This document shows, piece after piece, positions 1 to 64,000 of a stretch of 64,000 bases of DNA. This DNA comes from Spiroplasma endosymbiont of Dioctria linearis (lineage in GTDB: Bacteria; Bacillota_I; Bacilli_A; Mycoplasmatales; Mycoplasmataceae), in contig NZ_OZ034984.1 in NCBI RefSeq assembly GCF_964030865.1, positions 248,001 to 312,000 of the forward strand, in the 5' to 3' direction. The position numbers and the translations under genes are program-made. Positions within the stretch are counted from its first letter, which is position 1. Each line of letters starts with the position of its first letter. Under the pieces are notes generated by a model. The model did no database searches. It saw only the letters and a program-made list of their open reading frames with translations, and had not been told where the DNA came from.

Positions 1-570
1 AATTATTTAATTGATGTTGGACAATCTAATAGTAAAATATTAGATAACTTAGCTAAATTCTCTGTGAATAGTTTAAAGGCTTGACATAAAACAATGGGAG
101 TATCTTATGGTTATGAATATCCAGAATATAATTCTGCTCAGGATTTTTTAATGGTTATTAAAAGCTCAAAACTGACTAATAAATTTGTAGAAAAAGATAA
201 AACAACAGGATATTGAGGAAAATATAACTCATTTAATTTTTATTTAAATCTTGGTTTAAGTGATAAATTTGAATTTACAGAAGATAGATTAAATATGTTA
301 AATCAAGCTAAACTTTCTGAAGATTCAATATACTCAATAGGATTACAACAAAAAGGCCTAGCAAGCGCAACTAATGTATGAAACTATACAGCCTTTAATT
401 GAATTATGGATAAAAATGGAATTAGTTTAGAATGAAATGATAGAGATTATAATATAAACAATAATATTATGCTTTGGGACTTAGGCTATATTAATTTTTA
501 TATTGATTTAGATCAAATTACATTAGGTTCTAAAACATTAGGTCAAAAGGACTTCATTAAATTCATCTAA
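1..570 (+). CDS. MOLPALP-family lipoprotein, C-terminal part (cut by window start)
   Basis: Open from base 1 with several TGA codons read as Trp, ending at TAA. The 189 visible residues match the C-terminal third of the lipoprotein at 26253: a stretch like FSVNSLKAWHKTMGVSYGY, a PEYNS segment, and a final LGYINFYIDLDQI block that recurs at the end of every MOLPALP copy here. The start, signal peptide and lipobox lie outside the window. By homology it is a surface-anchored lipoprotein of unknown ligand. It is followed by a ruined permease gene in the order seen in the two intact cassettes, so it was probably the first gene of a lipoprotein-permease-ATPase operon. Confidence 0.85.
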
Positions 571-598
571 TAGAATTTTCTATTTAATGAAAAAATTA

Positions 599-1015
599 TA
601 TAAGGAATTTAAATAATCAAATATAGTTTTAAATCTATTATAAAAGAGAGGTCTTTTATAATATTTAATGGACTATATTTTTTATTTTTATTGCTCCTTG
701 CAGTTTACTCACTTTTTCAAAGAAATAATAGTAATTTCCTATTAATTTTTTAATTACTTTGTTTTATTAACTGTATCTATAATATTATTTATTTTATGTC
801 TTTAGAAGTTTTTTATTTCAAATAATTTTTCTTATTAATATCTCTATTTGCAAATATTCAAGTATCAACAATAATTGACACACTAATATTATCAAGTACA
901 TTTATTACTAATTTACTTTATACTTTTTTAATACAAGCAGAATAAAATAAGAGTCTAATTTTTTTATAAAAATGATAATAGTACTATGGTAGTTAGCGAA
1001 ATATATGACTTTAAA
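599..1015 (+). pseudogene. Decayed ABC permease of the MOLPALP cassette
   Basis: The sequence follows the intact permease at 28119 from its segment FSFKLIIKERSFLIFNGLY onward, then past a deletion to the part matching SLFANIQVSTI, the FISNLPYTFLIQGEE region and the VNEVYDSYDLK region. Frames are broken by stops (for example TAA near 749) and by internal deletion, so no functional product is expected. It shows that a third copy of the lipoprotein-permease cassette once stood here. Confidence 0.75.
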
Positions 1016-1211
1016 TGGACTTAAAAAAGATAAGAAGATAAATAAAAATTTGGAAGAGATGTCTGTAGTTGAAATAAAAAAGGAAAATAAATTGTTAAGT
1101 GAAGAGATAATTAATATGCAAGAGAAAATTGAAGAATTTCAAGAAAATGTTGAAGTACTTGAAGATCAAGTTCAAGTATTAAAAGAAAAATTAATATTTA
1201 TTATACATTAA
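1005..1211 (+). pseudogene. Coiled-coil ORF fragment at the end of the permease remnant
   Basis: A 68-residue frame, very rich in Glu/Lys with heptad leucines, ends just before a T16 tract. It begins inside the permease remnant and has no clear ribosome binding site. The coiled coil is like those in the OrfA of IS3-type elements, but no motif identifies it. Most likely a fused fragment left by rearrangement; a real small protein cannot be excluded. Confidence 0.25.
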
Positions 1212-1218
1212 TATTGCA

Positions 1219-1234
1219 TTTTTTTTTTTTTTTT
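1219..1234. repeat. T16 homopolymer tract upstream of lipoprotein gene
   Basis: Sixteen consecutive T bases about 140 bp before the start of the lipoprotein at 1376. Tracts of this length are prone to slippage; four others of 15-17 bases occur in this window, all in intergenic regions. Confidence 0.9.
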
Positions 1235-1375
1235 GATGAAAGAAATAATTTTTTATTCTTATAAAAATATTTTTATATTCCAAACCGGGAAATTAAAATC
1301 CTTAAAGTAAATTATAATAATAATAACTTGATATGTGTGTGTGGTACTTTCAAAAAAAGTATGGAGGAATAAAAA

Positions 1376-2050
1376 ATGAAAAAATTATTAGGATTATTAG
1401 GAGCAGCTGGTTTAGTTGCTACAACTAGTGCAACAGTTGTTGCATGTGGTGGACAAAAAGTAGTAGATAAGTCTCTAGAAATTTCAAAACTTGAGGCAAA
1501 AAATATAACAATTAATGTTGGTAAAAAAACTGATAAAGCAGTTGTTAAAATAGTATCTGATGCAAAAGATAAATCAATTTTAACAGTAACTGCTGGTAAC
1601 GTTGCTGATAATGGTGATGTAGTAATTACTGTAACACCATCTAAATTGCCAACTGAAAAAGATGTTAAAGAAGTTTTAACAGTTACATATGGTGTTGAAA
1701 AAGATGGAAAACAAACAGTTTTAACAACAACAAAAATTAACGTTACTGTTAAAAAACAGGAAGCTACAACTCCTGAATTAGTAAAAATTGAAACTCATGT
1801 AACAGTTAAAACATTAACAATTACTGAAGTTAAAACTGCTGATGCTTATTTAACAGATGTTAAAGGGAAAAATGCTAACTTAAATGTTGCAGAAGTAAAA
1901 GCTACATTAAAAAAAGCTCCAGAAGCAGCTGTTCCAGCTGAGGGAGAAAACCCAGCAAAAGAAGCAGTAAATGGTACATTATTAATTACAGTTAATGAAG
2001 GTTCAAAAGTTTATGAACAAGGTACAATTGAGATTGCTTTAAACTGATAA
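1376..2050 (+). CDS. Surface lipoprotein with Ig-like N-terminal domain
   Basis: 224 residues. The N-terminus is a lipoprotein signal with lipobox VVAC, Cys24 being the predicted lipidation site, so the protein should be anchored to the outer face of the membrane. Residues about 30-125 (SLEISKLEAKNITINVGKK to TKINVTVKK) form a beta-rich domain shared with the next gene and resembling bacterial Ig-like modules; the C-terminal part is a different beta-rich segment with an Ala/Pro-rich insert. The natural end is TAA at 2048; the TGA before it is read as Trp. GGAGG lies 8 bases before ATG. A hairpin with a T-run follows. Related to spiralin-type proteins only by overall character; ligand unknown. 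Confidence 0.85.
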
Positions 2051-2084
2051 TCAATTTAAAATTAATACTTAGATTTTTATAAAG

Positions 2085-2112
2085 AGATTCTTTAATTAGA
2101 ATCTTTTTTTTA
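2085..2112 (+). terminator. Rho-independent terminator
   Basis: AGATTCT and AGAATCT arms around a 6-base loop, followed by a run of T, 34 bases after the lipoprotein stop. Confidence 0.85.
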
Positions 2113-2187
2113 TTTTTATAAATTAAGCATAAAAAAGTTACAAAGTTAATAATATCTACTAATTAAAAATAAAATTAATTTTAAGTG

Positions 2188-2219
2188 TTGTCATTTTTAA
2201 GTCACTAATTAGTTATAAT
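2188..2219 (+). promoter_or_regulatory. Possible promoter of spiralin-like gene
   Basis: TATAAT at 2214-2219 with TTGTCA 20 bases upstream. The -10 box is perfect but the spacing is long, so the -35 assignment is uncertain. Confidence 0.45.
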
Positions 2220-2280
2220 AGAACTAGACTTGAGTGAGAAGCAAGGTACTTTTATTATAAAAATAATAAAAGGAGAAAGA

Positions 2281-3726
2281 ATGAAAAAATTATTAGGATT
2301 ATTAGGAGCAGCTGGTTTAGTTGCTACAACTAGTGCAACAGTTGTTGCATGTGGTAAAAAAGATGATGGAGAGAAAATTGAAAGCTTAGAGTTTTTAAAT
2401 CTGGAATCTAAAAAGATAACAATAAATTTAGGGAAAAAAACTGATAAGGCAGTTGTTAAATCAGTATCAAATGTAAAGGAATCAATTTTAACAGTTACTT
2501 TTGGTGAGGTTAGTGATAATGGTGATGTAGTAGTTACTATAACACCATCTAAATTACCAAAAGATAAAGATGTTAAAGAAACTATAACAATTACATATGG
2601 TGTTGAAGTTGAAGGGAAACAAAATGTTTTATCAACAAAAAAAATTAATGTTACTGTTAAAAAAGATACTTCATCAGAGGTTAAAGAAGCTTTAACAAAT
2701 GAAGTTCAAAGCATTTTAGATGCAACAGTAAAAGAAAAAGAGTTTAGTACTAAACAAGAGGCTATTAATGTTGTTAAAGCTGCTCAATTAGGAGAAGGTT
2801 TACAATTTGATGGTGAACCTACGACTAAGGGTGAAACAGGTGATATAACTGTTAATGTTATTGTAAAAGCAAAAGATGGTTATAAAATTAAAGATGGAGA
2901 AGAAACTAAATTCTCTGTTATTGCAAAAGTTACTGGAGTTGTAAAAGAAGTTTCAACAAGTGGTGTTCAAAGCGCACTAGAAGCAACTACAAGTGGAGGA
3001 GAATTTGACAATAAACAACAAGCAATTAAAGCTGTAAAAGCAGCTAAATTAGTAGAAGGTTTGGAGTTTGATGGTGATCCGACAAGTGAAGGTGAAATTG
3101 AAGATATAACTATTAATGTTGTTGTGAAAGCAACAGAAGGTTATAAAATTAATGATGGAGAAGAAACTAAATTCTCTGTTATTGCAAAAGTTAAAGTACC
3201 TTTAAAAGAAGTTTCAACAAGTGGTGTTCAAAGTGCACTAGAAGCAACTACAAGTGGAGGAGAATTTGACAATAAACAACAAGCAATTGAAGCTGTAAAA
3301 GCAGCTAAATTAGCAGAAGGTTTAGAATTTGATGGTGATCCAACAAGTGAAGGTGAAATTGAAGATATAACTATTAATGTTGTTGTGAAAGCAACAGATG
3401 GTTATAAAATTAATGATGGAGAAGAAACTAAATTTTCTGTTAATGCAAAAGTTAAAGTACCTTTAAAAGAAGTTTCAACAAGTGGTGTTCAAAGCGCACT
3501 AGAAGCAACTACAAATGGAGAAGAATTTGACAATAAACAACAAGCAATTGAAGCTGTAAAAACAGCTAAATTAGCAGAAGGTTTAGAGTTTGATGGTGAT
3601 CCGACAAGTGAAGGTGAAACTGCAGATATAACTATTAAAGTTATTGTGAAAGCAATAGATGGTTATATTATTCAAACTGGAGAAGAAACTACTTTTTCAG
3701 TTGTTGCTAAAATTAAATCAGCTTAG
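2281..3726 (+). CDS. Repeat-containing spiralin-like surface lipoprotein
   Basis: 481 residues. ATG at 2281 is chosen over an upstream in-frame start because AAAGGAG sits 6 bases before it and it begins the lipoprotein signal (lipobox Cys24). An Ig-like domain as in the preceding protein fills about residues 30-135. Then come four tandem repeats of 87 residues (261 bp): 2689, 2950, 3211 and 3472 onward. Each contains a helix-like part (VQSALEATTSGGEFDNKQQA), FDGDPTSEGE, and a strand-rich end (KINDGEETKFSV). The last three are almost identical, the first more divergent, indicating recent expansion. The repeats resemble those of spiralin, the main Spiroplasma surface protein, with moderate certainty. 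Repeat number may vary between strains. Confidence 0.85.
   Translation: MKKLLGLLGAAGLVATTSATVVACGKKDDGEKIESLEFLNLESKKITINLGKKTDKAVVKSVSNVKESILTVTFGEVSDNGDVVVTITPSKLPKDKDVKETITITYGVEVEGKQNVLSTKKINVTVKKDTSSEVKEALTNEVQSILDATVKEKEFSTKQEAINVVKAAQLGEGLQFDGEPTTKGETGDITVNVIVKAKDGYKIKDGEETKFSVIAKVTGVVKEVSTSGVQSALEATTSGGEFDNKQQAIKAVKAAKLVEGLEFDGDPTSEGEIEDITINVVVKATEGYKINDGEETKFSVIAKVKVPLKEVSTSGVQSALEATTSGGEFDNKQQAIEAVKAAKLAEGLEFDGDPTSEGEIEDITINVVVKATDGYKINDGEETKFSVNAKVKVPLKEVSTSGVQSALEATTNGEEFDNKQQAIEAVKTAKLAEGLEFDGDPTSEGETADITIKVIVKAIDGYIIQTGEETTFSVVAKIKSA
2689..3723 (+). repeat. Four 261-bp in-frame coding repeats
   Basis: The phrase GTTTCAACAAGTGGTGTTCA recurs at 2950, 3211 and 3472, exactly 261 bp apart; a diverged first unit begins near 2689. 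The unit is a multiple of three, so gain or loss keeps the frame. Confidence 0.9.
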
Positions 3727-3744
3727 TTACAATAAAAAAATATT

Positions 3745-3778
3745 AAAAAAAAGATTCCTTTAAGAATCTTTTTCTTTT
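3745..3778 (+). terminator. Rho-independent terminator
   Basis: AAAAAGATTC and GAATCTTTTT arms around CTTTAA, just after the spiralin-like gene and overlapping the end of the convergent gene. It has T-rich flanks on both strands, so it may serve both. Confidence 0.85.
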
Positions 3779-5108
3779 ATTTAAAAATGACATCTTTATT
3801 AATTCAAAATTCATATGCTGGAATTTCAAATTCCTTATCATTTACTTTATAAATTGTGTTATTTGCTTTCTTGCTTTTTCTTAAATGAATAGCTAAGTTA
3901 TCTTTAATTTTAGTAAAATTTGGATCAATATCTTTTGTTATACCAAGAGATATAATTCTTTGAATTTCTTTTCTTGCATTGTAAAAAACACTTTGAGCTT
4001 TTTTAATATTTTCATCACTTAATCTAAATAACTTAAAGTTTAAAACCTGGTTGTTTATCTTATCAATCATTATTACAATATAGGTTTTTAAAATTATATC
4101 TTGATAAAATGTACTTTCTTCAAATTCATCATTTAAGATTTCAAAAGGGTCTAATTCATAATTGGTTGAGATTTGTTCTTGAAGGTTACTATTATCAGTT
4201 AATTTATGAATTAGCTTATAATTAGTTACTTTAATAAAGTCATACATTGCTCTATTATGTTCTTTTAAATAATTTTCAAAAGCCATTTGATGTCATTGGT
4301 TTGCTTTTGACTGTGTATATTTAGAGATGTCTGTACCAATAATACTTGTTAGATACTCTTCAATTTGTTCATTTTTAAAATCTGCAATATCGTTAACTTC
4401 TTTTTCTTCAAATATTTCATTTAAATAATCAATTTTTCTGATTTTTTTTGAAATAATTTCTTTTAAGAAATTAATATTAAATGAATAGTTTCTAAATCTT
4501 ACTAAAACATTTGAATAGGGCTGCTTTTTTAAATCAATTCGATTTTGACTTTTTGTTGAAGCTGACAAAATATTTGTAAATCCTTCATTTAAATCTTCAG
4601 CTTTACCTTTTTTAACTTTTTCTTGAATTGCTAATCAATCATTAACAATTAAAAAGAACTCTTTTTGTCGACTAATATCAATAATAAAAGCATCTTTAAT
4701 TTGATAATCTAAAAAGTCTTTTTCATAATCATGAATATAGGTCATGATTAGCAATAATTGATTTTTATTAATAAATCTACTTGTTTTAAATGTTTCATTA
4801 ACAATTTCATCGTAATAAATGTCATTTAATACCATTCTCTCTTTTACAATTAATTCTCCATATTTATTATATTTTAATGCAACTGGTTTTAATTCTAATT
4901 GTAGATCTTCAAAGGTATATTCCATTTTACTCATTAAACCAATGTCAAAAACAGCTTGTTGAATAACATGTTTTACTTTTTCTTTATTATCAAAGTATCT
5001 TATTCTATCTAATTTATTGCCAGCTAGTTCTCTTAGTGTTTTGCCAATAGCTTTTTGTGCTACTTCAAAGACTTCTAATAAGTCTTGTTTATATTGTTTA
5101 TCATCCAT
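3777..5108 (-). CDS. Sau3AI/MutH-family endonuclease-like protein
   Basis: 443 residues once three internal TGA codons are read as Trp. Length and layout fit Sau3AI-type enzymes (about 490 residues, two MutH-like domains), which cut GATC. Recognisable parts: FEDLQLELKPV near residue 70 followed by KERMVLNDI, LLLIMTYIHDYEKD, then GKAEDLNEG, SASTKSQ and LKKQPYSN, the typical C-terminal end of the first domain. In my alignment Glu72 and Lys74 of the E-x-K pair are kept, but the upstream catalytic Asp position is Thr65 and the G-x-x-x-E Glu position is Gln50, so it may be a weak or inactive nuclease. ATG at 5108 is preceded by AGAGGA; an in-frame TTG lies at 5177. No methylase is adjacent. Confidence 0.72.
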
Positions 5109-5399
5109 GATATTAAAGTTCCTCTTTACTACTTGATTATAAAGTAATTTTCTACTTAATGGTCTATCAATAAGCAATATTTATCTTTAATTTTCTATTT
5201 AGATTCAAGAGATTATATAAACTTATGGTTTATATAATCTTTTTAAAACACTAGAGAATGTAAAGAAAAAGTAGATTTTCGAAAATAAATTAATAATTGA
5301 CTAAGAATAATTAATTTGTCAACAAATGTATTTTTTATAAAGTTTTAGGTTATATCTTTCTTTCAAATATAATATTAATATTGATTTGAGGGTAAAAAA
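5109..5399. other. Intergenic region with perfect 13-bp hairpin
   Basis: Divergent region between the Sau3AI-like gene and the ATPase. AGATTATATAAAC (5210-5222) and its exact complement (5228-5240) enclose TTATG, with a short T-run on the + side. It could be a terminator or an operator for the leftward gene. No gene seen. Confidence 0.55.
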
Positions 5400-6794
5400 A
5401 TGCAAGTGAAAATAAAAGAATTTGGTCCAATTAGTAATTTATCTTTTGTGTCTGAAAAGAATTCAATGGTCATAATAACAGGAGATAATGCCACTGGAAA
5501 AACAACTTTATTAAAAATATTGAAAGTCTATAATCAAACCATAGAGATTACATCTGACATAAACTTAGATAATCAAAAAATGGATTTTATTGAAGCTATT
5601 ATTAAAAGAATTAATGGTTTAAATAGAGAAATAGAGAAGCTTTTAAATATTCAAATAGAAGATTTAAAAAGTGACAATAATTATGAAATTAGTAAGTTTG
5701 AAGAAATTATAGATTATTTAGGAAAAATAGTAAGCAATTATCTTAAAGTCATATTTAAAAATCCTATTGGTGCTCTTTTTAATGTTTTGCAAAATGTACC
5801 TAATATTCATGAAAGTATAGAAAAAATTAAAGAAGAGTTTCAAAAAATTGAAAATCTAGTAAACTTTTATATTGTAAATTATGATAATAAAGAAAGTTTA
5901 CTTAATAGATTTGCTAAAATAATTTATAAAAAATTAATAGAGTTAAATTTTAAAGATTTTATTCAAAATGATGAATTTGAAATAGTTATTAAAGATGATA
6001 AAAATGCTCTTTATCATAATAAAGAGAATGTAGACTTTAGTATTTCATATTTTAATATAATTACTGGAAGAGTAAAATATATATCAAATTTGAATGAAAT
6101 AACAAATGGAATAGATATGATGGATAATGATATTAGACTAAGTTTTGTAGATAGTGAACTGGAAGGGTTTTTATTTGAGTTTGAGGAAAATAAAGGTAAT
6201 TATTTTATAAAAGAAAATAAATTTATAGGAAGACATAGTCTTTCATTTGATGAAAATGGCTTTAAATGCTTAGACGATGAAGATTCAAATTCAAAAAATA
6301 ATGAACAAGAAAGAGAAAAGATACTAAAATTAATTAAGAACTTATTGCTTAAGATGGACCCAAATTTAGATCTTAATAAACTTAAAACAAATAATAATAT
6401 TTTTAATAAAGATAATGGAGTTAGTTTATCTAATGGATTAAAAACTGTTTTAGGTTTATATTTTTTTATTGAAAATGCAAGTGATTTAGTACTTAATGCC
6501 ATGTTTTTTGATGAGATTGAAGTTTCATTAAACTCTTTTTAACAAATTGATTTAATTAACATTATTATTCAATTACAAAAAAATTTTTTCTCAGATGTAT
6601 TTATAACAACTCATAGTCCTTATGTTGTTAGTGCCTTTAGAAAATTTGAGAAGCAAGAAGATAAAAGTACTTACATATTTTTTGAACGCATTGATGGTAA
6701 AAATTTTTCATATGTTTCAAATAATTGTTTAGAGATTCTGACAAGATTTTCTTCTACTTATGATTATATGGAGGATTTAAAAAATGAATATTAA
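5400..6794 (+). pseudogene. AAA/OLD-like ATPase, split by one in-frame TAA
   Basis: The reading frame runs from ATG 5400 (GAGGG upstream) to TAA 6792 but is interrupted once, by TAA at 6540-6542. Before the stop: Walker A GDNATGKT at residues 28-35 and a Walker B-like MFFDEIE near 370. After it the same frame continues with QIDLINIIIQLQ and ITTHSPYVVSAF, the His-containing switch region of SMC/OLD-type ATPases. A single base change (for example CAA to TAA) would explain the break, so it is either a young pseudogene or a sequencing error. The product without the end would lack the switch His and be inactive. Overlaps the next gene by 11 bases, so the two were an operon, possibly a defence pair. 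Confidence 0.8.
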
Positions 6795-7314
6795 ATTTCA
6801 TAAAACCTTAGAGGTTTATAAAAGCTCTTGAAAAGTAGTATCTAAGACAGCAGAAGAGGAAAGTGTCTTGTCTAGTGAAAATCAAGAGGTAATAAATTTT
6901 GAGGAAGCTATGGAATTGGAAGAGAAATTTTTTAATCAAATTAAAAGATGTGATGCATTAAGTATTTATAACAAAAAGACAATTGCTCTTATAGAATTCA
7001 AAATGCTTAAAAATTTTTTAAATTTTGAAAAGGAATTTAAACTTAAAAAGGCCAAAGAAATATCTGAACAATTAATCAAATCTTGAGAATCATTAAATTA
7101 TCGCTCATGAGCAAATCATTTTGGATCAGTAATATTCATATGTGCAATTTTTTCGGACTGAGATGAAAACCATTCAAAAAATAGGCAAAAATTGGAAGAG
7201 TTCAAAGAAATGATTAATATTAATTTAGAAAAAGAGCAATTGAAAAATAAGATTGAAATTTATACAAATAATACATTTAGGTATAAAAAATTTTCATTAA
7301 AAATTGAATTTTAA
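6784..7314 (+). CDS. Partner of AAA ATPase, unknown function
   Basis: 176 residues. ATG at 6784 lies inside the end of the ATPase gene with GGAGG 8 bases upstream, so it is translationally coupled. The protein is mostly helical and Glu/Lys-rich, with one more hydrophobic stretch around WANHFGSVIFICAIFSDW (about residues 115-132). I recognise no family: no HNH or TOPRIM residues are visible, so it is not an obvious PtuB or OLD nuclease. Two-gene ATPase-plus-effector pairs are common in anti-phage systems, which suggests but does not prove such a role. Confidence 0.6.
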
Positions 7315-7513
7315 ATTAATAATAAAGCAAAAGAATATCAGTAATGCTTTTAAAAATTAGAAGTTAATATATAAAAATATTTAATAAATAGTGTAAAATA
7401 TAAAATTTAAATCATATTGATTATTAACATTGAGTTTATTGTAATAAAAATTATAATAAGTATATCTTATCTATTCAAATTTGTTTGAAAGATAATAAGA
7501 GGAGAACAAAAAA

Positions 7514-8809
7514 ATGTTAAAAGATTTTAAAGGGTATCAACTAAATGAAATTGAAACAAGTGTGACAGAATTTATTAATAAAGAGAAATTTACATTAATG
7601 TATTTGAAAGAAACAGTATTCTTTCCAGAATCAGCAGGACAAATTAGTGATAAAGGAGTTATCATATTTAATAAAAAAGAATATAAAATCCTTGGACTAG
7701 CTATTAGCGAAGATAAAGTAGTACATAAAGTAGAGTTAATTAACGATATTAAAGTAGGGTCACAAGTAATAGCAAAATTAGATAAAAATCACAGAGATCT
7801 TGTTAGTCAAAATCACAGTGCAGCTCATTTACTTTTTGACACTTTACGTGAACTTTTTCCTACCAGTATTGGTAAAGGATATTTCAATGATGAAACTGGT
7901 TTAAGAATGGATATGTATATTGAACAAAAAATATCTTGATCAAATATTTATGAACTAAATAATATAGTGAAACATAAAATGACAACTAATGCCAAAAAAG
8001 AGGAGCTTATTGTTGATGCAAAAACTGCAAAAGAGAAATATAATTTAGCAATTGAATTTAATCAAAAACAATTAGAAGGGGACTTAAGAATTGTAAAGTT
8101 TGATAATGCTTCAATTCAACTTTGTAGTGGAACACATGTTAATTCTTTAAAAGATATTGAAGATTTTCTTATTACAAGTTATGAATCAAAGGGAAGTGGT
8201 ATTTATCGTTTCTATGCTAAAACAAAAAACTTTGAAATTAACTTAGCATATAATAGTTTTTGTGAAACAGAATTTAAAGAAGTTGAACAACTTATTTTAA
8301 AATATAGTAATTTAAAAAAGTATGGCAAAGATGATAATGTCGAAATGATGTTAAGTGCATGAGTACACTTAACAAAAAAATATAGTCAGCAAAAAGAAAC
8401 TAGTTGACAAGATTATATAAAATTTAAATCACTGGCAACTGATTTAAAAATTCAAATCCCAGATTTTTTAAATGAAATTGATTCTAAAAAGAAAGATTTA
8501 CTATATAAAAAATATAAAGATATTAGTCCAATTTCTTCACTAGATTATAATTTATTTTTAATAGAAGAATCTTCTTTAGAAAATAAGGATTTAAATTTTA
8601 TTGCAGATTTAATTTTAAAAAATAATAGTAATGCCTTTGTTGAAGTATTTGATTTATCTTCGAAAATTTATTTATGTAAATCAAATTCTAAAATTAATGC
8701 TTTAGAAAAAATGTTGAATCATTTAACTTTTGAAATTAAAGGTGGAGGAAATGATAAAACCGCCCAAGGGAAAATCATAATTAAAAGTGTCAATGAACCA
8801 CTTAATTAA
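7514..8809 (+). CDS. AlaX-type alanyl-tRNA editing protein (long form)
   Basis: 431 residues. It hydrolyses mischarged Ser- or Gly-tRNA(Ala) in trans. The zinc/catalytic set of AlaX and AlaRS editing domains is complete: HSAAH (His101, His105) and CSGTH (Cys204, His208). N-terminal residues 1-95 form the AlaRS-like beta barrel with FFPESAGQISDKG. The C-terminal part ends in GGGNDKTAQGK, the DHHA1/C-Ala signature of the long AlaX form. The AlaRS aminoacylation domain is absent, so this is a stand-alone editor and not alaS. TAAGAGGAG lies before ATG 7514. It stands alone between unrelated genes. Confidence 0.85.
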
Positions 8810-8893
8810 AAAGTCTTTACTGAAAACAATCTTTTCTATGAGTTTCTTAAACTAAAAGAAAAAATGCTTTTATTCTATTAGAGAATAAGATAC

Positions 8894-8925
8894 TTTTGTA
8901 GCATCAAGTAATTGGTGCTACAAAA
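8894..8925 (+). promoter_or_regulatory. 14-bp-stem hairpin just before a ribosome binding site
   Basis: TTTTGTAGCATCAA (8894-8907) pairs with TTGGTGCTACAAAA (8912-8925; one G-T pair) around a GTAA loop. AAGGAG for the next gene begins at once after it. No T-run follows, so it is more likely an operator or leader structure than a terminator. Confidence 0.6.
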
Positions 8926-8942
8926 AGGAGAGAAAGAAAAGA

Positions 8943-10031
8943 ATGAATTTATTATTAGGCTTTATTGCAAGCGTGGGATTAACTTCTCCAAGCGTTGCTA
9001 CTATAGCAAATAATAGCAACTTGAATAACATAATAGTACTAAATGAAAATGACCAAGAAAAGATAGTATTGACAAAAATAAAAACTAAAAACACTGTTAG
9101 TAATATGAATTGAACTACAGAATCAACAACTGAACAGGAAATTTCAGACTCTATAATAATGGATTTAATGTCATCAAATACTGACGATGAGATTATTTTA
9201 GCAGTTTTAATGGATGTTTTTTACTATCCAGAAAATTGAATAATGATTGGATTTCCAATTCCAGTACCTGAACCAAATACTAAAATCAATAGAAAATTAA
9301 AATTTATGGCTGGATTAGATAATCCTAGTTACACAGGATTTTTATTATTTGATGTAGATATAATTAATGAAGAAGAAAGTAAAGAATTAGAAAATGCTGT
9401 TAAAAGCAAAAATTTAGGAATTATAGAGAATCCAACTCAAGAAAAAGTTTTGAATAAGTTTTTCAAAGATAACTCTAATATACAAAGAACAGATGTTACT
9501 GTAAAAGAACTAAACTATAAGACTTTATTATTGGAAGCAAGTAGTACAAGTAAGTATATTGGTAGAGTATTAGTTACATATTACGCCAAAGTAAAATTAT
9601 ATGAAACTTGAGAGTCAGAAAAAATAGAAGTTGAAGCATATAATTCAACTCAAACTGATTCAAGACATTATCAAGTTGAATATAGACCAGAATTTGGAGT
9701 TGATTATTTTCAACAAAAATTTAAAAAAATGGATCTTACCTATTCAGGAGAATACAAAATAAAGAATTATAATGAAGATAACTGAACTAATGTAAAGCAA
9801 ACTACAGAGTCTATGAGTTTATCAAATGGTATGACAAATGATTTATGAAATGATGGATATTTTGGAAGTGTTAATTGAAATACTACTAAAGCTTGAACTT
9901 CAATAAAAATGGAAAATAATGTTATAACCATAAATTTTGATATTGAAGTTAAGGCTTATGCTAGTTGAATGAACGCTTATTGATCAAGAGCAGGAGCACA
10001 ATTGAATATTAAAAATATTGAATTTAGCTAG
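8943..10031 (+). CDS. Predicted secreted protein
   Basis: 362 residues with eight or more TGA-coded Trp. The N-terminus (MNLLLGFIASVGLTSPSVAT) looks like the local lipoprotein signal but lacks the lipobox Cys, so the product may be released or stay membrane-anchored by its uncleaved helix. The rest is rich in Asn, Thr, Tyr and Trp with alternating strand patterns; no catalytic motif recognised. The next gene starts 3 bases after the stop, implying translational coupling and a joint role. Function unknown. Confidence 0.7.
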
Positions 10032-10034
10032 AGT

Positions 10035-11219
10035 ATGAAAAAAATATTCTTATTACTTAGTATAAATTCAATATTATTTCCATCTCTATATACAATATCT
10101 TGTTCTTCATTTTATCCCTATTCAGGGGGTGAGGCACCACTACTAAAAGATTTTACTTTAATAAATTATTCAATAAATAAATATAATAGTCCAGATGAAG
10201 AAAGAAATTTTATATCTTTCTTAAGAACAGGCGGAACAGCTTATAATAATGAGTTTAGTATGGGTGGTGTATCTGAAATTACTTATAAAGATCCAGAAAC
10301 TATGAAGGCTAGAGCAACAAATGAACATTTAGTTCATATTAAAGAAATTGAAAAATTTAATTATGATGTTTATAAATTTGAATTATCTATTTATACTTCT
10401 CAAATAGGTGGAAAATTTTTGTGAGTTGAATCAAGGCAATTTGAAGTGAAAATGATTTATGATCTAGAAAACTCAGAAGCTAAAAAAATTGTGAAAAATT
10501 ATCAATTTTTCATAAAAGATTTCATTGGTATAAATATTCTAACAATAACTTATAAAAAGTTTTTTGATAGTTTTGAGTTATATATAAAGGATCTAGCAAG
10601 TGAGTACTTTTTAAATAAATTTAAAACAGATTTTGATATTCTAAATACTTCAATTGATAATATAAATTTATGAGATAGGTATGGAGAAATAATAAGAAAT
10701 ACATCTAATGAAAAATATATTTACTTAAAAGATGATGATTATTTTTATTTGAAAAGTTTAGATTTTAAAAAAGAGAATGAGATAAATAATAACTCAAGAT
10801 TTTGAGGTAACCTTTATTTTAGTAAGTATCCTGGGGAGCCAGAAATCCCACCAGAACCAAATATTATAGATGTTAGTGATGTTGTTATTAAAGATATTGA
10901 GTCTTATAAACAAATTAATGTTTTATTCTTTATATTTAGACAAAAAACAATGCCACCTGATATAAGTAAAATAATATCTGATTCAATTAAAGAGCAGAAG
11001 CAAATTAATGATGCAAATATAAATTGAAAAGATAATCGAAACTTCTTTTTGTGTTTTGATAAGTATGGTAAGAATTATTTTTCTTCTGAAGAAGATATGC
11101 AAGCTTACTTTGATAGTGGTGAAACAGAGATAGAACTTTATTTAGGGATAAGCGAACATAATAATAACCCGGAATTAGTAGGCGAAATTCGAATTAATAT
11201 TAACTGTGATAAGAAGTAA
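10035..11219 (+). CDS. Lipoprotein, coupled to preceding secreted protein
   Basis: 394 residues. Signal peptide with lipobox YTISC (Cys23) predicts a lipid-anchored external protein. ATG is 3 bases after the upstream TAG and no strong ribosome site lies before it, so translation probably depends on the upstream gene. A Pro-rich linker (GEPEIPPEPN) near residue 275 separates an N-terminal part from a C-terminal beta-rich domain. No known family recognised. Ends at a clear terminator. May form a surface pair with the protein before it. Confidence 0.75.
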
Positions 11220-11247
11220 AGATAAGTATTAGTACTTATCTTTTTTT
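11218..11247 (+). terminator. Rho-independent terminator
   Basis: AAAGATAAGTA and TACTTATCTTT arms around TTAG, then T-run; it overlaps the lipoprotein stop codon. Confidence 0.9.
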
Positions 11248-11565
11248 AATTAATTTTATTTCTCTTAAAATTTACTTTGTATCAAACTAAAAAATATTTA
11301 AAATACGAATTAAAGGCATAAGAGTTATAATAATATGAGTAATAAATAGCAGAGGATACTTTTTAAAAATAAAAATTTATTTTATTAAAATTAATACTAT
11401 TTATTTATAATAAGAAGTAATTAAATACCTTTGAATATTAAAATATAATTTACATGTTCTAAAATTAATACTAGTATTAATAGTCTTATTCAGCTGTTAA
11501 AATTGAATATGTAATTATAAAGAACATATCAACATAATAATTGAATACGAAAGGAATATTATAAA
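11248..11565. promoter_or_regulatory. Intergenic region with 18-bp palindrome
   Basis: No gene seen. ATTAATACTAGTATTAAT at 11464-11481 is a perfect palindrome about 85 bp before the next start and is a candidate operator. AGAACAT (11520) repeats ATGTTCT (11453) in inverted form around it. Confidence 0.5.
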
Positions 11566-12603
11566 ATGAAAAATTTATTTTTTATTAAAACTATCTTTAA
11601 TATTAGAAATAAAAAAACAGAGATTGCTTTTAAGAAAAAAAATTTTTTAAATTTAGATTTATCTAATGATAATGAAATAGTTAATTTTTATTCCTTAGAA
11701 CAAAGTTATAAATTTATAAAAGAAATTGGACCAAGAGGTGGAATAAAGAGATATACAATAAAAGAATCTAATAAAATAAATCCTTTCATTGAAAATTTAG
11801 AGTTTAATAAGTTTAATAATTTGAATGAATATAGTTCATATCAAATAGATAAAAGAAAGCAAGCTAAAGATTTAGATCAAAAACTGGAAAAGGAAAATAA
11901 AAAGGGTGGTTTTATCCTTTTAACATCAATAATAAGTTTTTTACTTATATTTTTATTTGGCATTTCATTAATGATAAATCTTTCTAATGATAAACCTATG
12001 AACAATTTTTTACTTGTTATGCTGACACTTTCTTTTATAGTATGTTTATCATTTCTTATTTGATATTGTCTCTTATTAAATTATTTACGTAATTTATTTC
12101 ATAATTTTTATTGTAATATTGAAATAATAAATAAAGAAACATACTTTAATTTAAAGTATAAAGTACTTGATAAAAATAATAATTCTTTAGATAATTTTTT
12201 TAATATAAAAAGAGGAATTAGTTTTAATAATATAAAAAATGGCTTATATCAAAATAGTAATCAAGGTATTTATGGAATAAAAATTATAAATGATAATCAA
12301 AAAGATACTTATAAAATTCCAATCTATATTGGTCAAGCAAATAATATTTTTAGTAGGTGAAAACAACATATTAATAGTATAGAAAAAGTTTTCTATCAGA
12401 ATAGACAAGATTTAGAACTAAAATATGAAAAAATAGTTGAATATGTAAAACACTATGACTTAAAATTAGAAAATATTTACTTCTTTATTTTAGAAGAAAA
12501 CTTATCACAGATAAGTTGAACAAGAGAGGAATTAAAGCAGTTAGAAACTAATTGAATAAAGGATACAAACTCTGGTTCAAGAGGCTTTAATGCTATTAGA
12601 TAG
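11566..12603 (+). CDS. Membrane-anchored GIY-YIG nuclease-like protein
   Basis: 345 residues. Residues 1-110 are a Lys/Asn-rich cytoplasmic-type domain; two hydrophobic helices follow at about 113-136 and 146-172; the C-terminal third is a GIY-YIG domain. All key positions are visible: GIY 234-236, YIG 254-256, Arg264 and His268 in FSRWKQH, the metal-binding Glu327 in LETNWI, and Asn342. GIY-YIG enzymes cut DNA at one strand per active site. Joining one to a two-helix membrane anchor is unusual; a role at the cell surface, for example against entering DNA or in nucleotide scavenging, is only inference. GAAAGGA lies before ATG. Confidence 0.75.
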
Positions 12604-12791
12604 ACTTTTTGCACATAAAACTTTAAACTTTTATGACTTTTTTATGTTTTTTTTGCTACTATATAAGTGTTGCAATATGCAACACTCAAACAATTTAAAA
12701 GTTTAAATTATTACTGATGGATAAATAGTTCCTGATGTGTAAGTATAACTTATTCCAGCTCCTCTCAAAGAAAGAAAAAGAGGAAATAAAT
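12604..12791. promoter_or_regulatory. Terminator-like hairpin and inverted repeat
   Basis: CATAAAA/TTTTATG hairpin near 12614-12635 followed by T-runs probably ends the GIY-YIG gene. AGTGTTGCA (12666-12674) and TGCAACACT (12678-12686) form a 9-bp inverted repeat with a 3-base centre, a candidate operator for the DUF2130 gene. Confidence 0.5.
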
Positions 12792-14063
12792 ATGAAAAAA
12801 TTACTAATAACTTGTTCAAATTGTAATCAAGAAATTGATTTAATGCAATTAGAAACTAGAGATAGTGAAAGTATCAATGAGTTTAAAAAGCACTTAGAAG
12901 AAGAGTTAACAAAAGCAATTGAAACTCAAATTACACAAAGACTGCAAAAAACTTACAGTCTTGAACTAGATTCTTATAAAAAAGATTTGGAACTTCAAAA
13001 TGAAAAGACCATTTCTGCTTTAAGAAACAATATTGATACATTAAATACAAGTATTGAAACTATTAAACTTAATAATCAAAGAGATTTAAAGGAATTAGAA
13101 GCAAATTTAAAAGCGAAATTCTTGGAAGAAAAACAAGTTGAAGTTACAACTTTAATGAATAAAATTCAAAAATTGGAAGCTGAAGCAAATTCCATAGATC
13201 AATTACATGAACAAAAAGTGGAAAAACTAAAATTAGAATTAGAAAGTAACTTTAATTTGCAAAAAGCACAATGAGAAGCTAAAACAAATCAAGCTCTTTT
13301 AGAAGTGGAAAAAATTGAAAGTGAAAACAAATTAATATTAAATCAAAAAGAGCTGGAGCTTAAAACTAAATATGAAGAAATTATTTCTTTAAAAGAAAAA
13401 GAAATAACTGATTTAAAAGTTGCTAATGCAACAAATAGAATTTTAAACAACAAAACAAAAGGTGAAAATTGAGAGAACGAAGTAGAGTTAGAATTAAGAA
13501 AATTAGCTTCTTTAACAGGAGATGAAATAAATAAAATTACAAGAACAGGTACTAAAGCTGACTTTTTACAAATAGTAAGAGAGAAAGAATTGGATCTTGG
13601 AAAAATAGTTTTTGAGTGTAAAAATGGTGAATGAAAAGATAGTTGAGAGCCAAAATTAACAGAGGATATGGCAAAAGAAGGGGCTAACTATGCTGTACTT
13701 GTTGCAACAAGTACAAATGAAAAATTTAAAGTACCATTCTTAGTTTCACAAAAAAACAAAAATATTTTAATTGCAGATCCTGATAGTTTTGTCTTTGTGT
13801 CTTCAATGGTAAGAAAATTAATTTTAATTGAATCAAATTTAAGAGGCAAATCTGATAATAATGAAGCATTTGATAAATTTAATTTATGAAAACTTAAATC
13901 ATTTGAAACATTTAAAGGCATTATACAAAAGTCAATTGAAGGAATTGAAGCAGATGAAAGAACAATTGTAAATAAAGTTGAAGATATTAAAAAAAATCGT
14001 GAAAAATTATGAAGAAATTGACAGACGCTAATGCTAGATTTCTTAGAAAATTTTAGTGTTTAA
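12792..14063 (+). CDS. DUF2130 family protein, PD-(D/E)XK-like
   Basis: 423 residues. N-terminal TCSNC (Cys8, Cys11), then a long coiled coil (about 25-215, Glu/Lys/Leu heptads), then the DUF2130 domain: ENWENEVE, TKADFLQIV, GKIVFECKNGEWKDSW, and a conserved ANYAVLVATS part. Asp257, Glu275 and Lys277 fit a PD-(D/E)XK nuclease-type active site, which is how this family has been modelled; a substrate is not known. ATG 12792 is preceded by AGAGGA, preferred to a TTG/ATG further up. Its neighbours on both sides are nuclease-like or defence genes. Confidence 0.8.
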
Positions 14064-14099
14064 AAAGTATAATATGAAAGTATAAAAGGGGTAATAAAA

Positions 14100-16313
14100 A
14101 TGAATTTTAAATTTTATAAAAATTATGGTAATAAAGAGTTTTACGAAAAAATCATTACAGTTGAAGAAAATATTAACTCTAAAAAATATCCATTTCCAGT
14201 AGAAATTAGAAAGCTTTTAGAATTATTTATTGACTATGAATTTAGTAATGTAGAAAATATAAAAACTGTTGGTTCTAAAATAAAATATATAGTTGACAAT
14301 AAGCAAGCAAGTATTTCAATTACAAATAAAATATCAAAACTAAATGAGATTGTAAAGCCTTTTGCTCATTCAGGTTCTGATTTTAGTGATGTCAAATTTG
14401 ATCAAAAAAAGGATATGCTTAATAAAATGCATGAGATAATTACAGATTATAAAGAGGTTTATGATGAAGAATTTAAGGAAAGCTTTTATACAGATGAAAA
14501 TAAGATGTATTTTGAAAAAAAATATTCTAAAAAATATTTTCAACAACTTTTAGATGAAAAAGAATTAAAGGATTCTGAATGTTTTGAATTATTTTCTTCA
14601 AAATACTTAATGAAATTGGACGAATTAGAATATGAACAAAGAGTGGTTGGCGGTAAAAACGATGGAGGTATTAATATATTTTTTATTGATGATGAAAATT
14701 ATTCAATAAATATAGCCCAATGTAGATATGTAAGTTCTATTACAAAAGAAGATATAGAGTCTAGTATTGATAAAATAATTAATACAATTAATTGTTTTAA
14801 TGAAAATAGATACAATGACAAAAAAGATGAAATTAAAAGTATTGGATCAAATTGATTGAATTATTTAGAAGAGAACAACTCAATTAGTGTATCATTTATA
14901 ACATCTGCTAAAATTGAATTTGAAATTTCAACTATACTTAGCAAATACAAAAAGCAAATACAAAAAAAATTGGGCAATGAAATAAAAGTAAATTTTAGTA
15001 TAATTTGTGAAAAGGAAATAGAAGAAATATTAAAAAATGATGCATTAAAGGCTGGAGTTAAGGAATGCAAATTAGAATTAGTAGATAAAGATTCATATAT
15101 TGAAATAAAAACAGAGAACTATTCCGATGTCTTGCTGGCAGTTATCACTGGTGAGTCTTTGAGAAAAGTATATGAATCACAGTCAAGAGAAGGTCAAATA
15201 TTTGAAAAAAATGTAAGAGGATATATTAAAAATGGAAAAATAGATAGTGGTATTAAAAATACACTTAAAGATAATCCAGAAAAATTTCTTATTTTAAATA
15301 ATGGTTTAACTATAATTGCAAAGAATATTAATAGAGATGGTAGACATTTAAAATTTGATGAATTATTTATCGTTAATGGAGGACAAACAACTTCCCTTAT
15401 AGGAGATTCTTCAATTAACTCATCAATAAAAGAAGTTAAAGTTTTTGTAAAAATAATTGATAATAGTAATGAAAATATAATTGAAGAAATCTCTGAAGCC
15501 TCAAATAATCAAAAACCAATTAAACCTATTGACTTAATTGCAAATAATAGAAATGTTAAAAAATTTCATGACTTAATCAATTCAAAAAAATCAAAATATA
15601 GACTTATATACAAAAGAGCTGATAGACTAAATCAAGAAGCTAAAAGAATGAATAAAAAAATTGTAAAAACTGAAGACTTAATGAAATTATATTTTTCATT
15701 TATTGAGCAAAAGCCTGGTACAGCAAGAAGTGGATTTAAAAATCAAATAACTAAAGATAACTCTGATGTTATTTTTAGAAAATTCAACTCTACTAAGGGT
15801 AATGGATATGATTTTTTTCTAGATTTAATGTATTTAGAGGAAATATATGAACATAATTTTAAAAAATGAAAAACTTCAAATGATAAAGATGAATTAAATA
15901 AAGGAAAAGACTTAAATGAATTTGAGTTCTTAAAAAATGGTAAAAATGCCACTGTAGCTTTAATTGGAGCTATGGTATATTATATTACTTGTTTTAATAA
16001 GAATGTAAAACCAAACATTGAAAGTTATCAAAATCAAAGATCAAAAATTTTATTATCTTCATTTATAAAAAAATCTGAATTTGAAAATAAATCAGATAAG
16101 GATGATAAATTTATTACACTAATAAATTTAATTGCCCAAGAAAGTGCTAGTGTAATTAAAAACTCAGGTATGATCACAACTAATTTTCTAAAAACAGATG
16201 CAAATTATTCAAAACTATTCGATGAAATAATACTAAATTTTGGATCAAGAAATGTAACATTAGTAGAACAAAATTGTAAAGAATTATTAACAGGAATGAA
16301 ATTTAAAAAATAA
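14100..16313 (+). CDS. AIPR-family abortive infection protein
   Basis: 737 residues. The AIPR core is clear: FEKNVRGYI (371-376), IKNTLKDNPEKFLILNNGLTI with the NNG motif at 400-402, and FIVNGGQTTSLI (424-431). AIPR proteins are linked to phage resistance (Lactococcus Abi type). An upstream domain near residues 184-208 (GGKNDGGINIF then INIAQCR) resembles Mrr-like PD-(D/E)XK nucleases with D-G-G-I and Q-x-R in place of Q-x-K. AAGGGG precedes ATG. It is a single gene following DUF2130 by 36 bases, perhaps co-transcribed. The frame is intact through several TGA Trp codons. Confidence 0.85.
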
Positions 16314-16375
16314 TTAATGAGCTAGAATATAATTGCTTGAATTTTAATATTCTACACTATTTTAATTTTTCTCTA

Positions 16376-16650
16376 TTATAGTATTTTTAAAATTGTTATT
16401 TTAGATATTATTTTTAAAAAATTTAAATCATAATATAGAAATGCTTTAATTATGAAAACTTTAAATATATCTAGTATATTTTCATTAAAGGTATTATTTC
16501 CTAAAATATTAGAACTCAGAAAAAAATCGTCTATTCAAGAATAACTTATTCTATTAATTTGATTTAAATCTGATTTTTTTCATGAATCTTTATTTAATTT
16601 TGATAAATGCGGATAAAGTGACTTATTAATTTTTGGGTATATAATTACTT
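16376..16650 (-). pseudogene. C-terminal fragment of an unknown gene beside an IS scar
   Basis: On the minus strand a frame of about 90 codons (two TGA as Trp) reads through KSLYPHLSKLNKDSWKKSDL and SYSWIDDFFLSSNI to TAA at 16378. Upstream it runs into sequence (about 16636-16672) that resembles a decayed end of the neighbouring IS. No start or family is recognisable. Probably a gene truncated by insertion. The rest of 16314-16695 holds nothing I can support. Confidence 0.35.
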
Positions 16651-16695
16651 ATTACTCATAAATTTTAACAATTAAATAATCTAAAAGATCTAGAT

Positions 16696-18153
16696 AATAA
16701 GCGATTATGTCCCAAAATACAAGATTTATCTAATAAGTAGATCTTGTATTTTTTCTTTTTCTATCAAAAAAATATCAGTTAGTTGCTTTCCAAGGAGAGT
16801 CAATTTTGGGCACTTTAGTAGTTTCAAATTCTTCATTAGATAGTGGTTTAATACTTCCATGTAAGCGTTCATATTAAACTTGAATAAGATTGTAAATGTC
16901 ATTTCCAATTAGTGCATAATACTTTTTATTTATCGTTTTCATAACTATTACTTTTAACTTTGACTTAAAGTAAATTGGAGTAAAGGCCTTACAAATAAAT
17001 TACTTAGTTTTTTTAAAACTGATACTATGACCATTATCAATAATTCTTTCACTTCGATAAGAGAAAACAATATTTTCATCTTGATCAAATTTTCTAGTTA
17101 CTGATTCTAATTGGTCTAAAGGAATTGAAAAATCTTGATTGTATTCTTGAATAAGGTGGGGTAAATATTTATATAACTGCTCAATATTTTTTAAATCTAA
17201 GGGTCTAATTATTTGAGGTCATATTCTTTGCAATGTTCCAAAAGTTCTTTCGACTAATGCTTTTTCTTGAGGGATTGACATTGTTTTTGTATTTACTCCT
17301 AAAGAGTGAAAAATAAATTGCAATTGAGTATTCGAAACACTATCACCAAAATGGCCACAATTATTTTTACTACTAAAAATATCTCAATTATTACTAACAT
17401 TTAATTTTGGTAAACCATAATGTTTAAGGGTTTTTTTATAGATATTATAATAACTTTCAGTAGTTTCTTGCTCACTAAAATAACCTGCCAAAATCCTTTT
17501 ACTAGCTTTATCAATTACAATATGCAAATGACATTTTAAGTTCTTAATTCATTGATCATTTGAAGCATCAGTTTCATAGATTTCTTCAAATTTTACAATT
17601 TTCTTTTGCGTAGGAGGGGGGTTGCTTGTTATAATTAATTTTAAAAGATACTCGCTTGTTAATTTTTCTTGGTTTGGAACCTTTAAATTTTTACGAATAT
17701 CTTTTTTTTGTTTTTCTGTTGAGAGTCTCAATTAAAATATTTTCTTCTATTAATATGTGTCCAATTGCAGAGTAACTTATTTTCTTTTTTCAAGTTAGTT
17801 CTCAATAATGTTTAATACTAAAGTCATAATATTTAGTTTGAGGTAATTTAATTATTTCATCTTTAAATAATTGTTAAATTTTATTTAAAGGTATTTTATT
17901 GGTATTTTTATGAATAAAATCTTTTGCTCCAATCTCTTGATATTCTTTAAGGTTTCGTCTTGTATGTCTAACACTATAACCTAATTTATAGGCTGTATTT
18001 TTAATAGAGTTTTTCTTAAAGAAAATTGCTTCATTAATCTTAGTTTTTCTTGTTTCATGGTATTTAATAGTAGTCCTTTAATAAAACCTCCATTTATTGA
18101 TTATAAAGTAGGACAAAGTCGCCTGTTAATATGTAGGGACATAATCGCTTATT
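16696..18153 (-). mobile_element. ISNCY/IS1202-like element, copy A (dead)
   Basis: 1,458 bp between inverted repeats AATAAGCGATTATGTCCC (16696-16713) and its complement (18136-18153). Same length as copy B. Its transposase start is mutated, there is a 1-base deletion near 18010, and a Trp TGA is TAA near 17001, so it cannot make transposase alone. Confidence 0.85.
16728..18079 (-). pseudogene. ISNCY transposase, inactivated copy
   Basis: Matches the intact transposase of copy B along its length but with ATG changed at 18079, one base lost in the helix-turn-helix part, and several nonsense changes, including TAA for Trp in the segment that reads SFKKTKWFI in copy B. DDE-type residues around ETDASN and SDN are still visible in pieces. 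It keeps its natural TAG at 16729-16731, which copy B has lost. Confidence 0.8.
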
Positions 18154-18154
18154 A

Positions 18155-19579
18155 CTATATATTTTTAAACTCTAAAATAGAAATTTGTAGATAAGAAGCG
18201 ATTATGTCCCAAAATACAAGATTTATGTAATAAATAGATCTTGTATTTTTTCTTTTTCTATCAAAAAAATATCAGTTAGTTGCTTTCCAAGGAGATTCAA
18301 TTTTGGGCACTTTAGTAGTTTCAAATTCTTCATTAGATAGTGTTTTAATACTTCCATGTAAGCGTTCGTCTTCAACTTGAATAAGATTGTAAATGTCATT
18401 TCCAATTAGTGCATAATACTTTTTATTTATCGTTTCCATAACCATTACTTTTAACTTTGGCTTAAAGTAAATTGGAGTAAAGCCCTTACAAATAAATCAC
18501 TTAGTTTTTTTAAAACTGATACTATGACCATTATCAATAATTCTTTCACTTCGATAAGAGAATACAATATCTTCATCTTGATCAAATTTTCTAGTTACTG
18601 ATTCTAATTGGTCTAAAGGTATTGAAAAATCTTGGTTGTATTCCTGAATAAGATGGGGTAAATAATTATTTAACTGCTCAATATTTTTTAAATCTAAGAG
18701 TCTAATTATTTGAGGTCATCTTCTTTGCAGTGTTCCAAAAGTTCTTTCGACTAATGCCTTTTCTTGAGGGATTGACGTTGTTTTTGTATTTACTCCTAAA
18801 GAGTGAAAAATAAACTGCAATTGTGTATTTGAGACACTATCACCAAAATGGTCACGATTATTTTTACTACTAAAAACATTTCGATTATCACTAACATTTA
18901 ATTTTGGTAAACCATAATGTTTGAAGGCTTTTTTATAGATATTATAATAACTTTCAGTAGTTTCTTGCTCACTGAAATAGCCTGCTAAAATCCTTTTACT
19001 AGCTTTATCAATTACAATATGCAAATGACATTTTAAGTTCTTAATTCATTGATGATTTGAAGCATCAGTTTCGTAGATTTCTCCAAACTTTACAATTTTC
19101 TTTTGCGTAGGATGGGGTTTGCTTGTTATAATTGAATTTGAAAGATACTTGCGTGTTAAATTTTCTTGGTTGGTGGCCTTTAAATTTTTACGAATATCTT
19201 TTTTTGTTTTTCTGTTAAGAGTATCAATTAAAACATTTTCTTCTATTAATATGTGCCTAATTGCAGAGTAACTTATTTTCTTTTTTCAAGTTAGTTCTCA
19301 ATAATGCTTAATACTAAAGTCATAATATTTTGTTTGAAACAATTCAATTATTTCATCTTTAAATAACTGTGGTATTTTATTTATAGGTATTTTATTTGTA
19401 TTTTTATGAATAAAAGCTTTTGCTCCAATTTCTTGATATTCTTTAAGTTTTCTTCTTGTGTGTCTAACACTATAACCTAATTTATAGGCTGTATTTTTAA
19501 TAGACTCTTTTCTTAAAGATAATTGTTTAATTAATCTTAGTTGTTCTTGTTTCATGGTATTTAATAGTAGTCCTTTCAT
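18155..19579 (-). CDS. ISNCY/IS1202-like transposase, intact
   Basis: 474 residues. N-terminal helix-turn-helix (SIKNTAYKLGYSVRHTRRKL), then an RNase H-like DDE core: ETDASNHQW, HIVIDKASKRILAGYF-SEQETTESYY, KLNVSDNR, and SIPQEKALVERTFGTLQRR carrying the final Glu. This order is typical of the IS1202 group of ISNCY. GGAGG stands 4 bases before ATG 19579. The stop that ends the protein in copy A is changed to a sense codon here (TAC at the equivalent place), so translation runs through the inverted repeat and stops at 18155 outside the element, adding about 25 residues. Confidence 0.85.
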
Positions 19580-19650
19580 AAAACCTCCATTTATTGATTA
19601 TAAAGGAGGACAAAGTCGCTTGTTAATATGTAGGGACATAATCGCTTATT
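18193..19650 (-). mobile_element. ISNCY/IS1202-like element, copy B
   Basis: 1,458 bp with ends AAGAAGCGATTATGTCCC (18193-18210) and GGGACATAATCGCTTATT (19633-19650). It sits 39 bp from copy A in the same orientation. Fragments of its right end also occur at 43814-43897 and 46085-46168. Confidence 0.88.
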
Positions 19651-19744
19651 ACTCATAAATTATTTTTTAAGTTAAAGTAGTAAATATAAAACTGACTAAA
19701 TATTTGTGTTAAAATATTTTTTAGATATCTATGGAGGAATAATT

Positions 19745-20761
19745 ATGGAGTACATAGGTTCTAAAAAAAGACTGTGAAAGTTTATTGAAAAATTAATTTA
19801 TCCTTATATTAAAGATATTAATAGTGTTTGTGACTTATTTTCTGGAACTGGAGTTGTAGCATATAATTTTAAAATAAAATTGGAAAAAAAAATTATAGCA
19901 AATGATATTCAATTTTATAGTTATGTACAACTTAAGGCTATATTAAATAATGGTAAAAATTTAAAATATTTAAATTATGGAGGATTAGAAAAATTTATTA
20001 ATAAGTTAAACTCATTAAAGTTTAAAGAAGGTTATTTTTATAAAAATTATTGCCCATCAGATTTAAATGAATTTAATAGAATGTTTTTTACTATTGATAA
20101 TGCTAAAAAAATAGATGCAATTAGAATTTATATAGAAAAAATTTATAAGAATAATAAAATTAATGAAACCGAATATTTTTATGCATTATTTTTATTATTA
20201 AACTCAGTAGATAAATGTTCAAATACTGCTGTTGTTTTTGAGGCTTATCTTAAAAAATTTAAAAATAGCGCTATTAAACCTATTGAAATTAAAACTTATG
20301 AAAATATTAAATTTAATAGTATTACATATAAAGTTTATAATCAAGATGCACTAAAATTAATAAAAAAAATAAAAGGAGATTTACTTTACTTAGATCCACC
20401 TTATAATTCAAGGCAATACTCGCGAAATTATCATATTTTGGAAACTCTTGTAAAATATGATAATCCTAAAATAAAGGGTAAAGCTGGAGTAAGAATTGAT
20501 TCCTTTATATCAGGTTTATCTCAGAAAAGAACAGCACTTTTGAATATGGAAGAAATTGTTAAAGAGGCAAAATTTAAATATATTTTAATAAGTTATAGTA
20601 ATGAAGGAATAATTGATTTTAATTTATTTATAGAAATGTTAGAAAAGTATGGATCACTTTCAATTACAGAAATTGATTATTCAAGGTTTAAATCAAATAT
20701 AATAAATACAAAAGCAAAGAGAGTTACAGAGTATCTAATTTTATTAAAAAAGGAGAATTAA
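19745..20761 (+). CDS. D12-class DNA adenine methyltransferase
   Basis: 338 residues. Transfers a methyl group from AdoMet to adenine N6 in DNA. Motif I is DLFSGTG (Phe32-Gly36), preceded by the family start MEYIGSKKRL; motif IV is DPPYNSRQYSRNYH (Asp217-Tyr220). Start ATG has GGAGG 9 bases upstream. The next gene starts 1 base after the stop and looks like a nuclease, so the two form a probable type II restriction-modification pair. Recognition sequence cannot be told from sequence alone. AT-rich and UGA-using like its neighbours. Confidence 0.87.
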
Positions 20762-20762
20762 T

Positions 20763-21620
20763 ATGATTATAAAAGAGCAAATAGATATAAAACAAAAAAT
20801 TACTCAAAATGAAGTAAAAAAAATATTCTCAAATTCTCAGAATTTGAAATACTTTTTAAATAAAAAGGGTATAGATATTAAAAAGAATATGAGCACTCAA
20901 ATGCTAAAAGATTTAGTTGTAGAAAATTGAAATTATGAGGAAGATAAAAAAATTATAAGAGAAATGTTCAAGAATTCAAGTAAATATCAAAGTGGTTTAT
21001 TTGCTCAAAGCTCACTTTTAGAATTAATTAAAAGTTGATATGATAAATATCAATCAGAAATTGAATGACCTTTTGTAGCAAATAATTTTGATCAATTTAC
21101 AGCTAACATTAACAGAAAAGAAATTGAAGAAGAAGAAAAGGATAGACTAATAGCAGTTGCAGCACAAAAATTTAGATTAATAAAGGAAATAAATACTCTT
21201 AGAAATGATTTTGTTGAAAAAATAATTTTTGAAAATAGTGAGAGTATTATACCTACTTTATCTCACTCAAAATCTGTAGACTTCTTTATAAATGGAATAA
21301 TGTTTGACCAAAAGGTATCAAAATCTCTAGGAAAAAAACTTATTGAGAAACTAAATATGGAAAATCCCATGGATTATTTAAAGAAAAATCCTCATATTTT
21401 AGCCAAGTGAATGTATGAAAATCAAGATCAAGAAAGATTTGATTATGATTATAGGTTATATGTTGCCTTTGGAGATAATGATTTAGAACCAAATAGAATA
21501 GTAAATATTATTAAGTCTACAAATTTTTCTGACCCAATAGATATAGAATTTTCATACAAACATAAAAGTTCAGGAATTTTAGAATATAAAACTAAGTGTC
21601 TTGTCATTATAATTGGATAG
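20763..21620 (+). CDS. Putative restriction endonuclease paired with D12 methylase
   Basis: 285 residues. Begins 1 base after the methylase with GGAG inside the methylase end, so translation is coupled. A PD-(D/E)XK-like core is suggested by HSKSVDFFINGIMFDQKVSKSLG: Asp173, then Asp182-x-Lys184 after a turn, with beta strands around. The surrounding helices and basic segments fit a small type II enzyme. I cannot name a characterised relative. Position next to a solitary adenine methylase is the main support. Confidence 0.6.
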
Positions 21621-21678
21621 AATAAGTAATTTTAAAAACTTATTTTAAAAAATGTAATTTACTTCTTTTTCTCTAAAC

Positions 21679-21693
21679 AAAAAAAAAAAAAAA
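21679..21693. repeat. A15 homopolymer tract
   Basis: Fifteen A bases 110 bp before the HsdS-like/SHOCT gene, in the gap after the restriction genes. Confidence 0.9.
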
Positions 21694-21802
21694 TCTATTA
21701 ATTTACTTGTTGTTAATAAGAAAAATACTATTTCCATAAAAATACTATTTGTACAATTTAATCTCTATAATTAATTTATTAGTATTTTTTAGTGAGGTTA
21801 AA

Positions 21803-22558
21803 ATGAAATTAAAAGACTTATTTTATATAAAAAGAGGAGCTGTTTTAAATAGAAGTGAACATTTTATAAAAGAATGCAAAAACTGCTCTAGTAATAAATT
21901 TCAAACTATAAATGTTTTTCCAAATAATCAAAGAGACTTTTGTAAGGAAATAACAAAAGAAGTTTTTATTAAAGAAAATGATATATTAGTTTATTTAAAT
22001 TATCCTTATACAATAAAAATTGCTACAAAAGAAGATAATAATAAAATAATTTCATCGAATTATTTAATTTTAAGATCAATTAATAAAGTCAATAGTAAAA
22101 AAACTGTTCAAATTATCAAAGAGGGAATTGTTGCTAATCAAGATAAAAGTAAAAAAGAAATTATTAAAATAGAGGAATTTAATGATTACAATTTAAGAGA
22201 TTATGAGTATTTGATGATAACTTCAAAAGTAAGTTTGGATAGAATCTTAACTAACTTATTAAAATTAATAATTATTAATTTCACATTATTGATGTTATGG
22301 TTATTGCTTACTTCTGTTTTAGCAAGTATCGTTCAAGGAACAATAATTTATACTTTTGTAATTGTTTCAATTTGTTTAACTATTACAATAGGAGTTGAAA
22401 TTATCGTATTTCTTGTTTTATATTTTACAAATAAAAATCGAGTTAAAATCTCTAAGACAAGTAAACGCTTAATAAAGTTACAAGAACTATATAAAAATGA
22501 GTTGATATCATTAGAAGAATATCAAAAACAACGTAAAGAAATTTTAAACTCTATTTAG
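21803..22558 (+). CDS. HsdS-like target-recognition domain fused to membrane helices and SHOCT
   Basis: 251 residues. Residues 1-95 resemble half of a type I specificity subunit: KLKDLFYIKRG, KENDILVYLNYP and NNKIISSNYLILRS follow the order of an HsdS target-recognition domain. Two hydrophobic helices follow (about 155-180 and 185-212). The last 30 residues (LIKLQELYKNELISLEEYQK) are a SHOCT motif, a short domain usually found at the end of membrane or oligomerising proteins. ATG 21803 has GAGG upstream and is preferred to a TTG at 21749. No hsdM or hsdR nearby. Function unknown; the domain order is the interesting point. Confidence 0.6.
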   Translation: MKLKDLFYIKRGAVLNRSEHFIKECKNCSSNKFQTINVFPNNQRDFCKEITKEVFIKENDILVYLNYPYTIKIATKEDNNKIISSNYLILRSINKVNSKKTVQIIKEGIVANQDKSKKEIIKIEEFNDYNLRDYEYLMITSKVSLDRILTNLLKLIIINFTLLMLWLLLTSVLASIVQGTIIYTFVIVSICLTITIGVEIIVFLVLYFTNKNRVKISKTSKRLIKLQELYKNELISLEEYQKQRKEILNSI

Positions 22559-22560
22559 AC

Positions 22561-22598
22561 ATGTCATTGTTTTTCAATGACATTTTTATTTATTTTTT
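22561..22598 (+). terminator. Rho-independent terminator
   Basis: ATGTCATTG and CAATGACAT arms, TTTTT loop, then T-rich tail. Confidence 0.9.
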
Positions 22599-22628
22599 TC
22601 CACTAAATTAATAGTGGAGGAACAAAAT

Positions 22629-23039
22629 ATGTCAAAATTTTGAATTAGTTTTTATACAAAAGTATTTTTCTGTTTTATTGTTATATCAATTAAAGGTGTC
22701 ATTATTATATCAACTGCTATAAATGGGGCAGTTAATGATAATATGCATTGAAGTGTAAAGTTCATCACTTCGCTGTTGTTAATGTTATTGTGAAGCTTGT
22801 GAGTCATTATTGATATTCTAGCTTGTATTTATTCAATTAAAGCAGAAAAGGCAAAAACTGCATTGAGTTGAAATATTGTGGGAATAGTTTTTAGCTCTAT
22901 TAATTTTATTACAGCTATATCAGTATATTGTAATGATTATACTTATGATTACTTAATCTTAATGATTTGTTCATTGGGATTAATATTGATGTATGGTTTA
23001 ACAATTTATTTTGAAAAAAATAAAAAGCAGATTTGATAA
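22629..23039 (+). CDS. Small membrane protein with four helices
   Basis: 136 residues, six TGA Trp codons. Four hydrophobic segments at about 8-30, 45-65, 80-100 and 110-130, short charged loops (KAEKAK) between. GGAGG lies 7 bases before ATG. No family recognised. Ends in a terminator shared with the convergent aldolase gene. Confidence 0.7.
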
Positions 23040-23049
23040 TCTGCTTTTT
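23022..23049. terminator. Bidirectional terminator
   Basis: AAAAAGCAGAT and ATCTGCTTTTT arms between convergent genes; T-runs on both strands. Confidence 0.85.
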
Positions 23050-23078
23050 ATAATTACAAAGTATAGTCTTTAAATAAT

Positions 23079-23924
23079 TTAAGCTCTATTATTTGCACCA
23101 AAAGCTCTAATTTTAATAATGGCTTGTTTTTTTACATTTTCAATTGCAAATCTACCATATTTTCTGGCATCAAAGTCATTTGGGTTTTCTGTAAAATATT
23201 GCTTTAATCCATCAGCACAAGCTATTTTTAAATCAGTGCCAATATTAATTTTTGTAATTCCTAATTTTATAGCTTTTTGTAAATCTTTTAATGGAACTTG
23301 ACTAGACCCATGTAAAACTAGGGGAGTTTTAATTTTGCTAGCAATTTCTTTTAGTAAGTCAAATTGCAATTTAACTTCACCTTTAAATAAACCATGACTT
23401 GTTCCAATTGCAATAGCTAAAGCATCAACTTTTGTTAAATTGTTAAATTCAATTGTTTGATTAATATCACTATAACCATTTGATTTTGAATTTCTATCAT
23501 CTTCTTTACCACCAACATGACCAATTTCTGACTCTACTTCAACACCTTTACTTTTTGCATAATTAACAACTTCCAAAGTCTCTTTGACATTTTCATCAAA
23601 GGGTTTTAGAGAAGAATCTAACATTACACTAGAGAAACCAGCATCAATTGCTTTTTTTATTAAAGCAATATCAAAGCCATGATCTCAGTGTAAAACAACA
23701 GGTACTTTGGATTTATTGGATGCTGTTAAAGCAAGGGCAAAGACATAATCTAGTCCCATATATTTAGCAGCACTTTCAGTTACCATTAAAATTACTGGAG
23801 AGTTTTCTTCTTCAGCAGCTTCAATAATAGCTTTCATCATTTCAAGGTTATCAAAATTAAAAGCAGGTAAAGCATAACCTAATTTTTGAGCTTTTAATAG
23901 TTCCATTTTTAAACTTGTTTTCAT
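23079..23924 (-). CDS. fba: Class II fructose-bisphosphate (or tagatose) aldolase
   Basis: 281 residues, full length for the class. Zinc-dependent cleavage of a ketose bisphosphate to glyceraldehyde-3-phosphate and dihydroxyacetone phosphate. Motifs: LPAFNFDN near the start, VVLHWDHG (zinc His and catalytic Asp; the Trp is TGA), VESEIGHVGGKEDD, IGTSHG, LVLHGSSQV and KINIGTDLK, all typical. Whether fructose or tagatose bisphosphate is preferred cannot be read off. It is divergent from the DeoR gene, and the shared gap contains three decamer repeats, so it is probably controlled by that repressor. The following PTS permease gene is decayed. Confidence 0.88.
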
Positions 23925-23960
23925 ATAACATTCTCATTCTTTCTTTTCACTAATATCTTA

Positions 23961-24010
23961 CTACCTTTTAAACTTTTTTAAACTTTTTTAAACTTTTTTA
24001 ACAGTATAAT
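23961..24010 (+). promoter_or_regulatory. Three phased decamer repeats and -10 box (DeoR operator)
   Basis: AACTTTTTTA occurs three times in a row at 23971, 23981 and 23991, with a worn fourth unit before them. TATAAT at 24005-24010 follows at once. One helical turn per unit fits a multimeric repressor such as the adjacent DeoR-family protein, between the divergent aldolase and deoR genes. Confidence 0.75.
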
Positions 24011-24036
24011 GTACTATAAAAGTGGGAGGAATATTT

Positions 24037-24750
24037 TTGCTTAAAGATGAAAGAAGAAAATTAATTGTTGAATTAATTGATAAACAAGGTTTTATGAAAA
24101 ACATTACTTTATCTGAAATGACAGATTCAACAATTCAAACAATTATTATGGATATAAAAGACTTAGACCAAGAGGGTCGCTTAATAAAAGTTTATGGAGG
24201 GGGTAAATCAATAAATAGTAATCAAAAAGTAGCTTCAAGAGAATCTTTTGATGAAGAAAAAGCTAGTTTAAATATAAATGCCAAAAATAAAATTGGTGAA
24301 GTAGCTGCTAGCTTAATTGAAGATGGTGATCTAATATTTATTGATACAGGAACAACTACTAAACAAATGATTAAATTTTTAATAGGCAAACAAATAGAGG
24401 TTGTTACAAATGGTTATTCAATTGCTTTAGAACTTTTAGAAAACGATATTTCTGTTTGCTTAGTTGGGGGAACAATTATAACTTCAACCCATGCAACAGC
24501 TGGTGAGTTAGCTTTAAAATTTTTAGATAACTTTTACTTTGATAAATCTTTTGTTGGTATGAATAGTTTATATGGAAGAGATTTTTATACTACCAATATT
24601 GAAGAAGCTATGATAAAAGAAAAAGTTTTTAAAAACTCGGCAAAATCGTATGTCTTAATGGATTCAACTAAATTTGAGTCACGCAATAGAATTAAAGTTG
24701 AGGTTTCAAAAGAGACAGTGCTAATCAGTGAAAATTTTCCTTCTAAATAA
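24037..24750 (+). CDS. DeoR/GlpR-family sugar-responsive repressor
   Basis: 237 residues from TTG 24037, chosen because GGAGG lies 7 bases before it and the protein then starts LKDERRKLIVELI like other DeoR proteins. Residues 1-55 are the winged helix (somewhat worn recognition helix, then LDQEGRLIKVYGGG); residues 70-230 the sugar-phosphate sensor with IFIDTGTTTKQM, VVTNGYSIALEL, CLVGGTI and FVGMN. It should sense a sugar phosphate and repress sugar genes, here the aldolase and formerly a PTS operon. Confidence 0.88.
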   Translation: MLKDERRKLIVELIDKQGFMKNITLSEMTDSTIQTIIMDIKDLDQEGRLIKVYGGGKSINSNQKVASRESFDEEKASLNINAKNKIGEVAASLIEDGDLIFIDTGTTTKQMIKFLIGKQIEVVTNGYSIALELLENDISVCLVGGTIITSTHATAGELALKFLDNFYFDKSFVGMNSLYGRDFYTTNIEEAMIKEKVFKNSAKSYVLMDSTKFESRNRIKVEVSKETVLISENFPSK

Positions 24751-24759
24751 AGAAAGGAA

Positions 24760-24810
24760 TAATATTTTTTCATAGGTTAAAAATTGACATTAATCTATGA
24801 AAAAATATTA
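24760..24810 (+). promoter_or_regulatory. 16-bp perfect inverted repeat after deoR
   Basis: TAATATTTTTTCATAG (24760-24775) and its exact complement (24795-24810) with a 19-base spacer, between deoR and the PTS remnant. May be a terminator, or the operator of the lost PTS gene, as TTGACA lies in the spacer. Confidence 0.6.
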
Positions 24811-24816
24811 AAATAA

Positions 24817-25945
24817 TGAGTAAGGATGAAAAAAATAAAATTGTAATAGAAAGTATTTTTAACAATGTTGGTGGAGTTGAAAAAGATTAAAGATATTTAT
24901 CATTGTGCTACAAGAAGGAGACTTATTTTGTTTTAATTTAAAAATAGCAGATTTAAAGGAAATAAAAAAGTTAGAAAAAAATAAGGCAGTACTTTAACTG
25001 CATGGTGAATTACATTTAGTTATTGTTTTAAGAGGTTTCTAAAATTACATAACTTCCCAAAAAAAATTAACTGTATTTAAAACCAATAATATTGAATTTA
25101 AAATTGAAATAAAAGAGAATTTAACTAACTTTTCTTTAGGGAGAAAATTTAGCAAAACCATTTATGTTATTTTTGAGTCTTTGATTCCATTTTTACTAGG
25201 TGTTGGACTAATTATGAGTTTTCAACAATTACTATTAAGAACATGATTAGACAATGAACCAAATTTAGAGAATATTATTCTAGGTTAAGATTACAATGTA
25301 TTTGATGTTATATTAGAAGTTATTGATAACTCTGGTTTAAAATGATGAGAGTTATTTTAATTTGATCAAGATTAAGATACTTAAATGGTAAAACATTAAT
25401 TCAATTGCCTTGGGGTTAATAAAGATTACACAAATTATTTCTCAAGAGGGAATTAAACTTTTTGAAATTGTACAGTGAGATATTTCTATAAAACCATTTT
25501 ATTCAAAAATATTAGTTTTTATTATTATAAGAATTATGAAAGTTATTTTCAAAAGCTAATTGAGATGTATTTTAATTCTGTAGTAAATTTTATACTTAAT
25601 CCATTTTTAATATTATTGCTAGGTGAGTTATTAGCTTTTTTATTATGGGACCAATAATGGGGATTTTAGAAAATTTACTATTAAGTTTTTCTAATTGATT
25701 TATGAATTGACCAATTTATTTAGAGGCATTAATAGTTGGTTTAACTGGACAAGCTTTGGTTGCACTTGGAGTTCATAATATATTATTTTTTGTAGCAAGT
25801 GCAGATATTAAAAAAGAGAATTCTTTTTTTCTTTTTTTATCAGCAACATTTGCTACTAGATTAAAAATCTGAAAATACAATGGCTAAGTCTGCTTGTTTT
25901 GCTGCAATGTATGAAACTTTCCTTTATTCATTAAAAGACGAATAA
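24817..25945 (+). pseudogene. Decayed PTS EIIBC sugar permease
   Basis: Begins with a EIIB-like MSKDEKNKIVIESIFNNVGG segment, breaks at TAA, and continues in changing frames with EIIC-like pieces: GRKFSKTIYVIFESLIPFLLG, VNFILNPFLILLLGELLAF, GPIMGILENLLLSF, then ALVALGVHNILFFVASADI. Many stops and frameshifts. Together with aldolase and DeoR it suggests a lost sugar uptake operon. Confidence 0.75.
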
Positions 25946-26042
25946 AAAAATGAGTTAAAAGTAAACTTCTTTGAAAAATTGGAGTGTTCTATTAGTAAAT
26001 ATATTCATTTCTATAATTATAAAATAGTATGTGTAATTTAAA
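25941..26042 (+). mobile_element. Fragment of IS3 OrfB end
   Basis: About 100 bp closely match the end of the transposase at 50955-51056 (KELKVN, FEKLE, SISKYIHFYNY), cut off on both sides. It lies directly after the decayed PTS permease. Confidence 0.75.
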
Positions 26043-26252
26043 TTAAAAAGAAATGAAAAAAAAAAAAAAAATTATTTGATCAAATTTAACTTATAAGTTT
26101 TTTTGGTATTAATTTAATTGTCACTTAAGTGTTAAAAAATAAAAATTTATAAAACAATTTTTATTAAAATAAATATTCTTTATAAATCTTGCTTTTTTTT
26201 AATTTGTTTCTAAAATCACACTATGATTATAAAAATAATCAGAGGAGAAATT
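26043..26252. repeat. Intergenic region with A16 tract
   Basis: Sixteen A bases at 26056-26071, 182 bp before the MOLPALP lipoprotein. Otherwise AT-rich with no gene; a TATGAT-like box near 26222. Confidence 0.8.
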
Positions 26253-28097
26253 ATGAGAAAATTATTAAGTTTACTAGGTGCAATAAGTATAGTTGCTACA
26301 AGTAGTGCTACAGTAGTGGCCTGTGGAAATAAAGTCGACCCTATTATTGAACCAGGAGTTAATTATGATGAAATAATTAACAATTTAAAAATCGAGGTGG
26401 ATGAAATTTTTTGAAAGCACCTTAATGAGAATGTTTATAAAAACTTAATTGGTTTGCCAGATACAGAAGGACAATTTTATTTCTTAACAAGAAATAAAAT
26501 AATTGAAAATAGTGGTAAGAACTCTGATGAGCTTGATCCTTTTGAATTAGAACAGTTAGAAAAGGATATAAAAAGAGTTTTAGAATACGATCAATTATCA
26601 ACTGACTTAAATAAATTAAAAAGTGTAAATGAATATAAAATTATTTTAAATGATGTTGATAGTTTATTAAAAAATATAATTTTTGACTGAAAGTCATTAG
26701 TAATTAAATCATATGTATCAGAAAATTCAGATAAACTTTACTTAGGAAATGTAATTGTGGATTACAAAATTCAAATTCAATATAAGGGAGAAAAAGATAT
26801 TGAAACTTTTGATATAAGTGAAAATTTTAAATTTACCTCAACAAATAGTGATTCATTAAAAAAAGCAAGTGATGATTTTTATAAAAATATAGCAAAAGAT
26901 TATTTTTCTTCAACAGATTTAGAAGATAGAAAACATACAAATTTAAATTGAGAAGAGCTTAGAGATACTAAAAAATCATATGAAGGTTTTGGTAGAGTTG
27001 ATAAAGAATTTAAAGAATATTACCAAGATAATTCAAAAGATAATGGATTTGAATCTTCAATAGTAAACTTTATTAAAAAAAATTATTTTGAAAAAGTGGG
27101 TAATACATTACCTCTTTCATTTGAAGGAGATCTAATATATAAATCTTCAGAAATGGATAAATATTCTTTATTTAAAACAGTAAATCAATATAGAAAGTAT
27201 GATGATGAAAAAAATATCAAGTTTGACTATAACAGTGATAGTGGAAGAATATTTTTAAACACTATTTTTAGAAATGATCCAAATAATTCTTCTACAAAAA
27301 ATACTTTATTAAGTCAATATTTTACAACTTCTAATTATTCAATTTGAAAAAATGATTTTGAAACTAAAAAAGATAGTTTTATAAAAGAATTAAAGTTGGA
27401 GGAAAATCAAATAAAAGAAACAAATGAGTATAAAAGTTCAGCTGCTTTAGGTTATATTAACTTGACAGGTTTATCAATTAATTTATCTAATGGGATGTAT
27501 ATACATGAGTTGCCAGATTTTAAATTAGCTGTAAATTATTTTGTGAATATTAATCAAAGTGATAATCAGATTTTATCTAACATGTCTGAATTCTCTGTTG
27601 AAACTTTAAAAGAATGACATAAAATTTTTGGAGTTTCACATAATTATAAATATCCAGAGTATAATTCAAAAGAAGATTTATTAATGACTTTAAATTCTTC
27701 AAAACTTACTGAAGAAATAACTGAAAAATTTACTTTACAGGTATGAAACCAAAATAGTACATCTTTCTTTAATGATGCATTTACTTTAAGAGGTAGACCT
27801 TATTTAGCAGAAACTAAGATTAATTTACTTAATAATGCAAACCTTAGTGAAAACTCATTATATAATATGTCAATTAGTGATCTAGAAACTAATTATCACG
27901 GCTGAACATATTCAACTTTTAATTGAAGTGCAAATAAAAAAACTGGTATTAATATTAAAGCAAACGGAAAAAGTGAATTAAGAAATAATAAGGTAATGAA
28001 TTTTACTTTTGGTTATTTTAATTTTCATATTGATTTAGATCAAATTACTATGGGAGCTATGGAACTTGAAGATAAGGAAATAGTTAAATTTATATAA
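26253..28097 (+). CDS. MOLPALP-family lipoprotein, first gene of ABC cassette 1
   Basis: 614 residues after reading TGA as Trp. ATG 26253 (AGAGGAG upstream) begins the lipoprotein signal MRKLLSLLGA with lipobox Cys24. The rest matches the mollicute paralogous lipoprotein family (MOLPALP): an N-terminal helical part (NEIF-H, FLKSVNEYKIILNDVDSL), a middle segment SLYLGNVIVDYKIQIQYKGEKD, LPLSFE, YINLTGLSI, LPDFKLAVNY, and the final FGYFNFHIDLDQI. It is probably the external binding or adhesion part of the transporter encoded by the next two genes; ligand unknown. The permease starts 21 bases downstream. Confidence 0.87.
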
Positions 28098-28118
28098 TAA
28101 AGGGATTGGATAATATTT

Positions 28119-29873
28119 ATGAGAAAAGTGATACCAGGAATATGAATAGTAAAATTTAGTTTTAAATTAATTATAAAAGAAAGATCTTTTTTGATATTTA
28201 ATGGATTATATATTCTGTTCTCTTTATTTATAGCAATTTATTCTATCATTCAAAAAAATATTAGTAACTTCTTAATGATTTTTGATTACTATGTTTTATT
28301 AACAATATTTGTTATATTATTTATTATTTGTTTGCGATTAACTCAGTACTTTTATGTAGCCAAACGTGATGATAAGACTATGAATATAATTGTAACTCAG
28401 CAACTATCAAGAAAAAAATTATTTGCATATCAATTTATTGCATTTATATTATTGATTTTTATTAATTTATTTATTAGCTTTTTATTAATAAACATTATAA
28501 ACATGCTTTTTCTTTTAGAAATTAACTTATTCTTGTTAAGAATAACATTAACTTATTTAATATACTCTTTTATTAGTTGTGTATTTTTAATAAGTTTCTT
28601 TTTACTAATTTCTCTATTCACAAATATTCAAGTTTCTACAATTGTAGCTACTTTAATATTGGCAAGTACATTCATTAGTAATCTTCCATATACTTTTTTA
28701 ATTCAAGGAGAAGAAAGTAAAAATATTTCTTTATCTTATAAGGGAAAAAATACAGTTTTTTCTGTTAATGAAGTATATGATAGTTATGATTTAAAAAAGC
28801 ATGTTTTAAATAAGCAAATGAAATATCCAAACTTAGGTTTTGCTATTTATGAAAATTTTATTAATAATAAATATGAAACAGATCCAAACTCATTGGTTAA
28901 TAATTTTGATTCTGAAAAAAATATTCAAGAAAGAATAGAGTTTTGAAAAAAAATAGGAATTGTTGAAGAAAAAAATCAAATAGTAGACTTTAAAACTCCA
29001 ACAAAAATAATTGCAGCTAATAGTAGCTCAAAGATTTCAAAGTGAAAAGGTGATGAGATTTCTTTTAGATTTGAATTGAAATATAGATTTTTATCTATAG
29101 AAGAATTAAAAAATAAAATTAGTAATAGTAGTGATGAAATAGATAAAAAAAACCTTGAAGAGTTTATTAATTTTACAGAATATATTACTTCTAAATTCAG
29201 TGATTTTCAAAATAAGTTTTATAACTTATTTGATACATTTATTTTATTAAATGATCAGGAAAATATTGAAAAAAATTATATTAAAAACATAACTAAGCCA
29301 GAAGAGGAAAATATTTTATTTGATAGTAAAAATTTATTGGATATTTATCAAAGTTATTTTTCCTATTCAAATAACAAATTAATTTTAGAAAACTCAAAAA
29401 TTAAATCATTAGTGGAAGAGGATTTATTTTTTCCTACAATGTTAAGTGCACGTATATTAGAAAATTATTTTATACGTTATACAAATAATATGGTTATTTT
29501 TGAAAATAGCACTGTAATTAAAAACGAAAATTGAAATAGATATTCAAAGTCAAGAAAAGTATATAATATATTTTTTCAATTAAACTTTATCTCAAATATG
29601 ATGCAAAATTACGCTTATTATGGTGGAAGAAATTATGAAGATATGTGATTTGAATCAGAGAGCTCAAGTAAAATAATTTTTAATAAACAAGATAATTTAT
29701 TTATGGCTAAACCAACTTATACATTTAAACTTAATTCCGAAAATAAAATTGAAACCAATACCTATGAAAATTTTATAGAGCCATATTTTTATATATTATT
29801 ACAATTGGCAATTTCAGTAATTAATTATTATGTGGCAAAATTCAAATTTAAAAAATTGGATTTAGGGGGGTAA
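28119..29873 (+). CDS. ABC-2-type permease with large external domain (cassette 1)
   Basis: 584 residues. Five or six hydrophobic helices fill residues 25-210, with the ABC-2 type segment KRDDKTMNIIVTQQLSRKKLF between helices 2 and 3; about 340 hydrophilic residues follow, probably outside the cell, and a last helix at about 555-575. It shares this plan with the permease at 58603. Partner ATPase begins 4 bases after its stop, partner lipoprotein ends 21 bases before. Likely exports or inserts something, or works mechanically on the lipoprotein; substrate unknown. AAAGGGA precedes ATG. Confidence 0.82.
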
Positions 29874-29877
29874 AATT

Positions 29878-30801
29878 ATGGAAGAAATTATAAAATTTGA
29901 TAATTATACTAAAAAATATAAAAAAAAGATAATTGGCCCTTTAAATTGTTCAATTAAAAAGGCAAGAATCACAGCTTTACTTGGGTCTAGTGGAAGTGGA
30001 AAAACTGTTATTTTAAATTCTTTATTAGGAATAATTAAAGATTTTAAAGGTAAGATTGAAATCGAGTCTAGTTCAAGAAAATCAGAAAAATATTATTTAG
30101 TGAATAAAAAAATTGGTTATTATACTCAAATGGATTTTTCTTTATATGTAGTTAGTTCATATAAATTTCTATTGGATATTTGTATTATGATGGGTATTGA
30201 AAAAAAAGAGTCAATTAAAAAAATCGAATATTGAATGAAATATTTTGATATTTGAGAAGCAAAGGATAAATCAATTAGAAGTTTTTCATGAGGAATGAAA
30301 AATCGTATGAATCTGATATTATGCTTTATCAAAGATCCAGAAATTATTATTCTTGATGAACCTGGAGCAAATCTTGATTCATATTGAAGAAATAAAATTA
30401 AGACTCTTCTAATAGATGCAAAAAAGGCTGGAAAAACTGTTGTGATAACAGTTCACAACATTGATGAAATAGCAGACATTATTGATGATTTTATAATTAT
30501 TGATGATGGAAAAAATATTTTTAATGGATCTACTAAAGAACTAAATGTTTATGCAAAATATAAGTTATATGTAAATGAGAAGTTTGATGAAAAAGATTTC
30601 AGATTATTTTTAAACGACTTAAATATAAAAACTTTTAAATATGATATCGATGAAAACTCTTTAGTTGTAGCAATTGAAAACTTTAAGCAAATCAATTACT
30701 TATTTTTATATTTAATAAAAAATAATCTGCCATTAAAAAACCTTGTAAAATTACCTATAAATATGGAATCTATTTATAAGGCATTGGAAGCAAAGGAATA
30801 A
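29878..30801 (+). CDS. ABC transporter ATPase with Trp in signature motif (cassette 1)
   Basis: 307 residues. Walker A GSSGSGKT (36-43), Q-loop in YYTQMDFS, signature FSWGM (136-140) instead of LSGGx, Walker B EIIILDEP (Asp160, Glu161), H-loop TVHN (His193). Trp138 is encoded by TGA. The C-terminal 90 residues are an extra domain (NLPLKNLVKLPINMESIYKAL) common in ABC-2-type drug or lipid exporters. It powers the permease upstream. AGGGGGG before the ATG overlaps the end of the permease gene. Confidence 0.88.
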
Positions 30802-30819
30802 ACATTTTTAAAATATTAA

Positions 30820-30877
30820 ATCTCCAACTTTAAATAATACTTATAGTATTTCTTAGAGAAGGAGTTTTTTTATTTTC
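30820..30877 (+). terminator. Probable terminator of cassette 1
   Basis: CTCC and GGAG arms flank a stem region with AATACTTATAGTATT, followed by a T7 run. The equivalent terminator after cassette 2 uses the same ATCTCC/GGAG theme. Confidence 0.6.
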
Positions 30878-31110
30878 TTAATAAAATATCCTTCTAAATC
30901 AAATAGTTTTTAAAACAAGTCAAAGTCTATCCGTATATTATTTTTAAAATATTTTCTATTTTTTTTATTAAAAAGTAGAAAATTTTTCAAATATTTGATA
31001 AAATATTTTTGGATAAAGGAGTAAGAATTAAATTAACTACGTAAATATTAAAAATAGCTTTTGCTAAAAAGGGAGTTAGGGTGGGTTATGAAAGAAGGGT
31101 AAAGAAATTT

Positions 31111-32460
31111 ATGAAACTATTATTAGGTTTACTTGGGACAATAGTAATTCCAAGTGCTTCAATATCAAACATAGTAGTTAAAGAACAAATACAAATTAAT
31201 CAAGAAACTTATAGATGAACGGAAATGACAGCGTCAAAAGTTAAATTTAATAATGAAAGGTTAATGCCTGACATTAACTACTCAAATAAAACAGCTTTTA
31301 TTGAGAATTATGATATATGAGATAGTTGAGCATTAATGAATAATGATGGAAGTGTTGCCACTGTAAATGGATATCAAATATGATTTGCTTTATCAAAACC
31401 AGTAGATGGCAGTGGAGAAACAAAAATAATGTATTTTTATTCTGAAACAGGAAGTAATTGAATCCCAGGGGGGTATGTTCTATCTGAAAATTTAGTTAAA
31501 GGTTCAGAGGAATGATCTGGTTCTGCTTTATATGATGAAGATACTAAAGAAGTTAATTTATTTTATACTGTATCTAATCTTACTTATGGTAACAACTGAA
31601 ATCAAAGAATTGCATTAGCAAAAATAAACTTAAATTTTGATGATGTAATTCCAAAATTTGAGAAACCTACTTTTCATAAAATAATTGCGGAAGCTGATGG
31701 GAACTTATATCAAACTCATGAAGCAGCTGAAGCAGTGGGATATGCTAAACAAAAATGAGCTTTTAGAGATCCATTTTACTTTAGAGATCCAAAAACAGGT
31801 CAAGAATATTTATTATTTGAAGGAAATACAGGTTTATTAACTGGTAAAGAAGGCGAACGACTACCTGAATATACTGGTGGTTTTGAAGATTATCCTGACG
31901 ATTATGATTTTGAGAGATCAAATATGGCAAATTCAGCTATTGGAATTGCAAAATTAGATTTAGATAGTGGAGATGTTGAATTATTAAACCCACTATGAGC
32001 TTCAAATTTGGTCTCTGATGAGACTGAAAGACCAAGTTTAATTTATAATAAAAAATTTGATAGATATTATATGTTTACAACAACTCATGGATACTATAAT
32101 ATGAATTTGGCTCCTGGTTTAAATGAAAATGATAGTTTACATGGCTTCACAACAAAAGGAAGTTTATTTGGTGAAATGACTCCTATAAATGAAGATGGTT
32201 TAATTTTATATTCTAAACCTGAAAAAACTGAAATTGAAAATGAGATAGTTTGAAATGAGAATTATGCATACGCATGGGGAGTAATCTCAGATAATTTGGA
32301 CTCTGAATATTTATTAACCTTAGCATTTAGCAATTTCTCATCTGATGGTAAAAATGAATTGAAAAAAATAAGAGGAGCAGCTCCAAGTTTATTATTAAAA
32401 ATCGTGGATGATAAAATATTAATAGAAGAGGAACTTCTACCAGCTCAAGTTATGAGATAA
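31111..32460 (+). CDS. Secreted GH68 levansucrase/fructosyltransferase-like enzyme
   Basis: 449 residues. GH68 enzymes split sucrose and build levan or release fructose. The three catalytic positions are all present: nucleophile Asp71 in IWDSW, transition-state Asp220 in FRDP, and acid/base Glu306 in DETER. Also typical: EEWSGSA, YLLFEGNTG, ANSAIGIA, and APSLLLKI near the end. Length is normal for the family. The N-terminus (MKLLLGLLGTIVIPSASIS) is a signal-like helix without lipobox Cys, so the enzyme is probably secreted. ATG 31111 is used; GTG at 31081 in frame with GGGAG before it is a possible alternative. It stands alone, with no sucrose PTS beside it. Confidence 0.88.
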
Positions 32461-32500
32461 AAACATACAAACATACAAACATACAAACATACAAACATAT
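32461..32500. repeat. (AAACATAC)n microsatellite
   Basis: Five near-perfect 8-bp units directly after the GH68 stop codon (32458-32460). Outside the coding region, so copy changes would alter the 3' untranslated part only. Confidence 0.9.
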
Positions 32501-32523
32501 AAAAATTTAAAAAAGAAAAAATG

Positions 32524-33260
32524 TAACCCAGTTTTACCAGTAGTTTCACTACTGGTTTTTTTAATCAAGGAAAAAATTAAAAAATAAAATACAGTAAAAA
32601 ATTGAAAGTAGAGTTTGCAAAAAAGTTTAATTAAGGTCATACACCTAAAAAATTAGTAGAAGAATATAATTTAACTTCTGGAATACAATTATTTTATTTA
32701 TGAAACATAAAATACTCAAATTTGATATATATAATACTAATTTTTGTAAGGAGTTTACTATAATGGCAAATAAATTGAAAAATATTTTAAAGATAAAAGT
32801 ATAAAAAGTTATAAAAAGAAATAGCTAAATTATAGAGAAAATTAATGGAGTCAAATGAATTAGTAATACTTTTAAATGCAAGGTATCAAATTTTAAAAAA
32901 ATTCATCCCTTCTTGTAAAGCGGAGATGATCATCAACACAATGAAAGTGAACAAGAAATACTTAATTCAGATAACAAAAATAAAAATTTATAAGCATTAT
33001 TATATTCAGTTTTATTAATAATAATAGAAATTTTTTAACTCATTCTATGTTTGAGGCGTGTTTTAAACATAATGCTCCAAGCGAATTACTTAATGGTTTT
33101 GTAAAAAAATTTATAAACAATATACTAATGAATTTACTTCAATAGAAGATTTTTATATTCATCATAAGTAAATTGTTTTGGTTCACTACCAGAATAAAAA
33201 CGATTAGTTCTTTATTTCAATCAATATTTTGAAATATAGATATTTATAGTATGAAAACAT
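32524..33260 (+). mobile_element. Decayed IS3-like element (same type as at 48391-49824)
   Basis: Starts with the end-hairpin ACCAGTAGT-ACTACTGG plus T-run, then pieces of transposase (KKLVEEYNLTSG, MANKLKN, NELVILLNARYQIL), a deletion, and a late part matching HNAPSELLNGFVKKFINN. Many stops. The hairpin may act as terminator for the GH68 gene. Confidence 0.75.
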
Positions 33261-33270
33261 TAAATCATTG

Positions 33271-33315
33271 TTTTTTTTTTTTTTTTTATTATTAATAATT
33301 ATATTTGACTATAAT
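33271..33315 (+). promoter_or_regulatory. T17 tract overlapping the -35 region of rpiR
   Basis: T17 at 33271-33287 lies 23 bases before TATAAT (33310-33315), next to where the -35 box should be, and 40 bp before the RpiR start. Length changes would shift promoter spacing. Confidence 0.6.
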
Positions 33316-33326
33316 GGAGGCACAAT

Positions 33327-34061
33327 ATGAAATCTGTTCTAAATCAATTATTCATTAATATAAATATTAATCCAAATTCTGCTAATAATGCTATTTCAAA
33401 GATTTTATTAAAATCTTATTTAACAAAAGTTACACCTAGTATGAAAGAATTGGCTAAGTTATCAAATGTAGCAGAGTCTACAATTTCCAAGTTTTCCATT
33501 TCCCTTGGTTATAAAGGATATAGAGAATTAATTTTTAAAATAAAATTGGAAATATCTGATCGTGAAACTAATCAAAATTTAGACAGTTCTAATAAAAATT
33601 ACTTAGATGTTGAAAAAGAAATAGTTAGTGTTATAAAAGAGTTTAGAAGTTATGAAAATAAAATTGTTAACTCAAAAGCAAGTATAAAAAAATCTAAAAA
33701 AGTATATATATTTTCTTCTTATCAATTTCAATTTGAAGCCTTATTTTTTGCTGAATTAATAAGAAGAAACGGAAAGGAATGTGTTTTCTATACTCAAATG
33801 TTTGATCAAATTAATCAAATAACAAAAGTTGATGAAAATGACTTTGTTATTTTTATTATTGGAGGACAAGATACTAAAACTTTAGAAATGCTTTTAAATG
33901 ATTTTCTATATAGTAATTATTTAGTATTATGTACCCATTCGAAAGTGAATGAATTTAGCAATAAACAAAAAATTATATGTATTGATTCAAAAGAATTAAA
34001 ACATATTTATGAGTATAGAAGCTTTATTTTAAAATATTTATTTCTACAACTTTGTAATTAA
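33327..34061 (+). CDS. RpiR/MurR-family regulator
   Basis: 244 residues. N-terminal HTH_6 domain (TPSMKELAKLSNVAESTISKF-SISLGYKGYREL, about 35-70) and a SIS sugar-phosphate-binding domain (about 110-235) with VYIFSSYQFQFEALFFAELI and VIFIIGGQDTKTLEML. It reads into the PTS and beta-glucosidase genes, so it probably controls them in response to a sugar phosphate. GGAGG is 6 bases before ATG. A second, partial member is at 63502. Confidence 0.88.
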   Translation: MKSVLNQLFINININPNSANNAISKILLKSYLTKVTPSMKELAKLSNVAESTISKFSISLGYKGYRELIFKIKLEISDRETNQNLDSSNKNYLDVEKEIVSVIKEFRSYENKIVNSKASIKKSKKVYIFSSYQFQFEALFFAELIRRNGKECVFYTQMFDQINQITKVDENDFVIFIIGGQDTKTLEMLLNDFLYSNYLVLCTHSKVNEFSNKQKIICIDSKELKHIYEYRSFILKYLFLQLCN

Positions 34062-34144
34062 TTATGTGGTCAATTTCACTAATAGGAAAGTAAAATACTC
34101 TTAGCTATTTTTTATATATATTATTTTTTTATAATTGTATTCTT

Positions 34145-34167
34145 TTTATGAAAGGAGATTTCATAAA
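34145..34167 (+). promoter_or_regulatory. Hairpin holding the ribosome site of the PTS gene in its loop
   Basis: TTTATGAAA (34145-34153) and TTTCATAAA (34159-34167) form a 9-bp stem; the loop GGAGA is the Shine-Dalgarno sequence and the stem ends at the A of the start codon. It may control translation or be an operator. Confidence 0.6.
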
Positions 34168-36758
34168 TGGAAAAAAATATTAAAATTTATTCTCCCATAG
34201 ATGGAAAAGTAAAACCATTAAAAAATTTAAATGATGGTGTATTTTCTGAAAATATGTTGGGAGATGGGGTTTATATTGAACCAACTTCAAGTGACTTTTA
34301 TTCACCTTTTGAAGAAGGAACGGTTGCTCAAATATTTCATACTAAGCATGCTTTTCATTTTAAAAGTAAGCAAGGACCAGTAATTCTTATGCATATTGGT
34401 CTTGATACAATTCATTTACAGGGAAAACCATTTGATGTTAAAGTCAATGAGGGAGATTCCATTAATTTAAAAACAAAAATTGTGGCTGTAGATTTTAAGC
34501 TTTTAGAGGAAAAAAATATTATCAAATCTACACCCATAGTAATTGATTTACAGGAATTTAAAGATTGAAGTTTTAATAGCAATATTAAAGATGAAAAATT
34601 AATAAAAAGAGGAGATTTAATTGGAGAGTTAGTATTTAAAGAAAAAACTGTTGAGAACTCAACAGTAGAACAAGTTCAAAAACTATTAAATACTAAAAAT
34701 AAATATGAACAAGCAGCAGAAGAAATTTATAAAGCCGTAGGAAAAAAGGAAAATTATAAACAAGTTTATAATTGTATGACTAGATTACGTTTTGAAGTGC
34801 TTGATACTAAAAAAGTAGATGTTGAAGCAATTAAAAATATTAATTTAGTTAAAGGTATTATTTGAGCTGGAAATCAGATTCAAATTGTAATTGGAGGAGA
34901 AGTTTATAAAGTCAAAGAGGCTGTAGAAAATGTTGCTCAAGGTATTACCACTAATAAAAATAAAATTAAAACTGCAAACAAACAAAGTCTAGCTCGAAGA
35001 TTTATGATTGCTGTTGGAGCAATTATTATGCCCTCACTTCCAATAATGATGGCATCAGGATTATTAATGGGTTTAAAAACTTTACTTGTAATGGGAAATG
35101 TAATTACTGATATGAAATTTGGTACTGGAGCTCCAATTGATATGAATGTGGATTTATTTTCATTATTTATTAATATTGCTTCAGAGACTGGATTAAAATT
35201 AATGGGAATTTTTATTGGTTATAATGCTATGAAATGATTAGGGGGACCTACAATAATGCAGCTGTTGCTATCATTATTAATTGCAGGAGCTCCATTAGGA
35301 TTGGGAATTCAACCTGACTTAACATTATTTAGTATTAATGGATTTGCTGTAAAAGCAGCACTATATACTTCATCAATTATTCCCCATGTGGCTATGGCAT
35401 TTATTATTTTTTATTTAGATAAATGAATTAAAGTTTGAATGCCTACATCAATTGATGTTTTATTTAGACCATTATTAATAGTTATCATTGCTTATGGATC
35501 AATGTTTTTCTTATTAGGTCCAATATTATTTTTAATAGAGCAATTTATGGCATTAATTGTTGGATATTTATCACAAATTCCTTATGGAGTTGGAGTTATG
35601 ATATTCGTAGCAGCTTGGCAACCGTTGGTTCTTACAGGTATGCATGTACCAGTAGTTATGACTGTGTTAATGCCAATGGCAGCGGGGCATTTCTCAACTT
35701 TAATGGCCATTAATATTGCTGTTTTTGCTCAAGTTGGAGCTGCAATTGGTGTTGCTATTAGAACTAAAAATGGTCAATTAAGGTCAACTGTTATTGCAGC
35801 AATTCCTGGGGGAATTGTTGGTGTAACTGAACCTATACTTTATGGAATTAACTTACCGAAAATGAGACCATTTATTGCAGGAATTATTGCAGCTGGACTA
35901 TTTGGATTATTGTCTGGTTTATTGGGAATTGAAGCAAGAACCTCTGGTGGTTTAGGAATTTTTGGTTTTACAGGTACTTTAATGGAACCAAGATATGCTG
36001 AAACCGTAATTAATGGAGTAAAATTAATGCCTTCTGCAAATAATATTTTTACAGGAGTGCCTAACTCTGCTGTATTAAATTGTGTTCTATGATTTATTCT
36101 TAACATTGGAGTTGTTCCTGTAGCTGCAGGAGTTGCGCTCTTAATGTATGTTGAAAGAAAAGATGAAAAAAAATCTGTTAAATCAGCAAATAAAGCACTT
36201 TTAAAATATTATGGTTTAGCTAAAAAGATTAAAGTTAATGTTGCAAAAACACAATTAGAAGCGGAAATAAAAAAAATTGATTCTGTAATTTCTTTAGAAG
36301 ATAGTTTGAGGTCAAAAGAAATTGAAAAAATATTTATTAAAATTAATTCATTAGAGTCAAAAATAGATATTTGATATTCTAAATTAGAAAAGAAAAAACA
36401 AGCTATTATTACAAAATTAGCAAGGGTTTCAATTAGAGATAATAATGAAGCAGAGTTAAAAAGATTATTAGATAATTATAATCAATTAGAAAATAATGTA
36501 AAACTTAAAGAGTTAAGTGATGAATTAATAAAAGTGAAAACAGAAAGCAATAAAGCAATTAGTGAATTTAATACATGAAAAAGAAAATCTTATGAATCTA
36601 TCAATGCTATTGTTTTAGAAATAAGTCAAAAAGCTGATAATAAAATATTGGCAGAAGTTGGGGACTTATATTACAATGCCATTAATGCCTTAGAAATTGG
36701 TTATATGTTAATTGATTCAAAAGATTTTTATATTAGTAAAAAAAGAATTAGAGAATAA
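34167..36758 (+). CDS. PTS EIIABC, beta-glucoside type
   Basis: 863 residues, domains in the order IIA-IIB-IIC. IIA (1-150) has active His76 in LMHIGLD and His61; IIB (about 175-265) has Cys203 in YNCMTRLRF; IIC (about 275-660) has ten or so helices and the loop GVTEPILYGIN. It imports and phosphorylates a sugar, most likely a beta-glucoside because a GH1 6-phospho-beta-glucosidase follows 14 bases later. About 200 further residues at the end are charged coiled coil, longer than in most EIIs. Regulated presumably by the RpiR protein upstream. Confidence 0.88.
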
Positions 36759-36772
36759 AAAGGAGAAAATGT

Positions 36773-38188
<1,416 letters not shown>

Positions 38189-38827
38189 TAAAAAAATGAA
38201 GAATTAGTATTTTTATTGTGAATGTAATTCTTCAATTATACAAGTAATTTATTAATAAAATTAATGCACTTAATCATGAGACTACTTTGATTTTGTTCAA
38301 CTTATTAAAGCATTATAATATTGAACTTTACATGTCTTAAATTGTCTTGTTTTATAGTTATAAAACGCAGTATACTTACTAATAAAATATTTTAATTTTT
38401 TAAAAGAGTTTATTTTAAGCTCTTTTTTATTTTCTTATTAAATAGTTTTTTGCAGAAATGATTGATATTTTACACCGTTATCACAGTTTCTTATGATTCA
38501 TTTATTAATGTCAGTTTGATACTATTGTTAATTAATAATTAGGGTATATACTCTAAAAATGTACAAATATTGCAAAGTAAGTTATATTAAATTTAAATTT
38601 ATTAAATTCAGTTATAGATTATTATTTTATTATCATATCTTGTGCTAATATTTGATTGTGAGAAGAAGGTTTTCTCAAATTGTTCAAAATTATTTTGATA
38701 TGTTTTCAATGCATTAAATAAGATTAGGCACAATTTTCACAAAGAATAATATTTTTTATAACTGGTTTATAGCTTTTATAAATTATTAAAAAATATTATG
38801 GTAAATGTACCAGAAGGAAAATAAAAT
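38189..38827. other. Intergenic region with hairpins
   Basis: TGAAGAATTA/TAATTCTTCA (38197-38234) is a hairpin after bglA without a T-run. AAAAGAG/CTCTTTT with a long T-tail at 38402-38436 looks like a terminator, though no gene leading into it is recognisable, so a small RNA or lost gene is possible. The rest shows nothing. Confidence 0.5.
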
Positions 38828-39406
38828 ATGAAAAACAATCAAAAGATAATTTATAATGCAGGTAGTTTATTTACAAACGCACAGTGTAAAACAAGAAAAG
38901 AAGAAGGAGATATATTACGAAAAATGTTTCCAGAGTTGTTAGTTGAAAACCCAGCTGATATTGATATAAATTCAATAGGAAGACCAAGTAACAAAATAAT
39001 TTTTGAGATGGGTATTAGTGATTTAAAAGATGCTGACTATGTAATTTTAGAAATAGATGGATGGGATTCTGGGACATATATGGAATTTGGTTTATTAGTT
39101 CAACAAGCAATTGATAATAAACAAAAATATTTATTACCAGTAATTTCTGATTTTAGATTTAAATTAGGAATTTTACGTGGTGAAATTCCTGGATTTTCTC
39201 TTAATGAAATGATTTCAGGAGCATTTTATTATGACAAATTAAATCAAGGAGATGTACCTCAAATGATAGTTTGTGACTCACATGAATCAGCATGTAAAGC
39301 AATTAAAGCAATTGAATCAGGAGACACAAAAAATTTTAAAGAGCGTTTTGATATAAAAAACTTATACTTAAACGATTCTGTTTATCATGGTTTTAAAAAT
39401 AAATAA
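38828..39406 (+). CDS. Nucleoside 2-deoxyribosyltransferase
   Basis: 192 residues. Exchanges bases between deoxynucleosides in nucleotide salvage, important in mollicutes, which lack de novo synthesis. Motifs: IYNAGSLFTNAQ at the start, FEMGISDLKDADYVILEIDG, DSGTYMEFG with catalytic Glu86, and a C-terminal Asn-rich end. Length fits the family (about 160-200). AGAAGGA precedes ATG. Monocistronic. Confidence 0.9.
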   Translation: MKNNQKIIYNAGSLFTNAQCKTRKEEGDILRKMFPELLVENPADIDINSIGRPSNKIIFEMGISDLKDADYVILEIDGWDSGTYMEFGLLVQQAIDNKQKYLLPVISDFRFKLGILRGEIPGFSLNEMISGAFYYDKLNQGDVPQMIVCDSHESACKAIKAIESGDTKNFKERFDIKNLYLNDSVYHGFKNK

Positions 39407-39905
39407 ATTGTTAAAACTGAGTTAGTAAATATAATTTAAATAGTAAAAAATATGTAGGATTTGAAAACTATTTTAGTAATTTATTAATATTATTTTTTTA
39501 ACTATATGTATAGTTAAAAAAATTTAATTAGAGCTTCTTGCAATGTGAATATAGATGATAATTAATTCATTTATAAAAAATGCATAGAAATAAATTAATA
39601 TGATATTAAAGATACTTGCAGTCAATCTTATTAATACAAAAACCTTTATATAAAAAGCATTACGTAAAATTTCTTATATTAATGTTAAAAATTGAAGAAA
39701 TAATTCATGATGATTCAATTCCAGCATTTAAATTATCAGCAAATATTATGCATTAATAATGATTTTATTATTTGCTGATAAAAAAGAATTTATATTTAAA
39801 TATCAAATATAAGATAGTAGACAACCTTAAAGAGACTTGTACTTGATTTTAAATAGGAATCTTTTAAATATTAAAGGTTTATAATAATCAGTAAAGGAAA
39901 ACGAA
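39407..39905. other. Intergenic region with terminator and inverted repeat
   Basis: TTTTTTTAACTATA (39493-39506) and its complement (39509-39522) make a bidirectional terminator. TTATCAGCAAATA (39733-39745) and complement (39769-39781) form a second, looser inverted repeat near a 24-codon ORF starting at 39682 (MLKIEEIIHDDSIPAFKL), perhaps a fragment of a gene. No full gene. Confidence 0.55.
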
Positions 39906-40730
39906 ATGAATAAAATACTCAATAAAACTTTAAAATTTAATAATGGTTTAGAAATACCACAAATAGGATTAGGAACTTATGAATTAGTAGATGAAAAAGA
40001 AACTTTGGCATCTATTAAAGCAGCTTTAAAAGCAGGATATAAACATATAGATACAGCTTCTATTTATAAAAACCACGAAATAATTGCTCAAGCAATTAAA
40101 GAAAGCGGCCTTGATCGCAATTCGTTATTTATTACTTCAAAAGTGTGAAATTCACATAATAAATATGAATTAGCAAAACAAGCTATTAATGATATTTTAA
40201 AAGAATTGGAAATAGACTATATTGATTTACTTCTAATTCATTGACCAACTGAAGATAAAATTGAATGTTGAAAAGCATTAGAAGAAGCAGTTGATCAAGG
40301 AAAAGTAAGATCAATTGGTGTAAGTAATTTTCAAGTACATCATCTGAAAGAAATGCTAGAAAATTGTAGAATTAAGCCAGTAATTAATCAAATTGAATTA
40401 CATCCAGCTTTGCAAAATTTGGAAGTTGTTAAATTTTGTCAAGAAAATAATATTTTAGTTGAATCTTGAGGAACAATGATTAGAGGAAAATGTTTTGAAG
40501 TGGAAAAATTGAAAACTCTAGCTAAAAAATATAATAAGTCAGAAGCTCAAGTATGTTTAAGATGAGGATTACAATTAGGATATATAATAATACCAAAATC
40601 TTCAAAACCAAGTAGGGTAATTGATAATATTCAAATAGACGATTTTGAATTAACTAGTGAGGATATGAAATTAATAGCAACAATAAAAGAGGAAAGAGTG
40701 GGACCTAATCCAGATAATTTTGACTTTTAA
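39906..40730 (+). CDS. Aldo/keto reductase
   Basis: 274 residues, usual length. NAD(P)H-dependent reduction of aldehydes or ketones. Catalytic tetrad Asp49 and Tyr54 (HIDTASIY), Lys79 (TSKVW), His112 (LLIHWP). IGLGTYEL at the start and IIPKSSKPSRVIDN near the end bind the cofactor. Substrate unknown; relatives reduce methylglyoxal and similar compounds. GTAAAGGA precedes ATG. Confidence 0.9.
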
Positions 40731-40795
40731 AAATAGAGATTCTAAATTAAATTATTAAATAATATTTATATTAACTCTTTGCTTTTTTGTTTATG

Positions 40796-40841
40796 TTAAA
40801 GTCCAAAATAATTAGTTAGAATTATAAATTTGGACTTTTAA
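40796..40841. terminator. Bidirectional terminator-like inverted repeat
   Basis: TTAAAGTCCAAA and TTTGGACTTTTAA arms around a 21-base loop after the reductase. Confidence 0.65.
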
Positions 40842-40919
40842 ATTAAAAAAATATTATTATTTAATTTTTATTTAATTAAATGTTAAAATATTTTGCAAAT
40901 AAAAGAGAGGAAATTATCT

Positions 40920-41462
40920 ATGAGAATTATTCCCTATGAGCTTTACAAATATGCACCAGATATTGCATTATCAGCATTGAGAAAAGAATTTGGAATGCAT
41001 GACTATTATTTGAATATTAATCCCAATAATAAGGCGATGCAGCCATTTTTAGACTTAGGAAGAAATTATTTCAATTTATTAATTTTTGAATGAAAGCAAG
41101 AAATGGATAAAAGAGGACTTTATGTTAATTCTTTTCACTCATTTTATTCTTATAAAAACTCATTTAAATCTTTAAAAACTGACTATTTTTTGATATTAGA
41201 ATGCATTATTCAATGAGAGTTGAAGGGGTTTTCACCTTATAATACAAGTTTAAGTTGATATAAAATATCACAAATCTTATTAGAAAATAATTTATTAGAG
41301 ATAGTTAAATTTAGTATAAAAGATTATGAAAATTTATTAAAATGATATAAGGATAGTTTCATGGTCTTAAATGAAGCAAATAGATGAAAACCTAAAAACT
41401 TAAATATGAATAAAGTTTTAGACTATTTTAGAAGTTATTTTAAAGAAAATTTGATAACCTAA
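40920..41462 (+). CDS. TIGR02328-like (pyrimidine-dimer glycosylase-type) protein
   Basis: 180 residues. MRIIPYELYKYAPDIALSAL at the start and YFNLLIFEWKQEMDKRGLYV follow the pattern of the small TIGR02328/T4 endonuclease V-like family, which begins MRLW and has a similar 'E-MKKRGY' part. This is a tentative match. The stop TAA lies within TAACCTAAGTTT, the end sequence of the local IS3-like element, so the original C-terminus may have been replaced by insertion. AGAGAGG before ATG 40920. Confidence 0.45.
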
Positions 41463-41515
41463 GTTTCTCAGTATACCAGTTTGCAAATATTGCAAACTGG
41501 TATACTGAGGTTATC
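41453..41515. repeat. 63-bp palindromic element (MITE-like)
   Basis: GATAACC and GGTTATC at the outer ends; inside, 20 bases CTCAGTATACCAGTTTGCAA (41467-41486) pair exactly with 41490-41509 around ATA. It shares TAACCTAAGTTT and the CAGTTTGCAA hairpin with the left end of the IS at 48391. May also serve as terminator. Confidence 0.7.
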
Positions 41516-41749
41516 GTATTCTTCAGTATTTTTATAGTAATACAGTTAGTTATAAAATATAGGTGTCTGAAAAAATGGATGTATACCAAAAGAAATGATC
41601 CAAATTCTTAGGAAATAATGTTACTTAGCCCCCCAATACGACTTTAATTATGTAAGTATTGATTATATTTTTCAAAAAAACTCTTGAATTTTTTTATTTT
41701 TTTGTAAAATTAATTTTATATCGTAAAAATAATTTTAAAGGAAAAAAAT
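41516..41749. other. Intergenic region before lipoprotein array
   Basis: Contains TTATAAAATATAGGTGTC near 41550, a relic of the IS3 right end seen at 52925 and 56215. A promoter for the next gene may be TTGAAT (41684) with TAAAAT (41705), spacing short. No gene. Confidence 0.4.
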
Positions 41750-43582
41750 ATGAAAAAATTATTAAGCTTATTGGGAGCTGTTAGTTTAATTGCAACTTCA
41801 AGTGCAAGCGTTGTTGCATGTGGCGATAGTGAGACAGTAAAAGTAGAAAATTACGAATTAATTAAGGCTCTTGAAAAGGATGCTAATGAAATTTTTGTAA
41901 AGCATTTACAAAATAATATTTATGACAAAATGATTGGCTTAACTATTAATGAAAAGGAGAATAAGTTTTTAAATAAAAGCACTATTAAAATATTTAAGGG
42001 CAGATCTGCAAGTGAAATTGGAGAAAAAACCTTAGCTCTTTTAGTTGATGATATTAATAGAATATTAAATATTAGTCAATTAGAATCTGAATTAAATAAA
42101 TTGAAACTTGTTAATGAGTATAGTATTCTTTTAAATGATGTAAATACTTTATACAAGGGGATTGTTTTTGATTGAAGTACTTTAGATATTAATACAAATG
42201 AAAGTGAATCATTATATTTAGGCAATGTTTTATTAGACTTTAAAATACAAGTTCAATACAAAGGTGAAAAAGATATTGAATTATTACAAATTAATGATTC
42301 TTTTAAATATACTCTAACAAATGATGCAACACTAAAAGACTCATCTGATAAATTTTATAAAAATATCACAAAGGATTATTTTTCATCACAAGATTCAGAT
42401 GCTAAAAAATATTCAAATTTAGTTTGAAATGATATTAAGGGTCAAAAAAATAAAATAGATGGCTATGGAAATATTGATAAAGAAATTGACAATTACTGAA
42501 ATAGAACTGCAAGAACAAATGGATTTAAAGACTCTATTGCTAAATTTATTAAAACTAATTATTTTAGTAAATTGCCAACATTGCCTTTATCTTTTGAAAC
42601 AGATAATTTTTATAAGGGTTCAGAATTAAGTAAAACATCTTTATTTCATTCTATTAATACACCAAAAGCATTTAATAATAGCGAATCAATTAAGTTTGAT
42701 TATAAAACTGAAGAAGGTCAATTAATGTTGGAAAGTATTTTTAGAAAAAATCCTGATATTAATCCAACAAGTTTTATATTGAAAAATAATTATTTTACTG
42801 AAAATAATCTTAATGTTTGAAAAAGTGATTATGAAATATCAAAAGAAAATTTCATTAAAAATCTAAATTTAAATTCAAATGATGAGTTTAAACAAACTGA
42901 GCAATATAAAAACTCATTTTCAATGAATTATGTTAACTTAACTGGACTTTCAATTAAATTTCCTGATCAAGAATATGTTCATAATTTACCTGACTTTAAA
43001 ATAGCTACTAATTATATAATTGATTCAAATCAAAGTTCAGAAGCAATTTTAGATGATATGACTGAATTTTCTATAAATTCAATTAAAGCATTTCATGAAG
43101 TTTTTGGTGTTGATTATAGTTATAACTATTTGGAAAATAATAATTCCAAAGAAGATATTTTAATGGCAATTAAGAAATCTGATTTTACAAATGCAATTAA
43201 GTTTAATCAAGCTACTTCTGGCGGTTTAGAGTTAATGAGTCCAGCTCTCTCATTAACTGCAACTGGTTTATCTTCATATAGAGATAAACTATTACAATTG
43301 TCAAATTTACCATCAAATTCAACATATTTATTTGATTCTAGAGAACCGAGCACTAGTAGGGTTTCTGTAGCAGGTTATGGAGGATCTAAATATTATAGAA
43401 ATTATAGCAGTCAAAATGGAATATATTCAACAATACATGACTTGAATTTTAAGCCTAGTATTAAAGATTATAATGAAAAAATATTTTATTGAAAGTTAGG
43501 TTACATAAATATTTACTTTGATTTAGATCAAATAATTGATGGAGGAAGATTTGGACTAAAATACTTTATTGTATTTTCATAA
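41750..43582 (+). CDS. MOLPALP-family lipoprotein, array copy 1
   Basis: 610 residues with TGA as Trp. Signal with lipobox Cys24. From about residue 50 on, nearly identical to the next two copies, while its signal region, promoter and residues 25-45 differ (CGDSETVKVEN against CGGPINPTKPP). Conserved blocks as in the family: LYLGNVLLDFKIQVQYKGEK, LPLSFETDNFYKGSEL, YVNLTGLSIKFPDQEYVHNL, LGYINIYFDLDQI. No ABC genes follow; it is a lone lipoprotein, perhaps sharing the transporter of another cassette or acting as an alternative surface antigen. IS relics follow directly. Confidence 0.87.
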
Positions 43583-44008
43583 ATAATATTTGTATGTTTA
43601 ATTATAAATATAATCTCCAAATTTAACTAGAGAAAAAGGTACCCTAATTTTACCAGTAGTTTTACTACTGGTTTTTTTAATGAAAGGAGAAAATGATAAA
43701 ACAAAATACAGTAAAGAATTAAAGGTAGAGGTTACAAAAAAGTTTAATCCAGCTCATACACCAAAAAATTAGTAGAAGAGTACAATTAGTTTATTTATGA
43801 AATGTAGATAATATTAGCCCTTTCATAAAATCTCAATTTATTGATTATAAAGGAGGAAAAAGTATCTTGTTAATATGTAGGTACATAATCGCTTATTACT
43901 CATATATTACAATACTTATATGTGTCAAAAATTTGAAAATTAGCTAGTTTTAAAGTATAATAAGTTTAGTTTTGAATTGTCAAAACATAGGTACATAAGG
44001 GGAAAAAT
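43583..44008. mobile_element. Nested IS relics and promoter between lipoprotein copies
   Basis: 43639-43800 is the 5' end of the IS3-like element (hairpin CCAGTAGT/ACTACTGG with T7 at 43653-43678, then KYSKELKVEVTKKFN). 43814-43897 is the right end of the ISNCY element. Then the promoter TTGAAA (43933)-17-TATAAT (43956). The relic hairpin is well placed as terminator of the upstream lipoprotein. This stretch is repeated at 45854-46279. Confidence 0.8.
43933..43961 (+). promoter_or_regulatory. Sigma-70-type promoter of lipoprotein copy 2
   Basis: TTGAAA, 17 bases, TATAAT, 48 bases before the ATG. Identical promoters stand at 46204-46232 and 52980-53008. Confidence 0.8.
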
Positions 44009-45853
44009 ATGAAAAAATTATTAAGCCTATTAGGTGCAGTTAGTTTAATTGCAACTTCAAGTGCAAGTGTTGTTGCTTGTGGAGGTCCAATTAATCCAAC
44101 AAAACCTCCAACAGTAGATTATGACAAATTAGTTAAGGATCTTGAAAAAGATGTTAATGAAATTTTTGCAAAGCATTTACAAAATAATGTTTATGAAAAA
44201 ATGATTGGTTTAACTATTAACGAAAAGGAGAATAAGTTTTTAAATAAAACTACTATTAAAACATTTAAGGGTAGATCTGCAAGTGAAATTGGAGAAAAAA
44301 ACTTAGCTTTTTTAGTTGATGATATTAATAGAATATTAGATATTAGTCAATTAGAATCTGAATTAAATAAATTAAAACTTGTTAATGAGTATAGTATTCT
44401 TTTAAATGATGTAAATACTTTATACAAGGGGATTGTTTTTGATTGAAGTACTTTAGATATTAATACAAATGAAAGTGAATCATTATATTTAGGAAATGTT
44501 TTATTAGACTTTAAAATACAAGTTCAATACAAAGGTGAAAAAGATATTGAATTATTACAAATTAATGATTCTTTTAAATATACTCTAACAAATGATGCAA
44601 CACTAAAAGACTCATCTGATAAATTTTATAAAAATATCACAAAGGATTATTTTTCATCACAAGATTCAGATGCTAAAAAATATTCAAATTTACTTTGAAA
44701 TGATATTAAGGGTCAAAAAAATAAAATAGATGGCTATGGAAATATTGATAAAGAAATTGACAATTACTGAAATAGAACTGCAAGAACAAATGGATTTAAA
44801 GACTCTATTGCTAAATTTATTAAAACTAATTATTTTAGTAAATTGCCAACATTGCCTTTATCTTTTGAAACAAATAATTTTTATAAGGGTTCAGAATTAA
44901 GTAAAACATCTTTATTTCATTCTATTAATACACCAAAAGCATTTAATAATAGCGAATCAATTAAGTTTGATTATAAAACTGAAGAAGGTCAATTAATGTT
45001 GGAAAGTATTTTTAGAAAAAATCCTGATATTAATCCAACAAGTTTTATATTGAAAAATAATTATTTTACTGAAAATAATCTTAATGTTTGAAAAAGTGAT
45101 TATGAAATATCAAAAGAAAATTTCATTAAAAATCTAAATTTAAATTCAAATGATGAGTTTAAACAAACTGAGCAATATAAAAACTCATTTTCAATGAATT
45201 ATGTTAACTTAACTGGACTTTCAATTAAATTTCCTGATCAAGAATATGTTCATAATTTACCTGACTTTAAAATAGCTACTAATTATATAATTGATTCAAA
45301 TCAAAGTTCAGAAGCAATTTTAGATGATATGACTGAATTTTCTATAAATTCAATTAAAGCATTTCATGAAGTTTTTGGTGTTGATTATAGTTATAACTAT
45401 TTGGAAAATAATAATTCCAAAGAAGATATTTTAATGGCAATTAAGAAATCTGATTTTACAAATGCAATTAAGTTTAATCAAGCTACTTCTGGCGGTTTAG
45501 AGTTAATGAGTCCAGCTCTCTCATTAACTGCAACTGGTTTATCTTCATATAGAGATAAACTATTACAATTGTCAAATTTACCATCAAATTCAACATATTT
45601 ATTTGATTCTAGAGAACCGAGCACTAGTAGGGATTCTGTAGCAGGTTATGGAGGATCTAAATATTATAGAAATTATAGCAGTCAAAATGGAATATATTCA
45701 ACAATACATGACTTGAATTTTAAGCCTAGTATTAAAGATTATAATGAAAAAATATTTTATTGAAAGTTAGGTTACATAAATATTTACTTTGATTTAGATC
45801 AAATAATTGATGGAGGAAGATTTGGACTAAAATACTTTATTGTATTTTCATAA
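44009..45853 (+). CDS. MOLPALP-family lipoprotein, array copy 2
   Basis: 614 residues. AAGGGG before ATG. Signal with lipobox Cys24, then CGGPINPTKPPTVDY, a short Pro-rich linker. The body is nearly identical to copy 1 (few substitutions, for example Val to Asp in the variable SREPSTSR part) and to copy 3. A product of recent tandem duplication. Same IS-derived hairpin follows as terminator. Function as for the family: external lipoprotein of unknown ligand. Confidence 0.87.
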
Positions 45854-46279
45854 ATAATATTTGTATGTTTAATTATAAATATAATCTCCAAATTTAACTA
45901 GAGAAAAAGGTACCCTAATTTTACCAGTAGTTTTACTACTGGTTTTTTTAATGAAAGGAGAAAATGATAAAACAAAATACAGTAAAGAATTAAAGGTAGA
46001 GGTTACAAAAAAGTTTAATCCAGCTCATACACCAAAAAATTAGTAGAAGAGTACAATTAGTTTATTTATGAAATGTAGATAATATTAGCCCTTTCATAAA
46101 ATCTCAATTTATTGATTATAAAGGAGGAAAAAGTATCTTGTTAATATGTAGGTACATAATCGCTTATTACTCATATATTACAATACTTATATGTGTCAAA
46201 AATTTGAAAATTAGCTAGTTTTAAAGTATAATAAGTTTAGTTTTGAATTGTCAAAACATAGGTACATAAGGGGAAAAAT
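45854..46279. mobile_element. Second copy of nested IS relics and promoter
   Basis: Same as 43583-44008 shifted by 2,271 bp: IS3 relic 45910-46071 with hairpin 45924-45949, ISNCY relic 46085-46168, promoter 46204-46232. Confidence 0.8.
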
Positions 46280-48118
46280 ATGAAAAAATTATTAAGCCTA
46301 TTAGGCGCAGTTAGTTTAATTGCAACTTCAAGTGCAAGTGTTGTTGCTTGTGGAGGTCCAATTAATCCAACAAAACCTCCAACAGTAGATTATGACAAAT
46401 TAGTTAAGGATCTTGAAAAAGATGTTAATGAAATTTTTGCAAAGCATTTACAAAATAATGTTTATGAAAAAATGATTGGTTTAACTATTAACGAAAAGGA
46501 GAATAAGTTTTTAAATAAAACTACTATTAAAACATTTAAGGGTAGATCTGCAAGTGAAATTGGAGAAAAAAACTTAGCTTTTTTAGTTGATGATATTAAT
46601 AGAATATTAGATATTAGTCAATTAGAATCTGAATTAAATAAATTAAAACTTGTTAATGAGTATAGTATTCTTTTAAATGATGTAAATACTTTATACAAGG
46701 GGATTGTTTTTGATTGAAGTACTTTAGATATTAATACAAATGAAAGTGAATCATTATATTTAGGAAATGTTTTATTAGACTTTAAAATACAAGTTCAATA
46801 CAAAGGTGAAAAAGATATTGAATTATTACAAATTAATGATTCTTTTAAATATACTCTAACAAATGATGCAACACTAAAAGACTCATCTGATAAATTTTAT
46901 AAAAATATCACAAAGGATTATTTTTCATCACAAGATTCAGATGCTAAAAAATATTCAAATTTACTTTGAAATGATATTAAGGGTCAAAAAAATAAAATAG
47001 ATGGCTATGGAAATATTGATAAAGAAATTGACAATTACTGAAATAGAACTGCAAGAACAAATGGATTTAAAGACTCTATTGCTAAATTTATTAAAACTAA
47101 TTATTTTAGTAAATTGCCAACATTGCCTTTATCTTTTGAAACAGATAATTTTTATAAGGGTTCAGAATTAAGTAAAACATCTTTATTTCATTCTATTAAT
47201 ACACCAAAAGCATTTAATAATAGCGAATCAATTAAGTTTGATTATAAAACTGAAGAAGGTCAATTAATGTTGGAAAGTATTTTTAGAAAAAATCCTGATA
47301 TGAATCCAACAAGCTTTATATTGAAAAATAATTATTTTACTGAAAATAATCTTAATGTTTGAAAAAGTGATTATGAAATATCAAAAGAAAATTTCATTAA
47401 AAATCTAAATTTAAATTCAAATAATGAGTTTAAACAAACTGAGCAATATAAAAACTCATTTTCAATGAATTATGTTAACTTAACTGGACTTTCAATTAAA
47501 TTTCCTGATCAAGAATATGTTCATAATTTACCTGACTTTAAAATAGCTACTAATTATATAATTGATTCAAATCAAAGTTCAGAAGCAATTTTAGATGATA
47601 TGACTGAATTTTCTATAAATTCAATTAAATCATTTCATGAAGTTTTTGGTGTTGATTATAGTTATAACTATTTGGAAAATAATAATTCCAAAGATGATAT
47701 TTTAATGGCAATTAAGAAATCTGATTTTACAAATGCAATTAAGTTTAATCAAGCTACTTCTGGCGGTTTAGAGTTAATGAGTCCAGCTCTCTCATTAACT
47801 GCAAATGGTTTATCTTCATATAGAAATAAACTATTAGAAAACTCAAATTTACCATCAAATTCAACATATTTATTTGATTCTAGAAGTACTGATGTTGCTA
47901 ATGCTTATGTATCAGGATATGTAGTAAGTAAATACTATAGAAATTATAGTAGTCAAAATGGAATATATTCAACAATATATTACTTGAATCAAAGTAACAA
48001 TAATTATAATGAAAAAATATTTTATTGAAATTTAGGTTACTTAAATATTCATTTTGATTTGGATCAAATAATTGATGGAACAAGAAACGGGCTGAAATAC
48101 TTTATTGTATTTTCATAG
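46280..48118 (+). CDS. MOLPALP-family lipoprotein, array copy 3
   Basis: 612 residues. The first two thirds equal copy 2 almost base for base; the C-terminal part from about residue 510 differs (ENSNLPSNSTYLFDSRSTDVANAYVSGY in place of the version of copies 1 and 2), then the conserved LGYLNIHFDLDQI end. This mosaic pattern implies recombination or a diversified C-terminal region. Ends before a perfect palindromic terminator. Confidence 0.87.
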
Positions 48119-48215
48119 ATAACATTTGTTTGTTTAATTATAAATATAACTTTCAATTTTAAACAGTACTTATTAATTATTAGAATTTTTATAAAAAATA
48201 TTATAATCAAAATTT

Positions 48216-48249
48216 AATAGTTTGCAGATATCTGCAAACTATTTTTTAT
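48216..48249 (+). terminator. Perfect 28-bp palindrome terminator
   Basis: AATAGTTTGCAGAT followed by its exact complement, then T-run, 98 bp after lipoprotein copy 3. A near copy (AAAAGTTTGCA arms) ends the copy at 53058. Confidence 0.85.
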
Positions 48250-48265
48250 TAATATAATTCTCTAA

Positions 48266-48301
48266 GTATACATAATGTTAAAAAACATAAAATGTATACA
48301 A
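48266..48301. repeat. Copy of an IS3 left end
   Basis: GTATACATAATGTT, an A-run and ACATAAAATGTATACA repeat the sequence at 49835-49871 on the other side of the IS. It is itself an imperfect palindrome. A direct repeat ATATAATTCTCTAAGTA surrounds it (48254 and 48365). Confidence 0.7.
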
Positions 48302-48390
48302 GGTTCAATGTAATGCTTTATGTATAGGATTAAAATAAAAAAATTCTAATATAATTTATATTGAATATAATTCTCTAAGTAAGAATGCGA

Positions 48391-49824
48391 TAACCTAAGT
48401 TTACCAGTTTGCAATATTTGCAAACTGTTTTTTTCTATTTATATTATATTTAAAATCATGATTTAAATTTCACATTTCCACAAAATTTGCAAACTTATTA
48501 TGAAAATCCTCCATTGAAGTGAATTCATTACTATATTGTTTATAAAATTTATTTTTCACTCATCCATTAAGTGATTCGGTTGGAGCATTATGCTTAAAAC
48601 CCGCTTCAGACATAGAATGAGTTAAAAAATTACTGTTCCTATTAATGAAACTAAATATCATTTTATTGGCAAATGCTGTGCCTCTATCCGTTTGTATTAA
48701 AAAAATAGATATTGAGAGGTTCTTAACATAACTTTTAATTTTATTAAAAACCTTAAAAGCATTATTACTATTTTCTGTTCTATCGAAGGAATAAGAAATT
48801 ATATTATTATTAGATCAATTGTATCCAAAAATGACAACTTGATTTTCTAATACTCCTTTAATTCTTATTTTCATATGGCTTCCATCAACTTCAATAACAT
48901 TCTCTTTTTTAAAATTATTCATAATTGAATCTTTTCTAATGTAATTATTGCTTTTATTGATACCTAAGTTAGTTCTCTTTTTTCTTTGAAAAGTAGGCAT
49001 TTTAAATATATTTTCTCTTTGAATTTTCCTTATTTCTCTAATTGAAATATTTAGATTATAAGTTTCAAGAATTCATTTATTAATTATATTAGCCCCTGAG
49101 ACAAAGCCTTTAAAGGTTTTAAAGTATTGCTCAATATAAAAATTAACATTTTTTAAAACTTTTCTTTGAAAAATTGGAAAACCAGGTAATGATAATCTCT
49201 CTTTGAAAATTTTTATTGGTGACATTAGAACAAATCTTCTTTTAAATTTTGAATAACCTTGTTTAGATACATAAAAGAAATTAATTAATTTATTAGTTCC
49301 CATTCCATATAACGCTTCAAATTTGTATATTATGCAAAAAGAATAATGCTTATAAATTTTTGTCTTTGTTATCTGAATTAAGTCCTTCTTGCTCATTTTC
49401 ATCATGTTGATGATCATCTCCGTTGTGCAAGAAGGAATGGACTTTTCCAAAATTTCATATCTTGCATTTGAAAGTAGTACTAATTCATTTGACTCCTTTA
49501 ATTGTTTTTTTAATTTAGCTATTTCTTTTTCATAAACTTTTATACTTTTATCTTTAAAATCCTTTTTCAATTTATTTGCCATTATATTAAGCTCCTTACA
49601 AAAGTTAGTATTATTATAGTTTAAATTTGAGTATTTTCTATTTCATAAATAAACTAATTGTACTCCAGAAGTTAAATTGTATTCTTCTACTAATTTTTTT
49701 GGTGTATGACCTTGATTAAACTTTTTTGTAACCTCTATTTTTAATTCTTTACTGTATTTTGTTTTTTTCATTTTTTCATTTCATTAAAAAAACCAGTAGT
49801 AAAACTACTGGTAAACTTAGGTTA
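48391..49824 (-). mobile_element. Intact IS3-like element with terminator hairpins at both ends
   Basis: 1,434 bp with 18-bp inverted repeats TAACCTAAGTTTACCAGT (48391-48408; complement 49807-49824). The right end carries CCAGTAGT/ACTACTGG plus T-run directed toward the transposase; the left end carries CAGTTTGCAA/TTGCAAACTG plus T-run. Relics at 32524, 43639, 45910, 52585 and 61597 belong to the same type. Confidence 0.88.
48401..49771 (-). CDS. IS3-like transposase, single open frame
   Basis: 456 residues in one frame with TGA as Trp. N-terminal KKTKYSKELKIEVTKKF and HTPKKLVEEYNLTSG form a helix-turn-helix of the OrfA type; a coiled coil (KEIAKLKKQLKESNELVLL) follows; the catalytic part has EVDGSHMKI, IQTDRGTAFANK and ESLNGWVKNK, giving the D-D-E set. 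The stop codon lies in the inverted repeat. No OrfA/OrfB frameshift is needed, unlike the next element. It appears functional. Confidence 0.85.
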
Positions 49825-49884
49825 CCTTTTTCTGTATACATAATGTTAAAAAAACATAAAATGTATACAATGAGAATTTTTTAT

Positions 49885-50232
49885 ATGTCAAATGTTACAG
49901 GAAATAAATCAAATATATTAAGTATTAAACAAAAGTAAGAGTTAGTAAATAGACACTATAATGAAAATAGAACTTTTAGAGAGCTATCAATTGAATATGC
50001 TGTACCTTATTCAACAGCAAGAAATCTTTGCATAAATTATAAAATATACGGAGCTGGAGCTTTAATTTCGAAAACAGGAAAGCATAACAAGCATTCCAGT
50101 GTTAGGCCAAACTCTTTAGACCCAAAAGATAAGGAGCTAGCAATTCTTAAAAAGAAGATTAAATGATTAGAAATGGAAAATAAAGTTATAAAAAAGTTCA
50201 ATGAAATGATCGAAAATCAAAAGAAAAAATAA
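49885..50232 (+). pseudogene. IS3 OrfA with in-frame stop
   Basis: ATG 49885, then TAA at codon 18 (49936-49938), then open to TAA 50230. The part after the stop has the OrfA helix-turn-helix (ELVNRHYNENRTFRELSIEY, PYSTARNLCINYKIYG) and the leucine-rich KKKIKWLEMENKVIKKFNEM. The stop would block the normal OrfAB fusion unless translation restarts. Confidence 0.75.
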
Positions 50233-51134
50233 ATTATATTTATAAAATCATAGAAGAATTTAAATACAGATATAGTATTTCAGATTTATGTAAGCTTTTA
50301 AAAAATACTAGATCTAGTTATTATAGGTGAGTTAACAATGGTAAAAAGGATTATATTATAAAAATAGACATTTATATTGCAAAAGAAATAAAGATTCTAT
50401 TTTTTAAATATAAAGGTATTTATGGTAGTCCTAGAATAACAATATGTTTAAAAAGTAAGGGGATAAACATAAGCCAAAATAAAGTAGAAAGAATAATGAG
50501 AATATATAAGATGTATTTAGTAATTAGAGTTAAAAAGATGATTAGAAAACCTAAGGAAAGGAAAAGTATTACTCATGGACCCAATATTGTTAATAGAAAA
50601 TGAGAAATCTATGAGAAGAATGAATGCTGAGTGACTGACATTACTTATTTACCATTAAATAATAAATTTGCTTATCTTAGCGTTTTAAAAAATGTTAAAA
50701 CAGGATTTATAGTTGGTTATAAATTGCCTAACATAAATGATATAAAAATTTATAGAGATACTCTTATTAATTCAACAAAATATAGAAATGACATAAGCAA
50801 ACCGCTTATAATTCACTCTGATAATGGTTCCCAATATACATCATTTTTTGCAAAAAATTATTCAAAAAAGAATAATATAATTATTTCTTTATCAAGACCT
50901 GGAAATTCAATAGATAATGCAACGTGTGAAACATTCTTTTCTTCATTAAAAGAGGAATGAAAAAAAGAGTTAAAAGTAAACTCTTTTGAAAAGTTGGAAA
51001 GCTCTATTAGTAAATATATTCACTTCTATAATTATGAAAGAATACGAGTTAAAACTTCTAATCCTCCATCTTATGAATACTTTAATAATTGAAACAAAAT
51101 AAAAGTAATTGCATTAAATGCAATTACTTTATAA
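50229..51134 (+). CDS. IS3 OrfB transposase (reached by -1 frameshift)
   Basis: About 300 residues in the -1 frame relative to OrfA. DDE core: CWVTDITYLPLNN, IIHSDNGSQYTS, SRPGNSIDNATCETFFSSLKEEW, then FYNYERI and NPPSYEYFNN, the standard IS3 ending. KGIYGSPRITICLKSKG is the HTH_21 part. No start codon with ribosome site is visible, so expression by frameshifting at the A-run is expected. The end of the gene contains a 13-bp-stem hairpin (51102-51130) that may end transcription. Confidence 0.8.
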
Positions 51135-51151
51135 AAAAACATTTTGTATAC

Positions 51152-52440
51152 TTGACAAAGTATATTCAATATAATTTATATAGAAGAGAATTTTTTATAT
51201 GGCAAATTTTAAAGCTTATAAATCTAATATGGTATATTTGGATACTAAAATAGAAGTAGCAAAGGATTGAGCAATTAATCAATAAAGTTGAAGTGAATTG
51301 GCAAGAAAACATAATGTTTCATATTCTACTGTAGCAAAATGAACTTTAGATATGAATAATACGGAGTTGAATGTCTAAAGGATTTTTATTCAAGAATGAT
51401 GACAAAACGCAAGAACTAAAAAGTGATATCAAGTTAAAAAATAAACCATTTAGAAAAGAGAATATGGAACTCAAAAAGAGAAATAAATTTTTAGAAATAG
51501 AGAATGAGATATTAAAAAAATTCAATAAATTCCTAGAGCTTTAAGAAAAAAAACAGCAACTAAAGTATAACTATAATGAAAAAATAAATTTGACTGAGCA
51601 GTTAATTTTTTATGGAAGGCACTTAAAAGAGCACAATCAAATTATTACAGTTGAATAAAAAGAATAAGTTCTTATTTAATTATAAGTTTGATGAAGTTTT
51701 GACTTATTTTATTCTAGAGGTCTCTAATTATTATAATCATATTTATGGTTATTCTAGAATCAATATGACTTTAAAGTGTTTCTATAATATTGATGTTTCA
51801 AATACATTAGTTTATAAATATATGAGACTTCTGCGTTTAAAATCAAAAATTATATCAAAGAAAAGTATAAAGTCAAAAGAGATTAAAGTCAGAAATTCTA
51901 AATGTCCTAATATTGTTAATAGGTAATGAAAAGTTTTGATAGAGTTGAATTATTTGTAACTGATATTACATATTTATCTTATGTTTATAATAAGTTTGCC
52001 TAATTAAGTATTATGAAAGATGCTAATACTAATTTTACAGTTGGATATGATATATCTATGAGAAATGATAATAAAATTTATTTTAAAGCACTTAAAATGG
52101 ATGAAGGCTATATTCTAAAAAACAAAAACCTAATAATTAACTCAGATAAAGGTTTTCAATATACGCTAATTTTTAGTCACATGTATTGTAAAAAATAAAA
52201 TTTTTATATCTTTAAGCAGACATGGAAATTAACTAGATAATGCTGCTTCTAAAATTTTTTTCTTTTCTTTAAAAGCAGAGTGATATCAAAAGAACTTGAA
52301 TTCTTTTTAGGAAGTATACAATAATGTTTTGGAGTATATTCAATTTCATAATTTTGAAGGAGCAATGGTAAAGTAATAAAAGATAGCATGATAAACATGA
52401 AGTTCCAATAGAATGAAAAAAACTATTCTATACTTGACAT
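51152..52440 (+). mobile_element. Decayed IS3-family element
   Basis: OrfA from ATG 51199 (MANFKAYKSNMVYLDTKIEV, SELARKHNVSYSTVAKW) has several stops; OrfB pieces KFLFNYKFDEVLTYFILEVSN, YGYSRINMTLKC, DANTNFTVGYDISM, NSDKGFQYT follow in shifting frames to the IHF-N-type end near 52360. It starts with TTGACA at 51152, which abuts the preceding element. Confidence 0.75.
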
Positions 52441-52584
52441 AATATGTTTAGTTAAAAAATCAAGTTATTTTTTTGATACAATTGGGCTAATATAGATATA
52501 GTCTCTTATTTTTTTGATAGAAAAAATGAAGTAATAGCTTTTTTAAATTTTTTAATATAATTAAAAATTATGTTAAAAACTTAT

Positions 52585-52925
52585 TGATATCAAATTTATT
52601 AAAACAACAGATGAAGAGACATTTTTTGTTAATAAAATTAGATTTAACTTTATTAATAAGAATTATATTTTTTTAAATCATTCTGTATAAGATATAAATC
52701 TCAAACATAGTGTTTCAACTCTATCACTTAATAGTTGAGTAAAAATAAATTTTATAAAGAACATATAGTAATTGCTTTACTTTACTTGAAGACTTTAATA
52801 ATAAGATCGCAAGTTTTTTAGAAATGTGAAATTTAAATCAAAATTTTGAATGTAATATAAATAGAAAAAAAATTTACAAATATTGGAAGTTCGTAAAATT
52901 AGGTTATCCTATACTGAGTAGTTTT
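52585..52925 (+). mobile_element. 3' relic of the 48391-type IS
   Basis: In broken frames it matches the transposase end (IQTDRGTAFANKMIFSFINR, LTHSMSEAGFKH, ESLNGWVKN, KQFANIANW) and finishes near TTAGGTTATC. The region 52440-52585 shows nothing recognisable. Confidence 0.65.
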
Positions 52926-52979
52926 AAAATATAGGTGTTTGATAAAAGGAACATTACAATACTTATATGTGTCAAAAAT

Positions 52980-53008
52980 TTGAAAATTAGCTAGTTTTAA
53001 AGTATAAT
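52980..53008 (+). promoter_or_regulatory. Sigma-70-type promoter of lipoprotein copy 4
   Basis: TTGAAA, 17 bases, TATAAT; same as in front of copies 2 and 3. Confidence 0.8.
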
Positions 53009-53057
53009 AAGTGTAGTTTTGAATTGTCAAAACAAAGGTACATAAGGGGAAAAAAAT

Positions 53058-54890
53058 ATGAAAAAATTATTAAGCTTATTAGGAGCAGTTAGTTTAATTG
53101 CAACTTCAAGTGCAAGTGTTGTTGCTTGTGGTGGTCCAACTGATCCAACAAAACCTCCAACAATAGATTATGACAAATTAGTTAAGGATCTTGAAAAAGA
53201 TGTTAATGAAATTTTTGCAAAGCATTTACAAAATAATGTTTATGAAAAAATGATTGGTTTAACTATTAATGAAAAAGATTATAAGTTTTTAAATAAAAGC
53301 ACTATTAAAATATTTAAGGGTAAAACTTCAAGTGAAATTGGAGAAAAAAACTTAGCTCTTTTAGTTGAAGATATTAATAAAATATTAGATATTAGTCAAT
53401 TAGAATCTGAATTAAATAAATTAAAACTTGTTAATGAGTACAGTATTCTTTTAAATGAAGTAAATACTTTATACAAGGGAATTGTTTTTGATTGAAGTAG
53501 TTTAGAAATTGATACAAATGAAAGTGAATCATTATATTTAGGAAACGTTTTATTAGACTTTAAAATACAAGTTCAATACAAAGGTGAAAAAGATATTGAA
53601 TTATTACAAATTAATGATTCTTTTAAATATACTCTAACAAATGATGCAACATTAAAAGATTCATCTGATAAATTTTATAAAAATATCACAAAGGATTATT
53701 TTTCATCAAAAGATTCAGATGCCATAAAATACTCAAATTTACTTTGAAATGATATTAAGGGTGAAAAAAGTAAAATAGATGGCTATGGAAATATTGATAA
53801 AGAAATGAGCAATTACTGAAATAATACTGCAAAAACAAATGGATTTAAAGAATCTATTGCTAAATTTATTAAAACAAATTATTTTAGTAAATTACCAACA
53901 TTGCCTTTATCTTTTGGAACAGATAATTTTTATAAAAGTTCAGAATTAAGTAGAACATCTTTATTTCATTCTATTAATACACCAAAAGCATTTAATAGTA
54001 GTGAATCAATTAAGTTTGATTATAAAACTGAAGAAGGTCAATTTATGCTAGAAAGTATTTTTAGAAAAAATCCTGACATTTATCCAACAAGTTATGTATT
54101 AAAAAATAATTATTTTACTGAAGATAATCTTAATGTTTGAAAAAAAGATTATGAAATTTCAAAAGAAAATTTTATTAAAAATCTAAATTTAAATTCAAAT
54201 GGTGAGTTTAAAAAAACTGAACAATATAAAAACTCATTTTCATTGAATTATGTTAACTTAACTGGACTTTCAATTAAATTTCCTGATCAAGAATATGTTC
54301 ATAATTTACCTGACTTTAAAATAGCTACTAATTATATAATTGATTCAAATCAAAGTTCAGAAGCAATTTTAGATGATATGACTGAATTTTCTATAAATTC
54401 AATTAAATCATTTCATGAAGTTTTTGGTGTTGATTATAGTTATAACTATTTGGAAAATAATAATTCCAAAGAAGATATTTTAATGGCTCTTAAAAGATCT
54501 GATTTTACAAATGCACTTAATTTTTTGACAGCCGGTGTTGGTGGATCAGAAATAATTAATCCAGCTCTGTCATTAAGAAATACTTTAGTTTCTTATCAAA
54601 ATGAGCTTTTAGATTTATCAAATTTGCCATCAAGTTCAACATATTTATTTGATTTTAGAGGTTTATCTGATAGTGGGTCAAATCCTTCAAGCATTGGTAG
54701 AACTAAATATTATAAAAATTACAATAGTCAGAGGGGAATCTTCCTATCAATATATAATCTTAGCGAATCATATCAAAATGAAAAAGTAGTTTATTGAAAT
54801 TTAGGTTACTTAAATATGCACTTTGATTTAGATCAAATAATTGAAGGAGTAAGAACTTTATCGCAAAAGGACTTTATTGTATTTTCATAA
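53058..54890 (+). CDS. MOLPALP-family lipoprotein, array copy 4
   Basis: 610 residues; signal with lipobox Cys24 and the linker CGGPTDPTKPPTIDY. About nine tenths identical to copies 1-3 in its body but with its own C-terminal part (LTAGVGGSEIINPALSLRNT, FRGLSDSGSNPSSIG), before the conserved LGYLNMHFDLDQI end. So the C-terminal segment is the main site of variation in the array. Promoter same as copies 2 and 3. Separated from the tandem array by about 5 kb of IS sequence. Ends at a GTTTGCA/TGCAAAC terminator. Confidence 0.87.
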
Positions 54891-54911
54891 AAAATAATAT
54901 AATATAAATTT

Positions 54912-54944
54912 AAAAGTTTGCAGATATGTGCAAACTTTTTATCT
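54912..54944 (+). terminator. Rho-independent terminator
   Basis: AAAAGTTTGCA and TGCAAACTTTT arms, loop GATATG, T-tail. Confidence 0.88.
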
Positions 54945-55209
54945 ATTTATTCCATATTTGAGTACATTATTTAAATCTTATTTTTAAAAATTTTGAAGCT
55001 AGGTAAGTTTGAAAGGTATTATTTTTTGGTATTAATATAATTCTTAGTGTAGCCTTTTCTCGGACATATTTTAAAATACTTTATATATTAATATAAAATA
55101 TTTGTGAACTAAAAGATATTTTATTTTGACTAAGTATTCAATCAATTAAAAAATTTAATTTGTTATTAGCATAGTATTCAAAAGCAGTAGGAATTGATAA
55201 ATCAAGATT

Positions 55210-56235
55210 GTAAATTGAATAAAAATTTATGACGAAAATGTAAGAAGTGGATTTAAGAACTCCTCTAAAGCCAATAATGAGGAGTTTATAAAATTAAAGA
55301 TAAATCTTAAAAAGTCAAAAAGAGAAAGCGAAGATTTAAAATTAAGAGATGAAATGCTTAAAGAGTTAAGAGAAATGATTGATATAAAGAAGTAAATAAG
55401 TAAGAGTAAATACATTTAAATCAAAAGCAGCTTATAACTTTACAATTAAATATTCAAATATTGCAGTTAGAAGACTTTTTAGACTAATTGATTTAGCAAA
55501 TACCACCATTTACTATGAGTGAATAACAAAAGGTAAACAAAACTAAGAATTTTAATTGTTATTTGGTTTTGCGAATTAATGATGTTTACAAAAATGAAGT
55601 TAATATCTATGTATTTAGAAAATTATTGAAGTATTTGGATTTAAATTGTAGTCATAAAAAACTCTGCGAATAATGAAGTTTCTAAAGTTAAAACCTAATA
55701 ACTATAAAATGCAAAAGAGTAAATCGGTTATTCCAGAGAAAATGGTAAGTATCCTAGATTATTTAAATATCAAAAGGATTTGAAAAATTATGGACATATT
55801 TTCTCTGTAGATATTACAGAGAAAATAATAGCAGGATGCAAACTATATACTTGCGCTTTTTATCATGTAAACACTAAAAAAGTTTATGACTTGGTAACTA
55901 AAAATATTAAAGGTATGAAACTAGTATTAGTGTCATTTTTTAATAGGTTTAATGAATTTAGAACATTTAAACCAAAATCAATTATTTATTCTGATAACGG
56001 CTCGGAGTTTAAATATTATTAATATGGCTTAACAATAATGCCATTTGGTTTAAGTATGCATACAATAGGTAGATAAACAGACAATGGATATATTGAATTT
56101 TTTTGAATTACTCTTAAAAGAGAAACAATCAAGGAGGGTTATAAATACAATATTGTAAATGAATATATTTATAATTTGAAAATGTATCAATATTCTTATA
56201 ATAATAGACTTATTTATAAAATATAGGTGTCCGAA
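55210..56235 (+). mobile_element. Decayed IS3/IS150-type element
   Basis: OrfA end (EFIKLKINLKKSKRESEDLK, RDEMLKELREMI) with stop, then OrfB pieces: GHIFSVDITEKIIAGCKLYT, SIIYSDNGSEFKYY, MHTIGR, TDNGYIEFFWITLKRE, and the end ATAAAATATAGGTGTCCG at 56217. Several stops. It seems to have inserted into a lipoprotein gene, whose tail follows. The stretch 54945-55210 shows no gene. Confidence 0.7.
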
Positions 56236-56254
56236 AAAAAGGAACAGTACAATT

Positions 56255-56487
56255 TGATTTTAGGAATATAGCTCATTCTATTCTTAACGATTATCATCTT
56301 AATACGGAATATAAGAGTTATTATGAATATAGTAGAGGACTAACATTAAAAAAATGGTAATCCAATTTTGCAAAATTATTAAGTAATGCATTGAAATTTG
56401 AGATATTTTAATTTTTGTATTGACTTAGATCAAATAATTGTTGCAGTTAGAGATGTATATGATAAAGTGTTTATTGTATTTTCATAA
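56255..56487 (+). pseudogene. C-terminal remnant of a MOLPALP lipoprotein
   Basis: NYKSYYEYSRGLTL-like pieces and a last block FNFCIDLDQIIVAVRD-VYDKVFIVFS match the ends of the array lipoproteins, with stops between. It is a fifth array member cut off by the IS before it. Confidence 0.7.
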
Positions 56488-56705
56488 TAATTAAAATATT
56501 GTCTCTTATAAAGCAAAGTTAATATTTTTAGTCACACAAATTTGTATGATTTTTTTATATATAATTGATAGATTTATTAACAGTAGAAAAGGTAATCTTA
56601 GGTTTTTAATTATCTATAAGAAAATTCTTTAATATCCATTAATACTCATTATTTTTTCCAAACACTTATATGATACAAATAAAATTTTCTAATAATAATA
56701 CATTG

Positions 56706-56722
56706 TTTTTTTTTTTTTTTTT
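56706..56722. repeat. T17 homopolymer tract upstream of lipoprotein gene
   Basis: Seventeen T bases 80 bp before the lipoprotein of cassette 2, with a TATAAT-like box (GGGTATAATTAAGGAG) between it and the start. Confidence 0.9.
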
Positions 56723-56802
56723 CAATTAATATAAAAATATAACAACTAAAAAGTTATGTACTTATTTGTTTTTTCTTAAAAGGGTATAATTAAGGAGAAA
56801 AC

Positions 56803-58506
56803 ATGAAAAAAATATTAAGTCTATTAAGCGCAATCACTATGGTGGCATCAACAAGTGCCACTGTAATATCTTGTGGAAATAAAAAAGATGATTATAATAA
56901 ACCAGAAGAGGATTCAATTGATTCTTTAATTAAACAATTTAAAGAAGAGGTTAATGAGATTGTTAATACTCATATTAAAGAAAAAAGTAAAAATTTCTTT
57001 ATAGTAGATGAACAAGACAAAAACTCTTTGAAATTCTTTAAAAGAACGAAGTTCTCAAGTTTTATGGGAGATTTAAAAAATAAAAAAGCAGATGATTCAA
57101 TAAGACAAGATGTTATTGATGATTTTTATAGTATTTTAGAAGTTAATGAATTGAAATCAAAAATTAATAATTTGCAAAATTTAGAAAAATATTCAGTAAT
57201 TTTAGGAGATGTTAATTCAGTTTTTAAAGAAATAGTTGTATCTTCAAATGAAAACATTGATTTATCTACTAAATATTCAGCAAGTAGTATTACTGATGTA
57301 ATTTGATTTGGAACAACAAAATTTAATTATTCAATAGCAGTTAATTTTAAAAATAAATTAGGTCAAATTGAAGAATATAAAATATCAGAAGTACCTGCAA
57401 TTATTACTGTAACAGATAACATTGACATTGGAAAAAACATTAAAAATATGTACTCAAATGTTAATGAGCAATTTATAAAAGATGAAGTAAGTAGAATTTA
57501 CTCAAATCAATTAACTTTAAATAGTAAAACTTATTTGGAAAATACAGATAGTGAAATTTTAAGTTATTTAAATAGTCAAAAGGGTATTGAAAAGTTTGTA
57601 CGTTTTATTAAAGCTAAATTTGATCTTAACTTAGAATTAACAAAAAATAACTCATTTAATAATGTATACACTTACCAAACTTATAGAAGTAGTGGATTTA
57701 AATATGATGAAGCTAAAGGAAATGAATTTATTGAAGCTTTCTTTAGAAATAATAGTGATAGTAGTTCATCATATTTGAATGAGACTCAAACTATTTCTGA
57801 TAGTCAATATAAAACTGCAGTAAAAAATAAATTAAATAGTATTTCAAATAATTTAGATCAAACTAGTGAAGTGACTGATTTAATTAATTCTTCTGTAAAG
57901 ATGTTACAAATTAATTTAACCAATTTGGCTTATAAAATTGATGAAGATATCTATGTAGAAATTCCTGATTTAAATTTAGATTTTGGTTATTTTAAAAATA
58001 ACTCAATAACTTCAAGAGAAGAGTTAGAAAGTGACATAATGAATAATATTAATGTTGCAAGAAATGCTTTTAACCAAGTATTTCAAACAACATATACACC
58101 AAATAGTAATTATAAACCAGTATTATTTTATTTTAAAGCAAACTCAAAGGTCTTTAAAGCATGAGATGATTTAGGGATATATGGATCAAGAAATAATATT
58201 AATGAATATACAAATTTAACTAAGCAATCATTAATTGATTATAGAAATCAGCTTTTAAATAGTTCAAAGCAAAGTAACTTTAAATTTAATGTCTCATGAA
58301 GTGCAGATGATAGTGGTGACATGCCTTATGTTGCAAAATATCTAAACAATACAAATAAGTATGAGATTGCTCTTTCAAAAGATGGAAGTTATTCAAAAAA
58401 ATTTAGATTAAGCATCAATCTTGAATTTGATTATTTTAAAATAGAAGTAAATTACAATCAATTTGCCAGTGGACAAAGAATTATTAGTACATCAAATACT
58501 GAATAA
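56803..58506 (+). CDS. Lipoprotein of ABC cassette 2 (distant MOLPALP-like)
   Basis: 567 residues. Signal MKKILSLLSAITMVASTSAT with lipobox Cys24. Overall plan as in the MOLPALP family (N-terminal helical part with EEVNEIVNTHIKE, YSVILGDVNSVFKEIV, MLQINLTNLAYKI, IPDLNLDFGYF), but the sequence is far from the array copies and it has a different C-terminus without the LDQI block. TAAGGAG 6 bases before ATG. Permease follows 96 bases later. It is taken to be the external partner of that transporter. Confidence 0.78.
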
Positions 58507-58602
58507 TTCGCTTAAAAAATTTAAATTTAAAAAGTTGAAAATTTAAATTTTAAATGAGCTTTTAAAAAACAAAAGTATCCTTAAAAAGGAATGGAGATAG
58601 TT

Positions 58603-60441
58603 ATGAATGATGTTAAAAAAAATATAAGCTTTTTTACTATTTTTAAATATCAATTCAAAAGCATAATTAGAGAAAAAACTTTTTTGGTAATGTATTTAAT
58701 TTCAATAAGTTTATCTTTACTAGTTGCAATAGTATTAGCGGCCTTTCCAACATCAGATATGAAAGTTATTATTTTCAACTATTATGTACTCATTCATACA
58801 TGTGCAATTGTAATTCTTATCTCAATGAGACTATTAAATTATTTCTTTTATATTAAAAAAAGCGATAAAACAATAAATATAGTCTCAACTCAACATTTAA
58901 AAAGATCAAAGCTTTTTATTGTTACTAATATAGTAATTTGAGTTTATTGTTTTTTATTATTTGCAATAAACTATTTAATAATTGCTTCATTGAATTTAGG
59001 CAGTCCAGTAGTATTTAAAATTTCAACAGTGTACACAATTTATTTATTTCTAATAGTAATTTTATTGTCAAATTTTATACTATTTTTATTGTCTTTACTT
59101 TCACCTCAAGCCACAATAATTATTATTACTTTAATAATGGCTTTTAGTTTTATTGCCTCTTTACCTTACCAATTTTTAAAAACTTCTGAAAAAACAAAGA
59201 ACTTTTCTTTTTCTGGAAGTGAAGGTAATGTAATTTTAAGAGCTGATAGTGTTTATAATTCATTTGATTTAGTTTCAAATGTTGAAAAATCAAGAATTGC
59301 ATATCCTAATTTGAGTAAGTATATTCTAGATTACTTTTTAGAAAATAAATATAGAATAAGTACAATCGGTTCACAAGAAAATATAAAGAGTAGAAAAGAT
59401 ATTTGAAATGATCTGGGAATTATTGATGATAAACCACTAACTATAAGATTTGATGCAAAGATTTCATCAGTTCCTTTTGATTCTGAAATTTCAGATTGAA
59501 AATATGGAGATGAAATTAGATTGGAGACATATTTAAAATATAAATTTATTAGTGTTGAGGAATTAGAAAATAAAATTAATAATGAGCAAGAAAATAAAGT
59601 TGATGAAAATGGTTATAATAAGTTAAATATTTTAAAAGAGTTATATGAATTTAATCAAAATATAACAAGTTATTTTCCAAATTTTCAGCAGAACTTTTAT
59701 TATCTCTTTGATGACTTTATAGAAATAAATTCTTGTGATAATATTGGTACTTGTTGAGAATCAGTTGATGAACAGGGCAATAGAAAAGCTGAAAAAAATG
59801 GTTATATAGAGTTACTTAATGGAACTAATCCCAACTTAGATAAAAGGGGATTTAAAACTTCCTATTTAAAAGATATTTACCAAAATAATTTTATTAATTT
59901 AAATGGACTAAAAATACAACAAGAAGATGGAATTAGAATAGTTACAACAGATATGGATAGCAATCCTGATAAAACAAATAGAATATTTTCTTCACTTTAT
60001 AATCCTTTAATGATTACAGTTAGAATTTTAGAGGACTATTTTATTAATTACACTTCAAATTATGTAATTGCAACTAATTACACAGTTGATGAAAATTCTA
60101 AAGAGTGAAGTGAGTACATTAAGTCAAGAACTCTTTACAATACTTTTTTTCACTTTAATGTTTTATCTAATTTATTTGTTAATTACACTTATTACTCAGG
60201 TCTAAGTTATAATGATATTTGATTCGATCCAGATGTAAAATCAAATATCTCATTAGATCAACAAAAGAATTTATTATTACCTTATAGTACTTATAACTTA
60301 GTAGTTAAAGATGGTTTAATCGATAAACTTTCATTTGATAAGGGATTTGAACCATATTGATATTTACTAGCCCAGTTTGCAATTACTATAATATTATTCC
60401 TAATTGCATTCTATAAATTTAATGGTGCAGACTTACAATAA
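58603..60441 (+). CDS. ABC-2-type permease with large external domain (cassette 2)
   Basis: 612 residues. ATG 58603 is preferred to 58591 because GGAG is spaced 6 bases from it. Same plan as 28119: helices in residues 28-205, the KKSDKTINIVSTQHLKRSKLF segment, then about 370 hydrophilic residues and a last helix (YLLAQFAITIILFLIAFY). Conserved with the first permease in ASLPYQFLKTSE and YNSFDLV parts. ATPase follows after 15 bases. Confidence 0.82.
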
Positions 60442-60456
60442 AGAGGTTAGATATAA

Positions 60457-61392
60457 ATGGAAAATTTCATTACATTTAATAAATATTTAAAAAAATTTAA
60501 AACTAATAAGGTAGGTCCAATTAGTTTTAATATTCATAAATCAAAAATTACTGCAATACTTGGATCAAGTGGTAGTGGTAAAACTGTGATTTTAAATTCT
60601 CTATTAGGAATAATCAAAAAATATAAGGGAAAGATAGTTATTAATGATATTAATAGAAAATCACATAGTTATCATAAGTCAAATCGTGTAATAGGGTACT
60701 ATACTCAAATGGATTTTTCATTACATGATATATCAGCTTTTAATTTTCTAAAAGATACTGGATTAGTGATGGGAATTAAAAAGTCAAAGATTAATGAAAA
60801 AGTAAAGTACTGAATGCAGTATTTTGATATTTGAGATCATAGAAAAAAAAGAGTTAGAGATTTTTCATGAGGAATGAAAAATCGTATGAATTTAATTTTA
60901 TGTTTTATAAAAGATCCAGAAATTATTATTATGGATGAACCTGGTGCAAATTTGGACTCATATTGAAGAAATAAGGTTAAAAATTTATTAATAGATTATA
61001 AAAAACAAGGTAAAACTGTAATTATTACTGTTCACAATATTGACGAAATTTCAGATATAATTGATAATTATGTAATTTTGGAAACAGGAACAAAAATATT
61101 TGAAGGGTCAAAAAAAAATTTAGGTATTTATTCAAAATATAAAATTTTTATAAAAGATATTTTTGATGTTCAATCTTTTAGAAATTATTTATTACAAGAA
61201 AATATATTATCATTTAAGTTTGATCCTGATGAAAATTCACTAGTAATTGCAGCAGAGACTTATCGTCAAATTAACTATTTATTTTTATATTTAATTAAAA
61301 ATAATTTACCATTAGTAAATCTTATAAAACTGCCAATAAATATGGAATCAATTCATAAAGCTCTGGAAAGTCAAAATAAAATAAAATTATAA
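60457..61392 (+). CDS. ABC transporter ATPase with Trp in signature motif (cassette 2)
   Basis: 311 residues, about two thirds identical to the ATPase at 29878. Walker A GSSGSGKT (36-43), signature FSWGM (136-140) again with TGA-coded Trp, Walker B IIIMDEP, H-loop TVHN. Same C-terminal extra domain ending LPINMESIHKALES. AAAGAGG precedes the ATG. Forms the motor of the cassette 2 transporter. Confidence 0.88.
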
Positions 61393-61439
61393 AATATTTA
61401 GAAACTATTAAATATAAATTAAAAATACTTATAAATTTT

Positions 61440-61475
61440 ATCTCCATTTAAAATAGAAAGTGGAGATTTTTTATT
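61440..61475 (+). terminator. Terminator of cassette 2
   Basis: ATCTCCA and TGGAGAT arms with T6 tail. Confidence 0.85.
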
Positions 61476-62211
61476 TGACTAAGTTAATATCTTAAAAAAG
61501 TAATAAACAGAAATACTTTTTTAGAACTAAATTATTTTAATATACGATAATAATTCATAAAATTATTTTTTAAATTAAAATCTTAATACCTAGAAAAGGT
61601 AACCTAAGTTTACCAGTAGTTTTACTACTGGTTTTTTTAATGAAAGTAAAAATTTAAAAAAACAAAATACAGTAAAGAATTGAAAGAAGATTTTCCAGTA
61701 AAATAATATTTAGTTTTAATAATAGTATTAGTTTAACTCATTATTGGATGAGACAAAACTCAAATATAATTTTCCAATTGAATCATTTAAGAGTTGAGTG
61801 AAAAAAAGTCTTACAAACAATATAGTAAAAGTTTTACTTGATTGGAATAATTTTATAGTAAACTCACAAGTTTTGCAGAAGTGTAAAATTTAAATAATAC
61901 ATTCAAATATGATATAAATAGATAAAAACAGTTTATAAGTATTGTGTAATTAGATATCCTATTCTGTATCAATATTTTAATAATATTCCACTTAGTTATA
62001 AAATATAGATTTACAAAAAAATTATAATGAACTCTGTATATATTGAAAACAATTAATATATATTATGCAATATTAAGTTATAAAAAAAATTTTACACTTT
62101 ACATTAAACTCTAGATAATTTTACTAATATATTTTATTTATTATAAAATATATTTATATTAAATAAAATATGGGTGTGGGTGGGAATTTGAAAGAAAGGA
62201 TAGACAACAGA
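61476..62211. mobile_element. Intergenic region with relic of the 48391-type IS
   Basis: 61597-61700: IS end hairpin CCAGTAGT/ACTACTGG with T7 and the first transposase codons (KYSKELKED). 61740-61960: pieces of the transposase end (RVEWKKVLQTI, FAEV-NLN). Then TTATAAAATATAG, another IS right-end relic. 62010-62211 shows no gene and leads to the next start. Confidence 0.65.
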
Positions 62212-63198
62212 ATGAAAAAATTATTAAATAGTTTAACTATACTTGGTTTAAGTTTAGCTTCTGTAAGTGAAGTTAGTGCATTTACTGTACAAAAGAATGA
62301 TAATTTATTAGAAGTAAATGATAAGTTTATATTAAAATTATCTACTTCAAATTTTGAAGTAGATAATAAAAATGAGCTTTTACCAAATAAAAGTTATGAT
62401 AGAAGAAAAGAAATGCAAGAAAGTTTAATTAATTGACAACAATTTAAAAAAGAAAATAATATTACAGATCTAAATATTGAAGAACTAGATGCAAAATTTG
62501 GAGCATTAGATAGTTCTGGTAAAAATATTGATAAAACTTTTTACAAAAAACTTCTAATATCAAATAATGTAGAAGTTCAAAAATTGGATTTTCATATCTA
62601 TGATAAGATTGATAAACAATATAAAATTGAATTTATTGGAGATTTTAAAATTGATAATATCGAATATAAAAATATATCTCTTTCTGGATATGAAAAAAAT
62701 CAATATTTTACTTCTTGACAAATTCTAAGTGATTTCTTTATTATTACTGAGTATCAAATTTTTGATTTACTAAAGTTTCAGGATAATAAAATATTGACTT
62801 TAGATTTAGATTTAATTTTAAATGATTCACAAACAATATCTGTAAAAACTTTAAATCAATACAAAGATTATTTTAGCAAAAATCCAAAAGATAAGGATAA
62901 AATAATAAAACCATTTTGATCTTTAAAAAATATTAAAACTGGAGAAGAGTATACTATTAATGCATGAGGTTATAAAGATGATGAAAGAACATTTATAGAA
63001 GATAGTCATGAAACATTGATATCAGTTAGCTTAAAAAAAGATAAACCAGGTACTGGAACTAATTATCTTGCATTAACTTGAGTTACATTTTTTCAAAGCC
63101 CTGGAAATTTAAGCGGTAGTAAAATTATTAAAAAATATGAACCTAATACTTTTAAAGGAGAATTTGAAGTTTCTTTAAATGTAACATTAAAAAGGTAA
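62212..63198 (+). CDS. Predicted secreted protein
   Basis: 328 residues. ATG 62212 (AAAGGA upstream) rather than in-frame 62170, which has no ribosome site. N-terminus MKKLLNSLTILGLSLASVSE-VSA looks like a signal with an Ala-x-Ala-type cleavage site and no lipobox Cys, so the product is probably released. The body alternates charged and strand-rich parts; no known motif seen. Monocistronic. Confidence 0.7.
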
Positions 63199-63501
63199 AT
63201 TGCTATTTAAGTTGCTTTTATTTAATATATTTTAGTGCATTTTTTAGGGATATATATAATAAAAACAAGAAGTATCTACAGCAATTAGTATATAAACACA
63301 TTGATGTACTAAAAAGTTATGCTTAATTTTGTTATTTACTTTCAAAAAGATATAGTTTAAGCTGAATTTAGTTAATAAAAAATTTAAACTGAGTATATTT
63401 CTTACAATATGCTCTAAAATGAAATTCATTAAAATTTAAAGTTACTAGTTATTTCTTTATATTTATAATATTATTAAATAATAATATTTAGAAAGGCAAA
63501 T
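63199..63501. promoter_or_regulatory. Intergenic region with 22-bp palindrome before rpiR
   Basis: AATATTATTA (63467-63476) and TAATAATATT (63479-63488) form a palindrome with a 2-base centre, directly before the ribosome site of the regulator gene; possible autoregulatory operator. Otherwise nothing seen. Confidence 0.45.
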
Positions 63502-64000
63502 ATGATTTTTGATAAATTAACTAAAATATCACAAAATAATGATAATAAAAATGATACATTAATTGCAAAGAAATTAATAGAAATGTATATTAATGATAAT
63601 TTTTTATCTATAAAGGAATTTGCTGATACTATTCATGTATCTGAAAGTTTGCTAACTGTATTTTCCAAAAAACTTAACTTAAAGGGTTATAGAGAATTAA
63701 TCTCATTATTAAAATTTGAATTATTAGATCAAATAAATCCAAGTGTAGATTTTTACAAAGAAGATGAAAAGAATAGGCTAAGTATTTTATATCAAATCAA
63801 GGAAAGTGTTTTTGAAATATTTAGTAGTATTAAAGAAAATAAAGTATATATATTGAGTTCTAATCAATTAAAATATTATTCTAATTTGATTGTAGAGTTA
63901 TTTAATTTAAATAATATTAGTACTATTAATATAATTAATGATTATTTATTTTATACATATCTTGAAAAAATAAGACCTGATGACAGCATATTTATTTTTT
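63502..64000 (+). CDS. RpiR-family regulator, N-terminal part (cut by window end)
   Basis: 166 residues visible. HTH_6 domain with NFLSIKEFADTIHVSESLLTVF and KKLNLKGYRELISLLKFELL, then the start of the SIS domain (VYILSSNQLKYYSNLIVELF). Similar in plan to 33327. GAAAGG precedes ATG. It should control sugar genes lying beyond the window. Confidence 0.85.
   Translation, partial: MIFDKLTKISQNNDNKNDTLIAKKLIEMYINDNFLSIKEFADTIHVSESLLTVFSKKLNLKGYRELISLLKFELLDQINPSVDFYKEDEKNRLSILYQIKESVFEIFSSIKENKVYILSSNQLKYYSNLIVELFNLNNISTINIINDYLFYTYLEKIRPDDSIFIF

What the first reader, a model, noticed from the sequence alone, without database searches (positions are those of the whole stretch)
26253..30801. Three-gene system: MOLPALP lipoprotein, giant-loop ABC-2 permease, ATPase
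The sequence shows the same gene order twice in full (26253-30801, 56803-61392) and once as ruin (1-1015). The permeases carry about 350 residues outside the membrane region, more like a mechanotransmission or surface-assembly machine than a simple exporter. The lipoprotein family is known only as a mollicute paralogous family. Inference: a dedicated surface system in which many alternative lipoproteins (the array at 41.7-56.5 kb) could share two transporter cores.
Basis: partly seen in the sequence, partly recalled or inferred. Interest (0 to 1): 0.8.

Follow-up and report, generated by a model that had tools for sequence, protein, structure and literature searches.

The report
Phase-switched lipoprotein–ABC surface machines
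This wall-less bacterium (a Spiroplasma by inference) carries 14 copies of an unnamed three-gene surface machine (a surface lipoprotein, a membrane pump with a large outside part, and its motor), most of them behind a homopolymer promoter that looks built to flip them on and off at random, so that a population may show many different surfaces.

Summary
The window's two cassettes are 2 of 14 permease–ATPase pairs in this 1.23 Mb genome. The family occurs in 44 of 60 genomes of the taxonomic family. Of 80 flanked permeases, 63 have the lipoprotein and 59 the ATPase beside them.

The lipoprotein is not MOLPALP: TIGR04547 touches only its signal peptide, and the genome's true MOLPALP gene lies elsewhere. 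AlphaFold gives the permease a NosY/ABCG-type (type V) membrane domain (Z 20.9 to NosY) with about 355 extracellular residues between TM5 and TM6. Neither the ectodomain nor the lipoprotein matched a solved fold.

New here:
- Cassette lipoprotein promoters carry a pure T15–T18 tract as −35/−10 spacer, in eight genomes, never before permease or ATPase (0 of 89). Known phase-variable mycoplasma lipoprotein promoters have this layout.
- Lipoprotein residues ~480–580 are hypervariable between near-identical copies.
- In four relatives, 2–7 permeases share one distant ATPase.

Best reading: a clonally variable surface ABC machine acting on its own lipoprotein. Cargo or mechanical task is unknown.

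The parts
26189..26216 (+). Promoter-like element of cassette I: TTGCTT, 16-nt spacer with an interrupted T-tract, TAAAAT (a 'locked' version of the poly-T promoter)
   Evidence: Consensus match only.
26253..28097 (+). LP1: 614-aa lipoprotein of cassette I (lipobox Cys24)
   Evidence: (LP_plasma signal, 37 bits); AF2 model pLDDT 87.7, pTM 0.84.
27690..27992 (+). LP1 region homologous to the hypervariable segment (codons ~480-580)
28119..29873 (+). PM1: 584-aa type V (ABC-2) permease, ectodomain residues ~200-555 between TM5 and TM6
29878..30801 (+). AT1: 307-aa ABC ATPase; Walker A GSSGSGKT, Q84, signature FSWGMK (LSGGQ variant), Walker B LDEP, H193
56703..56732 (+). Promoter-like element of cassette J: TTG - T17 (56706-56722) - CAAT - TAATAT; candidate phase-variable spacer
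56803..58506 (+). LP2: 567-aa lipoprotein of cassette J
58603..60441 (+). PM2: permease of cassette J (ORF opens at 58591)
60457..61392 (+). AT2: ATPase of cassette J
1..570 (+). 3' end of an intact lipoprotein gene (genome 246729-248570) whose permease has decayed
589..1029 (+). Permease remnant (stops and frameshifts)
   Evidence: genome 248589-248810 and 248778-249029.
41750..43582 (+). Solo lipoprotein S1 (LP1 subfamily); promoter with interrupted T-tract 41684-41710
44009..45853 (+). Solo lipoprotein S2; ordinary TTGAAA-N17-TATAAT promoter at 43933-43961
46280..48118 (+). Solo lipoprotein S3; same ordinary promoter at 46204-46232; differs from S2 mainly in the C-terminal segment
53058..54890 (+). 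Solo lipoprotein S4; same ordinary promoter at 52980-53008; divergent C-terminal segment
43187..43489 (+). Hypervariable segment of S1 (codons ~480-580; corresponding segments in S2-S4)
1219..1234 (+). T16 tract upstream of a short gene with an LP-type signal peptide (1376-2050)

Best explanation
Each cassette encodes one self-contained surface machine. Two AT subunits and two PM subunits form a type V (ABC-2) transporter with a NosY/ABCG-like membrane domain. The ~355-residue PM ectodomain, inserted between TM5 and TM6, sits on the outer face. The lipid-anchored ~600-residue LP is its dedicated partner. ATP turnover at AT is passed through the conserved coupling helix (PM 85-98) to the ectodomain, which acts on LP: most likely it moves or loads LP mechanically, or hands an exported hydrophobic substrate to it. 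LP presents a hypervariable C-terminal segment outward. In this genome and its nearest relatives many cassettes start with a promoter whose -35/-10 spacer is a pure T15-T18 tract, so slipped-strand mispairing would switch whole LP-PM-AT operons on and off in single cells. Duplication and segment exchange diversify LP while PM and AT stay conserved. SHOWN by sequence: co-localisation, co-divergence, membrane fold by prediction, catalytic motifs, tract geometry and enrichment, hypervariable segment, a single family ATPase beside several permeases in some genomes. INFERRED: stoichiometry, the LP-PM contact, direction of transport or force, actual switching, ligand and purpose.
For: Linkage: 63/80 PMs have LP and 59/80 have AT within 2.5 kb on the same strand, median gaps 25 and 6 bp. 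Co-divergence: Mantel r 0.96 LP-PM, 0.82 PM-AT over 32 triples. Membrane fold: AF2 pLDDT 88.4, pTM 0.83; VIA Z 20.9 to NosY 7znq_Y, 265/269 residues at 3.5 A; ABCG2/G1 Z ~16, PmtD 14.7. Catalytic residues are invariant in 9 aligned ATs. PM is most conserved at the coupling helix (50% mean identity) and the membrane-proximal ectodomain 436-530 (41%), against 25-35% for the TM segments. Promoter tract: T>=14 within 130 bp upstream of 26/91 LP genes, 22 with TTG-tract-TAnnnT geometry; in eight of the tract-bearing genomes PM 0/43, AT 0/46, other ORFs 4/166. Run lengths in 204 kb of the own genome: 121 of 8 nt, 6 of 9, 1 of 10, none of 11-14, 17 of 15-17. Genome-wide 42 tracts >=14 nt, all 15-17. 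Close orthologues differ by one T (cassettes M and N: 17 here, 16 in G042). LP segment: tandem copies E/F/G are mostly over 90% identical along LP, but E differs from F and G with 67-73% in parts of codons ~480-580, rising again to 96-100% downstream; PM and AT dN/dS 0.05-0.14, LP 0.39-0.51; repeated in independent pairs. Spacer indels switch vlp, maa2 and vmm promoters in mycoplasmas (PMC2268961).
Against: No reads or expression data: tract slippage was not observed inside one strain. In M. agalactiae vpma a T-tract just upstream of the -10 was shown NOT to cause variation (PMC2268961). Cassette I, solos S1-S4 and the Mesoplasma-like genomes (G007-G009, G013) lack an intact tract. 31 other tracts lie outside LP promoters, so the tract is a genome-wide device. 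A NosY-like membrane fold does not separate mechanotransmission from export. No LP-PM complex could be modelled. Co-duplication alone would also give correlated distances. Assembled homopolymer lengths can be wrong.
Confidence: 0.5

Rival explanations
1. A plain type V exporter or floppase: PM-AT moves a lipid, sterol or hydrophobic peptide outward (as ABCG proteins or PmtCD do) and LP is only an acceptor, immunity or retention protein.
For: The same membrane fold is shared with ABCG and PmtD exporters; the best NCBIfam ATPase hits include drrA and lantibiotic-protection families.
Against: The ectodomain is far larger than in ABCG or PmtD, and LP is tightly linked and co-divergent. Nothing identifies a substrate.
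Confidence: 0.3
2. A scavenging system: LP captures host lipid or sterol and PM-AT works inward or extracts it.
For: Mollicutes take membrane lipids from hosts (general knowledge); ABCG-like fold; expansion in some genomes of a host-associated genus.
Against: Known type V transporters are mostly exporters or force machines. The LP model shows no significant lipid-carrier fold (best Z 5.0; SMP and mite-allergen hits only Z 2.4-2.7). 16 of 60 family genomes lack the permease.
Confidence: 0.12
3. The poly-T tract is a fixed promoter element (optimal spacer or bendable DNA), not a switch.
For: Lengths are confined to 15-18 nt, near the sigma-70 spacer optimum; tracts also precede regulator/PTS and other genes; the vpma T-tract precedent.
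Against: Pure homopolymers of this length slip readily; cassette I reaches the same spacing with an interrupted tract, so purity is not needed; orthologues differ by 1 nt; runs of 11-14 nt are absent.
Confidence: 0.25
4. One reading: many lipoproteins exchangeably share two transporter cores.
For: Five intact solo LPs and one LP whose PM decayed.
Against: 14 cores exist. LP and PM co-diverge, and solo LPs cluster with LP1-type cassette LPs.
Confidence: 0.12

Closest known systems
NosDFY(L) copper-enzyme assembly ABC machine (PDB 7o0y, 7znq, 7qba)
   Same: Closest membrane-domain fold (Z 20.9, 265/269 residues); separate ATPase and permease genes; extracytoplasmic partners including a lipoprotein, NosL (my knowledge).
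   Different: ~355-residue insert between TM5 and TM6; no NosD, NosL or NosZ relation seen in the family scans of the cassette proteins; no copper link; about 13% identity.
ABCG half-transporters (ABCG1/2/5/8) and PmtCD
   Same: Type V fold, 6 TM, coupling helix between TM2 and TM3, extra loop between TM5 and TM6 in ABCG.
   Different: ABCG fuses the ATPase and its TM5-TM6 loop is much smaller (my knowledge); no lipoprotein partner.
MOLPALP family lipoprotein (TIGR04547)
   Same: Mollicute paralogous lipoproteins with a similar signal peptide.
   Different: Window LPs match only the signal peptide; true MOLPALP genes lie elsewhere.
Phase-variable mycoplasma lipoproteins (Vlp of M. hyorhinis, Vmm, Maa2)
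   Same: Surface lipoproteins with a repeat tract in the promoter spacer.
   Different: There the switch controls lipoproteins without a transporter; here the same promoter layout leads an LP-permease-ATPase operon.
ECF transporters (shared energising module)
   Same: One ATPase for several membrane partners in G032, G037, G038, G046.
   Different: ABC-2 type fold, not S-component/EcfT; sharing inferred from gene counts only.

Membership tests
ABC transporter, type V (ABC-2) fold | Six TM helices, N- and C-termini cytosolic, coupling helix between TM2 and TM3, fold alignable to solved type V members | tested here: met
   AF2 elements H22-44, H48-84, H86-95, H98-132, H137-167, H170-186, H556-579; Z 20.9 NosY, ~16 ABCG. 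Pfam ABC2 models hit only 1 of 71 members. Orientation is inferred from the fold.
ABC transporter, type V (ABC-2) fold | Catalytically complete ATPase | tested here: met
   Walker A, Q-loop, Walker B Glu, D-loop and H-loop invariant; signature FSWGMK departs from LSGGQ.
NosDFY machine | NosD beta-helix partner and nitrous oxide reductase locus | tested here: inconclusive
   No such relation among LP/PM scans against Pfam/NCBIfam; the whole genome was not searched for NosD or NosZ.
NosDFY machine | Mechanical action on an extracytoplasmic client without substrate transport | not testable with these tools
   Needs biochemistry or structure.
MOLPALP (TIGR04547) | Score over the 65-bit cut-off across the family profile | tested here: not met
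   LP1 and LP2 have no hit at E<=1; the LP-family hits listed for the own genome cover profile positions 1-44 only.
Bacterial lipoprotein (mollicute type) | Signal peptide with lipobox cysteine | tested here: met
   NF038029 LP_plasma above cut-off for LP1, LP2 and solos; Cys24 invariant in 71 members.
Phase-variable lipoprotein loci (Vlp type) | Homopolymer tract in the -35/-10 spacer of lipoprotein promoters | tested here: met
   22 of 91 LP genes with TTG-T13+-TAnnnT geometry; 0 of 89 PM/AT genes. Promoter elements are consensus matches, not mapped starts.
Phase-variable lipoprotein loci (Vlp type) | Tract length varies within a clonal population and changes expression | not testable with these tools
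   No reads or expression data; only inter-species differences of 1 nt.

The most novel reading that the evidence does not exclude
An energised surface machine that is itself subject to clonal phase and antigenic variation: whole LP-permease-ATPase operons switch by promoter-spacer slippage, LP tips are reshuffled, and in a sister group one ATPase powers a set of interchangeable LP-permease units, an ECF-like division of labour for outward-acting ABC machines in some of the smallest bacterial cells.
Probability: 0.3. Interest if true: 0.85.

Novelty: new variant of a known kind. Interest (0 to 1): 0.68.

Why it matters
An unnamed transporter family, essentially unmatched by Pfam and NCBIfam and up to 14 copies strong in a 1.2 Mb genome, is a large investment for a reduced symbiont and had no described role in the papers searched. 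If the promoters switch, these wall-less bacteria vary whole energised machines rather than only coat proteins, and (if the Spiroplasma assignment is right) do so in arthropod hosts without adaptive immunity. That would point to phage, competitor or host-factor pressure. The shared-ATPase genomes offer a natural test of whether type V permeases can share a motor.

Tried and rejected
Filing LP under MOLPALP: rejected. LP as a relative of the PM ectodomain: hhalign probability 0.2%, no relation seen. Known fold for LP: no convincing PDB match by Foldseek (E>=0.05) or VIA (best Z 5.0), so unresolved rather than new. PDB sequence search: nothing significant. Plasmid-borne copies: none by tblastn. 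Named organisms through genome contigs: no confirmed hit, so the genus is inferred from code 4, ~23% GC and the spiralin-type signal. Presence outside the order: none in a sample of the class. Sigma-70 scans around cassette I: no excess over shuffles, which is why only the tract geometry was used. Repeats inside the cassettes: nothing beyond AT-rich chance matches. Consistently split permeases in the Citri-like genomes: an effect of profile hits; single ORFs of ~560-620 aa exist.
Full report
WHAT IS THERE. With genetic code 4 the window encodes two intact cassettes: LP 26253-28097, PM 28119-29873, AT 29878-30801; and LP 56803-58506, PM 58603-60441, AT 60457-61392. The window is bases 248001-312000 of a single 1,230,581-base contig. 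Searching that genome finds 14 ATPases of this family at 59-99% identity; the next ABC ATPases drop to 34% and below. It finds 14 permeases paired with them and 19 LP-family genes (one broken) plus one remnant, of which five are solo: four in the window array and one at genome 163910. One ATPase copy (genome 329786) has an in-frame stop. The 'ruin' at the window start is an intact LP whose permease has decayed.

FAMILY IDENTITY. The permease has essentially no Pfam or NCBIfam family (a single member of 71 hits ABC2_membrane_2 at 1.8e-5). The ATPase is a generic ABC domain, best by drrA, with an unusual signature, FSWGMKNR instead of LSGGQ, in nearly all family members. The lipoprotein hits only signal-peptide models. 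The MOLPALP label fails: the profile aligns to the first ~40 residues, and the genome's over-threshold MOLPALP gene (405423, 709 aa) is not beside a permease.

DISTRIBUTION AND LINKAGE. The permease profile hits 44 of 60 genomes of the family, 61 of 298 in the order and, in a sample of 296 genomes of the class, only genomes of this family. Copy number runs from 1 to 14. Of 80 permeases with flanks, 63 have an LP and 59 an AT within 2.5 kb on the same strand. LP sits upstream, downstream or on both sides. In Mesoplasma-like genomes the order is AT, LP, PM, LP and the ATPase carries a ~600-residue coiled-coil-like tail. Over 32 complete triples LP and PM distances correlate at r 0.96 and PM-AT at 0.82; duplication as a unit explains part of this.

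SHARED ATPASE. In G032, G037, G038 and G046 permeases and LPs occur without an adjacent ATPase, and each genome has exactly one ATPase of this family (G037's second hit is an ordinary ABC ATPase at 112 bits). In G032, G038 and G046 it lies in the same housekeeping neighbourhood. G046 has seven permeases to one ATPase, G032 five. In the permease tree these copies fall in one group of 15 rows that includes a single linked copy (2 changes against 13 in shuffles), so uncoupling happened about once.

STRUCTURE. AlphaFold2 on 71 sequences gives a confident permease (pLDDT 88.4, pTM 0.83). Foldseek and VIA place the membrane domain with NosY (Z 20.9, 265 of 269 residues, 3.5 A), then ABCG proteins (Z ~16) and PmtD (14.7). 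The ectodomain lies between TM5 and TM6. The most conserved stretches are the coupling helix and the membrane-proximal part of the ectodomain, residues 436-530. The LP model is also confident (pLDDT 87.7) but finds no solved relative, and it is not related to the PM ectodomain by profile.

PROMOTER SWITCH. While checking upstream regions I found pure T-tracts directly between a TTG(C/T/A) element and a TAnnnT element, 51-97 bp before the LP start, in cassettes C, D, E, F, G, H, J, K, M and N of this genome and in relatives. Of 91 LP genes, 26 have T>=14 within 130 bp and 22 show the full geometry, in eight genomes. In eight tract-bearing genomes used for the control, none of 43 PM and none of 46 AT genes has such a tract, and 4 of 166 other ORFs do. 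Run lengths are bimodal: they fall off to one run of 10, none of 11-14, then 17 of 15-17. The whole genome has 42 tracts of >=14, all 15-17, of which 11 precede LP-family genes; the rest include regulator/PTS operons. Cassettes M and N have 17 Ts here and 16 in G042. This is the layout of vlp, maa2 and vmm, where spacer indels switch transcription; but the T-tract of vpma in M. agalactiae was shown not to switch (both from PMC2268961), so switching here is inferred, not shown. Window cassette I has an interrupted tract and solos S2-S4 an ordinary promoter, so these may be constitutive.

HYPERVARIABLE SEGMENT. Tandem cassettes E, F and G are near-identical in PM and AT (dN/dS 0.05-0.14). LP diverges faster (0.39-0.51), with the change concentrated in codons ~480-580, where E against F or G falls to 67-73% DNA identity in three of the 75-column windows and recovers to 96-100% past the gene end. 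The solo array shows the same break, and so do independent pairs in G042 and G029. The Mesoplasma-like pairs show it less. Raised dN and dS together suggest segment exchange rather than point selection alone.

MECHANISM. I commit to a tripartite machine in which the ATPase drives the permease ectodomain to act on its own lipoprotein, displayed clonally through promoter switching (0.5). I rate plain export with LP as accessory at 0.3 and scavenging at 0.12. The shared NosY fold supports 'works like' a mechanotransmitter, not membership in NosDFY.

LIMITS. No reads, expression or co-folding were available. The host genus is inferred.

Noticed in passing
window 33268-33315: TTG-T17 tract ahead of an RpiR-like regulator (33327-34061) leading a PTS and glycosidase operon; similar tracts precede other regulator/PTS genes (e.g. 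genome 340738), so sugar-uptake operons may be under the same kind of promoter.
   Followed up: partly
own genome, 42 tracts >=14 nt; window 1219, 21679, 26056, 33271, 56706: Homopolymer lengths are bimodal: almost none of 10-14 nt and a sharp class of 15-17 nt genome-wide.
   Followed up: partly
window 31081-32460: Secreted-looking GH68 levansucrase/invertase (Pfam E 3.4e-69), next to cassette I.
   Followed up: no
L075 7267-10137 (G009) and equivalents in G007, G008: The family ATPase is fused to a ~600-residue coiled-coil-like tail in Mesoplasma-like genomes, beside two or three LPs per permease.
   Followed up: partly
window 48401-49771, 50496-51134, 51651-51926: Transposase genes and fragments (IS3-like for the middle one) interrupt the solo lipoprotein array.
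   Followed up: no
L128-L143 (G063, G076, G098, G106, G083, G088, G014, G016 and others): A distant sister family of PM-AT pairs (ATPase signature FSSGMKKR in the copies read), sometimes with a ~530-aa lipoprotein beside them, on the opposite strand in G076 and G106.
   Followed up: partly
L011 4734-5168, L010 9714-10178: Transposase (rve) fragments found just upstream of tandem cassettes D, E and H, a possible driver of the duplications.
   Followed up: no

What the first reader, a model, noticed from the sequence alone, without database searches (positions are those of the whole stretch)
31111..32460. GH68 levansucrase-like enzyme in a wall-less bacterium
All three catalytic residues of GH68 (Asp71, Asp220, Glu306) and several conserved blocks are present in an exported protein with local codon usage including TGA Trp. 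A secreted fructosyltransferase would let the organism use sucrose outside the cell or build a levan coat, which fits an insect- or flower-associated life. I do not recall this family as typical of mollicutes; lateral transfer is likely.
Basis: partly seen in the sequence, partly recalled or inferred. Interest (0 to 1): 0.7.

Follow-up and report, generated by a model that had tools for sequence, protein, structure and literature searches.

The report
Sucrose-splitting GH68 enzyme in Spiroplasma
A wall-less insect-associated bacterium (a Spiroplasma) carries an intact, selection-maintained gene for a probably exported levansucrase-family enzyme that should split sucrose outside the cell; the enzyme family is well known but was found in only 3 of 20 sequenced species of this genus and in no other mollicute relative searched.

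Summary
The ORF at 31111-32460 (+, TGA=Trp) is a full-length GH68 protein: Pfam PF02435 E=3e-69, GH68 enzymes fill the top 48 structural matches, and D71, D220, E306 align with SacB D86, D247, E342. It is under purifying selection (dN/dS 0.11-0.19) and uses local codons. In a 20-species Spiroplasma genus (Apis clade) only three species have it, at two different loci; none was found elsewhere in the sampled class or phylum. Acquisition from outside the mollicutes is likely, but the donor is unresolved: nearest relatives found are about 33% identical, on a very long stem. Catalysis on sucrose is expected but untested. SacB residues linked to levan elongation (R360, K363, R433, N242, S412) are H, N, L, K, A here, so I favour an extracellular sucrase making glucose, fructose and short fructo-oligosaccharides over a levan-coat maker, with moderate confidence. 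The genome also has a cytosolic sucrose pathway and fructose PTSs, so products can be used. It is a new member of a known family in an unusual host. Six other species of the genus carry exported GH32 fructanase-like genes instead, perhaps the better lead.

The parts
31111..32460 (+). GH68 fructosyltransferase/sucrase gene (449 aa, 10 TGA-Trp codons)
   Evidence: Pfam PF02435 E=3.1e-69; PDB phmmer best 7bj4 E=2.5e-46; structural matches ranks 1-48 all GH68
31111..31173 (+). Predicted signal/anchor segment MKLLLGLLGTIVIPSASISNI; in G376 Ser19 is Cys (PSASIC), resembling the genus's lipoprotein signals
   Evidence: Alignment A4, hydropathy, codons; no NCBIfam model hit, so inferred
31321..31323 (+). 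Codon of catalytic nucleophile Asp71 (WDSW motif)
   Evidence: Invariant in A1; aligns with SacB D86
31768..31770 (+). Codon of transition-state stabiliser Asp220 (FRDP motif)
   Evidence: Invariant in A1; aligns with SacB D247
32026..32028 (+). Codon of acid/base Glu306 (DETERP motif)
   Evidence: Invariant in A1; aligns with SacB E342
31079..31110 (+). Conserved 5' leader with purine-rich ribosome-binding stretch (GAAAGAAGGG)
   Evidence: DNA similarity between G000 and G376 starts at 31079 and ends at 32457
32536..32562 (+). Terminator-like hairpin after the gene; suggests it is transcribed apart from the downstream RpiR/PTS genes
   Evidence: 9-pair stem plus T run; 2 terminator-like sites found in the region against 0.3 expected
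29878..30801 (+). ABC transporter ATPase, left neighbour; conserved in G169 and in GH68-less G244
   Evidence: Pfam ABC_tran; 93% and 89% identity
33327..34061 (+). RpiR-family regulator, right neighbour, conserved in G169, G244 and S. diminutum (G121)
   Evidence: Pfam HTH_6
34167..36758 (+). PTS EIIABC, nearest to beta-glucoside/sucrose types (scores below their cut-offs); conserved without GH68 in relatives
36773..38188 (+). GH1 6-phospho-beta-glucosidase-like gene following the PTS; not linked to GH68 in relatives

Best explanation
A genuine GH68 enzyme acquired by a Spiroplasma (Apis clade) lineage, fitted with a native-type N-terminal export/anchor segment and kept by selection. It most likely acts on the outer face of the cell or is released. 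Asp71 attacks the fructosyl carbon of sucrose while Glu306 protonates the leaving glucose and Asp220 stabilises the transition state; the fructosyl-enzyme is then resolved mainly by water or small sugars, giving glucose, fructose and short fructo-oligosaccharides; the monosaccharides feed the cell's sugar PTSs. Shown here: family, catalytic residues, fold, conservation, distribution, presence of uptake and breakdown genes. Inferred: export, activity on sucrose, hydrolysis or short products over polymer, and the nutritional role.
For: Pfam and PDB matches; AlphaFold model (mean pLDDT 66, pTM 0.75) whose best matches are all GH68, Z 36.7 to 7bj4 and 34.5 to SacB 1oyg against 22.5 for the first GH32; catalytic and -1 subsite residues conserved; dN/dS 0.11-0.19 over three species and GC3 0.13 like neighbours; SacB residues R360, K363, R433, N242, S412 replaced by H326, N332, L404, K215, A388, and the R360H-type change shortens products in Bacillus enzymes (PMC6531494); PTS-scrB-fructokinase cluster and fructose PTS matches in the same genome.
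Against: Gram-negative and haloarchaeal enzymes naturally carry His at the R360 position, and a haloarchaeal one makes inulin (PMC8066391), so His does not prove short products. The genome can already import and split sucrose inside the cell, so an external sucrase is not needed for sucrose use. No signal-peptide model matched and the PF10502 signal peptidase was not found. No activity data. The model is of modest confidence, with loops near the active site below pLDDT 50.
Confidence: 0.55

Rival explanations
1. A polymerising levansucrase or inulosucrase: the exported enzyme builds a fructan coat or matrix around the wall-less cell or in the insect gut.
For: Closest solved structure by sequence and fold is the Halalkalicoccus inulosucrase 7bj4; His at the R360 position occurs in fructan-forming enzymes (PMC8066391); the cell already has a sucrose PTS pathway, so a synthetic role would explain keeping an external enzyme; the genome has only one GH32, scrB-like with no evident signal, so a polymer would persist.
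Against: The HX(H/F)T inulosucrase marker (PMC8066391) is absent: the site reads HGYYNMN; SacB long-chain residues are missing; no report of fructan in Spiroplasma was found.
Confidence: 0.28
2. A GH68-fold protein retargeted to another fructoside or another acceptor (for example glycosylating surface lipids or proteins), with sucrose not its natural donor.
For: Very long stem branch in the family tree (1.3-1.7 changes per site) and Spiroplasma-specific loop insertions beside the active site, around residues 328-332 and 369-384.
Against: All catalytic residues and most fructosyl-binding residues tested are kept.
Confidence: 0.1
3. Vertical inheritance from an ancient mollicute GH68 with loss almost everywhere, rather than acquisition by the Spiroplasma lineage.
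For: The trees weakly place it beside Bacillota GH68 (93/95 and 88/88), and synonymous divergence between G000 and G376 (0.78) equals that of two neighbouring orthologues (0.72-0.82), so presence may predate their split.
Against: No hit outside this genus in 395 class and 392 phylum genomes sampled would need very many losses.
Confidence: 0.07

Closest known systems
Inulosucrase of Halalkalicoccus jeotgali (GH68; PDB 7bj4/7bjc)
   Same: Best sequence match (E=2.5e-46) and best fold match (Z 36.7, rmsd 3.0, 354 aligned); same catalytic triad; its haloarchaeal relatives also have His at the SacB-R360 position.
   Different: About 32% identity; haloarchaeal proteins carry an Arg-Arg N-terminus and an RHN loop where the window has GSGETK; the HXHT marker is absent here.
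SacB levansucrase of Bacillus subtilis (GH68; PDB 1oyg)
   Same: Triad and -1 subsite residues, five-bladed propeller fold.
   Different: About 27% identity in the fold alignment; R360H, K363N, R433L, N242K, S412A; two of four calcium ligands replaced (D241Q, Q272E).
Levansucrases of Gram-negative bacteria (Brenneria 7ehs, Erwinia 6frw, Zymomonas 9ibs)
   Same: Triad; His at the R360 position in the Gram-negative proteins aligned here.
   Different: About 27-31% identity by structure; the window protein has longer loops and no cysteines.
Exported GH32 fructanase-like proteins of other Spiroplasma species in this genus
   Same: Clan GH-J propeller enzymes with export signals, expected to act on beta-fructosides; found in six species lacking GH68.
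   Different: Different family (Pfam PF00251; best PDB match an endolevanase).

Membership tests
GH68 (Pfam PF02435) | Profile match above the curated cut-off across the domain | tested here: met
   234 bits, cut-off 27, profile positions 13-413 of 424
GH68 (Pfam PF02435) | Asp nucleophile in WD motif, Asp of RDP motif, Glu of DEIER-like motif | tested here: met
   D71, D220, E306 aligned with SacB D86, D247, E342 and invariant
GH68 (Pfam PF02435) | Five-bladed beta-propeller closer to GH68 than to GH32/GH43 | tested here: met
   Foldseek ranks 1-48 all GH68, next GH43 at 5e-10; VIA Z 36.7-25.7 for GH68, 22.5 for first GH32
GH68 (Pfam PF02435) | Catalysis on sucrose | not testable with these tools
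   Needs an enzyme assay
Levansucrase (EC 2.4.1.10), SacB-type long-levan producer | SacB residues linked to elongation (R360, K363, R433, N242) | tested here: not met
   H326, N332, L404, K215; these mark SacB-type elongation only, other levansucrases differ too
Levansucrase (EC 2.4.1.10), SacB-type long-levan producer | Product is beta-2,6 levan | not testable with these tools
   Needs product analysis
Inulosucrase (haloarchaeal/halophilic subfamily) | HX(H/F)T marker proposed in PMC8066391 | tested here: not met
   Window reads H326-G-Y-Y-N-M-N; haloarchaea read HEFT/HKFT
Calcium-binding GH68 (SacB, L. johnsonii) | Ligands D241, Q272, N310, D339 | tested here: inconclusive
   Q214, E247, N274, D303: two of four kept; alignment near 247 is a loop
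Exported protein | Recognisable signal peptide and processing | tested here: inconclusive
   Hydrophobic N-terminus; no NCBIfam signal hit; SPase II present, PF10502 SPase I not found

The most novel reading that the evidence does not exclude
A distinct GH68 lineage confined to a few wall-less Spiroplasma that produces fructans or fructo-oligosaccharides from host dietary sucrose, while other species of the same genus carry arrays of exported GH32 fructanases: a producer/consumer fructan economy among related insect symbionts.
Probability: 0.12. Interest if true: 0.7.

Novelty: new member of a known kind. Interest (0 to 1): 0.42.

Why it matters
As far as the searched literature shows, GH68 has not been described in mollicutes; genome annotation may already name it. 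An external sucrose-splitting enzyme would change how sugar use by these insect symbionts is modelled, because published work on the Apis clade treats sucrose use through scr genes (PMC5726471). The enzyme is also a deep GH68 branch with an unusual acceptor site, useful for asking what decides hydrolysis against polymer formation.

Tried and rejected
Donor search: a single-protein scan of genome contigs found no relative; a profile with haloarchaeal sequences found 16 loci, 15 haloarchaeal and one Steroidobacteraceae MAG, none over about 35% identical. Its patterns were drawn partly from haloarchaea, so this is not evidence of a haloarchaeal donor. Phages: no match; viral contigs: no relative.

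Tree placement: beside Bacillota with 93/95 or 88/88 support, but grouping with haloarchaea (p-AU 0.105) or gammaproteobacteria (0.065) is not rejected and long branches meet. The sampled Bacillota are few and come from plasmids, and halophilic bacilli were not available.

Linkage to the downstream RpiR-PTS-GH1 genes: rejected, because that cluster is conserved without GH68 in G244 and S. diminutum, and a terminator-like hairpin lies between. Assembly contamination: rejected, because the gene lies in a single-contig genome, uses 10 TGA-Trp codons and has orthologues in two further species. Pseudogene: rejected by dN/dS. Recent transfer between G000 and G376: not supported, since dS matches two other orthologues, though the different loci mean the gene moved or was exchanged early.

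Exclusivity of GH68 and exported GH32: 3 of 20 and 6 of 20 species without overlap has about 0.32 chance probability and follows the phylogeny, so it is an observation only. Rfam: no RNA element near the gene.

Full report
Observation. The window lies at 248001-312000 of a single 1.23-Mb contig. Read with TGA as Trp, the ORF 31111-32460 encodes 449 aa with 10 TGA and one TGG Trp codon. It matches Pfam GH68 at 3.1e-69 over nearly the whole profile, and solved GH68 structures by sequence, best 7bj4 at 2.5e-46. This is far beyond chance.

Fold. An AlphaFold2 model from an alignment of the window protein with 15 related proteins is a propeller of modest confidence (mean pLDDT 66, pTM 0.75). Foldseek's first 48 PDB matches are all GH68, and the next is a GH43-type arabinanase at 5e-10. 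VIA-align gives Z 36.7 (rmsd 3.0, 354 aligned) to the Halalkalicoccus inulosucrase and 34.5 (rmsd 3.3, 382 aligned) to SacB; the first non-GH68 entry has Z 22.5.

Organism and distribution. One genome of the same genus, G121, is 945,296 bp, exactly the length published for Spiroplasma diminutum (PMC5091035), so the genus is the Apis-clade Spiroplasma; the species of the window itself was not identified. GH68 occurs in 3 of the 20 genomes of this genus and in none of the other 40 family genomes searched, and nowhere else among 395 class and 392 phylum genomes sampled; the B. subtilis control was positive. On an rpoB tree the carriers need at least two changes: G000 and G169 are sisters with GH68-less G244 next, and G376 lies in another branch beside GH68-less G418.

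Locus. In G000 and G169 the gene sits between an ABC transporter gene and an RpiR regulator; in G244 that same slot holds a lipoprotein gene. In G376 it sits elsewhere, between homologues of window genes 8943-10031 and 11566-12603. DNA similarity between the two loci covers the ORF and 32 bases before it and no more. The gene is therefore a single-gene unit that has changed place. A terminator-like hairpin follows it. The PTS and GH1 genes downstream belong to a cluster that exists without GH68 in relatives, so they are not evidence of its role.

Selection and origin. dN/dS is 0.11 (G000/G169) and 0.18-0.19 (against G376), so the protein is maintained. dS between G000 and G376 (0.78) equals that of two other orthologues (0.72-0.82), so the gene probably was present near their common ancestor and was lost or moved later; saturation makes this approximate. 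GC3 and TGA use match neighbours. The N-terminus resembles Spiroplasma export signals; in G376 a Cys occupies position 19 (PSASIC) where the other two have Ser, so the enzyme may be a lipoprotein there and a secreted or anchored protein here. This is inference: no signal model matched, lipoprotein signal peptidase is present, and the PF10502 signal peptidase I model found nothing. Outside the genus the nearest relatives found are about 33% identical haloarchaeal proteins. The family trees put the Spiroplasma proteins on a stem of 1.3-1.7 changes per site, near Bacillota but without decisive support. Lateral acquisition is the simplest reading of the distribution, and the donor is unknown.

How it works. 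By the established GH68 mechanism, Asp71 forms a fructosyl-enzyme from sucrose, Glu306 is the acid/base and Asp220 stabilises the transition state. What happens next (water, short acceptors or growing fructan) cannot be read from the family. Residues tied to levan elongation or acceptor binding in Bacillus enzymes are replaced: R360 to H326, K363 to N332, R433 to L404, N242 to K215, S412 to A388. In B. megaterium levansucrase the R370H change (SacB R360) cuts products to DP 4 (PMC6531494). But His is natural in haloarchaeal and Gram-negative enzymes, some of which make polymer, and the inulosucrase marker HX(H/F)T (PMC8066391) is missing here. I therefore favour hydrolysis and short oligosaccharides at about two to one over polymer. 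The same genome has an scr cluster with PTS, sucrose-6-phosphate hydrolase and fructokinase-like genes and three fructose PTS matches, so the monosaccharide products are usable. The existing intracellular route also means an outside enzyme is not strictly needed, which is the main point for the rival.

Context in the genus. Six other species (G189, G413, G415, G416, G320, G419) carry several GH32 genes of about 500-570 codons; those read in full (G189, G416, G320) are exported, many with lipoprotein-type signals, and the best PDB match of one is an endolevanase. The GH68 carriers have only scrB-length GH32 genes. The lack of overlap is not significant on 20 species, but it suggests that extracellular fructoside chemistry is a recurrent theme in this genus.

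Verdict. Real, intact and conserved; a new member of a known enzyme family in a host group where the searched literature does not mention it. Product and physiological role need a bench test.

Noticed in passing
L077 1594-11882, L078 1180-6018, L080 1122-6011 (G189, G416, G320); also G413, G415, G419: Tandem arrays of exported 500-570 aa GH32 proteins, many with Spiroplasma lipoprotein signals, best PDB match an endolevanase; absent from the GH68 carriers.
   Followed up: partly
window 25645-26100: A PTS gene intact in G244 (720 aa, L045 15808-17970) is broken in the window, and the 1-phosphofructokinase-like gene next to it in G244 has no counterpart ORF between 24750 and 26223.
   Followed up: partly
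window 41750-43582, 44009-45853, 46280-48118, 53058-54890, 58591-60441: Several ORFs of 610-616 aa that look like a repeated family; 41750-43582 is 40-45% identical to the lipoprotein genes near the GH68 slot in relatives.
   Followed up: no
window 14100-16313: AIPR/AbiU-like protein (Pfam AIPR 8e-36; PADLOC AbiU 1e-36), next to a DUF2130 gene: possible phage-defence gene in a variable island.
   Followed up: no
window 8943-12603 and L030 11601-14821: Variable slot between an AlaX-like gene and DUF2130: in G376 it holds GH68, in the window an unrelated 394-aa protein between the same flanking homologues.
   Followed up: partly
window 18155-19579 (-) and 19706-20761 (+): ISNCY-type transposase beside a type II D12 adenine methyltransferase gene.
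   Followed up: no
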